From Dysidea avara (lineage: Eukaryota > Porifera > Demospongiae > Dictyoceratida > Dysideidae): a stretch of 64,000 nt of DNA. The translations under genes were made by a program, and so were the position numbers. The DNA lies in NCBI RefSeq assembly GCF_963678975.1, contig NC_089272.1:46892032-46956031 (forward strand). Direction: 5' to 3'. The notes beneath the pieces were generated by a model. That model saw nothing but the letters and a program-made list of their open reading frames with translations, ran no database searches and was not told the DNA's origin. Positions 1 to 64,000 of this stretch are shown here, one piece after another. The stretch's first letter is position 1; each line of letters opens with the position of its first letter.

Positions 1-297
1 CTACTTATTTATTGTTACTGGGCAGACGGCAATTGCCGATGCGCCCAGGGGGCGATCAACACCCCAAAGAAATCACACATACACATAAGATATACAGCAA
101 ACAATTAGATAGACAATAAGTAATTAGTAAATGTATCTATGTTTTCTGATTCTATGACAGATACTACTGATCGTTAATCATAGCACGTAGAATCGCTCTG
201 AACGTTGTGCTGTAATGATTGAACTATCGCACAGATAGCTAGAGAAGCTAACCAATCAGTGTGCTAGTAAGTTAGCATTTTCACCTACATCCTATAC

Positions 298-793
298 CAG
301 GGCCGGTGGAAGCACTACGGCCACTGCCGTAGCAGATTTTCACAGCCCAAGCCGGTCATGTGAGCTCATGCCTAGCTAAGCTAATCTCGAAGCTAATATA
401 CTACTAAGAGAGTAGCTATACACTAATAAGGTAGCTCTGTATAGTAGTTACGTCGTCAGATAAGATATACACTAATTTATATCTGTTTCTAGACAGACAC
501 TAACCATTCTAACCTTTAATACAGTAAAAGGATGAGCAGCCCACTTCACGTTAACACTCGTCTGATGATCGAAGCACGTGCATGATGACCAGTGCGGTGG
601 ACGTTCTTCCAGCTCTGCTGAGAGGTAGGTTGTAATTGTATAAACGAAATTAGACTTACAACATATAGAAAGGTAGTGTGACAGCTAGGGAAGTTACAAA
701 AGTCAGTGTATGTATGTATGAAGCAATATCCACAATCTCTGAATCATTACCTGGCTTGTTGCCTGACCAACCACTAAGCTTCCACCGGCCCTG
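298..793. mobile_element. MITE with CAGGGCCGG ends and 5-bp TSD
   Basis: A 496-bp element is bounded by a perfect 16-bp inverted repeat (CAGGGCCGGTGGAAGC at 298-313 and its complement at 778-793). It is flanked by the direct repeat TATAC at 293-297 and 794-798. No transposase is encoded, so it is non-autonomous. The CAGGG-type end and short TSD suggest a hAT-like family with 5-bp duplications; that assignment is inference. Confidence 0.8.
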
Positions 794-813
794 TATACAG
801 TACTTCATATTAC

Positions 814-1796
814 TCAAGTGCACAGTACCTAAAGTACACAGTAGCCATTGACATTGATGGCACTGAATTAGTATTTGTGAGTCATAAATACAAGTCAGAG
901 CCTTCTTTGCAGGTCTAATTTGTCACTATCATAATTGTAGCTATTTAGCTAGTACACAAAATAAAATCCTACTGACTACACCGTAGCACTCACAGAATAA
1001 GTACTTTTTTGTTTTTATCTGTGTTAGACACTGCGGGAGGGCAAGCACTGGAGACAAAGTCTGTATAAGGTGCTTACCACAAGCCTTTGTGTGTGCATAC
1101 AATATGCAATACACTTTTCCATTATTGAGTCATGAGTACAGTATTTATGTATACTATTGTACCAAGAGTCCTCTCTGTTATGGAACCTTGATTGTAGCTA
1201 TGTATATCTAGCTACAGATGGATTCTCAAAACCTGATCGTTGTCCATAATGTCAAATGATTTCATACCACATAAGAGCTGTATCAGTAACGAAAAACACA
1301 GGAAGACATCTGATTCATAAGACCTATATAGACATAATAATAATTTATTATGTATTTGACAGCTGAAATGGTTTAAAGTGCTTTTTACCTACAAACTGTA
1401 ACAGTGCCAGTATGAATGATAAACAGCACATGCTGAGAAGATATTAAACCAACTGTACATGTGGTTACACACACCAATATACACATTTTTAATGTTTCAC
1501 CAATTAGCTAGGTAGCTACTGAATGGTGAGCATACGTAGAAGAGAGGAAGAGTGTATTCATGTCACACTTGTGACCCATGGTATAGTCTTCTCAGCAGAT
1601 GCATACTTATTCATGTAAAAATATCTATCAAGTGTTTCTCATGTGGGATTCTTTGGTGAACAATATCCTGTGTCTTTCCCCATATGGTATGTAACAATTA
1701 TGTTAGACAATACTCCTACCGCTACAGGGAATTACCAAAACACATGACACTTAATCTGCTATGTGTGGTCACTTACAAAGCTATAGCAGCATATTT
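814..1796. other. AT-rich DNA without recognised genes
   Basis: No convincing exon, RNA gene or repeat was recognised. Open frames are short and lack splice context. Confidence 0.5.
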
Positions 1797-2580
1797 GTGA
1801 CCCTATTTTGGAAAACCATACATTTGGGCACATAGTCCAATTTTCTTTTTTATAGCTACAATGAAGCACTGAGTGGTTATCTACCTTGTGTGAAACTTTT
1901 GTGTTGATACATTGAAGCATTCCAAAGATATAGCTAATTTACTATCTATACACCTGATCATTATACACTTCTATAAACTGATAATGAAAAGTTAGTTTGT
2001 TATATATTATAATACATAACAAACTAACTTTTCACTATCAGTGATTTGTCATCAATTTGTCACACCTGATCACTATACACTTCTATAAACTGATAGTGAA
2101 AAGTTAGTTTGTTATGTACTTTTCACTATCAGTTTATAGAAGTGTATAGTGATCAGGTGTGACAAATTGATGACAAATCACTTTGTTGACAAAGATCTCC
2201 TTTCTCACAATCTAAAATGGACGAAAAGAGATCCTTGAGAGTTTAATCATGTGTTCCTTGTGCTTTTCCTCAATTAAATCACTTATATTATTGTCTAAAG
2301 ACAAGAAAATGTTTGGTTTTGGGAATGAACAAATTACCCAATTGTATTGCTGTCCCACACATTGTGAAACTACTACATGGCCTGATATAATTGAGTATAT
2401 CTCCTAGAATAAAGAAGCTATGGCCTATGGGTGTGAAATTTCACAGCAAGAAGGCTTAATAGTTGCTTTATCAGAATATGCAAAAAGGTCAATTTTAAAA
2501 AAAAACGCTGAAATTTTCAATTGAGCATTCCCACAAGTTTTGCATGTGCCCAAATGTATGGTTTTCCAAAATAGGGTCAC
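1797..2580. mobile_element. 784-bp MITE with 37-bp perfect TIRs
   Basis: The first 37 bases (beginning GTGACCCTATTTTGGAAAAC) are exactly the reverse complement of 2544-2580. The interior has no open frame and contains nested inverted repeats. A related but shorter element lies at 36601-36846 and begins GTGACCGAATTTTGGAAAAC. No clear target-site duplication was found, so the superfamily is not assigned. Confidence 0.75.
2041..2181. repeat. Perfect 63-bp palindrome with 15-nt loop
   Basis: Bases 2041-2103 and 2119-2181 are perfect reverse complements around a 15-base spacer. A third, imperfect copy of the same stem sequence lies at about 1950-2040. It sits inside the MITE at 1797-2580. Confidence 0.9.
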
Positions 2581-2581
2581 A

Positions 2582-3897
<1,316 letters not shown>

Positions 3898-3948
3898 CAG
3901 TGAAACCTGAATTTCCTGACCTCAATAGCAGGATGGCTGGCTTCACTG
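3898..3948. mobile_element. Very short TA-flanked MITE (pogo/Tigger-like ends)
   Basis: The 51-bp sequence begins CAGTGAAACC and ends GGCTTCACTG, with TA directly on both sides. The ends resemble those of the larger element at 38294-38489. It is probably an internally deleted Tc1/mariner-class remnant. Confidence 0.5.
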
Positions 3949-3950
3949 TA

Positions 3951-4273
3951 TGTAGCTGTCAGACCTTCAGTGCTGGTCACTGTAAAGCACTAATAATAAA
4001 TACTTTAGGTTTAAGGAAGAAAATCCATCCCTCCTGGAGGAAGACTGAGTGTGGCCCGGACTAGACATTGGGTGACCTGCAGTTCGAATCCTGGGGTTGG
4101 AGGGATTTTTTTTTCTTTACTTTGGCCCCTTTTCTGTTACACCTTATCAGTCAGTAAGTCAAGTCACTAGGTCTAAGTCCTTGAAATTAGGTTAGGTAAT
4201 CCTAAGGCTGCAGCACATGTTGCTGTCAGACCTTCAGTGCTGGTCACTGTAAAACGCTAATAATAATAATAAT
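3951..4273 (+). mobile_element. tRNA-derived SINE with (AAT)n tail, next to a second tail copy
   Basis: A B-box-like sequence (AGTTCGAATCC near 4082) is followed by a body and a 3' end GCTGTCAGACCTTCAGTGCT...GTAAAACGCTAATAATAAT at 4222-4273. The same 3' end also occurs at 3954-4003, just upstream, suggesting insertion next to or into an older copy. Related 3' ends occur in reverse orientation near 41310 and 49190. Pol III transcription is inferred from the B box. Confidence 0.6.
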
Positions 4274-5367
4274 GACTACAATATGTTACATATTGTACAT
4301 GAACATATACAGCAAAAGCTTTGGGTGGCATTATGGCAACTGAGTATATAGCAGCATGTGCAAGCTTTCAGTTGCACTATTGTGCTTAAAGGTACTTTAC
4401 ATCATTAACTTTCCCTACAATTACCTACCAGACACCAAGTAACCAAACATGTGTCAAATAAGACAATGTGACTACACACAATAGTTACACCATAATACAC
4501 AGAACACACACACTACTACCACATTCTACAATGTAGAAGTTGTATAGTTTCTCCATTACATAACTTATTCTGATAAGTGAATATTCTCAATAACACCTTG
4601 ATGTATTTCTGCATTTTGAAATATATTAAGTGATACAGTTGCTAGGTAACTGTTGCAGAAGTAAATGCCATTATGATGCCATAACAATGGTTGCTAAGTG
4701 TGATTAGGTTTTACAGTAGTTATTTTTGAAATTTCTGTAGCTTAGTAACAGTAGTCAGATTAATTTGTTATACTGTAAGATGACTGGCTGAGGTGCTCAG
4801 AATTAATCAGGTGTGGGATTAACTGTTCTCTCATTGTAAACAAAAAAACAGACAAAAAAATAATATAGTGCTCTGCTTCATCCCACACCTTCCTGGAAAC
4901 ACTATTGATCCCATATACCACTTCCAGCCATTCTATTATATGAATATAATGTATTTACAAACATGAATAATATTACTGTAACTAAATGACACATTAACTA
5001 AAATGACCATTGGATTACACTGAATCTATATAATTATAACAGTGTGCACATTGAAGTGTGCAGTACAATGTTAACAGAGTGAGAGCATATTAATTGATGA
5101 CATTAATATCCATAGACCCTCTCAACTGGGTGATTGTTTTAATAATGACTAGCTGTCAGGCTGCATGCCATGCAGTATCCTGATCCTTGTGTTATCACTT
5201 AGAGTAGTGACACATCACATGGAGGATTTGCTTGGTATCTCATTTGGGAAACCTACAGTTGAGTTCTTATATTCTAAGTTACTATACTAATTAAATCCCT
5301 CAAAGGCTGTTTACAAAATAATTATCTCAAAATTTTATTTGAATAATATGGTTCAGCAGCATTAACT
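4274..5367. other. AT-rich DNA without recognised genes
   Basis: No supported exon or repeat was seen. It may be the 3' flank of the minus-strand gene that follows. Confidence 0.5.
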
Positions 5368-5519
5368 CTACCTGATTAAATGGTTACAGACCCAAGGTAC
5401 AGTATATTCAGTATCCTTGGAGAATGACTGTCGAGATTTCAGTTTAGATGGTGTCTCTGTGATCACATCGGTGAACTCATCCAGGAGACTGGAGGCATAC
5501 AAGTCCTCGTAGTTTCTAC
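5368..5519 (-). CDS. Candidate terminal exon, unknown protein
   Basis: Read on the minus strand, this stretch is open for about 49 codons (starts RNYEDLYASSLLDEFTD) and ends in TAG at 5368-5370. It has no repeat flavour and a balanced, charged composition typical of real coding sequence. An acceptor-like AG lies just upstream in an AT-rich stretch. The entry phase does not match any strong donor in the exon at 5573-5785, so joining the two is uncertain. No family was recognised. Confidence 0.4.
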
Positions 5520-5572
5520 TTATGGTAATAAAATATCAAAAGTTAGTTTATATGCAAATAAACTTGTTTATA

Positions 5573-5785
5573 TTATATTATATTGGTACAGAGAGTAAAA
5601 ATTGAAGACAAAAGAGGAACTCTAGATCTGTAAAGACAGTTAGAATTCCGGCAGACTCTGACAATGGTATTGTCAATAGTCAGGTAACCAAGAACTTTAT
5701 AGCAGTCACAATGCATTTCTGCTTCTATAGCTTCGTCAGGTGACAACGTTCTTAGGGCGGAAAATAAGAAACAGATTGCCTGGAG
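5573..5785 (-). CDS. Candidate exon, unknown protein
   Basis: After an acceptor (TTGCACACAG, just above 5785) the minus strand is open for 70 codons, beginning LQAICFLFSALRTLSPDEA and running into a TAA at 5573-5575. It has several cysteines (HCDCYKVLG, CRNSNCLYR). Its phase-0 start matches the phase-0 donor (CAG|GTAAGG) of the exon at 6488-6596, which supports one spliced gene. Either the frame ends here or an unrecognised donor leads to 5368-5519. Function is unknown. Confidence 0.45.
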   Translation of the reverse strand, partial: LQAICFLFSALRTLSPDEAIEAEMHCDCYKVLGYLTIDNTIVRVCRNSNCLYRSRVPLLSSIFTLCTNII

Positions 5786-6487
5786 CTGTGTGCAAATGTT
5801 GGAGTGAAGTTTTTTCTTATCTCATGGCATGTTATACTTTTCCTTTAGTAATATAACTGCTGTGCTGACTTTGTTTTGTCTTAACTGGTGACATACTGTG
5901 TATTATCAGAAAAAAAAGTGTTTTTTTTATTCATTAGCATTTTTTTACCTTTAATACGTAGCTACTTAAATGGCGGCATGCGTACATTATTCAGTAGTAC
6001 TTCGTGGGACTAGCCAAAGGGTTTTCCAAAAGTTCAATTAGTCTATTTACATACACCCTAAGACTTTTTTGAGATAAGGAAAAGAAAAAGTAGGGATACA
6101 TTTAAGTATGCAGATTTCATTAGATATACCTTGTTTTCATTAGGGGTTGGTCCAGTAAACTGCCACATATACCATGAATACAGTATATTGTAATGTGGTA
6201 CAGCTCAGTGGTAAGTTTAATATAATTGACGATACTATAATTATGTATGTAGAACTGAGTCGAAGACTCCTGCAGAAAGTATGATATTCACAATTTTAAA
6301 TAGTAACTGACTAGGAGCTTATAAACTGCTAAAAGTTATATGCTTCTCATCTTTAAATTAAGAACCTTTCAATTGTGCAGGCATAATTGTGAGAACATTA
6401 GCTAAACCTACAGCACACAGCATAATGCTAGCATGGTAGACAGAATAATGAAGCTAAAGTGCACTGTAATTAAGTGTAAATCCTTAC

Positions 6488-6596
6488 CTGTGACAATGCA
6501 TGCAGGTCGACATTGAACTCCTTGTCGTGAAGAACAGTGCCAAGTTGCCATGCATGTGAAGGACAAGATTGAGGGTATGTTTTTATGTTAATGGTA
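6488..6596 (-). CDS. Candidate upstream exon of the same unknown gene
   Basis: The minus-strand exon ends with a consensus donor CAG|GTAAGG at 6488/6487 and begins after an AAACAG acceptor at 6597. The open frame reads INIKTYPQSCPSHAWQLGTV and continues to LHALSQ in phase 0, compatible with the downstream exon LQAICF. The first exon and promoter were not found; the DNA above 6600 runs into repeats. No domain was recognised. Confidence 0.4.
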
Positions 6597-7138
6597 CTGT
6601 TTGTTTGTTTGTACTTCATGTTTGTGTGCTTGCTGAATTATTTTCCACTTTCAATGTTGCCAGTTAATAATGTATTGCTGCATACACTAGCTACTAGTTT
6701 TATAATCTGCTGAAATTTTCTCTTTTTATCATGTGAACATCAGCTGCGCTGTCTGCCCAGACTGAAACAATAATCTCCTGTGTCTTGTAAATGCATATAC
6801 AAGTGTACACATCACTGTGCCATTGCCACACCACTAGTGTATGGCACTCTTGTTGTACATATAGACATGCCCACTTTCAACTCAAAGGGATACAAAATTC
6901 CTAGCATCCCACAGTGTCATTTGTCAGCCTTACAACATTTGTATAGCCTAGCTGTTTAGAGGTGAGGCTATGATTTTTCTAGGAAGTTTCCAACTGCAAC
7001 AGAAAGTTACAATTAGCAGGAGTCTGGGGGTGCAGTCCCAAGCCCCTTAAGTATTATGTTCAAAACCAAACAGATTACTATATTTCATAGGTGAATTAGT
7101 ACATTAATGTGATAGTGAATCAGTTATATTAATTTTGT
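6597..7138. other. AT-rich DNA, no supported gene
   Basis: A short coding-like stretch on the minus strand near 6715-6780 was seen, but it has no usable donor. Otherwise nothing was recognised. Confidence 0.4.
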
Positions 7139-7459
7139 ATCTAAACAAAAACAGCCAAGCTATGAAAAAGGGTTCAGCTCAGATCTTCCAAAAACACCAG
7201 GGTGAAAAAGATGTGAAATCCAAGGTGATGCTGGCTGTGATGGTATAGGTTAATGGCAACAATTTTAGTGACAACAATTCAGGTGAATTGGTGCCAAAAG
7301 CAGGCAGCACCAAATTCACCTTAATTGTCATTATCAATCAATCTACGAACTATCACAGCCATTTCTTAGCCGCCACTTTGGATTTCACATCTATTTCTTT
7401 CATCCTGGTGTTTTTGGAAGGGCTGCACCCTTCTCATAGCTTGGCTGTTTTTGTTTAGA
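7139..7459. mobile_element. Foldback head of a satellite-bearing repeat family (copy 1)
   Basis: The outer ends are exact inverted repeats of 26 bases (including AAACAGCCAAGCTATGA and its complement). The arms pair with interruptions over about 150 bp, meeting near the GAATTGGTGCC / GGCAGCACCAAATTC centre at 7290-7320. The same head occurs at 54890-55100 and 62530-62760, each time next to the 31-bp satellite. Confidence 0.75.
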
Positions 7460-7609
7460 TATCACTTCCTTTTGTATTTGTATACATACTCCAAACCCAA
7501 CTTATAGCAGGCATTGAAGCTTTACTGCAGAAAGGAGGAAGAAATCAAGAGCTGAATTTATACTTGTGATCTAAATATCATGCATAAAAAAATTAATACT
7601 GAATGAAAA

Positions 7610-8015
7610 TTATTACATGAATTCTCTCTTACAGGTTGGCATGCACCCAAATCTCTAATTTGTTTGTAGCTGAAGTTTCTACAGGGTAAATTGTTAGCAG
7701 CTGCACTCTCTAGAAGGTGACTTGTTTTTAGCTGAACTCTGTGAGTTCTAATGTAGCTGAACTCTCTATAGGTGTGAGCTATTGTAGCTGAACTCTCTAG
7801 AACAAGATGAATTGTTTGTAGCTGAACCTCTACACAGTGACTTGGTTTGTAGTTGAACTCTCTACAGAGTAAATTATTTGTAGCTAAACTGTCCACAGGG
7901 TGACTTGTAGCTGGGTTCTCTACTGTAACAAGCTGACTTGTTTGTAACTGAAGTGAATTGTTTGCAGCTGAACTTTTGTTTGACAATACGTCATCCTTTA
8001 GAGAGTTCAGCTACA
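7610..8015 (-). repeat. 31-bp satellite array, degenerate copy
   Basis: Tandem units with the core TAGCTGAACTCTCTA recur about every 31-45 bp. They are the reverse-orientation counterpart of the array at 52640-54660. The 142-codon minus frame at 7558-7986 is repeat-derived (SHLV, LQLQTS and similar runs) and is not considered a gene. Confidence 0.8.
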
Positions 8016-8894
8016 TTAGAAGTTGCCCTTATCCTGTAATAGTCACGCCCATAAGTGAATGGAAACAGGGATAATCAGACCCTTGCACACAATAGCAGGA
8101 AAGATGCCATCATCATACACTTTTTGATGGTCAACAATAAGCATTGTTGGCATATTGTAGAAGATTCTTTGAAGTGATATTGGCACTACTAATGAAGAGA
8201 AGCAGTAAGGAGATGGATTATATAGGTTGGAGCATCATATCGCTACTTTTTAATGCACCAAATCAGTGACTTCAACTAGCGATGTTTGTTGTATTGTGTT
8301 ATTATAAACAATACTAGACTGATAAGCTGTGAAATTTTAGTGACGTTTTGCCCAGGCCAACTTTTTGCATTTTAAAGTTATATCATGGCTTTGTGCAAAC
8401 AACAGCTTTATAATCAGGTTCCTTGTTAGTGAGTATTTTGATATAGTTTTATTATGTATAAGTTTAGAAGCAGTAGATTTGAGCCTCTACAAATATGTTG
8501 ATGAGGGGGTTAAATAATACCAGAGATATGTAAGTAACCCGAGGGAGTCTGTATTTACCCAAAGTACTAATATGTGAATGAGTGGAATTAGTAAACATGT
8601 GAATTCCATCATCACCATATGAAATCACTGTACCCTGTACCTGAGCAAGGGGAGGGAATACACTAAAGACTTGACAAACAACACACTTTGCTATACAGAT
8701 AATGGTAAAGTCTCCTGCCTTCCTACCATATGCACTGAAGTAGCATGCATTGTGCTTTAAACACACACAAAAGTCCAAAAGTGCATAAGACTATAGCACA
8801 GCACTCAAATAGCAACAACCTCTCAATTAAACTATCATAATGATTAAATTAGCATTGATATTAAATGATATGTCATCAACATAAAACAACCAAC
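8016..8894. other. No supported gene
   Basis: A 104-codon minus frame (8464-8778) lacks splice or domain support. Nothing else was recognised between the satellite and the first Ig exon. Confidence 0.4.
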
Positions 8895-9175
8895 TCATTA
8901 CATTCAGTGTAACACTATCATCGGTCATTACTGGTGGACTACTGTTGATCACCACCTCACACTGGTACTCTCTACCATCATCAGTTGTGCTCAATAGTGA
9001 GATAGTGTAAGTGTCTGTATACGATACTGAGTTCTCTGTTGTGGAGCTAACATTGATCAAGTTCTCTGCCATCACTACTTCATACCTCTCACAGTAGTCA
9101 CAATGCAGTCCAGTGTTAGTGACTGATTAATCAATTGAGTACTGGGAGCAGTGGCAGTCATACTGGGAATGGGTG
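8895..9175 (-). pseudogene. Decayed Ig-domain exon (type A, copy 3)
   Basis: The minus strand starts after an AG at 9176 with an Ig N-terminal half (QSLTLDCIVTTVRG, holding the first Ig cysteine). The frame is lost through a deletion of about 37 bp relative to the intact copy at 20314-20673. The C-terminal half (STTDDGREYQCEVVINS...VTLNVM, with the Y-x-C of an Ig F strand) is open in another frame. Phase-1 borders match the other copies. It is the last recognisable member of the A-B-A-B-A exon series. Confidence 0.7.
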
Positions 9176-9220
9176 CTATTTTCTGTATAAGCAAATACAC
9201 ATACATGTATAATTACTCAC

Positions 9221-9333
9221 TAGCAAGTTTTCCCAGTACAAATGACTCCGTTCCATTAGCTCCTAGTATCACCACATTACATGTATATAATTCCATTATC
9301 TTTCTCCATCAGGTAGGTAAACTGGATATAATA
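9221..9333 (-). pseudogene. C-terminal half of a type-B Ig exon split by a 10-kb transposon
   Basis: The minus strand matches the 3' half of the type-B exon at 19946-20261 (the MMEGDNGTYMCN region) but is out of frame. It ends at a GTGAGT donor (9220-9215). Homology stops exactly at the CACTG terminus at 9334 and resumes at 19332, so the exon was cut by that insertion. Confidence 0.7.
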
Positions 9334-9350
9334 CACTGTAAAAACTGCAA

Positions 9351-9381
9351 GGTAGAAATAACCACAATGGTAAAAACTACC
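9351..9381. promoter_or_regulatory. Left subterminal 13-mer motifs
   Basis: GGTAGAAATAACC (9351-9363) and GGTAAAAACTACC (9369-9381) fit the pattern GGT-N7-ACC that is abundant at the right end. In CACTA elements short subterminal repeats bind the transposase; that role is inferred here. Confidence 0.55.
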
Positions 9382-9608
9382 TAGATAATATATGGTTAAT
9401 GCAACATTAAGTGAGTTAAATCTACTTTGTTGGATATATTTAACTATTTGAGTAATTTCAACCCATACTTAGTAGAAATAACTTTCAAACAGATTGGTTG
9501 TTTATCCTTCTTATAACTTAGGTACATTTGACTGTGTAAATAGGTTAAAACAAACTACAAAAATGTCAAAATAACCAAATTAAAAGTTATGTTCATATGA
9601 TAGTTAGG

Positions 9609-12600
9609 TTAACTAAAAATCAAATGTTTCATGGTTATGTAAGTTTCAGATCTTCCATCAAAGAGTTTGTGCCCATGAAGTACAAAAGGACTTAAAAGAT
9701 CTTGAAGACACACAATCGACATATTTGTGGTGTCACTGATGACATAAGAATGAAAATGATCGTCAAAGTAAATAGTCTGACAATGGTACACATGTAGCAG
9801 TAACAAATCACCCCCAACAACGTAGACATCAATTAAATGACCAAACAAGGGATCAGTTCCATCTGTCCCTATTATAACATAGCAATTGTTATTGCAATAG
9901 TTTATACTGTTTTTCTTAACCCACTTAGGATGGAAAACAGTGGCATCGTTGCTTATTGAAGGTATGGCTCGCTGGATGATGCTTCCTAGTTGGTATGGCT
10001 GTTGTCCAATTGTACTAGGGCTACTGCCCGGACCACACTCAAAGCAAGACTGAAGCATGTTATCAGAAGCCAACTGATAACACATCCATCGCTGATGTCG
10101 ACTTGCTAATGTGTAAGCAATATTCTTAAAGTTCCCCAAATGAGAAGCCTTTTTAAACAAGCTAAGTTTAGCTTCATGCCGCATAGTCCAATACCTGGTC
10201 ATTGGTCCGAGTGCAACAATTTGGTCAGGATAATGAACAAGAAAATGAAACTTGGGTGTAATCATTGAACTTGAATGTAATGACTTGAAAAGAGAATGAT
10301 GCTCCGCAATCAGTAGTTTTAGGACAGCACAATATCCCTTGGGTACAACAGGAGAAAACACAATATCAAAAATTTTTAGCAGTAAAAGAAAACACTGCCA
10401 GTGTTCATCGCCTTCAGGAACACAATCTCCCATTATCAAAGGGATAATTTGACAAAGAAGTAATGTTTGGGCAGCCGATAAATGAAATTTTTTATCATTA
10501 GACCCCAGCAATTCTCTAGTTATTATTCCTGGCCTGTCCATCTCATTTTTGCCATAATCAAAATTCTTAATACGGTGATTATATTCAGCTACAGTAATAT
10601 ATTTCTCATTCACACAATGTTTAACCAGTAGCTTGACCTCAAGTTGAGCAACACCTTCTAGGATATCATGCATAGCATCATGTGGTAAACCACCATCAAA
10701 CATGGAAAAATTTATTGCACACATCAACTTACTACAACGATTGATTCCGTATGTTTTAGAGTAATGATCTTTTAGATCTCCTTCAGCTGCATCCAACTCA
10801 TCACATTGTCTCTTGTGTATTTCAGCAGTTCGTTGACAAAAATCACTTGACAAAAACTTGTCCTTATATGATGTAGTTTTGACCATACAAGTACGACAAA
10901 ATCTATGTGAAAAAGAAAAAGACTCCTTGAATCCTCCCAAAAGATTACTAGCTAGATTATCAGCCAGAAAACACATTAAACCTCCTTTAAAGTTGCGCTG
11001 ATGGCCACTGATGTTAACATTAATACCATGCGTAGTTAACGTATTCAAATCTTTTATAAATGGTTCAAGAATAGTGTCAATACCATATTTCTGAATTACA
11101 GGATGTGTTGCACAAGCAACTAAATTAATGCTCCTTAATGTAGATCGAAATTTAGGTGGAATGTTACCGAGAGTGAATAAAATGATGCCTAATTTATGTT
11201 TCTTGGTATGTGTGCCTAGGGGGTTACAAACTTCAAGCTCATAAAAGTAGGCAATTACTTGAAGTGCAAGTGGATCATTTGAAAATAATGGGTGATTGCA
11301 AGCTAATTCTCCATCACAAAAATCTTCAAGTTTATCATCTGATCTCCTGTGAGGATTATCAATGAATTCCAACAGACTGGAATCTCCCAGTAGTCTTTCA
11401 AGCGTCTTAAAAATAGGAATATATTGAAAAGAGTCGCATTGTTCTACTAGCGATCTCTTAGTTCCTGAAAACCTTGCAGCATAAAAAGGTTCACCAACTA
11501 AAATCTCCTCTGGTTCCTATAGTAAAATAACAGATTGGTGTACGTTCATTCACCGTCCTTAAAACTTTATGTTTATAAGTGAATTTACCAAAATACTAAT
11601 GCATTTACCATAGTAATCTTAGTTACTGCTTCAACAGAGTATTATGTACTAGTTCAAACTTACCACTAAGCCAAGATCTTCTACACAACACTTCTCTTGT
11701 TTATATCTTGTTTCCAAGCCAACAAAAGGATCGGCTAAGTCTTTAAACACACTGTCAATTTGTGTATCATCTATTCCAAGTGAAGCAAGCTTAGCACGAA
11801 TACCACTGTGAAGAATTTGCACTGTGTGGGAAAAAACAGTCTTTGACCCTTCCATAACATCATCGATCGCTGTCTGAGACAAACGATGGTTTTCTTTTAA
11901 TTTCAACAAATAAAGGGCGATGGCTTTCTTTTGACGAATCGCATCAATGCCTAGCAAATGCTCCAGATCTGGATTGAAATCTTCATTTCCTATATACAAT
12001 GGTATTTAATTAATGATTCATTAGAATGTGATGCCTTTATTAAAGCAATTGGGATTAGTTACTGCATCACAAGTTGCATGAGTGCTGCTAAGTATTCACA
12101 AAAGTTGGTTTTGCCACAAGGGATCATTAAATCCACTAGCTACTGGAACAGTAAACTATATGATGTGATCATCTTTACGACCCACTTTTATAACTCTATG
12201 ACAGTATAAAGCAATAGTTGCAATGCATATGTACTCCACTATTAACTTTGACACAATTAATGTACTGTACAGCAAGCACAAATTATAATATATGTGCATT
12301 GTGTGTACACTATCGCAGGAACCATATTAGACCACCGTTACTGCATGGGAGACTGACATACAGTGTATAGCTACTATATACACAAACCTTGTTGGAAAGC
12401 GTCATCGTGAAAATTGAAAGAGGATATCTCAGGTTCATCGGAACAATTCAACTGTTGCGATGCTCTATGAACTCGAGACTGAATTATGCCGGAATCTTTA
12501 TGCTTTTTGTAGATATGTTGATAGAGAGCTGAATATGACTTGGAAGTATTACTGCAACCACCGATTCCACACACAACTGAAAAGCGTGGATCACTGGAAT

Positions 12601-12715
12601 GAACTAGTCGTAGGTGACTTAAAACTAGTCGTATATTAAGTGCCTGGAAAACACAAAGGAGGCACTTAAACCTTGCATATTGCCCGCTGGTACCGGCGCT
12701 AGAACTACTCGCCAT
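9609..12715 (-). CDS. Transposase-like protein with two C2H2 fingers (853 aa, 3 exons)
   Basis: Exons on the minus strand are 12715-12388, 11989-11664 and 11516-9609. Phases match (1 then 0), the donors are AAG|GTTTGT and GTG|GTAAGT, and no stop interrupts the 853 codons. The N-terminus (MASSSSAG) is followed by two C2H2 zinc fingers (C18, C21, H34, H39; C49, C54, H67, H72), probably for DNA binding. The long third exon has a C-x2-C pair (FCRTCMV) and conserved-looking acidic/His motifs (GGLPHDAMHDILEGVAQLE; TPKFHFLVHYP; RYWTMRHEAKLSLFKKASH). The HD-H-D-x2-EG motif resembles Tnp2-type DDE transposases known from CACTA elements; the family call is from motif memory and not an alignment. It lies divergent to the SAM gene within shared inverted repeats. 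Full-length open frame suggests recent or continuing activity. Confidence 0.75.
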
Positions 12716-12825
12716 CTGGAGTTTCTATCGGTAACACGACAATCATCACCACCGCTCTCAGGTAACTATAGGCTACCATGCACACGTGATAGCTAAAAAA
12801 ATTGGCGGTGTAACTTGGCGCTCAT
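12716..12825. promoter_or_regulatory. Bidirectional intergenic region between transposase and SAM genes
   Basis: Only 110 bp separate the two divergent ATGs. It contains an E-box (CACGTG near 12783) and TTGGCGG / TTGGCGC sequences resembling E2F sites. A shared promoter is inferred from position; no TATA box is obvious. Confidence 0.4.
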
Positions 12826-15800
12826 ATGGTGTTTGCCGCCTTTTTTGGTTTAGTGCTTTCAAGTTTGGTAGATTTGTTCAAGCTTGGTGGCCTCGTTGGT
12901 AGCTCAATAATGTCCGAGACGATGTCGTCCACTGACGTTGACCAGCTTCAGAGCGAGATTCCGAACGAACTCAACGAAAGTATGTCAGTTGACGAACTTG
13001 TGTTTTACCTGAACGTAAACCAAGGCATTCCGGAGTCTTTTTGTGAAATTCTGAAAGGTACGTAACTAGCTAGCTACTAAAGGTTAACTCATTTGGCACA
13101 CAGCGAGGAACGGCGTAGCTGCAGACTATGTCTGTCTAGTTGAAGTGACAACAGCAGTTCTAAGCTTAGTCAAAACTTACTAGCAGCCCTGTTGGGTGCC
13201 CCGGCTGTACTCTCCAGGTCTCATTAACGGACTGGATTGCCTAAAAACATTGTACAGTACCAGGTCTTGTCACATAGCTTTAAAAATTGTTCACACAACT
13301 TGCCATTTTTCACGGCAAGTGTCTTCCACTTTGTCAGTATACATGTAGCTTGTTGATGTGTACAGCATTATACAGCAATGTGATTTTTTATTTTTTTTGT
13401 AGAGAATTACATTGATGGTAAAGAATTCTTACAGTTGAGTCAGCAGGACTTAAAGGAAATGATACCTGCCATAGGCATTGTAAAGAAGCTGTTGAGGCTT
13501 ATTTCAAAGGTATTTTAGGTGTATGTAGTAGCCGTCTTATTTATAGGTATATTTTTAAATTTATTTATTAATGTTTTACAGTACAAGTATTCACTGAAAG
13601 CCATAAAATTAATTACAGTATCGGAAAAAAGAAACAAACTATATTCCAGTGTAAAGCCATACTTAAGTTACCTAATTATTGCATCTGTGACTGGTCTCAT
13701 GGGCTAGGCTTGAAACAGACTCTCAACAACTAGACAATGGCATGCAGAGAATGCTTTAATTGAGGTATGCAGGGTTTTTACTCTGGTAAGACACCTTGCC
13801 ACAAACTTTGACACATAGATTGCATACTGGATTCCTAACAAGTTTAAGATTTCAGTCACATGGGCCATTGTCTAAACAGCTAAGACATGCATTGCTAGGA
13901 TTCTCCCTCAGGAATGATGTAATAATCAGCCTCGGCTCGCATCAGTGATTATTCTTTGGGTTATTTATCCACTGAAGAATCCTAGCACTGCATGTCTTAC
14001 CTATACTAAACCAGGAATTATCTGGTTCTTCTAAAGCTGGAGAGACTATTAACTTACAATTTTTGTATAAATCAAAAAGATTGCATGTGCACTAATTTAT
14101 TAGAATATTTGCAAAGCACATGTAATAGTGGGTGATACATGGCTATTCTCAGTGTTAAATTTTTAGCTATAACCAATATCGTCTTCACCAGGGGAGATTT
14201 CAAGATGTTCTAATAGAGCAGTCCAATACTCTTATAGGAAAATCATTGCACTACCATGTATTTCACAACCACTTAGCAAGATCTTGAGAATTAGCACTGA
14301 CCCGTACTCTGTATTTGCAATAAACGGTACTCATGTATGATAATTTTATGTGTTTAGGCATCCCACGTAGCTACGTATATACATTGTGAGTTGAGGCTGT
14401 ATTTGATTGCTTGAAGTTTAATTGTTGACATAATATTATGTATGTAGTGTTCATGAAAAGTTTGCAGTAATTGTAAATATGATTTTTATATAGGATGATA
14501 TTCCTGCTTTGTCATCTGTTGATACGTACAGTCCAACTCCATGTAGTGATCAAGGTTCGACATGTTCAACACAGTCTGTTGCTTCGTGTACATCAGGAAG
14601 TCTGTCCGCAAGCAGTTTTGAAATACCTTCTCACTGGAGACCAGAGACGGATGCCTGTATTAAGAGAAAGGAGCTAACACGAGAAAGTCGGAATGATATT
14701 GTTAGAACCTTGGTTACTCTTGCAATTTCTAAAGTGGGTTCGAAGCCATCCAGAAGCAACTGTGAGCAGGTTGCCAGACTCCTTATCCTTAAATATCCAT
14801 ATATGAAGGATGATATAGGTGATGGCTATGTAAGTTATGTTATGCAATTGTACACATATTAAAGAGTATATAATTTGTACATTTAAATAGCAATAACTGT
14901 CTATTTTTAATTTTTCCTATCCTGAGTGCTGTGTTTTCCATACAGCACGAATTTGTGGTGCTTTAATTAATACTTGGATGGTTTTGCATGGGAGGAACAA
15001 TGGGTATAAATACTCGTGCATATTGTATGCACTCATTCAGAGATAAAACAGTTGTTTACCACATATCTATGGAATAACTGCCATATTAACAAAACAACAC
15101 ACATTTTGTCATTGTATGGCCAATGGAGTACAACTGCCGCCGTTGATCCTCCCGTGCAAAGTACACAATATGGTAGTGATTTTTGTAACTTCACGTGTGC
15201 AATCTAAGTTGCTATAGTGCATTAAATTCTGGTATTTTCTAGCAATGCATAGCATTTGCCACATGGTTATATTCAGCTGAACACTGGTGGAATGATTACT
15301 AGATGATGATGTTTTGTCCTCCAAGTTTCCATCCACTATATTTGTACTTGTATTTCGTTTTTTGTAATTAGTTTGTGTACGTTTTTGTATGGAAGAACAG
15401 CTATACCGAATATTGGAGCTAAAATAATAAGCAAGAATACAAGTACTGTGGACTGTATACATGTACTGCAGATTTACGCTACAGTGGATTGGTTGCTTCT
15501 TGCAACATTGGAGAGTAAAATGCATAGAGCATGGTATGGCTTCTTACGTGGCAATTAGCCAACTGATACAGAAATTTTGAACCAATCCGATATATTCCGA
15601 TATGTTGAATCTAAACACCGATACTGATCTGATATACCGATATAAATTTAGAAACCAAATGGAGATGTCAAATTAAACTATATTTATGCACTTATAACCA
15701 CTGTAAGATCACTGGCAATGCTTCGTTGCCTATGGTGGTGTGGCCTCTATTATGTGGCCCAGACAACAAATATTTTAATGGATACTCCTGCTAAGATTAC

Positions 15801-18581
15801 TCTCCATTTTAATGGCTGGTTGTTCTAGGTTGTATTCTCTGGTTCATTCCATGGTTGCTTTTAAAACTCACTAATTTGATTGTTGATTGTATGATTGGTA
15901 AACGTTATAACAATAAAACAGTAGCCATGTGTGTGCACTTAGATGGCTTCTCGTAGCAAAGTGTTTTGCAATAAGCAAGAAAGTCTCTGTTTCCCAGTCT
16001 TGTTAGCTGTATTACATTGCATAGTCAGTGCACACTGTCTGTAAGACAGCCCAGTTGTACTGTATATCGGTATATCGTATCGGTTTTGGCAGTAATATTG
16101 ATCCCTACCGATATTGACAAAAGTCTCCGTACCAGCAACCGATATGATATCGGTGTATCAGTACACCCCTACTAGAAACACAATTTTAATAGTAAGAACT
16201 TGGTACTTCGGCCATGTACAGTTAAATCTTTAGCATATCTCATGCTTATTTTGACAATTTTCTGAAATTTGATGGCATCTTTTAAAATTATATTATATAT
16301 ACTTCTTGTATTTGTATGATGTATGAATTTGCTCTTATGTGAAAGTTTTATTGCTGCAGACTTCATGGGTGGACAAAATGATTGAAAGAATCCGAAATTT
16401 AATCAAACTGGACAGAAAGAGAGGAGCTTCCATTGATCAATCACCTGCTCCAAAAAGAAGTAATAACAAGGACAAACTTCAAAGAAGGTACCCACTAACT
16501 CAGAACTCACCTATTGTGGATTTGGAGACTTTTGAAGAACACAACAAGGCTATGGTGGAAGAAATGAAAAATCGTACTCGTGACCGGGTATTGCTTCCAT
16601 TAATGAAAACCACTTTTCAGAATCGATGGGTTTATGTACGGAAAGATGCCACCAGTGTTAAGTCTATCATTACTGAATATCCATGCCTCAAATTTCCAGC
16701 AATTGTAAGCATATACAGTAATATTGTTAAATGTTTATGTTGTTATTGTATACAGTTGGAGCAAGAATTAGCTATGATAACAGGGAGAGCAAATGTAAAA
16801 GATTCTTTTCTGAGGGAATGGGCTCGATATGTTCCAGCTATCATTGCATTGGGCAAAAAAAGCTCTAAGAAGAACATCAAAGAAGTGCTGAAGACTGCTC
16901 GTGAAGAAGGTACAGTGTGACTGCTATTATTGCATATCATAGAAGTCTGTATTTAAAGTAATATCTTATGACCATGTCTGTTGGTAGTGATCCACCAATA
17001 AGAGATTTAACCGATTATCTGATACTTGAATTACATACTGGCCGATACCGATAACCGATCCGATGTTTATATTTACTCAATTTCTACATGTTTTATGCAA
17101 TATTGCAATATATTTCCTTAATTTCTGTCTTGATTTCTTAAATATAATGTTGTTAGGGTCAGCAAAATTAATCTGCCAAAACATCTACTAATAATTACCG
17201 ATATTTCCAAAATTTGGCCGATAAATCGATTTCTGATGCTTTACCGATTAATCGGTGCATCACTATCTGTTGGTACAATTCAAAGTCTCATTTCTTGTTG
17301 AAGTCATGTTGTTTTACAGAGTTTTAATAGGTACTTGGTACATGAGGTTTAAAACACAATTTGCAAATAGTATACAGTGAATGTGTTTGAAGTCTAAATA
17401 AAATTACTCAGAAGGTGTCAAACTATTTTTATGGCCAGCTAGTAGGTCTCTTTGTGGATTGTAAGATCTCAGAGGAGGGTGGACAAGCGCACGTGAGTGC
17501 ATACATTTGTATTAAAAGTATAACCAAGCCTTCAGCAAAGTTTAAATGGGTACCATTCGAAAGTGTGCTTCACGTTTAGTATATTTAGCCGGTCTTCCCC
17601 ACTCTTCCCCACTATTCCCAACACGTAAATCGCCCTTGAATTTATAGAAGATCACGTGTGCAGTAAGTTTGTCGGTGGAATCGATGCGTTGCACTCTAGC
17701 GACACCTTATAAGCTTCTATTCGAGCCCAACAATCGTTGAAGAAGGTATTATGATATACAATATGCCTCCTATGCTCGCTCCCATGGAATTAAAGAAAGG
17801 AAAGCGGACGCCGCTAGCGTGTCCTCATGGAGAATCAAGCAGGAAATAGGACATCTTTGTACTCATTTTCTTCCGTTTGTCACAAGAAGCACAAGATAAA
17901 TTAGTGTGGCTGTTGCTAAACAGGTTTTATCACTTCATTTTAGTCTTGGTATTAGAAATATTCAATTAACGGTAATAATTTTCAATAGCGCTTATATCGT
18001 GTCCACCCTCCTCTGGTAAGATCTCTTTGTCTTCCAATGGTCAAAGCACACTATGCATGCCATGTTCTAAAGCACATGACCATTGTCATTAATGTATTTT
18101 TATTTCTACTTTCAGATGGTGATGATATTTTAGCTCTGAGCATACTAGTGGAGTTGTTAGCTCCGAAAAATGCCAAAGAGACGATCAAATTTGTTTACAC
18201 GGAGTATCAAGTATGGTTCTATGAATAATGAAACTGCAACTATGATATTTATTGTTTCTTGTGTAGATATCCACAAGAGTAGAGGATGCAGCAAAGTCAC
18301 AGACATCATATGCAGCACCACGAATAGGAGGGTACCTTGGTGTAGGTCCAGGTGACCAATTTTTTGTTTTTGTGGAAAACATGACTCTCTGTCAGTGTTC
18401 AACATTGCCAGATGCCATCTTTCTTACGTTTTCAGCATACTATTCATTTTACCTTGAGTACTCAACCCAAACCAAAAGCTTTATGTGGTTTCTTCAGGAT
18501 TATATCTTCTCCTATCCTGATAGTACTGACCACAGTGCATCATATTTGGCAGTCACGTCAGATATTAAACGTAACCTGTGA
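12826..18581 (+). CDS. SAM-domain protein carried by the transposon (7 exons)
   Basis: Exons are 12826-13057, 13403-13509, 14494-14829, 16360-16704, 16756-16909, 18116-18210 and 18267-18581. All have GT-AG borders and matching phases (1,0,0,0,1,0), giving 527 codons to TGA. A second in-frame ATG at 12910 (MSETMSSTDVDQL) gives 499 codons and may be the true start, because the first 28 residues are unusually hydrophobic. Residues about 50-113 form a SAM domain (SVDELVFYL...GIPESFCEILKENYIDGKEF...LKEMIPAIGIVKKLLRLI) split by intron 1. A Ser/Thr-rich linker, a basic stretch (KRKELTRESRNDIVRTLV) and a C-terminal domain (GPGDQFFVFVENM...IFLTFSAYYSFYLEYS) follow. The whole resembles the multicopy SAMD3-like proteins of animals (from memory). 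Placement inside the transposon ends suggests an accessory transposition protein. Confidence 0.8.
13881..13999. mobile_element. 119-bp foldback MITE in intron 2 of the SAM gene
   Basis: TAAGACATGCATTGCTAGGA at 13881 pairs with its near-perfect inverse ending at 13999. An inner AATAATCA/TGATTATT pair sits around a CTCGGCTCGCATC centre. Confidence 0.65.
15556..16171. mobile_element. hAT-like MITE relic in intron 3 of the SAM gene
   Basis: ACTGATAC near the left end and GTATCAGT near the right end are inverted. Both subtermini are full of CCGATAT/ATATCGG. The right end, read in reverse, begins TAGGGGTGTACTGATAC, typical of hAT MITEs. The left end is degenerate and no TSD was found. Confidence 0.5.
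16985..17265. mobile_element. hAT MITE with 8-bp TSD in intron 5 of the SAM gene
   Basis: A 281-bp element with ends TAGTGATCCACC / GGTGCATCACTA and internal CCGAT-type repeats. It is flanked by the exact 8-bp duplication TCTGTTGG (16977-16984 and 17266-17273). Confidence 0.85.
17470..18015. mobile_element. 546-bp element with 9-bp TSD in intron 5 of the SAM gene
   Basis: The inverted ends CAGAGGAGGGTGGACA / TGTCCACCCTCCTCTG are perfect over 16 bp. They are flanked by GTAAGATCT at 17461-17469 and 18016-18024. A 9-bp duplication is typical of Mutator-like elements; the interior has no long frame. Confidence 0.85.
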
Positions 18582-19014
18582 ACATAAATATATCTATTGA
18601 CAAACAAGACTGTACCCATATATAACATCTTTACAGGCTGTACTAGTTATGTTACGTATATGCCATGTTGTAAAAGTCTATATATTTGTTCATGATTACT
18701 GTTACTAAGAGATAATATTATGTTGTCACTATGTAAACAATTACAAGACTGTTGTTTAATCCTTGATGACGATTTGTGACTTGTATACTATGTGTGATAA
18801 ATACTAAAGGATTTATAATATGCTACCAATTCACAGAAAGCAAACAGTGGTGAGGCAGGTTATCATCTAGGTACAAACAACAACAACACAACCACTTGTA
18901 ACAGTCATTATTACCAACCATATGGTATAAGTAACTTTCTGGATGGTTATCATAGCTAATTATAAGGAAGGTAAATAGTTCATTCTGTAAGTAGTAACTA
19001 ACCACTGGTATTGT

Positions 19015-19314
19015 GGTTAACACCACCACTAACTGCAGGCTTTTTAACCTAATACTGAAGTGGTTACTTTAATTCCTGCTATAGTTAAAGCAACACCTGG
19101 TGGTTATTATTACCTACCTTGATGGAGGTACTTTCAACCCACACAAAGTTGTTATAACATTTTGGATCTTGGTTGATGTTACCAACCTTAGGTTAAAGTT
19201 ACCTCTTCACATAGATGGTTCCTATAACCTTTAAAATAAATGGTTGCTTCTACCTAAAATTTTGGTTACCTGAGTTTCTGGTAAAACTACCCATTTTTTT
19301 GGGTTAAATCTACC
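19015..19314. promoter_or_regulatory. Right subterminal cluster of GGT-N7-ACC 13-mers
   Basis: Matches begin at 19015, 19102, 19127, 19171, 19191, 19217, 19242 and 19302 (for example GGTTGATGTTACC, GGTTAAAGTTACC, GGTTCCTATAACC). A 12-bp variant lies at 19280. This is far denser than chance and lies just inside the right inverted repeat. Confidence 0.7.
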
Positions 19315-19331
19315 TTTCAGTTTTTACAGTG

Positions 19332-19535
19332 TAGTTACCACTACTGCTGGTTGGGTTGATGGTCACTCTATTATCATTAAATTTTGTAGTAGTCTCCTCC
19401 AGGTCCCATCCAACTGATCATTACTGAATTGGACTCCACTAACTGTACTCACTGTACAATTTACGTTTAGGGAATCACCCACCATTGCTGATCGTATGGT
19501 ATCAATTGGTGATATGGTAATGTTAAACGGTGGGA
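19332..19535 (-). pseudogene. N-terminal half of the transposon-split type-B Ig exon
   Basis: The minus strand begins after a CTTAG acceptor (19540-19536) with FNITISPIDTIRSAMVGDSL, the same start as the type-B exon at 19946-20261. It has a frameshift near GVQFSND and breaks off at the transposon end. The rest of the exon is at 9221-9333. Confidence 0.7.
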
Positions 19536-19584
19536 CTAAGAAAAGAAACACAATTATGATAATTACAGTTACAAAATTACTAAC

Positions 19585-19894
19585 CCATCAAATCCAGTGT
19601 AACAACATCAAAAGCACTTATTGATGGAAAACAACTAATGAACACCTCACAATAGTATTCTGTATGATCATCAGTTGTGTTTAATTGTGGGATAGTATGT
19701 GTGACTGTGTATACCGCTGGGTCATCAGTTGGAGAGACAGCCCTCATTTCATCAAGTCCTCTACCGCCAATACTCCATATAATATCCACTCTACTGGTGA
19801 TGCCTCTCACAGTAGTCACACTACACTCCAGTTTTACTGACTGACCAACTATCTAAGTGTTGGGGGGTAGTGACAGTCACATTGGGAAAGGGTA
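19585..19894 (-). pseudogene. Decayed Ig-domain exon (type A, copy 2)
   Basis: It starts with VPFPNVTVTTP and ends with DVVTLDLM before a GTTAGT donor. It contains a premature TAG in the first half and a length (310 bp) that breaks the phase-1/phase-1 rule. The C-terminal part (GITSRVDIIWS...TTDDHTEYYCEVFIS) stays open. Confidence 0.7.
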
Positions 19895-19945
19895 CTGTAT
19901 TAAGCAAGAGCATGAACATATACTCTCAAAAGATATTCAACTTAC

Positions 19946-20261
19946 CAGTAAGTATTGCTAGCATAACTGACTCTGACTCAATTGTAGTTAGTGTTGATAC
20001 ATTACACATGTATGTACCATTATCTCCTTCCATCATGTACACAAACTGAAGACCACTACTGTAATTATTACCAGTGTCACTGGTTGGTCACTCTACTATC
20101 ATTTGTAACAGTGTTTCTTCCAAGTCCCATCCAACTGATCATTACTGAACTGGACTCCACTCCACTAACTGTACTCACTATACACTGGATCATTTGCGGA
20201 TCACCCACCATAGCTCCTTGTATTGGATCAGATGGTGATATGGTAACTGTAGGAGGAGGAA
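19946..20261 (-). pseudogene. Ig-domain exon (type B, copy 1) with frameshift
   Basis: It opens with VPPPTVTISPSDPIQGAMVG and shows an Ig core (C in MIQCIVSTVSG, W in MISWMGLG, then Y-M-C in GDNGTYMCN). One frameshift falls after DSRVT. The length of 316 bp (not a multiple of 3) confirms it. Borders are ACAG acceptor and CTG|GTAAGT donor. Confidence 0.7.
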
Positions 20262-20313
20262 CTGTGGAGGAAATGTATACATAGCAAAGGAACATTGAAC
20301 AACACACACCAAC

Positions 20314-20673
20314 CCATCACATTCAGTGTAACACCATCAATAGCCAATACTGGTGGACTAGTGTTGATCACCACCACACACTGGTAATCTCTACCATCAT
20401 CAGTTGGCCTCATTTGTGAGATTTTGTAAGTGTCTGTGTACACTAATGAGTTGTCTATTGTGGAGCTAACATTGATTCCCTCCATCATCTCAAATTCTGT
20501 ACCATCACTACTCCATATAATATCCACTCTACTGGTGACTGTACCATCACTACTCCATATAATATCCACTCTACTGGTGATACCTCTCACAGTAGTCACA
20601 CTACACTCCAGTGGTAGTGATTGACCAACTATCTGAGTGTGAGAGGCAGTGACATTCACAATGGGAGAGGGTA
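20314..20673 (-). CDS. Intact Ig-like domain exon (type A, copy 1)
   Basis: The minus-strand exon is open throughout, with phase 1 at both ends, as usual for extracellular Ig modules. The core cysteine is in LPLECSVTTVRG, the tryptophan in DIIWSSDG and the F-strand motif is DDGRDYQCVVVI. N-glycosylation sequons (NVTA, NVSS) fit a secreted or membrane protein. A 42-bp tandem duplication inserts 14 residues (a repeat of SRVDIIWSSDG) around 20497-20580. It may belong to a partly decayed cell-surface receptor or adhesion gene; no signal-peptide or transmembrane exon was found nearby. Confidence 0.65.
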
Positions 20674-22454
20674 CTGTATTAAGTGTAAACAAGAACATGT
20701 ACATACCATATACTATCGAAGGTGTGCAACTTACCAATAAGTGTAACCAACATACGTACCTTCACACAACTAGTGTGTTTGATAAAATAAAACAGCCAAA
20801 ATAGGCAAAAGAATGGCTGCGGTAATATTATTACAAATTATACTTGGCTGCCACCTTTATTTCCACACTAACCTATTTTTTGAATAGCTGCACCCCTTTT
20901 TCACAACTTGAATTAGATATCATGTCTTTTTGCATATATTATGCAAGCACCAAAACCAGCCTGCGACAACTTACTTTGAAGCTGGCTTTTGTTTTCTTCT
21001 GCAAGTACCTGATTTTAAATGATATTTAGCTGTTTTCAAAAATTTTTGTATTATTTTGCAGTAATTACGCATTGTTGTATTAATTTATATTGCTTCATGC
21101 TCTATTATATATATTGCTTTAATTTGCTAAGGCTTTATATTTATAGCACAAGCACCAAAAACCTGTAGGACACTTTGGTCTTGGTGCACCTATTATAGTG
21201 CACCAAGGCATGTAGCTACTTGAGTAAATGAAAATTTACCACATTTTTTGCATAATTGTCAGTATATGCACCAAACATAGATGAATATAATTAAAATGTA
21301 CCCTAAAACTCACTATATAAATTTAATTAATTTCTAAGGCTTCCTAATAGTGGCTCTGTGAGTCGCCCATACATTTGTATAGGACATCAAGGTTTTTACG
21401 ATATTCTATAAACAAACCTGTTTATAGTTATGAATTTTTGCTACTGCTGGTTGAAGTGGGCAAGTATCACGCATAATTACCCTACCAAAAATTAATTACA
21501 ACTCTTCAAATTTACAGATTGCTGGTGTGCATTAATTAGATTTTGGGATATTTTAAGTGGTTTTTCATTTTTTTATTTCTGCTTCCAACTATCAACAGAT
21601 ATTTCAAAATCTGCTTTGTAAGAAATTTAGCCCTACCCATTATGCACACATTGGTATCAATAAAATTTTTATTAGCAATAATCAGTGGGAGGAGATTAAA
21701 TTTTTTTACGAAATTGCCTAAAATAGATGTTTTCTCTTACAAAGCACTTATTGTAGACAAATTTTACAATTTGCTCTGATAGATGTGTTGAGGTTTTGAT
21801 TAGTTACCCATGGATATCAAGATTTTGAAGATTTGAAGTAATACCAAAAAGTAGATACAAAAAATCCAAAATGTAGTAAAATCCAATTAGCGTCCAATTA
21901 AAACAAGTTTCCATAGCAACCAACACTTCAGAGAGTAGAAGAGTTACTTGAGGTACTTGTATGGTAAAATTTCTAGATGACAAGCTTAATTGATTACATT
22001 GTTGCAACACAAAATGTAAAAATCACAGTTTACTCAAGTAGTACATGCCTTGGTGCACTATATACTAGAAGCACACTTGTTACACAACTTACATACATGC
22101 ATGTATGCTTGCGAGAATCTATTACACTTCAAAATTTGCTATTATGCTTTTCCCTCAATTTTCTGCCTATATTATGCTTGATTTTATGTTTTTCAGAAAT
22201 GTATTATGCTTTCATTTTATGTTATTTTTTCTTTGTGCAGAAATATTCTAGTAATAAATTAAATGTGAACAAAGAAGAGTTATATCAACTTCAAAATGCC
22301 AATAATGGAAATGGTTTGAAAATGGAATGTTTCCAAAGTTATTAGGCATATTAGAGCAATATCTAGCCCCCCTGAAGCTATTTTATATCAGCATTTTATT
22401 GCCTAATACTAAATATTACCTTATTAGTTTGTATGCAAATACTGTATTTGTATA
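20674..22454. other. AT-rich DNA without supported genes
   Basis: A degenerate relative of the foldback head (AAACAGCCAAAATAGG... near 20790-20930) is possible. Otherwise no exon or repeat was recognised. Confidence 0.4.
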
Positions 22455-22941
22455 TTATGCATTGTTTCTGACATTTCCTGTTAAACATGAATTGTAGCGA
22501 TTTGCATTCAAAGTACAGCAATTGTTCATAATATGTAACTTAAATGTAGCACCATGCCATGAACATAATATTAGCCTCCTGGGAACAAACACTTCAAGGA
22601 TTCTCATTATCTCTGTTGCATTCAATGACTGTTCTGTTAGAAAGTTTGACTTTTCTATTAGAGAATCTCTATCTTTTGAAATATTCTCTGGTGTGATATT
22701 AACCAGTCTCACTGCAGCCCTGGAGAGACAATACTATTTCATTGTCCAGACATTCACTAGCATTCTGACTCAACGCTAACTTTATCTTAAACTTTTTAGT
22801 AATCTTCAGAGTTTCCATCAACATTTTATTGTCTTCCAATAATGCATCAGACATGTTGGATAACACAAAAATATTTAATGATTGATGCTGAGCTTTGCTA
22901 TGCCTGGTAATAGTTGGCATGTGGCTGCATGTGTGACCCAA
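22455..22941 (-). other. Possible coding remnant, unknown
   Basis: Two overlapping minus-strand frames look coding (NITPENISKDRDSLIEKSNF... and LLEDNKMLMETLKITKKFK...). They are joined by a frame change near 22720, where a CTCTCCAG acceptor-like site lies. They could be one exon with a frameshift or two exons. No family was recognised with confidence. Confidence 0.25.
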
Positions 22942-24885
22942 TAAAACTCAAACCCACAATGAAAAGTATTTTGTCAAATGTAAAATTATTCATAAGACTG
23001 TATAGTCAGGTTCACTATGTACTTTTGTTCAAATTATATGGGGGTTAGCAAACCTATACATTTTTGGAAAGCTTAGAGCATGAGGAATCTGAAAATCAAT
23101 GTTTACATTTGTAAAGATTCTGCAAGGTCAGCATTTTTAAATTTCAAAATGGTAGCTAATAAAGTAAAAATTCCTGGTATATCAATTTTAATTTAACATA
23201 AAGGTTCATTAAAGGAACTCAACGGATTCTCAAAAAGGAACTCAACAGATTCTCTGGTGACATTTTCACATCCCTATTCATTAGAGATCATAGTTAATCA
23301 TGAATAGTTAGAATGCTTTACAAACAGAATAGAAGAGCATCCATTATGCTGCAATAACTCACTATAATTTTTAGCAAAAAGAATAGATTAAATGGATGAG
23401 ATGTATGTATAACTGGTGCAAAGTATAAGTTTGGATTTCACTGAAACAGTTCAAGCCTAAAAACAGCACAAAAGATTGAGTTACTCTAATAGAGCAGTCA
23501 CATATTCCAAAAAAGCAGTCAATTTTGAGTCCATATTTCTAATGTAGCAGTCACTTTTATGGAAATCCTAGCTAGTGTGCTTATGTTAGGCATAAATTTA
23601 GGAGATTAGCTAATACTAGGTTTGAAAGAAAATTGTAATTTGCATAAAAATGCTCCTTTAAAAGGTAACTTTGAAAATTAGCAATTGGTAGCTATGATTT
23701 CACCCTGACTAGATCTGAGAGTACTATTGCACCAGTTGGTGGCATGCATTGACACAGTTAATTATGTCAAAGATAATTTTGCTCAAAATTTATGAGCCTA
23801 CATAATTATTATTAGAAAGCTGAAAGCATGCAGATCAGTGAAAATCAATGCTTACATTTATACAGATACCTACATGTTAGCAGTTTGAAAACAACAGTAC
23901 ACATGGTGCAAATTTCTCCATATATATTATGTCAACCTCTTATTTGCAACAAACACTATTTCTACTGTATGCTCTCACACACATATAGAATCCATTGATA
24001 ACCTCTAAAGTGCTAAGAAACTTAATTTGGCAGATGATAATCGCATGAAACAAAGTGAATTATTAACATTGAGGTGTAGGGTATAGCTACATATAAAAAC
24101 ATCACAGCTATGTATCTACATACATATTTGTATATGTATTAAAATATAATACAGTTAATTCAAAGATATGAGCCTAACAATCATCAGCACTGTTACTGTT
24201 GTCATTTTCGATGCATTATACAGTACGATAGTACTATATATTAGGGATCATGCAGGAGCTTTCCAGTTCAAAGTATCACTCTAAAACCAGTCTCAATATT
24301 CCTTCATGAGAGCTTAGCAACATTGGTTAGGCACAGCCAAAGTAAAAAATTTCTTCAGACTAACCCCAAACTCTTTCTATAGCATTTTAAAAATTTTCTA
24401 TTTAACAGAATTTTACACTGGCTGACTGACTGACAGCCAAGTATAACTTGACATATGGACTTAATTTTGCCTACTGCATGTACAATACATACATCATGGG
24501 CTTTCCTTTGTCTTTGTGTTCCAGTTCTCTTTGCTGACAATGCAAGGTATCAATTCACTATATAGCGTGATGCAGCTTAACTGTGGTTGTGTAAGCTTAT
24601 CACCAGTATTTTCCATAGTAATATGATTGATAGTTGAGACACTTCTCATGCTGTTCTTTGTTTGCAATGCTGTGTAATGGAAAAGGCATAGTTTAACATG
24701 AAGTGTAATGGCTACCTCCATTTTTGCTTCATAATTGATAGTTGGGGCATGCAACCAGACATATATTTTGTCAGGTGCCCTTCTTCCTTTTGATGCAGTA
24801 TATGTTCAGGTTCACCAGCCATAATTATGTTACAACAACAGTCCTACATTTAATCGTTATACTTCAGTCTAATACAGCAGTGAAA
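22942..24885. other. AT-rich DNA without supported genes
   Basis: It contains one CTCTAATAGAG motif (23484). No supported genes were found; the minus frames at 24355-24754 lack any support. Confidence 0.4.
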
Positions 24886-25060
24886 AAGAGAGGTTGCATA
24901 TATGCTGCAGTGGACATTTAATCCCTAATTCAGTCATGGTTATAGACTGAATGAAGTATAGGGATTAAATGTCCACTAGTGTAATTATGCAAATGTATAG
25001 GCAACCTCTCTTCTTTCTGTATAGCAAATCCCTACTTTTTGATCCCTAATCCAACTTCAC
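24886..25060. mobile_element. Foldback MITE (GTGGACATTTAATCCCT family)
   Basis: GAGAGGTTGCATATATGC and CAGTGGACATTTAATCCCT on the left have inverse counterparts on the right (AGGGATTAAATGTCCACT, GGCAACCTCTC). A relative lies at 55385-55545 with the same TTTGATCCCT(A/T)AT end. Confidence 0.6.
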
Positions 25061-25892
25061 AATTTTCATTTTTCATTCTACTTGTATGTTTAAATCTTCA
25101 TCTGTACCACACAACTATGCAAGGTAAATTGTTGCAATAGCACTAGCATTTTAGCATGGAGCAGTTTCTTGTAAGCCTGTCATTAAATAACATGTTGGCT
25201 AGATATTTTATTTCTGTTCCAAATGTCCTTGTTTATTTTTGTCATCTGGATAAGAATCACTCCATCAACAATGGCAATATTTGGATTATTTAAAGATGCG
25301 TGATATGCAATCATTCTGTCACTGGAAAGCAAATTTTCATTGGATTAACACTTAGGTAACAGTGGATCCTATAATTTTCAAAGATTGTGTATCAATTTTA
25401 ATGCATGTCTATCTGGTGCATAAAATTGCTCTTGATGATCAGAGTAAATTTACTGTTGCCAATTGTTTATGTGAAAAGGAAATTTCCCTTTTAGGGGAGA
25501 GCTAATTCCAATTACTGTAATTTTAAAATGAAAATTGTTCAAAATTCATCTAGTGCTAAACATACGTAAGCACATTAGCAAAAAAATGAGATCAAAAGTT
25601 GACTGCTTATAAGTGACTGCTTTATTAGAGTATCTAAATTTCATCTTTTTTTAGGTTTGCACTTCTTTAGTAGAAGTCAAATTATACTTTGCACTAGTTA
25701 TAGCTACTTTGCACCAGTTATACCCAAATAATCCAGAATATTTGTTCACTACACATCATTCCTGAATTATTGACATATAATAGGTGTTCTTCTATTCCCT
25801 TTGCAAAAACTTTCAATTATTCATGATTAACTGTCTCACCTCTAATGAAGAGGTGTAAAAATGTCACTAGAGAACTAGAGAATTTGTTGAGT
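25061..25892. other. No supported gene
   Basis: AT-rich, with one CTTTATTAGAG motif (25620). Nothing else was recognised. Confidence 0.4.
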
Positions 25893-28800
25893 TCATTTAT
25901 TAACAGTAATGAGTAGTTGAGTTTCACAGGAATGTTTTGATCTAAATCCAAACTGGTTGTCTGAAAGAATATTGTGGTCCTCCAAATGCTTCATAATTTG
26001 ACTCACGATGATATGCTCCATTGTTTTACAAACTACTGAGGTGAGTGAGATAGGATGGTAGTTGCCTGGGTGAGCTTTGGAACCTTTTTTAAATATTGGG
26101 GTGACATAGGCATGCTTCCATTGTAATGGAACTTCACCAGATTCTAGTGATTGTTTGAAAATATGAGTTAGAATGGGAGATAATTCGGCAGCTGTGGCCT
26201 TCAGTACATACGGATGCAAGGAGTCAGGTCCTGGGGATTTGGATGTGTCACAGGTACTTAACAAGTTGTAGACTCCTTGTTCGGTAATCTCAAATGTAGG
26301 TAAAGATGGAAATAAGGATGGACCTTTGTCAGGAATGTTACTATTATCTTCGGATGTAAAGACAGACTGAAAGTGTTGATTGAGGGTGTCTGCTTTTTCC
26401 ACAGGATTGGTTATGATATGACCATTTATAGGATTTATTAATGTACTAATACCATTGTTTTCTTGTTTTCATGACTTGATGTAGTGCCATAAAGACTTTT
26501 TGTTACTGTCTGGTGATGAAGTTAGGTTTGTCAGGTAGGATTTGTGTTGGTACTTTAGTTTATGATCTATTTCTTTTTGCAATGATTTATATTCATTCCA
26601 GTCACTATCTCGACAATAACGCTTTGCTCTTCTATAAACTCTTTGCTTTTTACGTATGAGTCGTTTTAAAGCAGAAGACAGCCAGGGAAGGTGAATTCTT
26701 GTACTTAATTTCTTGGTAGGAGTATGAGTGTTTATTATTTCTTGTAAATTTTGTAAGAAGAAGGACCAATTTTCATCTAAGCTTTGGGGTGATGCTTGAT
26801 TTATTTCAAAGTAATCATGTGACAAGTCTGATAATTCCTGTCTTATTTTTTCCCGGTCAGCTAGCTTGTAAAGGTAAACAGTTCTGGGATGTTGTTTGAT
26901 TACACGTTTAGGAATCTTGATGGATACTAAAACAGCGTCGTGGTCACTCAAGCCCGGAAGTGGTTCACATGATATCACAGAATTAGGATTAGTAGTAAAC
27001 AATAAGTCTAAAACATTTTGAGCTCTTGTAGGGAAGGTGACTAACTGAGACAGTTGGTAGCTGTGTGATAAGTCAATAAGTTTTTCACAAAAGTGACATG
27101 ATACATAGGAATTTATTAGTGTACTGTTTCCCAGTCAATACCTGGACAATTAAAGTCACCTCCAAGAATGATTTGAGTGTGGGGATACTTTTGCTTAATC
27201 GTGTCTATGGAAGACTGCAAGTTGTCAAGTATTGTATCACTTGAGTGAGGAGGACAGTAAAAGGAGCCAACGATAAAGTCATTGTTCTTGTCAAGATGAA
27301 CGTGAGCCCGCACTATTTCAATAGTTGAATTGTCATTAATTTGTGTACATGGTATAGAGCTCTTTATGGAAATAAACACACCACCACCAGAAGTGTTTCT
27401 GTCTTTTCTGTATGTTTGATAATTATTTGGGAAAACCTCAGAGTTTAGAATAGATTCATTCAAATGTGATTCTGTCCCTATAATGATGTCAATTGCATAG
27501 GTAACCAGAAAAACTTCAAGTTGAGTTCGTTTGTTAGTAACACTACAGAAATTTACAATAGACAGTTTCAAATCACTTAATACATTATTTGAGTTTGGGT
27601 TATTAGTAGAGTTATTAAAAACCTGTGAATTTGAGTCAGGATTTGAGTTAGTTATAGTGGAAACAGGGAGTCAGGATGACTCCATGCTTGTGGCAGAGGT
27701 ATTATTAAGTGGCTGTGCTGATACAGTTACATACTCTAATTTGTTACCATCTGTACTCACTTTGCAGTGAAGCTTGTTGTTGAGGTATAAGGAATCATTT
27801 CTTATTTTGATGTATCTCCATTCGGTACCATTGCAATTAGGGATCTCCTTTCCTTCAATAATAAGCGTTCCTTTTGACGCTCCTGGGGAGTTAGATCAGG
27901 TTTTATGTAGATTGGAGCTTCAAGCTTAGACTTAGAACTTAGGATGTCAATTGCTGTGTTTGAACGAAGGAACTTCACCAGAAGGGTCTGGGACGCTCAT
28001 TCTTTTGGTCATACTTGCCGAGACGATACAAATCTTTTATATCACTAGGTTCAATGTCAATATCAGTTGCAGACAGAGCCTCCATCACGTTTTCCATGTC
28101 CTTTTTGATTCGGAGTTGTCTGTTGGTATTTAATTTAATTTAATTTAATTTAATAATTGCTTTACAGAATTGGAATTACATACAGTAGAGGCTATAGTGA
28201 TTACAGAGACATACAATTCTGAAGGACTACCAGTGTCCTGCACTGGTAGCCTAGAGCACTAACTACTTAACTACAAAAACTATACATGCATACATTTATA
28301 TAATAGTTACAAATAATTATAGTTGGTTGGTGCAGGAGTCTTGGAGCAGCGGGTACAAGGACACAGGTAATGAAAAGTACAGGGGGTATTATCAAAGTTA
28401 GCTAAAAAATGATTCCATAAAAATGCTTTCAACTTTGGTTTGATTACATCTAGTGATTGAGATAGGTCAATTATTGGTAAAGAGTTCCATAATCTTGGTA
28501 AACGATAAAAATATGAGTTCATGATATTTTGGGGATTTTCTGCTACACCATACACAACGATGTTGAATTTCCTATCAATGTTGGTGGCATTTTGATAGAC
28601 AGTGTTGAAACTTTGTCAACAACTGGAGCACGAACAATTTGAGTAGAAGTCTGCTGTGGTTGATTAACAAGGTCTAGTTTGCGTTTAAGATCATTTAGAG
28701 AAGTTTGAAGTGTATAGTAATGGTCGACATTAAGCTGTCTATTTCTGCCTTCTGCGCTTGGATCTCACAGTAGCTATAGACAAAAGAACGTGTGTTCTTC

Positions 28801-29061
28801 GCCAGCATCTCTTAATGTCGCGAAGTTCGTTGCTGATAACCCAGTGCATCTACGATGTACCCAAGCGTCACAGTAGCCTTCACAATAGATTGCATCATCA
28901 CCTTTCCTGTACTTTGTAGCTTCTTTAATTACTTCATCGCATATTGGGCAAGTACTGTTTCTTTTGGATTTCTTCCCGCGCTGGTTTGAGCTGTCTTTAG
29001 ATCTCGGTCGTTTCAACGGCAGTAAACCTGGACTGGGAATTGAAATTGCGTTCAACGACAT
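25893..29061 (-). pseudogene. CR1-like LINE with PHD-finger ORF1, decayed and 3'-truncated
   Basis: Reading 5' to 3' on the minus strand: ORF1 starts at 29061 (MSLNAISIPSPGLL) with a PHD-type finger (CPICDEVI...YCEGYCDAWVHRRCTG...FFC). It continues with a KFNIVVYGVAEN segment, then after a nested insertion with a typical ORF1 C-terminal region (SDIKDLYRLGKYDQKNERPRP). ORF2 follows with an APE-type endonuclease (YRKDRNTSGGGVFI, LGGDFNCPGIDW at 27116-27571), a linker (26469-27002) and the first part of a reverse transcriptase (SPGPDSLHPYVLK, NYHPISLTS, NQFGFRSKHSCETQ). Frames shift between segments. The catalytic YADD/FADD part and 3' end are missing, unlike ordinary 5' truncation. PHD-containing ORF1 is known for CR1 elements. 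Confidence 0.85.
28129..28535 (-). mobile_element. Nested LINE 3' end with (TAATT)n tail
   Basis: On the minus strand the ORF2 C-terminus (FYRLPRLWNSLPIIDLSQS...) ends near 28307. An untranslated region and a (TTAAA)-type tail at 28129-28154 follow. It interrupts ORF1 of the surrounding LINE, whose coding sense resumes on both sides. It is a 5'-truncated insertion. Confidence 0.75.
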
Positions 29062-29345
29062 TTCTGTTCACGAAGGGGAAGGAAAGCACAACTTTTCTTC
29101 AGGAATATTTTCTTAGCAGCTTACTTTCAAGAAGACGACAAAAGTAGCTGCATACCACAATCGAAGGTATCTAGAAGCATATTTGTGTTTTTTTTATTTT
29201 CTGATGCCCGGGCAAAGTGAAGTGATGCCCGGGCATTTGTAGCTACACCACTGATCCTACTGTTTTATTTGCTGTTTGGAATTAGTTGACCCTTCCAATA
29301 GTCTGTAAAAGTCAACTTTGGTGAGTGTCACGTGACTCTCGGTTC

Positions 29346-29585
29346 AACATAATATGAGATTTATGCAACCAGTGACACGGATTGATTCTTATATGTACTC
29401 CTTTTTCCCTTCGGCAATCAAAATCTGGAATGATCTACCCCAAAATGTGATTGACTCCAATGATATTGATCAGTTCAAACAAAAACTAGCAATTATTTAA
29501 TTTGTATACTTGTATGTATGTTGTGACCTGTGCACTATACTCTAATAGAGGTCTGCACAGTATTACCAATAATAATAATAATAAC
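29346..29585 (+). mobile_element. 5'-truncated LINE 3' end with (AAT)n tail
   Basis: The plus-strand frame reads FFPSAIKIWNDLPQNVIDSN and ends at TAA 29498-29500, a standard CR1/L2 ORF2 C-terminus. A short 3' UTR containing CTCTAATAGAG (29540) and an AAT repeat tail follow. Confidence 0.75.
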
Positions 29586-29830
29586 AGCCCCGCCGTTATT
29601 GAACCAACTTTCGGTTTGCCTTCTATATCGAGAGTCTACTGTCTAGCGCTTGTAATTTCGCGGCAAAATACGCTTAGTCTAGCTAAGTCTCGCAAGGGGT
29701 GACACACAGCATTGCACACAGGCACTCACTGCAGGTAGATCTGCGACCTAGCTGTCAACGTACCAATGGTCCGGGCGGACCATTTGTGCAGTCATAAAAG
29801 GTCCGGCCGGACCATTTATGTCGAACATAT

Positions 29831-30398
29831 CAGCGTTGAAACCGGGTCAGGTCATCCGGGTCAACCGGGTCACATTTTCTCCGGGTCATCCGGGTCCGAC
29901 CCGGTTTACAAATTATCCGGATTGGATCACGTGAGAAACGAAATTGTTCATTTGACGACGTGGAAACTTATAAACGCTATCGCGTAGCTCTTTCGTGCGC
30001 CACGCCTACTTATCGCGTTACAAACATACACTCAGCCACGCCCATTTATTAGTAAAAGCAGCATGTAGCACGAAACTGAGGGTATCTATGGTGAGGGGTA
30101 GCTATTGTCAGTAGGTGATGACCTTTTTTTTTTTTTTTTTGTCTTCAAACTACAGCTAGGCTGAAGTTGCAATTCCAAAGTCTGGATTTACTCAACACAA
30201 ATCGAACGCTCAAAACGTAGTCTCGCTCGCTCAAAACGTAGTCTCGCTCGCTCGAGACTAGCCGAAACATAGCCCTTATCGCACGCCTCGGCTTTAATTA
30301 ATCCGGGTCACATCCGGGTCAAATCCGGGTCTGACCCGGATTGCTATCCGGGTCAGTGGGTCATCCGGGTCAGCAGTAGTGACCCGGTTTCAACGCTG
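29831..30398. mobile_element. GC-rich hAT MITE with CCGGGTCA repeats and 8-bp TSD
   Basis: The ends CAGCGTTGAAACCGGGTCA and its inverse are perfect over 19 bp. They are flanked by GAACATAT (29823-29830 and 30399-30406). Both subtermini carry many ATCCGGGTCA units. The interior holds CTCGCTCG and poly-T stretches and no gene. Confidence 0.9.
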
Positions 30399-30859
30399 GA
30401 ACATATGCGGTACGGCCGGTGTCACAGTGATATATGTTTCCCCGGGTAACGTGTTTCCCGCACACATATCCCTAGGGATCCGCGTTTCCCCGCACACATA
30501 TCACTAGGGATCCGTGTTTCCCACCAAAAGCTGTACGTACGTATACATGTCAGTGATATGTGTTTCCCGTAGCGATTTTTGTAATATTTCACCGCACACA
30601 CTTATCCCTAGGGATTTGTGTTTCCCCGCACATATATCACCAGGGATCCGTGTTTCCCACTAAGATAGAGCCATCGTGCAGTAACTCCAAGGTCCTATAT
30701 GGCCAGTTGCAAACAGTACGCGATCCAACCATTCAGTAGATATTATTGCTATCTAGCTAATAGACACCCATGCATGCATATTGCATGCAGCTGTATATAG
30801 CTACTATATAAGCTAGTACAATAATTATACTATAGCTAGCTATACTAATAATGATAACT

Positions 30860-31985
30860 ATAATAGTCATTTAAAATAAACTTTGCTGCTCTTCTCTGGA
30901 CCTGCTCAATAAGTGTGATGTCCTTGACAGGGGCGGATGTATAGGATTTATAAAAGGGGCGGCTAACTCAAGGTAAAAAATCTCTTGGGTAGAGAGCATG
31001 CTGGAACTATGGGGGTCTGGGGGCATGCCCCCCAGGAAATTTTGAAAAATAGATGTTAAAATACTGCAATTTGGAGACATTCCCACATAAAATTCATAAT
31101 ATTTCCTGCCTGTAGATTATATATACTGCCTTTAGATTATAACAGAACCAACTATATGCTTCCAGTGAATGTTCTATTAGAGTAGTTAGCTGACTGCTCT
31201 ATTAGAGTATCTCGATCTTGTACACCTCCAGGTCCTTGTTGCATAAACTTTAGCATATAAATCCACTGATAATACCTTGGAAAGATGTTAATAAGGTGGT
31301 TTTATATTATTGGTGACCATATAATTAAGACGAAATTTCATTGTAATTCTCAGCATCATATTGATCAAGTAAAGCCTATAAATATGAAGGGGGGCTTCAG
31401 CCCCCAAAGCTCCCCCCCCTGAATCCGCCCCTGCTTGATATGGTTATAGGTTTCCAAATCACTGAACAGTATATAACTTGCGGTCTCACTAAGGAAATAT
31501 ACAAAGTTCTCTTGGCTGTCACTGTTTGTTGCTTGCTAAAATTGCAATGGAGCAGTCCTAGCATTCTGTAGGTCTTAGGGATTATGTTTTTGTAGTGTTG
31601 ATCCCAAGATAGGTCTGATGATATTATAATACCGAGATTTTTATGTGGACTATATTTGTTAAAACCTGTGTGTCAGCTATTTTGTAATTTTTGCATTAAT
31701 ATAGGTGGACACTCTTTTTTTGATTAAAGAACATAATATTATATCTCATACTCCACAAAGTTGCTGAGTCTAAATCATTTTGAAATAGTGAAATATCTCC
31801 AGGACTATACAAACAGTATTATAAATCTTGGTGTCGTCAATAAATAGTAAAATTTTACTGATGGTAACACAAGATGGTAAATCATTCATGTAAATAATGA
31901 AGAGTAGGAGTCCCAAAATACTCCCTTGGGGAACCCCAGATATAACCGGCAAGGGGGTAAATAATGACTGACTGCATGCCAAAGC
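30860..31985 (-). pseudogene. Decayed LINE reverse-transcriptase fragment
   Basis: The minus strand shows RT motifs SGVPQGSILGLLLFIIYMND and LLFIDDTKIYN (an altered A/VDD motif) at 31770-31982. Further downstream comes the conserved DITLIEQVQRRAAKFILND (about 30870-30925). Frames are broken. A MITE (30928-31433) is inserted within the coding region. Confidence 0.75.
30928..31433. mobile_element. MITE of the CAGGGGCGGAT family, TSD CTTGA
   Basis: Ends CAGGGGCGGAT / ATCCGCCCCTG. It is flanked by CTTGA at 30923-30927 and 31434-31438. Removing it and one TSD copy restores a continuous LINE reading (HIKDITLIEQVQRRA), which confirms the borders. Confidence 0.9.
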
Positions 31986-32208
31986 TGTAGCTACATTGAT
32001 TAGTTATACATAGCTGCAATCACATGATTTTCTCTATATAGCTAGAGATATAGTATTTTATTGTATGCATGTACTTGTAGCTACTGTTTTATTAAACTGA
32101 TGCTATAGCTATACGTAGCTAAATCACAGCACAGTTTAGTAGTTATAGTTGAATGCCAGTGAATGGCTTGATTTCCTCCATCAACATGCATAATTATAGT
32201 ATTAGTTG

Positions 32209-32689
32209 CAGTGGCGGATCTAGATGGGTTTCTGGGGTTTCGACAGAAACCCCCTTTTAAATTTAGCTCAGTGGTAGTATCAATACATAAACATTGTTGT
32301 ACTGACAATTTGTCATAGCAAACAACTATATACCACTGTATTTCAGTAGCATGCATGCAGTTACACTTAACTAACACCATTTATAGCTATTAAACCATAG
32401 CAGCACTTCACTTTTCATCTTCCACTGCATTAAAAATGATCGAGATACTCTAATAGAGCAATCAAAGCTACAGCTTGTAGTCACCATATTTGCACCATAA
32501 TTGCTCTGTAGTCTGCTATATAGTATTTACAGTTTAGAGCATTGAGTTGATTGTAATTGCTAACTAAAATTAGCCTAAAATCCGATCTAAAATCTCAAAA
32601 TTTTCTGGAGAAATGTCATTAGCTAGATGTCTTACTTAGCTAAACTAACTTTCAGAAACTCCCTTTTAAAAATCCTAGATCCGCCACTG
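32209..32689. mobile_element. MITE of the CAGTGGCGGATC family, TSD AGTTG
   Basis: CAGTGGCGGATCTAG at the left is exactly inverted at the right. It is flanked by AGTTG (32204-32208 and 32690-32694) and contains one CTCTAATAGAG motif (32448). Confidence 0.85.
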
Positions 32690-32767
32690 AGTTGTATATG
32701 GCTAGCTATGATTATTAAAAGTGCATGCGCGCCTATGCTAACACTATGTAGCTACGTTGCACATGAC

Positions 32768-32770
<3 letters not shown>

Positions 32771-32810
<40 letters not shown>

Positions 32811-34968
32811 GACAAAAATTGCTTGGCAGTACAAGACTGTCAAGCTAGGCCGCAGGCCTTTGAGAGTGCCCATATCTTGTTGTTCTCCATAAATCATCAA
32901 GATTCTTCTTAAACAATGCCACGGTTGGTGCAGAAATAACATCTGCTGGAAGAGAATTCCACAAATTAACTACTCTGTTGGTGAAAAAATTATGCCTCAC
33001 TAGCAGCCGAGATCGAAATTTAAATAGTTTACGGTGGTGACCTCTGGTGGTATCCGTATTATTCAAAGTGAAAAATGAGGTAGGGTTGATGTCATAGTAA
33101 CCATTCAATATCTTGTAGGTCTCAATTAGATCTCCCCTTTGACGTCTACAATACAGTGAATATAAACCAAGTCTCTCTAGACGAGTTTCGTATGGTAAAT
33201 CAAATAAACTAGGTAATAACTTGGTGGCACGTCTCTGTACTTTCTCTAGGAGATCAATATCTTTCGCCAAGTAAGGGCTCCAGACCTGGATACAATACTC
33301 CAAGTGAGGTCTGACATACATTTTGTACAAAAAGTCAACAAGTCAACAGAAAAAAGTTTGAAGGACCTTCTTAGCAAACCAAGAACTTGCATAGCTTTTG
33401 CTGCAGCCTTACGACACTGTAGAGATGGTTTCAAGTCTTCAGTGCACCAAATACCAAGATCTTTTTCTTCTTGCACTTCTGTGATTTCAAAGGGTAAGTT
33501 GGTGGAACTGTCCAGCATAGAGTAGGTGAACGGAGCAGTGTTACCAATCCGCATCAGCTTACATTTAGCTATATTGAACCGAAGCAACCATGTGTGAGAC
33601 CACTGCAACAATCGGTCAACATCACTTTGCAGCCTAAGGTGGTCGTCAAAGCTCCGAATAACAGAATAAATTTTTGTATCATCAGCAAACATTCTTACAT
33701 TACTTTCAATAAGGTCTGGGATGTCATTAACATATAATATAAACAACAAGGGCCCTAAAACAGACCCCTGGGGGACTCCACTCACCACCTGAGCCCAAGA
33801 CGACAAGTGACCATTCAACACAACTCTCTGGAAGCGGTTGGAAAGAAAGTTTGATAGCCACAAAGACAAATTACCACGAACACCAAATGCTTCCAACTTG
33901 GAGATCAATCTATGATGAGGTACAGAATCGAATGCCTTACTGTAGTCTAGAAATATGACATCAATGCCAAATCCTTGATCCAAAGCAGAAGTCCACTCTT
34001 CAAAAGTTGATAACAAGTTAGTAAAACAGGACTTCCTGTTAACAAAACCGTGTTGCTCACCATTAAGTATGCCTTGCCCATCAAGAAAGGTTACCAATTC
34101 AGAATGTATAATAGATTCCAAGATCTTAACAACTAAAGATGTCAAACTAATTGGCCTGTAGTTGGAAGCTTGGTTTCTTTGACCCTTTTTAAAAACAGGA
34201 ACAACGTGTGCCTGTTTCCACTCATCAGGGAGGACACCACTAGATAAGGATTGAGAATACAGAATGGTTAAAGGTACATAAAGTGTGTTAGCACAAGCTT
34301 TTAAGACATAAGAATGTATACCATCTGGGCCAGGAGCTTTGTTAACCTTGAGCTCAAGTAGCTTCTGAAGAACTGTTGACTCTGTTATGTCAATATCACA
34401 AATACTATCTTCAGACACAAAGGAGGGAACAGGCATACTAGATAAATTTTCTTTGGTAAATGTTGACTCAAAGAATTGGTTTAGGGTTTCAGTCACCTCC
34501 TGGTCATCAGCAGTGAGAGAACCATCACTCTTTATCAATGGGCCAATACTAGGTCTAATCTTCTGTTTAGACTTAATGTAACTGTACAGTACTTTTGGAT
34601 TAGAACGAAGCTTGTCTAACAGGGACCGTTCATAAGAATTTCTAGCAGATCGTATCTTACATTTGACATCATTGCGTTTTGCTGCATAGGTGGCATAATC
34701 AGATCTTGATTTGGAATGTTTATATTTGGTAAAGGAAAGTTGCTTAGCTTTAATGGCTTTAGAGAGGTCTTTGGACCACCAAGGAGTAGGTTTATTATTT
34801 TTAGGAATGGAAGTCGGGATGTATTTAGCTATGGCATCTTGAACTGTCACCTTAAACACATGCCAATCATCATGAACATTGCCAGACAGAACTTCAGACC
34901 AGTTGATACTCCCAAAATAATCATTCATGGCCTCGTAATTACCTTTTCTGTAATTGTACTCAGGGACA
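32771..34968 (-). pseudogene. 5'-truncated CR1/L2-like LINE with nearly complete RT
   Basis: The minus-strand frame from 34928 reads through the RT domain (NKAPGPDGIHSYVLKA, NYRPISLTSLVVKILE, FLDYSKAFDSVPHHRLI, SGVPQGSVLGPLLFILYVND, MFADDTKIY). A single frameshift near 33330 lies in a T run. The C-terminal region (YVRPHLEYCIQVWSPYLAKD...VVNLWNSLPADVISAP) then continues to the stop at 32845. The tail is (AAT)n at 32771-32808. The endonuclease and ORF1 are missing. The FADD catalytic motif is kept, so this is a fairly young copy. Confidence 0.9.
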
Positions 34969-35131
34969 CTTTATAAAGGGGAAACATATTACCCGGGGAA
35001 ACACATATCACTATGACTTGTAGGTCGCTAGCGAGTTAGTGATATATGTTCGGGGAAACACAGATCCCTAGGGATATGTGTGCGGGAAACACGTTACCCG
35101 GGGAAACATATATCACTGTGACACCGGACCG

Positions 35132-35700
35132 TTTATGCACCAGGACCAAATATTTTGTTACAGACCGCGGTCTAAGTCAAAGGTCAAGGTCACCAAATCC
35201 CTGCCAAGTCATCGACGGTCAAGGGTAAAAATTTCAACCCATAATTGAAAAGTACTATGCTATCTACTCAACGGGGCCAATGTTACAGCAGTGTTGTATC
35301 ATGGATTAGATGTTCCACCAGCTTCTCTTCGCTCAGGTCAGCAGTGACCTGCTTGTGTGGAGCAAGGTCACACCGTGGCAGCCCTGTGACTATTGGAGCA
35401 CTTGACCTTGCTATTTCGGAAGGCCAAGTGTTGCCATCTCATTGGTTTTTTGAGTTTACAGTCTTTTTGTCCAGCACTTTTACCATCTGGTGCTGGGGGT
35501 GGTGGCAAGGGGTGCAGGCACCCCGGGAAAAAAAAATGAAAAGTACTCAAGTATCGTCACTAAGTCACCGGTCAAAGATTGGAAAAGGCTCTTGGTCTAG
35601 TCACAGGTCAAGGCGAAATTTCGGCTGGTCAAGACTTTGATAGCGGTCACAGGTGTACCTACAGCGCGTACCTACGTGACACCCCTCGTCTCACCTGGCT
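35132..35700. other. GC-richer spacer with AGGTCA-like half-sites
   Basis: Several AAGGTCA/AGGTCA/TGACCT motifs lie in 500 bp (for example CAAAGGTCAAGGTCACC near 35176, CAGGTCAGCAGTGACCTGC near 35334). No exon was supported; the 131-codon plus frame at 35245 has no domain. Confidence 0.4.
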
Positions 35701-36600
35701 ATAAGTGGCTATCGTTTTGTTCACCCAAGTTGAGTCCATAAGCGCCTCATAAAAATAATTACATATAGCGATTTCAGGGTCGTGACATCATGGAAGAGAG
35801 AGGCATGAACAAAAGCAGTAAGCTGTCTAATAAGCTGAGTAGACTGCCATTGTTTGAGGTACAATGTGTGCACTTGTATTACCAAGTACTATGTTTTTTT
35901 ATGTTTCTTGTCTACCCCTGGGAATAGTATAATTATGAACAGAACATGGCTTACAATTCAGCCTTAAGTGACCAACATTAGGGCTTGGAAATTGTTAGGT
36001 ACAACATAGTGTACTGCCATTAGGCCATGCAGGTAAACTTGATACTTGTTTCTCAACCATGGCATGGGAGGGAGGTCATTTTATATATGTATACCTATCG
36101 ATGCTAACCCTGTACTGCCCATACAGGCAGCTAGGATGGTGATCAAGTGGGGATTTACCAAAGCAAATGTTATCTGCAGGAATACTGCCGCTACCTGTAA
36201 ACCAATTGTCATTAGATACAAAATAGAAAATTTATTGCAGTGGCCCACGTGCACACCTGGCAGGATATTTTGTTGGTAGCTAACCCCCAAATCTCACCTA
36301 CCAAGCCTGTACTGGGGGTTATGGATGATAGGTGTGCTGAACAAAATACTCACAAACCACTGCAAAAGCAGGTTATCCACTATGCAGAAATTAGCCTTCT
36401 TATTTAAAGTTATCTGGAAATATTTTTTTCTGTGCTGTAAGGCCAGACTTCTCCGGGTCAAAATGTGTGCACACATTAATAGAATTTGAGGCGAGAGGAT
36501 GAATAGTAATGCAGGTGGGAATGAGAAACAATTACCAAGCTTGCATGTGCGTGTGCATTGATTTTGGGGTTATGCAACTAAACAGATACATCTGCTTAAT

Positions 36601-36846
36601 GTGACCGAATTTTGGAAAACCACCCATATGGAAACATTTGACACCTAAAATATTTAATGATCAAATCACAAACTGTATAGTACAAATCTAATTCTTGACA
36701 GTTTTAAGTCATTCTCAATACCTTAAATTACAATAAAATACTTGAAATATTTTCAAAACTGTGTCCTCTTATTAGCAACCCATCAAACATGAAAATTCTA
36801 ATCATTTCACGTGCGCCAATATGGGTTATTTTCCAAAATTCAGTCA
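36601..36846. mobile_element. MITE related to the 1797-2580 element
   Basis: GTGACCGAATTTTGGAAAAC at the left and its near inverse (TTTTCCAAAATTCAGTCAC) at the right give about 29-bp TIRs with three mismatches. The ends match the MITE at 1797. Confidence 0.65.
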
Positions 36847-38293
36847 CTTATTAGAGTTTATTAAAGAGCTTCAGAAGAGTCAACCCTTATAGTATATTAT
36901 GTTATTATGTACCAATGTGGGAATGCGTAGCTCCAAAATCTGACTACCTTTTTATGTAAACACTTAGTACAAGGGGTTTATAAACACAAAGGCACCTAGC
37001 AGTGATTATAAAGCTCCTGTTACAATCACAGACTAACAGATTACTAGTGCCAGCATTGGTTTAGAAGATACAAAAGGCCTGTGTCCCATATAATGTAAAG
37101 GTAAATCAGACAGGCAGTCTTTCCCCTGGTCCATCGCCTTACTATAGTTTACTGCTTATGAGGCATTGTATCAGTTAGTCTGTTTGTCCAACAACTGAAT
37201 GCCTCATTCACAATAAGCCAATCATCACTTCTTGGTGTTAGCCTAATGACAATGCTGATAATATTATAGGATTCTATAAGAGCCTGATTGCTGGTATTGA
37301 AAGCAATCAAGTGTTTGTTATTGTGCATTCTGTTGATACTAGACATCACTGAGTCCGTGTGATGAAAAAATAAGCAGAGGTAGAGGAATGAACTATAAGG
37401 ATAATTTAGGATGGGACTGGATGTCCAGAACTTTAAACACATTGCCTGCTCACCAGCTACGTAAGTATTAATGTGTTCTCCAGTATTTACATGGCTGTGT
37501 CACAATCATTCCAAACAAAACAAATGTGTACCAGTAACATCATTGCTATTGTTTGTCTCTTCATTTTGGAAGGCTGCATGACCATTACTGGTCAACACAG
37601 TAGTTTTTTTTATGAGACCAACTTATAAGTACTTACTGTGTACCTCATGATCAGGCCCTGTAGTAGCACCTTTGCTTCGCTCAGGCGCCATGACACAAGG
37701 CCATCTGGTTACTAAATTAATTAGACCCCTGTGGTGTGAAGTTTTTTTGGTGGATTTTTGGAGGTACCTAAGTTACTTAGACCCTTTTCATGTTTATTAC
37801 GCACACCTGCACTAGTACTGGCAACGCATCAGTTAATTTTAAACCCGTAACTGTTGTTGGTTTAAAGTAATTTTATGGTTAAATACATTTTTGTCATATC
37901 TTTAGAATGAAAACTCTTTCTTAATGATGTTTGAATGATGTACTGGCCATTTGCTGCTGTATTCGGAGTGATCATCAGTCTGACCAGACACTGCAATTAG
38001 TAAGAACACACAAAATAACTATTGTAATTATTCTGCTCATACAAATTATGTATAATTATGTTAAAGAATAGTGAGAGGATTGGGAATTATCGCAGTGGGT
38101 TTGTAATGTCAATCAACAAAAATCAATTTTAATTTAGAGTAAAACATACTGAACAACCAGTCATTCTCGACATTACGTACATGCATGCGTTTAACTCATG
38201 TTCAATGTTTCCTCAACCACACAGCTGTACTTCCACTAAAACACAAGTACCTATATATTGAGATACTATAGTAAAGCAGTTACAAACAGTATA
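36847..38293. other. No supported gene
   Basis: This is internal sequence of the 8-kb inverted-repeat element. The 97-codon minus frame at 37149-37442 has no domain or splice support. Confidence 0.4.
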
Positions 38294-38489
38294 CAGTGGA
38301 ACCTCTATTTAACGGACACTTTGGGACCAACCAATTTTGGTGAAATTTTACTGTTATAAGGAGGTTGTCCTCTTTCAGAGGTAAATTGTATTGGTAAAGG
38401 TCTATAGGGACTTCAGTAACTGTCCTTTATAAGGAGGTTAAATGTACAGTGTCCTTTACAGGGAGGGTCCATTAAAAGAGGTTCCACTG
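38294..38489. mobile_element. 196-bp Tc1/mariner-class MITE (Tigger/pogo-like ends, TA TSD)
   Basis: CAGTGGAACCTCTATTTAAC begins the element, and an inverted TTAAAAGAGGTTCCACTG ends it, with TA on both sides. These ends match the well-known pogo/Tigger pattern. Confidence 0.85.
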
Positions 38490-40847
38490 TAGCCACATTC
38501 ACATATTTATACACGTAGACATGCGTGTATCACGTGTAGTTATGAAAAGTAGGAGCTAGTATGACTACTGATATCATCATTGCACTTTAATAGTAGCGTG
38601 GTACACCTTAATTTTGCAAATACAGTAGTAATATATAATCGCACTACTATGTATGCTGGAGTTGCAGTGGTGTTCTATAGGCATATGTAGTCATGCAATT
38701 ATCAGTAGCTGTAGGTGTATTGCAGTCTGCAGGTATGCATGAATCAATGTACGTAGGTTGCTGTTGAAAATTATGATAAGACTGATATTATGTATTTAAC
38801 GAAGCTGGACTTCAAAAATTGTATAAATATATTATATCGTTTTTCTAGTATTGATAATATTTAAATAGGAGTGGCAGCTCTGTCTTTGTGACAGTTACTG
38901 CCTGCAGGCTTATACATATGGAGCCACACCCACTAATTGATTGGTATTAAAATCCATGTGATTATATAAATGCACTGTTATCGTAAGAGTTGTAGTCTAT
39001 AGTCTAACAGCAAGCCAACTTCTTTTGTGAGCTACGCCCACTTATTAGGGATGTGTGATGTTTTTGCATGGTTGGAGCTAAGCTCATTTATCAGTAAGAA
39101 TTTTTTAAGTATGCATGAAGCAAAACACATTAATTTTATATATGTAGTTGTAAACTGACTTTGAAACGTGCCTACTAACCAATCGTTAGTTATAAACCTT
39201 ACCTGTTGCATAGATAATACAGATAATTTATTGCATTAGATTGGCATTCACACCAGCATATTCTTTATTTCACTGGTCAATAAATGAAAAATTCCATGAT
39301 GTGTGGAATACATCTATAAATCTCTGCAGCAACTTGTGGTATGAAACTTGATGCATGACGCAGTGACGCTTTATAAATTGAACTGTCATGCTCAGTATTG
39401 TCCTAATTTCCTAAATCATCTTTTAGCTGAAAATGACTGGAAGTACTTTATACATTTGCAGTGATATTAAAATTGCAGCAGGAATATAATCACACTAGAC
39501 TAATTTGACCACAATAGTGGCCGAAAAAAAAAAAAAACTGGAAGTGTGACATGTACATAGATTGCACCATTCTTTTGCGATGCTATTGGCATGGATTATT
39601 ACTGAGACACACATACAAAGTCTCCTGCTGCCACACCACTATTTCAGTGCAAAGGCATATCAATTAGAGATTATAAGTGCCCGTGCTAAAAGGGTCTGGT
39701 ACACTTCCAATAGGCAAATTGTGACAACACCCAGCAGGAAATGTGAAGTGTTGATTACACCACTCAAAATGGCAACAAGCACATGTATGGATTTGTCATT
39801 TCATGCTGAATGCAACTGACTGAGCAAAAGCTTTGCACATTTCTCGAATTCCATTTTTGTAACAAAGGAGTGGGTGTCAAAGTTTCTTGTAAGATGAGTG
39901 GTCTTTGAGTTATAGCACTACACAGTTGGAACAGTTGATAATTTGTACAGCAACAATATGGCAAATTAGTTACAGGTGCTTAATGAATCATGACCGAAAC
40001 AAGCTACTAATGTATTCACCATGAACTGACAAATAAGATATAGTACTTTTCCTGTACTCCTCCATGTGCTGAAGCGAGCTGTTTTAACATGGAAATTATC
40101 ACGACAACCTATCACACTGTAAATTAGCACCCATAACTCACATGTCATTTGCTGTAGAAGTATAATATATAACTTCTTGAATTCTTCTAGTGTTTTCCAA
40201 TCTTACTTAGTATACACATGCATACAAAGTACACAATACTTTAAAAGTGCTTAAAATACTTATAAGTACTTTATGTACTTAGCAAAAAACTTACAAATAC
40301 ATTGGGAAATTTGAGATAAAGCCAGTACTTTCTAATTTGTACTGAAGTATTAGCTAGTTTACTCGTGTACTGAGACCCATGCCTGTAGCAAACCCTTTTC
40401 AGCTTGGGAGCCTTTACATTAAAACACTGGTCTGGTTATGCGAGACTAACAGGTACACAATACACACACACACAAAGCAAAACCTTTAGCTGCCACTAGC
40501 AGTCACACCCACCCAGTGAACCAGCACTGGGACACCTGTGTGCCACTCAGGTGCTTCGAGTCAGCGCCAGCAGATCTTCCTGGGGCAGGACTAGTCATCT
40601 GCAGGAGGCTGTACCATGCATGTCTCACAGATGAAGGTGTGAGCACCCGAAGTCCTACTTGGACTTTCAAAGACATGAACAGTTGGTATTTGTTCTCCAG
40701 TTTAGCTGGGTGGGTTGCTACCCTAGTTGACTTTCTCATTCTCTAACTACAAGACTGCTATATACACTTAGTTTGTAACCTTAGTCATTTCAAGAGCTTC
40801 AATCACAAGTCTAATAAAGCATGGCAGCACAGCACATTCAGCTGTAA
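38490..40847. other. No supported gene
   Basis: Inner part of the 8-kb element. A GC-richer patch at 40500-40740 is open on both strands (76-78 codons) but has no domain and could be SINE-derived. Nothing else was recognised. Confidence 0.35.
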
Positions 40848-41286
40848 GTTGCATGACCCCAAAATCAATGTACACTCTAAGGCCAGATTAATTGTTTCTC
40901 ATTCCTAACTGCATTACTTACATCCTCCTGCCTCAAATTTTATTACTCACATGCACACGTATTTTGATCCGCTAATTTCTGCATAGTGGATAACCTGCTT
41001 TTGCAGTGGTTTGTGAGTATTTTGTTCAACAATGAACACCGCACCTATCATCCGTAACCCCCAGTACAGACTTGGTAGGTGAGATTTGGGATTTAGCTAC
41101 CAATAAAATATCCTGCCAGCAGTGCCAGGTGTAGGCCACTGCAATAAATTTTCTATTTTGTATCTAATGACAATGGGTATACAGGTAGCAGTAGTATTCC
41201 AGCAGGTAACATTTGCTTTGTTAAATCCCCACTTGATCGCCACCCTAGCTGCCTGTATGGGCAGTATGGGGTTAGCATCGATAGGT

Positions 41287-41470
41287 GTTAATTTTTTATT
41301 AAAGCTTCACAACACAAGTGCTGAAGGTCTGTAGAACACCTGGTCCTACAGCCTGCTCAAAGACATTAGATACAAAGACATTAGCTACATATAAGGTGTG
41401 TTTGAAAAGTTGCAGAAAGGAGAAAAAATTCATGACTGGACCTAGGTAGCCTCGAACCTGCAGCCGAGTG
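41287..41470 (-). mobile_element. tRNA-derived SINE
   Basis: On the minus strand a B box (GGTTCGAGGCT near 41450) is followed by a body and the 3' end CAGACCTTCAGCACTTGTG...CTTTAATAAAA. It interrupts the right arm of the 8-kb element; the left arm shows the empty site (GATAGGTATACATATATAAA). Confidence 0.65.
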
Positions 41471-41492
41471 TACATATATAAAATGATTTCCC

Positions 41493-42689
41493 CAGGGGCG
41501 GATCCAGGATTTCTAAAAGGGGGGGGGGGGCTAACTTGAAGTATATGTATATGTGTCAGCCAGCATGCATGCAAAACATGCTGAAGCTAGGGAGGTCTGG
41601 GGGCATGCCCTCCCAGGAAAAATTTGAACAATATCATGCCAAAATACTGCTATTTGGTAACATTTCAACATAAAATCCTTACTGTTTGTAAGCATTTCAG
41701 TGTCCTTTTAATTATATCATTGTCCTACCTATATGTATTGTTGGAAATTGTAAGAGGGTAGATTTTCTGGGGGCATGCCCTGCAGAAAAATTTTGAAAAT
41801 TGATGCCAAAATACTGCAATTTGGTAGCAAATCCTTAATATTTCAGTGTCCTTTGTTACCTTTTAACTATACCTGCAGTTGTTGAAATTTTGGACAATGT
41901 AAGAGGGTGCATCAGTTTAAACAAATGCTACAGGATAATAGATTTCCCTTTATCTGTCTTAGCTTCATAGAACTGAAATAGACTTGGCTGCTACTCTAAA
42001 GGTATAGGGGAAGCAAAGTTATCTAGAAATTAATGTTATTGTAGCCAATTAGGTGAAAGTAATTTAGAAGTATTTATAGTCATTAACTGCACCTTAGATA
42101 GCACAAAGACTATCATAAGGGTCTACAGTAGCATGAACAGCCCTACTGGAAAATTTTGAGATTTGAATGATTTTAGATTGTATCTGAGAGTACTTTCAGT
42201 GGTGCATATGTACTTGAAGTAATTCTATTCATACAGCAAGTACGACTATCACTTATAAGATACTATACAAGTATATAGAGGTATCAGCTAATGAAGGCTT
42301 TTGAACTAGACTATTGCACTTCACAATGTGTAGATACATCTTTTAATGCAGACAGATTTGGATAATTTCCATCAGTAGCAAAGCCAACTTAAATGTGTCT
42401 TCTGAATGTTCTATTAGAGTAGTTAGGTGACTGCTCTATTAGCGTATCTCGATCTCATGCTCTGCTAGTGCTGATTCAGGCCCATTGTTGTATAATCTTT
42501 AACACAAATCCAGTGATAATGCCTTGGAAAGATAGTTCTAAGGTGGGTTTATGTGTAAATGTGTTGTTAGTGACACTATTATATGCTAAGACAGAAAAAG
42601 TTCATTGTGATCCTTTCATATTGATCAAGTTAAGTTGAAAAGTGAAGGGGGGGGGGGGGGCTTCAGCCCCCCCCCTGGATCCGCCCCTG
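41493..42689. mobile_element. 1.2-kb MITE of the CAGGGGCGGATCCAGG family
   Basis: 16-bp perfect TIRs, followed inside by long G/C runs (GGGGGGGG and CCCCCCC). Flanking TTCCC/CTCCC is consistent with a 5-bp TSD. Comparison with the left arm of the 8-kb element confirms the empty site. It contains two of the CTCTATTAGAG-type motifs. Confidence 0.8.
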
Positions 42690-42852
42690 CTCCCTCCCAC
42701 ATAGAATCCATGGGCCCATACCATGGTTGAGAAACAAGTATCATATTTACCTGCATGGCCTAATGGCAGTACACTATGTTGTACCTAACATTATCCAAGC
42801 CCTAATGTTGATCACTTAAGGCTGAATTGTAAGCCATGTTCTGTTCATATAC

Positions 42853-43540
42853 AGGGCCGGAGCCCAGAGATTTTGAGTGGTCCGGCCATCCATGGACTGC
42901 AATGGAGGTCATACTATTTCTTATTGATCTGATGTGATTTTTAGATCATGTGATACTCAACTGCATGTGCTAAGCTAAGCACACACAGCATGCCAAGTTA
43001 GGGGGATCTGGGGACATGCTCCCCCAGGAAAATGTTTGAAAATAGATGCTCTGAAATGGCATCTTGAAGCTATTTTACTTGCAAAGCCTCTTTCTCCTTT
43101 TTACTAACATTAAGGATATATACTGGTAATTTTGTACTACAGTGCCAATTAATTCAATTTCATAGCTAATTTTACTTTCAAAGTTTCAGTGAAAGCTTAG
43201 TTCTTTGAGATACAGAAGTCATTGGGTTTGTAATCGCTAATGCATGCATGACATGCTCACATGCGTGATCAATTAGCCCAATGCAGTGTAATGCAGATGA
43301 CACACTGGAACTTTTAGGTGATTTGAGGACAATTAACATAGATGTAATGGCTTAGACTAAGTAGAACAGTGGCTATATTCTATACCAAATGCTCTATTAG
43401 AGTATTGCGATGACTGTTCTATTAGAAAATATTATGATGATGACTGCTCTATTAGAATATCTCGATCATTTTTTAAATTCAAGTAGCTGAAAAGTGGTCC
43501 GGCCAATGCCGGACCGGCCGGACCGTGGGCTCCGGCCCTG
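42853..43540. mobile_element. MITE with CAGGGCCGGAGCCCA TIRs
   Basis: 15-bp inverted ends; the interior holds GGTCCGGCC subterminal motifs and several CTCTATTAGAG motifs (43392, 43447). It splits the right arm of the 8-kb element; the left arm provides the empty site. The ends are related to the 298-793 element. Confidence 0.75.
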
Positions 43541-43810
43541 ATTATTATAATAATATACTATTCTCAGGGGTAGACAAGAAACAGGAAAAACATAGTACTT
43601 GGTAATACAAATGCACACATTGTACCTCAAACAATGGCAATCAACTCAGCTTATTAGACAGTTTACTGCTTCTGTTCATGCTTCTCTCGTCCATGATGTC
43701 ACGAAATCGCTTTATAATGCTGACTCATATATACGTAATTATTTTTATGAGGCGCTTATGGACTCAACTTGGGTGAACAAAACGATAGCCGCTATAAGTG
43801 CTGTGCGGAG

Positions 43811-44325
43811 TTGTGTAGCTACGTGAGTAGGCGTGAACTAGCTGCTGCTTAGCTACCGACAAGTGAGTATAAATTCCTGAGAGAGACATATTATATATAT
43901 AGGAAGGATATGGCAGTACAAGTTCTGTAGTCGATGTTGAATCTCATAACTATCTCAGTACTTTTGTCAGTGTCGTAGCTACGTACAGTATCATCTATCA
44001 CAGCACATCGGCGTGATCATTATATCAGTAGTAAGGTATTGGAGTGCACAAAAAACTCTATGTAGCTACATCTGTGTTACTGTTTATAATTGTACTAGCC
44101 TACAGTAGTGGAGTTGGATTAGTGTACAAATGTCTCACTAGGGATACTTTATGTTGGTATTTACAGAGAGGTGGCTATCTATACAGGTGGCCATTATGAC
44201 AAGTTACTATATAAATCAGCTACCTGCATATTATGGCTAAGAAATTTTGGCCTGAAGGTGACTAGCTTAGACAGGTTTCAGTATAATGTAATCAAACCTA
44301 CTGGTTAGCTATTAGTACAGTCATG
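43811..44325. other. No supported gene
   Basis: AT-rich spacer between two inverted-repeat elements. Confidence 0.4.
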
Positions 44326-44726
44326 TGAGTCAACCTCACACTAATTGCAACAAAAGCAAATGCAACAGATTTTGTTTCCTTTATATTATTATGTCCTCAA
44401 TGACAGAAAAAACTCCTAAGGGATCCTCGTAGGGGAACAGTGTGAAAATCACTGAATTAAAATCCCCTTTTTACTCCTTAATGGTTTAAAGTTTTCACAG
44501 TATCTCAGCTAGGATACTACTTATATCAAAACTTAGTATACCATTAAAAAGCTCTCGCAAAGACAAATCTTCTGGTACTAAAATTATCACCTTAGGAAAA
44601 TGTGTTAATGAGTTATAATAAAATAATATTATAATTAATAATATACAGGTGATATCTAAGACACTATAGCAAATGCCCTTGTATGACTACTCAATTCCCT
44701 TACAGTTACCACAAGCGGGAGTGCAC

Positions 44727-46640
44727 TCAATATTGTGCTTCTTGCATGAGCATCTCACTGTGTACTGCAGTTTGGCAGTTGTATCTGATCACCCGTAGCA
44801 GATGTTCAGGAGCAGGAGGTAGCAATGTTTGAAGTGGCACAATCTCCTCTTCACAATTCTGCCATCCCCACTCTCTGGAATGGAGTTTTGCAGCTGATCC
44901 TTTCCATTCTTGAGCTTGAAGGTACACGTGAAGGATGTGGTACTTTGCTGCTGCTGAAGTTAGTGGTAAGGATTGTGGTTTTACGTGGGATGTTTTTGAA
45001 GCCATCTTTTCGCAGAACTGTTTATGTCTGAGGTAATCTAGTGTGTCAATTAGCATTCCATTGTAGAGAGCTTTCTCTCCCACATCTATCACATCATTTG
45101 TGGAAGCTGAATCAGAATGGAACACCTTTGCCTGCTTATGGAGCATACTGCTTACTTTGAACTTGTAAGGGATGTCCCTTTCCAATCCCATAGATGTCAT
45201 GTTGTCACACCCAAGACTAGCATAGATGAGAGGATGTTGTTGCAGATGTCTTCACCAAGCTTTTCTTTTTATGTGGCTCTGATGTTTCAGATGTGAAGCT
45301 TTTGTGTTTTCTTTGCCTCAGGACGAAAGAAGTGGTCATGGGAGTCGAGACTTGCATGGTTGCAGAGCAGAACAATGAGGTCATGCAGTGTCTTCACACA
45401 TAGGCGGATCTGAGGGGGGCCAAGGGGTGCTGTGCCCCCCCTGGCCCTTCTCTTGCCCCCCTTGGACTCACAGTACTATATTGATACCAGAAATTGGAAT
45501 CATGCATTCACACTGTATTCAGAAGTATAGAAAGCCAATGGGCAAATAGAAGACAACAGTTATAAATGTACTTTACAGTTATACTGTACACTGTAAAGAA
45601 AGTGAGACAAATAAGTTGTTTTAATTTTTGTGCCAAGATCGAGATACTCTAATAGAGCAGTTACTACTCTAATAGAACAGTCACGATTCTAATGTCATTA
45701 TAACAATACTAGCTGTAGCTACACCTTATTTTGATTTAGCACACTTTACCATCAAACAGGATTAATCTCAAGTAGGTTAACTAATCTTTATATGCATTGC
45801 AAGCATATACTTCATTAGCTAAGTGCTATCAAAATGCTCCCAAATTCAAACCTAGGAGGTCTAATTTTTAGAAATTTTCTCCAACTACTATCTTAAAACT
45901 CTATGTTTATCATTCATCCAGCTATACTGAATAAAGTTATGCAACTGAATATAACTTGTGTACTAGAAGTTCCTCTTAGTGGAATAAACACTGTTGTACA
46001 CTAAAACTTCTTGCCCCCCCCTGACAATGCCTCCTAGATCCGCCTATGTCTTCACAAACTAGCACAGTGGTACTGATGGTAGCAAACTGAACAGCCTTCT
46101 GAACAATCAAGAGATCAGTATCGGCTGGTGCATGGTAAGTTTGGCAGTTGCTCTTCTCCAGTTCTGTACTCAGCATGAAAATAAATTGCAGCATGTTCTT
46201 TCGGTTGACCAAAAAACTAGTCCTTCTTCATTGTGGTAGTCATGTTAGCAGCACTGCATTAGCCTTTCCTTTTGACCGCCTCTGATACATATCTTTGTGT
46301 TCATATTTTCATAGTTATCAAATGCAACTATGGCATCCTTGTACTTTCTTGCTACATATTCTGTGTACTGGTGGTAGATGTCTCCATATGTAGAACTGTG
46401 AGACCATGCATGGGATACACCCCGCCATCCAGGACATACTGAATGCCGTCATCTGGGATATCTGCTAGGACACCACTTTCACAAATCTTGTATATTACAT
46501 CAGCAAATGCTGGCTTGTCTGCTTCATGGAGCAAAAGAGGAATCAAAGAGAGCATGAAGTATGAGCTGCACAGCTCATACCTCAGCATGAGCTGAGCTGT
46601 GCAAGTATGAGCTGTGCATATCATGTTGAGTTAGCCTTCA
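44727..46640 (-). pseudogene. Transposon-associated gene, frameshifted and MITE-interrupted
   Basis: Segments on the minus strand include LLHEADKPAFADVIYKICES (about 46500), NRKNMLQFIFMLSTELEKSN...ADTDLLIVQKAVQFA (46040-46212), then SLGCDNMTSMGLERDIPYKFK...LPLTSAAAKYHILHVYLQAQEWKGS...WGWQNCEEEIVPLQTLLPPAPEHLLRVIRYNCQ (44727-45250). The AAKYH...QVQEWKG...WGW...LPPAPE..LR.I.CNC pattern is a protein family widespread in cnidarian, sponge and fish genomes (from memory), whose function is not known to me. Frameshifts, loss of the C-terminal cysteine cluster and a 650-bp MITE insertion make this copy dead. Confidence 0.75.
45399..46048. mobile_element. 650-bp hAT MITE with 8-bp TSD inside the pseudogene
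   Basis: Ends CATAGGCGGATCT / AGATCCGCCTATG, flanked by TCTTCACA at 45391-45398 and 46049-46056. It interrupts the coding sequence between the VLVCED and HDLIVLLCNHASL-type segments. It contains two CTCTAATAGA motifs (45647 and about 45665). Confidence 0.9.
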
Positions 46641-47640
46641 GGCATGAGCTGCATGGCTTATGCTTGAAGGCTAACTCCAGATCATCTGATGATTGCATGA
46701 CAGTAGTAAGTCTCTGAAAGAGCTATCTGAATCCCTCCGAAGATAACCAAAGGTGACCAAAAATCCCTCCTCAGATGACTAAAGTACAGGTCTGCCATTG
46801 CTTGATGTGCTTGGCATTAGTTCCTCTTGGTTGGTGTCTTTTGCTATTTGATGTGGGTTACAGTATTTGCAGTGACATTGTTGATACATGAATGTTGTCG
46901 TTCCTGGCAATACTGACCTGGTTGTTGGTTGAACTACCCTTTGCTGTTAGAGTAGAAAATAGGACACCTGTGTCTGTAGAAGTCTTGCAGATGGCACACA
47001 ATAAAAGTTGTACATTCTTGCTGAAAGAATAATTGAGAATAATTGAGCTGGAACACTGAATGTTCAACTTACCCTTCTATATGTATATCTAAAGGTCCCT
47101 GGTTCATTCCCGGGGTTTCAGCACCTAATGTCAAGATTGAATGCAAAGCTGAGCCTGATTATTCTCATTGGTAGATGTGATATTTCATACATCCACACCA
47201 CAACCTTTCTCCTGCTGGTTGAAAACTCTCAAGCTCACTATACTACTCTGTATGCATGCAGAAATATCAATAAAGGCATTATTACAGTAGTTACAGTTGC
47301 AAAACATGTACAAAGAATAAGCAAATTCAGGATACATTTGATTATAACTCATTAACACATTTTCCTTAGATGATAATTTTAGGATCAAAAGACTCATCTT
47401 TGCAAGAGTTTTTTAATGGTATAATAAACTTTGACGTATCCTAGCCGAGATACGACCATAAACACCGTAAAAATATCAAACCATTAAGGAGCACAAAATG
47501 CATGGGGTTTGTATTTCAGTGATTTTCACACTGTTCTTCCATGAGGGTTCCTTAGGACTTTTTTTCTGTCATTGAGGACATAATAAGGGAGCAAAATCTG
47601 TTGAGTTTGCTTTTGTTGCAATTAGTGTGAGGTTGACACA

Positions 47641-50600
47641 ATATTCTTAGTAAAATTCCTGTACTATATATCTGATATGGCCTGCTCTACTGAGCTGGCC
47701 AGCCATGAAAGTTAAGCTCAATTTGCCCTGTGTATAGCAAATTAATATAGACTGCATCAACTTCAAATATGTATAGCCACCAATTTACCACTAGTTTAAC
47801 AACAATTGCAAGTAGCTATCTACATAATATATTATGTAGTTGTATATTAATTATATAAAAGTAATTATATAGATTGTAAATTTTTCGGTAACTATACTCT
47901 TACACAGAGTGCTTGCTAGCATACCTGTAGCTGCATAGCATGTCAACAACAAGTGAATAATAACCTTTTATTTACCCTCTCTGCAGTGTTTACCTATTAT
48001 TTTGTGTAAAAAATCAATTATGGCTTAGTTTTCTCTAGCTTACTCCTATGTAGTTAGCTATTGTTTTGGTTGGTTGTTGAAGAAGTCTACTTCCTTGGGT
48101 AGCCTTGTGTGATTTGTGACAACTCTGTATAGTTAAGTTATCAGTAGCTCCTAATACAAAGTAATGAACATGTGGCTATAATTAGGATATATAGCTGCAT
48201 GATAGTAATGGTCTGTGCTATAATTATATAGACCATTAAAATGTAGCTATTTTTCAGACACAGACCATCGACTATAGCTATTGTTACAGTTGATGGCATT
48301 TTGTTGGTCAGTTACATGTCATCATTCACATGATGGAATGTAGTGTTTTCATTCTGGTAAACTCCTTAGCACTATGTGAACAATAAGTAACATATAGCTT
48401 CCTAAACAATAAATTCTTCTGCTAAGTGAAGTTCATAACACTACTACATAAACAAAGTCCACTTACATATATGTCAAGCCTGCATACAAACATGCACTTA
48501 TGCTGTTAGTAAGTTAATTGTAATCTGAGAAGGACACTGTTGTTTGTTAACTCTATACAGTAAGATTGGTCATCAGGGAAGTGAGTTGTAGCTTGTTAGC
48601 TTCCAGGAATCTTCAAAATGGCCATCAATTACATGTATGTAAAACATACCAAAAATTAAAGCAGTATCTCAAACAATTATAACCTGTAAAAGGATGATAC
48701 ATAAGTTTAGCAAAAATCAATTGTCTCTGACCTGGTTAACTTACAAGCACATCCACTCACAGCTATTGTCAATGTGATGAAAACTAATAAGAGTCAATTA
48801 ACTGACAGTGTTTAATTCATGGATACACAGTATAGAGTGACACAGTATAGAGTGTAACTTTGTAAGTGGCTATCTTGAAGCAAGCAAACTGCATTTAAGA
48901 ACTGAATCACTCCACAGGTGGGTATTTCCTAGTTCTCATTACTTGTACATAACTACATGTAGTCTTGTTCTGTACAATATACACTGATAGTAAACTTCCT
49001 ACATAGTTGGAAGCCAAGCTATGTATAACTGTGTAGTACAATAGAGTGTGGAGTACATAATTCTGCATTTTATTAATGGTGTGCCATATTCTTTTCACTG
49101 AATACAATTATTAATTTTGACACGCTCATTTCACAAGCATGATTATGTGACAAATAATCTTTGTCTATATATAGGTTTTATTTGTTTATTAGCACAAGTG
49201 CTGAAGGTCTGCAGGACACCTGGTCCTACAGCCTGTTTATAGATGTTGTTATTGTTAAAGTGATGCCTAAGCAGTTATGAGTACATACATAGGTATATAG
49301 TAATTATTTTTATTGTGGCAATAAACTTACTGGTCATGTTCTGATAATGATACCAGTTTTTAAAGTACCTATCACTGTTTACGATAAACTAGTCCATAGC
49401 TAACCAACAACTTGTGATTTTGGTGAATGCTATTTGAGTGAGAAGATACTGTCTTCAAGGATACATTGCTGTACAAAACCCTTTAAGAACTATGTACACT
49501 GTGTGGATTAATTTGGCAATGAATCATGTTTTGGAAGTCTGATATGTCATACATACCTGTCATCAGAGTTGGTATGAATATAGTTAACAATTGCAATGAT
49601 TTCATAAACTAAGTAAATGATCACCATGTAGCTACTCGGTGTAACTAAAGTAATCTGCCACTGATACACAAGTACAATTATTTTGCTCTTAGACCAGTAA
49701 AGCTGTCACTCATTTTAGAATTTTTTTTTGTTACAGCATGAACAATCTTTTGAAGAATTCTAGGCTTTGACCTTTAGAGTAATAATTTACAGTATAAATG
49801 AATTCATTGCTACTATGAATCTTGTTTAAGGAAATAATGGTTGATATTGGCTAGGCTTGGGCTAAATATTAATTTTCCATATGAACATAAGTTTGCAGTT
49901 TTATAAATTTTGTTAGTCAGATGAGCTACTAGATGACCAATAAAGATGCCTGTGTACATTTAATGCAAATGTTTCTGATATATAAGAAAACTATTTTGAA
50001 ACTGTTTAATAAAGCAGTCATACACTTTGAATACACTGTTGAATAGTTCGTAATACTTTTGCTATAGAATATTAATAACACACATATTATCAGTACACCA
50101 ATTGTATAGTAAACATTACTAATGGTAACAGTTTCTGATGCTTGAGAGATTTGAACCAATGATGTTAAAAATGTAATCATCAACGCAGTTCAAGGGATGG
50201 AAAGTAGGAAAGTAACAATGATCCTTTATCCCTAATACTATTGCATCAGTTCTTCACAATGATTTGAAATAGAGATAGAATAATATTCCAGTGCCTTAGA
50301 TGCACCGTACATTTCTGGTACAGTTCAATCAGTGTGTCTCTATCAGTGACCTCTACTGGCTCCATAATACACTGCTAAGTGGGTCAGTCTAATGTCACTG
50401 AGTAACTGCCAGGTTGCAGCAGCTTGAAACATGCATATGAAAGTACTGGATAGTACTTGGAATTACCCAGTGAAGGAGTAAATGAGTGCTTTTTGCCACT
50501 AAACATATGAAGTAAATATACGTACCCTTACTTATTCCTAATTGTGACTGCTTAAAACTTAGAACACTTCAATCAAATGTAAGGCTTATCTCAAATGAGA

Positions 50601-51363
50601 TCTCTGGGTTAGCTAAGAAAGAAGAAATCACTTTATAATGGCAGCTGAGCTTTCTGTCTGTTTTTGTGAGAGACATTTTTGTAAGTCATTATTACCATTA
50701 GAATTTACAAGTGTGAAAAATCTATACACGTATATCAGTACAATGGGATCTTACAGTATTTGTACCAGTGACATTATGTTCTGCCAAATGGAAAAAAATC
50801 TTCTCACTTTGAACTGGCCATGAATCAAAGGTGTTGCAGGGTTGGTTCAAAAACTACATACACGAAGTAACTATTGCATTACACATGAATATTATATAAG
50901 CAGCTTTGTTTCAAAAGACAAAAAGAAAGGGACACAAATGTAAGTAAGAATAAAGTCAATCAAATTTATAGTTTATAATGCACATTAAAATTTTCTTTTT
51001 TTCTAGGCTGTACATTAAAAGACAACAAGCTAGCCGCTAGCACAACCATTGTTGAGTTACACTTGTTCAATGCATTAGTTAGTGGGATACTCAGTTAGTC
51101 AGTCAATCACAATTTTTAAAGTTTTTTACTGCAACAACTAATGCAAAGAATTGTGTATCAATATAAATGTTAAACGGCCCAAGCCTTTGTGATCCTTACT
51201 TTTATATGCTATATATACTTAATGCCACAGCTTTTATCTGTCCACACAAAAATAGCACCCTAACAAATATTTTTGTGCAGAACAATTAACATTAAGTGAT
51301 TAAACAATGCTTGGTGTTAATTAATGATTAATTTATTTACAGCAATTATGTAATTATTTTTTA
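47641..51363. other. AT-rich DNA; one SINE tail at 49188-49245, no supported gene
   Basis: The only recognised feature is a reverse-strand SINE 3' end (inverse of CAGACCTTCAGCACTTGTGC) at about 49188-49245. Short frames elsewhere lack support. The 61-codon frame at 50638 has no acceptable splice or domain evidence. Confidence 0.45.
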
Positions 51364-51376
51364 GGAGAGTAGAAAT

Positions 51377-51503
51377 ATGTTGATATCTTTATGGATACCA
51401 CTAACAATTATTATTGGAGTTAGTTTTCAAGAAATTTTATGCATAGGAACAGATGAGTTGAAGAACTGCTTATCAAATGCAAAGGAAATTTTCCGCTGTG
51501 AAG
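51377..51503 (+). CDS. Candidate signal-peptide exon
   Basis: After an acceptor (TTTTTTAG at about 51363), ATG at 51377 opens MLISLWIPLTIIIGVSFQE, a hydrophobic segment typical of a secretion signal. It continues to FRCEG with a phase-1 donor (GAAG|GTCAGT). Phase 1 matches the FN3 exons from 56561 onward, so this may be exon 1 of that gene. The 5-kb gap between is filled by repeats, so the link is inference. Confidence 0.45.
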
Positions 51504-51716
51504 GTCAGTTGCATGATGAATTGTGCATACATGCCTTGTATACTGTACAATGTATCTAACGGGTGCAACCTGCAAAGCTGCCAAAAGAACTTGGAGCTTT
51601 GAGCAAAAATGAGAAGAAATTACATAAATAAAAGCTACTATGTAGCTTAATTCCCAACCAAAGCTATTACATGTACTAAAATGGACAGTCTAGTAGTTGT
51701 GAATGAGTAGTGTGGT

Positions 51717-52545
51717 GTGGTTTGTAATGTAAAACAACAAAAAATGACAGAAATGTTAGCCAGATTAATCAAGACACACGGTAGTGTGTCGTGCGGCCCA
51801 AGAATCCGGCGTGCCACCCGTGAGTATATTAACAGGAAGAAAACGCAATTTTCACACCTATGTAGTTCTGTGATCCCTTATCCGATTGGAACCAAATGTG
51901 CTAGAGAGGTGCCAGCCAGTAAGGGGAGTCTACACACCAAATTTGAAGAAAATCGCTCCAGCCATTTCCGAGATACGAGCGAACAAAATTTCGTTTTAAT
52001 TTCTTCGTTTTTTTCTTCTACTTCTTCATTTCGCACACTTCGCAAAATCCGCCATAAAACACGAATGCGTGCTCGGATCGGGCTGAAATTTGGCACACGT
52101 AAAGGGCTCATTAAGGCGGATCTGTGTACCAACTTTAGTAGGAATCCGATGAACATTCACGGAGTTATGACCGATTATTTGCGTAAAATAAGGTCGAAGG
52201 TCTGTCACGCCTACAGGATAAACTCCTTTGAGGAATCAGTTGAAAATCGATATGTAGATGGAGCAACCATCGTAGGAGTGCCTTTTTGTGGTTTGAAAGG
52301 AATCGGGATAACGACCACGGAGATATGACACAAAACCCGACCTGTGTCAAAATTACGCAATCGATTTTTATGAATAAAAAACTATTAGTTTTCGTGTCTA
52401 CCAGGCAAACCGCTTAGAGCAATGAGCTGAAAATCAGTATGTAGCTGGAATAATCATCATAGAAAGTCCTTGCAGTAGTACAGAAGAATCGGATTACAAA
52501 CCACTGAGTTATGATTCGAAAGGCAACTACGTGTAGCAAATGCGA
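51717..52545 (+). repeat. Non-satellite part of the composite repeat, with a 203-codon frame
   Basis: The sequence is GC-richer than its surroundings and open for 203 codons (51717-52328). It has no recognised domain. It contains phrases typical of dispersed repeats (AATTTGAAGAAAATCGCTCC, CGAGATACGAG). It leads directly into GATCGAGATACTCTAATAGAAC and then the 31-bp satellite. Probably a mobile-element body; coding status is unresolved. Confidence 0.4.
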
Positions 52546-52639
52546 GATCGAGATACTCTAATAGAACAGTCACCCTAATAAAGCATTCAGCTGCATTTAT
52601 AATTTACTCAATTATATTACATTGCAAATTATTCTGTAG

Positions 52640-54660
52640 GGAATTCAGTTACAAACAAGTCACCCTGTAGTCAGATCAGCCAGAAGAAGGTGCCTAATAG
52701 AGAGTTCAGCTACAAAGAAACCATCATGTAGAGAGTTCAGCTCAAACAAATTGCCCTGTAGAGAGATCAGCTAGAAGAAGTTACCTTGTAGAGAGTTCAG
52801 TTACAAAGAAACAATCATGCAAAGTGCTCAGCTACAAACAAATCACCCAGTAGAAAGTTCCGCTATGAACAGATCACACTGTAGAGAGTTCAGTTAGAAG
52901 CAAGTCATGTTGTAGAGAGATCAGCTAGAAGAAGTAACCTTGTAGAGAGTTCAGCTACAAAGAAACCACCATGTAAGAGAGTTCAGCTGCAAACAAATCA
53001 CCTGTAGAGAGTTCAGCAGGAACAAGTCACCCTGTACAGAGATCAGCTAGAAACAAGTCACCCTGTAGAGAATTCAGCTACAAACAAATCACCCTGTAGA
53101 AAGATCAGGTAGAAGAAGTTACCTTGTAGAGAGTTCAGCTGCAAACAAATCCCCTGTAGAGAGTTCAGCTAGAAACAAGTCACCCTGTAGAGAGATCAGC
53201 TAGAAACAAGTCACCCTGTAGAGAATTCAGCTAGAAGAAGTCGCATTGTAGAGAGTTCAGCTACAAAGAAACTACCATGTTGAGAGTTCAGCTGCAAACA
53301 AATCACCCTGTAGAGAACTCAGCTACAAACAAATCGCCCTGTAGAAAGATTAGCTAGAAGAAGTTACCTTGTAGGGAGTTCAGCTACGAACAGATCACCC
53401 TGTAGAAAGTTCAGCTACAAAGAAATCATCCTGTCGAGAGTTCAGCTATGCAAAGATCACCCTGTAGAGAGTTCAGCTAGAAGAAGTCACCTTTTAGAGA
53501 GTTCAGCTACAAAGCAACTACCATGTAGAGAGTTCAGCTACAAAAAAAATCAATCACTCTGTAGAGAGTTCAGCTAGAAGAAGTCACCTTGTAGAGAGTT
53601 CAGCTGCAAACAAATCACCTGTAGAGAGTTCAGCTAGAAACAAGTCACCCTGTAGAGAGATCAGCTAGAAAACAAGTCACCTTGTAGAGAGTTCAGCTAG
53701 AAGAAGTCACATTGTAGAGAATTCAGCTACAAAGAAACTATCATGTAGAGAGTTCAGCTGCAAACAAATCACCCTGTAGAAAGTTCAGCTATGAACAGAT
53801 CACCCTGCAGAGAGATCAGCTAGAAACAAGTCACCCTGTAGAGAGTTCAGCTATGAACAGATCACCCTGTTGAGAGTTCAGTTAGAAACAAGTCATCCTG
53901 TAGAGAGATCACCTAGAAGTATCACCTTGTAGAGAGTTCAGCTACAAACAAATCACCTGTAGGGGATTTCAGCTACAAACAAATCACCCTGTAGAGAGTT
54001 CAGCTACAAAGAAATCATCATGTAGAGAGTTCAGCTGCAAACAAATCACCCAGTAGAAAAATCAGCTATGAACAGATCACCCTGTTGAGAGTTCAGTTAG
54101 AAACAAGTCATCCTGTAGAGAGATCACCTAGAAGTATCACCTTGTACAGAGTTCAGCTACAAACAAATCACCTGTAGGGATTTCAGCTACAAACAAATCA
54201 CCCTGTAGAGAGTTCAGCTACAAAGAAATCATCATGTAGAGAGTTCAGCTACAAACAAATCATCCTGTAGAGAGTACAGCTATGAAAAGATTACCCTGTA
54301 GAGAGTTCAGCTATAAGAAGTCACCTTTTAGAGAGTTCAGCTACAAAGCAACCACCATGTAGAGAGTTCAGCTGCAAACAAATCACCCTGTAGAGAATTC
54401 AGCTACTGTAGAGAGACCAGCTAGAAACAAATCACCCTGTAGACAGATCAGCTAGAAGAAGTTGCCTTGTAGAGAGTTCAGCTGCAAACAAATCACCCTG
54501 TAGAGAATTCAACTACAAACAGATAACCCTGCAGAGAGTTCAGCTAGAGTCAAGTCACCCTGTAGAGAGAATCCAGTAAAGAGTTCATCTACGTACAAGC
54601 ATATCACCCTGTAGAGAGTTCAGCTACATTTCAAGTCACCCAGTAGAGAGATCGGCTGCA
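52640..54660 (+). repeat. Large 31-bp satellite array
   Basis: About 65 tandem units, each beginning TGTAGAGAGTTCAGCTACAA and ending AATCACCC, with variants (GAGATCAGCTAGAAG, CATGTAGAG). Higher-order blocks repeat (53850-54050 versus 54060-54240). The left flank (52546-52640) and right flank (54800-55100) are shared, in inverse orientation, with the array at 62860-63620. Confidence 0.95.
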
Positions 54661-54819
54661 AATTATCCTGTGGGGATTAATTGACATGTAATAAATATAT
54701 GCAAGAGTTCATAATATAATGAACTCTTGATATATGCATTATATATATAATGTGTACATTAACTGATAAAATCAGAAAGTATTTATAAAATCTGCTTCAT
54801 CTTTTTCTGTTTCCTGTGG

Positions 54820-55100
54820 TAAAGAAAAATATATAGGTTAAAAAGCCCCAAAGCTGCAGGCCATAGGCCGGCTTTGGAGTATACAAATACAAAAAGAAGT
54901 GAAATCTAATCAAAAACAACCAAGCTGTAAAAAATCGGCACTAAATTCACCTGAATTGTCGTTATTAAAATTTTTACCATTAACCTACCATCACAGCCAT
55001 TTCTTGGCCGCCACCTTGGATTTCACATCTTTTTTCACCATAGCCTTTTCAAGGGCCGCACTCCTTTTTTTACAGCTTGGCTGTTTTTGATTAGATTATA
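54820..55100. mobile_element. Foldback head of the satellite-bearing family (copy 2)
   Basis: It contains GCCCCAAAGCTGCAGGCC, AAACAACCAAGCTGTAAAAA, CCACCTTGGATTTCACATC and ACAGCTTGGCTGTTTTTGA, the same order as at 62530-62820. One arm is shortened. The 63-codon frame here is repeat-derived. Confidence 0.75.
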
Positions 55101-55384
55101 ATACATGCTTCATTTTAAACTTGAATAATGTTGATACATGTAAAAATTTGCATGTGAATATCTCACTTGCACATCACAAAGTGTATTAGTGAGATAAAGC
55201 AAGAATCAAACCCACTACTGTAGTTAATGGTTAATGCTCAAGTTGTTTGTCTGTAGTACTGACCAGTATATAGAGTAGTGTAATTTTCCTCTGTATTTAT
55301 TATTGTATTCAATGTGCCATAGAGAATGTACGTAGGAATTATACACATACAAGTTGAAGGATAAATTAGGAATAAAGTTGGATT
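55101..55384. other. No supported gene
   Basis: Nothing was recognised. Confidence 0.4.
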
Positions 55385-55545
55385 AGGGATCTAAAAGTTA
55401 AAGAAAAGTAGTGAAACAAGAGAAGTTATACCTACAGTGTACATACACTGGGGACATTTAATCCCTATGTAAGTCCTGCAAGTATGTAAATAGGATACTC
55501 CCTCTTGTTTCATTACTTTTAATACTGTATATTCCCTTTTCACTA
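55385..55545. mobile_element. Foldback MITE related to 24886-25060
   Basis: GTTGGATTAGGGATCTAAAA at the left and CTACTTTTTTGATCCCTTAT at the right are inverse-like. The centre holds GGGGACATTTAATCCCTAT, as in the other copy. Confidence 0.5.
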
Positions 55546-55917
55546 CTTTTTTGATCCCTTATTGTAATTATTACTAAAAAGCAAAGTGCCATTTCACTTC
55601 ATTTTCATCTATGTTCAGCCCACTACACAGCATTACAAACAAAGAGCAGTACAAAAAGATCTCTTCAATCAGTCCAGCCACTACAGAAATAATGGATGAT
55701 TTTCATTCAAGGAAAATCAGTATAATATATGCGGATTATGTGCTGCTGTGAATTGACACCTTGCAATGTCAGAGAACACAAAGAAGGACAATGGAAAGTC
55801 CATGATGCACGCATTGTGCATACTGCAGTATGCCAAAAGGCATCAGTCAGAGCAAAGTGACATCTAACAGTTAACAAATCAAGCCCATAGCCTTAGAGGT
55901 TGTCGAGTTATGCCACA

Positions 55918-56021
<104 letters not shown>

Positions 56022-56039
56022 CACAACAATTTCCAAGTA

Positions 56040-56325
56040 TACAGTATATCCTTCATGACCCTCCAACAGCCTACATATCTTAGTCCACTGAGATGCAAAG
56101 GATAGTAGTACAACAATTAAGGTACCTACAGTATAACAGGTTTTCCAGAAGACGATATAATATAGCCATTTTCACCTATCAAATGTATAGTTACATATCA
56201 GTAGATAATTGTAAGACAACGTCCTGAATTTTTAAGTGCAAGTAGACAAAGAAAAGCAAAGAAAAGTGCATTTTGTCTCTAAACTCTAATACAGATAGCA
56301 AAATATTATTGATAACATTACTGGG
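56040..56325 (+). repeat. Dispersed 285-bp repeat, copy 1
   Basis: It matches 61096-61380 in direct orientation (CTTAGTCCACTGAGATGCAA, TTTTCCAGAAGAC, AAAAGTGCATTTTGTCTCTA) and partly 62345-62498 in inverse orientation. Confidence 0.8.
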
Positions 56326-56560
56326 AAGCATACAACTTTTAAGATTTTATTAAACTTAGCTACACATTCGAGCACTAAAAATTTATGCATAAGTAGTGTG
56401 CATGAAAAGTTATTCTAAGATACATGTACATATAATGTCTGAGTTTTATGAGTGACTTATGAATAATAGGGTAAAGATATGTACAGTATAAGTTATTGTT
56501 TTACTGCTCATCAACTGTATGTAGTATACTGAAGACTAACATTTTACATTTTGCATATAG

Positions 56561-56839
56561 CACCCAACCCACCTCAGAATATTTCAGCTTCAGCAGTCAA
56601 TTCTACTACAGCAGAGATCACCTGGAATCCACCCAGTATCACTAATGGGATCTTATGCTATTACACTGTAGTGTATGGTAGTGATGATGACATGGAGATG
56701 ATGAAAGTGAACTCTAGTGATGTGACTGTGTTGGTGTCAGGACTGAATCCCTTCACTAATTATACATTTTATGTGTTAGCAGTTACTGTAGCACCAAGTG
56801 AAGCTAGTAATAATATTACTGTATTGACTAATGAGACAG
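56561..56839 (+). CDS. Fibronectin III domain exon 1
   Basis: A 279-bp exon, phase 1 at both ends (ATATAG acceptor, ACAG|GTAGGT donor). It encodes one FN3 module: APNPPQNISAS, the core tryptophan in AEITWNPPS, the tyrosine in LNPFTNYTFYVLAVT, and several N-glycosylation sequons. The protein is expected to be extracellular (adhesion or receptor). It is nearly identical to the exon at 57829, showing a recent segmental duplication together with the intron. Confidence 0.9.
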
Positions 56840-57552
56840 GTAGGTGGAATTCCTGCCTACAGTACGCCCTGTATTTTGTTTGTTCATAATTGTACAGTAT
56901 GGTAGGACCATATAATAGAAATTGTCGAGGTTTGTGGTTTTACTCAATAGCATCACCCAAACATAACAGTTTGGCAGTATTGATTAAGCATAACTAAGCC
57001 CACAAATGTCTTCAGAGTGACCCAAATCCTTCCAGCAACTTTTTATTAACTGAATTTTCTACTTACTGCTTAACTAACTGGCCTTCAGCCACTATGGATA
57101 AGGGCTTGAGTTTCTTTACTGTTTGAGATCTCTTTTAGCTTGTGACATGCTAACTGCAGCAGCTAAAATATATTCATCATGGACTTACCTTTGTGTTCCT
57201 TTGTGTCCTATTTTTTTCTCTACTACCACATAAGTGTTGATTTGCAGTGGTAATGTATCACAGCATCAGCACTTTTACTTCTGTAGTGTGACTGGATTGA
57301 TTGTACAGACACTTCACTTTGTTTGTAATGCTGTATAATGTGTGGAATATAACTGATACAAAACAGAGCGACTTCTTCATGTTTATGTAATTGATAGGCA
57401 AGGTGATTTTATTAAGCTTAGCTACACATTCGAACACTAAAAATTTTTACATAATTATTATGTGGCATACATGAAAAGTTATTTTAAGATACGTACATGT
57501 ATGTATAATGGCTGAGTTTTATGGGCGACTTATTAATATTAGGGTAAAGATA

Positions 57553-57745
57553 CCATAATTCGCTTTTATTTCATGCAAAAAAAGTTCATGATTAAAATTT
57601 TCATGTAAAAAATACTTTCGTATGATTTATGTGAATGATTGCTCTATTAGAGTAGTTTGATCTTGTATAAAAAATTCGTGCATGAAATTTTCATACAAAT
57701 TTTGCATACGAAAATTATTTTACAATGAAAAAAAGCAGATTATGG
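57553..57745. mobile_element. 193-bp MITE with TA duplication, inserted after exon duplication
   Basis: CCATAATTCGCTTTT at the left and AAAAGCAGATTATGG at the right form TIRs and are flanked by TA. The paralogous intron copy at about 56470 (GGTAAAGATATGTACAG) lacks it, giving the empty site. It contains CTCTATTAGAG at 57642. Confidence 0.85.
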
Positions 57746-57828
57746 TATGAATAGTATAAGTTATTGTTTTACTGCTCATCAACTGTATGTAGTATACTGA
57801 AAACTAACATTTAACATTTTTCATATAG

Positions 57829-58107
57829 CACCCAACCCACCTCAGAATATTTCAGCTTCAGCAGTCAATTCTACTACAGCAGAGATCACCTGGGATCCAC
57901 CCAGTATCACTAATGGGATCTTACGCTATTACACTGTAGTGTATGGTAGTGATGATGACATGGAGATGATGAAAGTGAACTCTAGTGATGTGACTGTGTT
58001 GGTGTCAGGACTGAATCCCTTTACTAATTATACATTTTATGTGTTAGCAGTTACTGTAGCACCAAGTGGAGCTAGTAATAATGTTACTGTGTTGACTAAT
58101 GAGACAG
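57829..58107 (+). CDS. Fibronectin III domain exon 2 (duplicate of exon 1)
   Basis: Same length, phase and borders as the exon at 56561. It differs by a handful of substitutions (ITWDPPS, GILRYY, SGASNNVT). The flanking intron sequence is also duplicated from about 56340 to 57410 and from 57410 to 58680. It encodes a complete FN3 module, so the protein has two nearly identical modules in a row. Confidence 0.9.
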
Positions 58108-58956
58108 GTAGGTGGAATTCCTGCCTAAAGTACACTCTGTCTGTATTTTTGTTTGTTTCATATTTATACAGTATGGTAGGACTGTATAGTAGAAATTGTC
58201 GAGGTTTGTGGTTTTACTCAATAGTATAACCCAATCATAACAGTTTGGCAGTATTGATTAAGTATAACTAAGCCCACAAATGTCTTTGGAGTGACCCAAA
58301 TCCTTCCAGCAACTGTTTGTATTGACTGAATTTCCTACTTACTGCTTAACTAACTGGCCTTCACCACTATGGATAAGGGCTTGATTCTTTACTGTTTGAG
58401 ATCTATTTTAGCTTGCGATATGCTAACTGCAGCAACTAAAATGTATTCATCATGGACTTACCTTTGTATTCCTTTGTGTCCCATTTTTCTCAGCTGATTT
58501 GCTGTGGTAACGTATCACAGCATCAGCACTTTTACTTCTGTAGTGTGACTGGATTGATTGTACAGACACTTCACTTTGTTTGTAATGCTGTATAATGTGT
58601 GGAATATAGCTGATACAAAACAGAGCGACTTCTTCATGCTTAATAAGTAATTGATAGGAAGGGTGATTGCTCAGTCACACAATTGATTTTTATATTAATT
58701 ATATCTGTTTCTTTTGATGATGGTTTATCAGTATTGAATTGTGTTTTTTGAGTGTAAGGAAATAAGTACAGAGTTTGTACAGTTTGAAATTGTCCATCAA
58801 CACTGAACAAACCAGATAATTTTTGAACAGGCTATGTGCATAAAAGTTGAGAATTGCTGGAAAGAAAAAATACTGTAGGTATTGAAAAAGATATAGACTT
58901 ATCCTGATTGTGTAAAATATAAATTTCCTATCATTTAATCTTGCTATCATGTACAG

Positions 58957-59244
58957 CTCCTGGTCCACCTATCAACATTACTGTATCCTCTATTAATGCC
59001 ACTGCTGTTGATGTGACATGGGAAAAACCTGCTATACATAATGGAATCATTCGAAGATATACAATTATGATTTTATTTGGTTTAGATGAAGTTGTACAGA
59101 TTTTTACCATTAACCACACTGAGAATTTAGTATTAACTACTACTATCTATGGACTGACTCCTAATGCAAATTATACAGTTAATATCAGTGCTGTCACTGT
59201 CGAACCAGGAGATGCTGCATCATTGTCATTCATTACTCCATCAT
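58957..59244 (+). CDS. Fibronectin III domain exon 3
   Basis: A 288-bp exon with phase 1 ends (GTACAG acceptor, TCAT|GTAAGT donor). It encodes APGPPINITVSS, VDVTWEKPAIHNGIIRRYTI and LTPNANYTVNISAVT, the usual FN3 core Trp and Tyr. It is divergent from exons 1 and 2, so it represents an older module. Confidence 0.88.
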
Positions 59245-59292
59245 GTAAGTGTGTTATTCTGTTGATGCATTTCAATGTACTATTTTGATTAG

Positions 59293-59565
59293 TACCATCA
59301 CTACCATTGAATGTGACTGTTACTACCGGTGGAATGTTACGAACACTTGTTGTAGACTGGAAATCACCTAGTAATCCAGGGGGGATTATAACAACATACA
59401 TGGTGACCTATAACAATGCTACAGTTGATACTAAAAATAATAAAACAATGTATAACATCACGGATTTAGAGGCCTTCAATAATTACACTATTAGTGTGAC
59501 GGCATGTACTGATAATGGTTGTGGTAACCAAGCTGATGTTGTGATTGGAACCACAGCAGAGGAAG
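59293..59565 (+). CDS. Fibronectin III domain exon 4
   Basis: A 273-bp exon with phase 1 ends, only 48 bp after exon 3 (one of the shortest introns in the window). It encodes LPLNVTVTTGG, VVDWKSPSNPGGIITTYMV and LEAFNNYTISVTACTDNGCG. The A-C-T-x-N-G-C-G end is common in FN3 modules of cell-surface receptors. The donor GAAG|GTAAAG implies further exons, which were not found before 64000. Confidence 0.88.
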
Positions 59566-59619
59566 GTAAAGTAGCTTTGTGTATTTACATAAAATATACA
59601 TCAGTAATCTGATTAGACT

Positions 59620-60172
59620 TTTTGTTGCATCAATAATCGGTTCAATAATTGTTATCGGGCCGATATTGGCTACTAACTGATTACTCGGTTTTGATTAAAT
59701 CAAAGCCAATGTTAATCTCCACTGTGCTGTGTAGTATAATGATGTGGGGAGGCTAGACATAAGTTATTTGGCATTTTAATTCAGTTATGTGTTGATGTTT
59801 TAGCAGTGACTACAAGCCATGCCCATAATAAACTGTCAGATATTAGGCCATGTCCAACAGTAAACTGAGGTTTTAGGTTTCTATGTAGTACCAGCCAGCC
59901 ACTTGTCTCAACTGTATAGCAGTAGTAAAATGTACTGTTTACCATGAGTAACTTTTACTTGTGGTATATATCTAACTAACATTTTCGCCTAGAATGAGCT
60001 GTATATCAATGGTTATGTCACTAATATGAGTCATTTAATAATGATGAGGTTGAGTGTTAGTGTTATTAGTGTATATTAGATCAGTTATCGGTATCGGCTA
60101 ATTCTGTTGTTTAATATCAGTTATCGGAATAATCGAAAAATTTGGATATCAGTGCAAGACTAATTAGACTAA
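59620..60172. mobile_element. 553-bp hAT-like MITE with 8-bp TSD
   Basis: Flanked by ATTAGACT (59612-59619 and 60173-60180). The subtermini carry ATCGG/CCGATA repeats as in the elements at 15556 and 16985. The ends are only loosely inverted (GTTGCATCAATAATC versus TTGCACTGATATCC). Confidence 0.7.
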
Positions 60173-60180
60173 TTGGGTGA

Positions 60181-61095
60181 CTTCCCCTCATATGACTTGG
60201 AGTAAATAGTATTTAGATAATTAATGTTAATGGAGAATAATTTCAACATGTGTAGCTTTGATGATGTACAGCCTTTAATCACCAATTTGTTTAGAATTAT
60301 GAGTATGAGCTGTTGGCAAGTACCAATGAATTGAAATATGCACAGAATGATACATCTACATATACTGTCTGTATTTGTTCTGTCTATGTTTTGGTGTTGG
60401 AGCTAATTTCTCTTAGACAAAATCAGACCACAGGCCCCAATACTGAATAGAATTGGAGACATTCATAGATTTGTGGTCCGTTTTATCTGTTATAGTCAGT
60501 TTTTGAATTATTTGTTTCAATACTGACTAAAGACAGAGTTAATATACTGTAGGCACACTATTTTTACAGTGGAGACATGTGGACATATTGTGCTCAAGTA
60601 TACTCAGATATTTTTGTGTTATATGTGAATTCAGCGGTTATGCACTTAGTCAGGATTTTTGTGCTCTAAATTTCACAGATGATATTAGTTCAGAATTTTT
60701 GCGTAATTAAATTTCACAGATTGCTGTTGTATTTGAAGCTGAATTCAAAGACTCATGCTCTCTACCACGTAGCTACAAAGGGTTGCTTTACTTCAAGCAT
60801 CATACTGATAGCCAAAGGAATGTCTGGATCAAGAAGAAGCACCATATCCTTGTAGGCTTGCTTGTGGGGAGGCAGTTATGCAAGAGGTGATTGTAGCTAT
60901 ATCAAAGTAATTGATGCGATCCACATAGTTGTGTATCCAGGCATAGTGGTAGCATCAAACTAAATTGCACTGATTTTTTCACTGCACATATATATCAACA
61001 CTCATGGCATGCCGGTGCATAAAATTTCATGTGATAAAATTTCACTATAGCTTTGCTAACCGTGAAAATTATGTAGCACAAAAAATTCCGAGTGT
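60181..61095. other. No supported gene; possible MITE ends
   Basis: TATACTCAGATATTTTTGTG near 60600 is roughly inverted at CACAAAAAATTCCGAGTGTA near 61080, suggesting an old MITE. No exon was recognised. Confidence 0.35.
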
Positions 61096-61380
61096 ATCAG
61101 TATATCCTTACTGACCCTCCCAAGAGTTGACTGGTCCTACACATCTTAGTCCACTGAAATGCAAAGGATGGTAGTACAATAATTAAGATACCTACAGTAT
61201 AAAAGGTTTTCCAGAAGACAATATATAGCCATTTTCACCTATCAAATGTAGTTACAAATCAGTAGATAATTGTAAGACAACTTTCCTGAATTTTTAAGTG
61301 TAAACAACCAAGAAAAGCAAATAAAAGTGCATTTTGTCTCTAAAATCTAATACAGATTGCAAAATATTATTGATACAGTA
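61096..61380 (+). repeat. Dispersed 285-bp repeat, copy 2
   Basis: Direct copy of 56040-56325. Its right half (from 61225) is also the left arm of the inverted repeat that closes at 62498. Confidence 0.8.
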
Positions 61381-62498
61381 ACATTTGTATTCACCTTATC
61401 GGCCTTTGTGGTTAATCTATTAAAAAATACATGTAAATAGAGAATTGAAGAGTATGCTTAAAGCACCTTCGCTAGTGATTTTGTTCTTCACACCATAAGA
61501 CAACTGGCGATTTATAAACGCTCGCATGGGGTGTGGCACTAAATGGAATTTAAAAGATTTCTGCTTAAAACGCCATCCCTAGGGAACTTACGGTTCAGCA
61601 CGTTGTCACAACTTGTTTATCAGGCATTAGAGTTTGTGTCCACGTCGTGCCTTTAAAAGTTATTGTAGGGATTAGAGGTTTGATTGAAGAAAATACGCGT
61701 ATAGGCAAACCAGGATTGGATAATGTCAGTGCTAGATGGACTATACAAACACGACTATGTTGACTGGTATAATGTGACAGTAGTTGTAACATAAGGTAGA
61801 GAAATAAAGTGAAATACGCCTATTTTTTATTTTGCGATGGTTACTTTTTTATTTTAGCGAGGTCGCAAGAAAACTATGATGATGATGATGACGACTCCTA
61901 AAGATTTTTTTATCACGTAACGCAATACAAACTATTGAGAGATGTTGCATAATCTAGGACTAATATTGCGAAACCGGCCCTACACATAAATAACTCACAG
62001 TAGTGGCCGCGTCTTTTAAGTGGGCGTGCGCTTTGTAGTTTCTTGGCCGTGCGACTCACTACCGTGAGTCTTGATATTATGTGATATTAGATTCGTTACA
62101 GTAACCATATTAGTTGCGTTACATTTGTAAGTAAAGTAACTTGAGTTATATTACCTGTTTTTATAGCGTATTTCATTATATTACTTAGTTACCACAAAAG
62201 TAATAATATTATGTAATGTATTATATAAGTAACACGTTACTCCCAACACTGTGTACACCACATATGTATAAACTTTTAGTGTTCAAATGCGTAGCTAAGC
62301 TTAATAAAATCTTAAAACTGTTTGCTTCCCAGGAATGTTACTGTATCAATAATATTTTGCAATCTGTATTAGATTTTAGAGACAAAATGCACTTTTATTT
62401 GCTTTTCTTGGTTGTTTGCACTTAAAAATTCAGGAAAGTTGTCTTACAATTATCTACTGATTTGTAACTACATTTGATAGGTGAAAATGGCTATATAT
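61225..62498. mobile_element. Inverted-repeat element with ~155-bp near-identical arms
   Basis: 61225-61380 and 62345-62498 are inverse copies with very few differences (TATATAGCCATTTTCACCTA, TTTGTCTCTAAAATCTAATA). The interior shows no transposase. TCCCTAGGGAACTTACGGTT occurs both inside (61577) and just outside (62500). Confidence 0.6.
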
Positions 62499-62499
62499 T

Positions 62500-62820
62500 A
62501 TCCCTAGGGAACTTACGGTTCAGCTGGTTGTAATGGTAGGTTAATGGTAAAAATTTTAATAACAACAATTCAGGTGAATTGGGTGCCGCTTGGTCTTGGC
62601 ACAAAATTCACCTGAATTGTTGTTATTAAAATTTTTACCATTAACCTACCATCACAGCCATTTCTTGGCCGCCACCTTGGATTTAACATCTTTTTTCACC
62701 ATAGCCTTTCTGAGGGCCGCACTCTTTTTTTTACAGCTTGGCTGTTTTGGATTAGATTTTACTTCTTTTTGTATTTGTATACCCCAAAGCTGGCCTATGA
62801 CCGGTTTAGGGCTTTTTAAC
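62500..62820. mobile_element. Foldback head of the satellite-bearing family (copy 3)
   Basis: GGTAGGTTAATGGTAAAAAT at 62535 is inverted at about 62627 (ATTTTTACCATTAACCTACC). The conserved CCACCTTGGATTTAACATC, ACAGCTTGGCTGTTTTGGAT and CCCCAAAGCTGGCC blocks follow. The 103-codon frame at 62590 is repeat-derived. Confidence 0.75.
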
Positions 62821-62859
62821 CTATCATTTTTTTCTTTACCACAGAAAGAAGAAAAGATA

Positions 62860-63620
62860 AATCAGGGTGATTTCTTTGTAGCTGAACTGTCTACAAGGTG
62901 ATCCTTCTAGCTGATCTCTCTACCGGATGACTTGTTTGTAGCTGAACTCTCTACAGGGTGATTTGTTTGTAGCTGAACTCTCTACAATCTAGCTGATCTT
63001 TCTACAGGGTAATTTGTTTGTAGCTGAATTCTCTACAGGGCGATTTGTTTGCAGCTGAACTCTCTACATGGTAGTTCCTTTGTAGCTGAACTCTCTACAA
63101 TGTAACGTCTTCTAGCTGAACTCTCTACAGGGTGACTTGTTTCTAGCTAATCTCTCTACAGGGCGGCTTGTTTCTAGCTGAACTCTCTACAGGTGATTTG
63201 TTTGCCACTGAACTCTCTTACATGGTGGTTTCTTTGTAGCTGAACTCTCTACAAGATGACTTCTTCTAGCTGATCTCTCTACAGGATGACTTGTTTCTAA
63301 CTGAACTCTCTACAGGGTGATCTGTTCATAGCGGAATTTTCTACTGGGTGATTTGTTTGCAGCTGAACTCTCTACACGATGGTTTCTTTGTAACTGAACT
63401 CTCTATGAGGAAACTTCTTCTAGCTGATCTCTCTACAGGGCAATTTGTTTGTAGCTGAATTCTCTACAGGGTGATTTGTTTGCAGTTGAACTCTCTACAT
63501 GATGGTTTCTTTGTAGTTGAACTCTCTATTAGGTACCTTCTTCTAGCTGATCTGACTACAGAGTGACTTGTTTGTAGCTGAATTCCCTACAGAATAACTT
63601 GCAATGTAATATAATTGAGT
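62860..63620 (-). repeat. 31-bp satellite array, inverse orientation
   Basis: About 25 units with the core TAGCTGAACTCTCTACAGGG, the reverse complement of the array at 52640-54660. The distal flank (CAATGTAATATAATTGAGTA at 63602) is inverse to 52600-52625. Confidence 0.95.
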
Positions 63621-63675
63621 AAATTATAAATGCAGCTGAATGCTTTATTAGGGTGACTGTTGTATTAGAGTAGAG

Positions 63676-64000
63676 ATGTCCAACTAATTAAATAACTAAC
63701 ATTCCATGCATTCATTGGTATGACAAATATTGTGCTATTTTTCAGGGTAATTTTAGTGCAAACCCCACCACAATCGGTGGTTCCTATCAAAAGATATAAG
63801 CAAAAGAAATTGACAGTGTGATGATTTTTGTGTACAGTATTTTCAAAGCTTTTTATGTATATCACATGACACCAAACACAATATTCAAAGTGTCATAAAT
63901 ATACATAGGAAACTATTAATAACATGAACTTTTCACCACACATCTATTTTATGGAGAACAGCATATGAGCTAGGTAAAACCTCTCAAGAGTGACCACTTC
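63676..64000. other. No supported gene
   Basis: Nothing was recognised at the right edge of the window. Confidence 0.4.

Follow-up and report, generated by a model that had tools for sequence, protein, structure and literature searches.

Maize En/Spm has CACTA ends, makes a 3-bp duplication and carries subterminal repeat motifs at both ends; maize TnpA is not known to be a SAM protein. Mirage elements follow a 2-bp target duplication rule, the length also found here, and RAG2 is a kelch/PHD protein, not a SAM protein. To our knowledge, the second proteins of CACTA elements are poorly known outside maize. SmTRC1 and the other animal TRC elements, members of the CACTA superfamily, have CCC at their ends, and a 2-bp direct repeat was reported at the insertion in 7 of 14 SmTRC1 copies (PMC1636069). 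ESTA and the fungal EnSpm/Plavaka elements, of the CMC-type clade, have C(2)C and H(3-4)H motifs, mostly CA..TG ends and short duplications, and some of the fungal elements carry an extra captured gene, a TET/JBP dioxygenase passing between unrelated transposons (PMC12730594). Here, we report that a cut-and-paste transposon of the sponge Dysidea avara, bounded by CACTG ends and 2-bp duplications and belonging to the EnSpm/CACTA-Mirage-Chapaev (CMC) clade, carries two genes.

The D. avara genome has been published (575 Mb, chromosome-level, with many Ig-domain genes; PMC12909245). The genome sequence searched was 551 Mb, and the window, the whole stretch of 64,000 nucleotides that was analyzed, maps to its contig C1. 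Features of the element are listed in window coordinates.

9332-9333, no strand: target-site duplication TA, left copy (perfect 2-bp duplication in 10/10 end-paired copies)
9334-9363, + strand: left terminal inverted repeat, CACTGTAAAAACTG plus first palindrome
9351-9381, no strand: two palindromes GGTWNNNNNWACC, 9351-9363 and 9369-9381
9609-11516, - strand: transposase exon 3, RAG1-like DDE core plus BAH-like C-terminus (fold from 98% identical P0005)
11241-11243, - strand: codon 310, TAT (Tyr), first catalytic position (Asp in homologues and other copies)
11664-11989, - strand: transposase exon 2
12388-12715, - strand: transposase exon 1, two C2H2-like zinc fingers (Pfam matches below cut-offs)
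12910-13057, + strand: SAM gene exon 1 (in-frame ATG upstream at 12826)
13403-13509, + strand: SAM gene exon 2, second half of SAM domain
14494-14829, + strand: SAM gene exon 3, basic helical region begins
16360-16704, + strand: SAM gene exon 4 (intron position common to P0127/P0129)
16756-16909, + strand: SAM gene exon 5
18116-18210, + strand: SAM gene exon 6
18267-18581, + strand: SAM gene exon 7 and stop
19102-19314, no strand: seven 13-bp palindromes, at 19102, 19127, 19171, 19191, 19217, 19242 and 19302
19302-19331, - strand: right terminal inverted repeat
19332-19333, no strand: target-site duplication TA, right copy (10/10 end-paired copies)

The element spans 9334-19331 and has CACTG...CAGTG ends. 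Its arms (9332-9363 and 19302-19333, the TA outside included) are complementary at 29 of 32 positions; the best of 100 dinucleotide-preserving shuffles of the region reached 26 of 32, which ruled out pairing by chance. Because a whole-window inverted-repeat scan also listed other, perfect inverted repeats at 54-63 kb, the evidence for the ends was taken from the shuffles and from other copies, not from scan ranking. The insertion split a host Ig exon (halves at 9104-9331 and 19334-19661), and when the flanks are joined, an Ig paralogue (19824-20390) can be aligned across them with 66% identity and small gaps only. Several frameshifts in the interrupted exon itself indicate a decaying or neutral Ig exon as the insertion site.

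The end pattern matched the genome 24 times at ≤1 mismatch and 0 times in reversed order. Twenty of these matches face each other in 10 pairs, one in the window and 9 elsewhere; the remaining four are C11:20907576, two C6 sites and C9:5992229. The C11 copy, whose right end lacks its final bases, was grouped with the 10 end-paired copies as family 1 (n = 11). Target duplications are perfect and 2 bp long in 10/10 end-paired copies (TA 3, TG 3, CA 2, CT 1, TT 1). These flanking sequences ruled out both the 3-bp duplication of EnSpm/CACTA in the strict sense (0/10) and a TA-only duplication as in ESTA (TA in 3/10), and the CACTG ends differ from the CCC ends of animal TRC elements.

The transposase gene has 3 exons on the - strand with GT-AG introns and 853 codons. 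Its core is 98% identical to P0005 (cluster of 53 sequences), the model of which has a RAG1-like transposase fold; set against RAG1/RAG2, ProtoRAG and Transib, the transposase here is ~13% identical to RAG1 in sequence. C425 and C428 are present in 79/79 transposases, H501 in 78/79 and H497 in 72/79. Transposase_21 (PF02992) matched with an E value of 7.5e-4 (19.2 bits, under the cut-off of 28.6). Fold, motifs, ends and duplication size place the element in the CMC-type clade. The transposase tail (window 9609 to ~10050, - strand; P0005 residues 441-573) has a BAH-like fold of borderline strength, with no Pfam support; BAH domains are chromatin-reading modules. Residue 310 is Asp in 78/78 homologues and 11/11 other genomic copies and Tyr in the window copy. 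With D310Y at the first catalytic Asp, the transposase, predicted to be intact, is so in its reading frame but not in its catalytic residues.

The SAM gene has 7 exons on the + strand with GT-AG introns. Starting at the ATG at 12910 it has 499 codons; an in-frame ATG further upstream, at 12826, extends it to 527. A predicted D. avara protein, P0001 (496 amino acids, cluster of 24), is 99% identical with the same splice structure, although as a database prediction it may have gene-model assumptions in common with ours. In the word-limited protein search, all hits that bear an organism name came from D. avara. The window gene is one codon short relative to P0001, and P0127 and P0129 read through the intron placed at the exon 3/4 junction. 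SAM_1 (Pfam) matched residues 40-80 at an E value of 8.4e-4, below the curated cut-off, as was its match in the SAM protein of a second family described below (E value, 2.2e-3); the best solved match of the protein profile was the SAM of Polycomb protein Sfmbt (PDB; E value, 0.0027). The structure model has low confidence in the SAM region, a confident helical unit at residues 121-213 (ten-residue mean pLDDT, 73-89) and poor modeling of the remainder. Residues 121-300 are basic (pI 9.7-9.8) and the SAM region is acidic (pI 4.3). Searches of Pfam and NCBIfam found no enzyme or known protective domain. The C-terminal region alone gave matches of ~30-40% identity at C5:18571739, C15:1157476, C14:7932397 and other loci, and may belong to a wider family.

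Compared with described systems, the element resembles maize En/Spm in having a second protein beside the transposase, one that in maize is needed for transposition (PMC1636069). It resembles SmTRC1 in its animal host, its 2-bp repeat and the presence of a second protein; in SmTRC1, the transposase is of the Transposase_21 type, and the other protein has been proposed to take the part of TnpA (PMC1636069). The extra proteins of SmTRC1 arise by alternative splicing and, in the available excerpt of that report, are not described as SAM proteins (PMC1636069), whereas the second protein of the sponge element, a predicted SAM protein, has its own divergent gene. Clade motifs, end type, short duplications and an extra gene are shared with ESTA and fungal EnSpm/Plavaka; ESTA duplicates TA, whereas the 2 bp vary here, and the extra gene is a TET/JBP dioxygenase in the fungal elements and a SAM gene in the sponge (PMC12730594). 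TnpA and TnpD of maize En/Spm come from one spliced transcription unit (PMC1636069), in contrast to the two genes found here.

Both genes, in the same head-to-head order, are present in 11/11 family-1 copies (C12 without SAM exons 4-5). A sister copy at C6:36903458, 75-88% identical by exon, has 3 transposase exons and SAM exons 2-5 in that order; SAM exons 1, 6 and 7 and the right end were not found there. The second C6 site is identical over the 1.7 kb compared, with SAM matches at the same offsets, and since the flank is also the same, it looks like a duplicated stretch and not a second insertion. The C9 copy (C9:5992229, in C9:5981300-5992251; L057, L023) is decayed and one-ended, and over 2.85 kb it matches the C6 copy at 97.6% identity. 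Its transposase is present, the similarity breaks off near the transposase gene start and does not extend into the SAM gene, and the next 2.7 kb yielded no SAM gene. This broken copy is the sole one seen with the transposase alone; it counts against linkage but leaves the odds unmoved, because the break is on the side where the SAM gene would lie. Read against the window exons, in-frame stops occur in the transposase of 5/12 copies and the SAM gene of 2/12, and several further copies have gaps in the genes. Differences among the 11 family-1 copies are mostly private, with 7 variants common to the window and C13 only.

A diverged SAM protein, P0003, had at least 88 matched stretches in the genome. 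Six SAM loci outside family 1 and the sister type were fetched, all with matches beyond the C-terminal region. Two are complete two-gene elements with CACTGAAAAAACAAA ends, C3:32287407-32295620 (8,214 bp, duplication AG) and C4:13801053-13809193 (8,141 bp, duplication TG), which are 98% identical to each other, have the transposase head to head with the SAM gene and constitute family 2. A matching 2-bp flank was required in the search for their ends; at C3 some other inverted repeats reached equal scores, and the pair was chosen there because its CACTG ends are found again at C4. Over exon 3, the C3 transposase shares 49% identity with that of the window, and over exons 1-2, 35%. At C15:12580330-12582292 (P0003 itself), transposase exons 1 and 2 lie head to head upstream (54-58% identical), with no exon 3 in 7.5 kb; the locus (C15:12578925-12582292; L045, L046) is either a copy that has undergone deletion or a pair retained by the host. 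At C14:11.32 Mb, SAM exons are accompanied by a displaced transposase piece. For C14:1.7257 Mb and C6:29.02 Mb, the ~5 kb retrieved contained SAM-gene pieces but no transposase. In all, transposase sequence adjoins the SAM gene at 4/6 fetched loci, including the 2 complete elements. A second transposase-core piece, 23-30% identical, lies between the gene and the left end at C3:32287806-32288768 and C4:13801452-13802229, and at C3 reads as decayed.

The motif GGTWNNNNNWACC is a 13-bp palindrome with a fixed 5-bp core. Exact copies number 9 near the ends and 3 outside the element, with 0 in its interior (12 in the whole window, against 3.04 expected; 0/100 shuffles). With one mismatch allowed, the counts are 16 near the ends, 8 in the interior and 41 in the remaining window, so confinement to the ends holds for the exact form only. 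In 10/10 end-paired family-1 copies, with 7-9 sites each, and in both family-2 copies, with 3 sites each, the exact palindrome lies near the ends only; because family copies share sites by descent, the independent evidence is the window enrichment and the recurrence in family 2. Motif copies near both ends are as expected for a TnpA-like accessory, and the twofold symmetry of the candidate site suggests binding by a dimer or oligomer.

Between the window and the C6 sister copy (Nei-Gojobori), dS was 0.697 and dN 0.095 for the transposase (ratio, 0.136; 808 codons) and 0.712 and 0.102 for the SAM gene (ratio, 0.143; 303 codons), all from one pair of copies. The equal dS indicates that the two genes travelled together, and the low ratios that both were needed. 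Pooled pN/pS within family 1 was 0.72 for the transposase and 1.12 for the SAM gene, as expected since copies decay once inserted. A 59-nt frame-breaking deletion in SAM exon 1 is common to C4:42938335, C7:35063750 and C11:11885462, which lie at separate sites with their own 2-bp duplications; SAM-defective copies, a subfamily, have therefore moved. Most simply, they moved with SAM protein from other copies, and because copies with a broken SAM gene moved, the SAM protein probably acts in trans.

That the SAM gene belongs to the transposon and is not a stray host gene is strongly supported by its presence in 11/11 family-1 copies, the sister copy and 2/2 family-2 copies, together with equal dS and constraint. 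The central claim of the original prediction, a SAM gene that is part of the transposon and not captured, thus has strong support, and the matching inverted ends, subterminal motif clusters, two divergent multi-exon genes (P0001 agrees across the SAM-gene junctions), open frames of 853 and 527 codons (the latter from 12826) and host Ig exon halves on which it drew are confirmed. Its extension to SAMD3-like multicopy genes of other animals would be a conjecture. It had looked to other copies with the same ends, of which the facing pairs provide 9, and to co-occurrence of the two genes inside them, seen in every copy with both ends examined. No two-ended copy showed the contrary arrangement that it named, in which the ends enclose just the transposase and the SAM gene stands by itself at a host locus; the broken C9 copy and the two SAM-piece loci point weakly toward it.

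On balance, we favor a two-gene CMC transposon whose SAM accessory binds the palindromes or loads the transposase, and pairs the ends. The transposase, with its two N-terminal zinc fingers, DDE core and BAH-like tail, would cut and rejoin DNA, and the SAM protein would be its accessory. The basic middle region of the latter may bind the 13-bp palindromes itself or assist in loading the transposase onto them, and oligomerization through the SAM domain could pair the two ends. As a plausible candidate for an end-bridging or oligomerizing partner, the SAM protein would fill the role that TnpA has in maize, although the two proteins are unrelated. The window copy, its first catalytic Asp lost, would move only with proteins from elsewhere.

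The same linkage and constraint facts fit a selected transposon gene that serves regulation, not end pairing, its product binding the subterminal repeats and keeping transposon promoters active or countering silencing. The Sfmbt match, to the SAM of a Polycomb protein, favors this reading, and the BAH-like tail also points to chromatin. Maize TnpA is reported also to keep promoters active or counter silencing (PMC1636069), and the TET/JBP genes found in fungal relatives have been proposed to act against methylation (PMC12730594). We nevertheless consider regulation rather unlikely as the sole role, given exact palindromes at the outer ends and not near the head-to-head starts (~12.72-12.91 kb), and a SAM protein in which no enzyme domain was found.

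It is improbable that the SAM protein is selfish or protective host-cell cargo, for example offsetting the cost of the element, with no part in transposition: constraint can be kept on cargo genes, and the C-terminal region also matches several other loci, but dS and dN are so close to those of the transposase that one shared cause, transposition, is simpler, and Pfam and NCBIfam gave no known protective domain. A captured host passenger without a role in transposition is highly improbable, since, although transposons do capture genes, SAM domains are common in animal proteins, SAM-broken copies moved and a broken C9 copy lacks the gene, the head-to-head pair is common to families with transposases only about half identical, SAM gene dN/dS is 0.143, and 2/6 other SAM loci are complete elements with 2 more adjoined by transposase pieces. 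Linkage across families and constraint ruled out recent host capture.

Beyond end pairing by a SAM accessory at this locus, we tentatively envisage an animal lineage of RAG1-fold two-protein transposons, with a zinc-finger/RAG1-core/BAH transposase and a dedicated SAM protein, in which a SAM polymer on 13-bp palindromes might pair the ends and the head-to-head arrangement might give co-expression; many multicopy SAM genes of annotated animal genomes might then be transposon genes. The element provides an animal case of a second gene inherited and selected with a RAG1-fold transposase over deep divergence. The domain of the second protein (SAM) is unusual, and a candidate binding site is defined. 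End pairing by a RAG1 relative with a non-RAG2 partner becomes directly testable. A warning for sponge annotations is that multicopy SAM-domain genes listed as "uncharacterised" can belong to transposons.

Further repeats were seen in the window. A SAM-gene intron contains a small nested element (17461-18024) flanked by a 9-bp duplication GTAAGATCT; its inverted ends CAGAGGAGGGTGGACA match perfectly over 16 bp, and both features resemble those of Mutator-like elements. Perfect inverted repeats of 32 nt or more lie ~9 kb apart at 54090-63485, away from the element. Open frames at 25893-27670 and 32845-34970 (- strand) read, by eye, as LINE-type endonuclease/reverse transcriptase.
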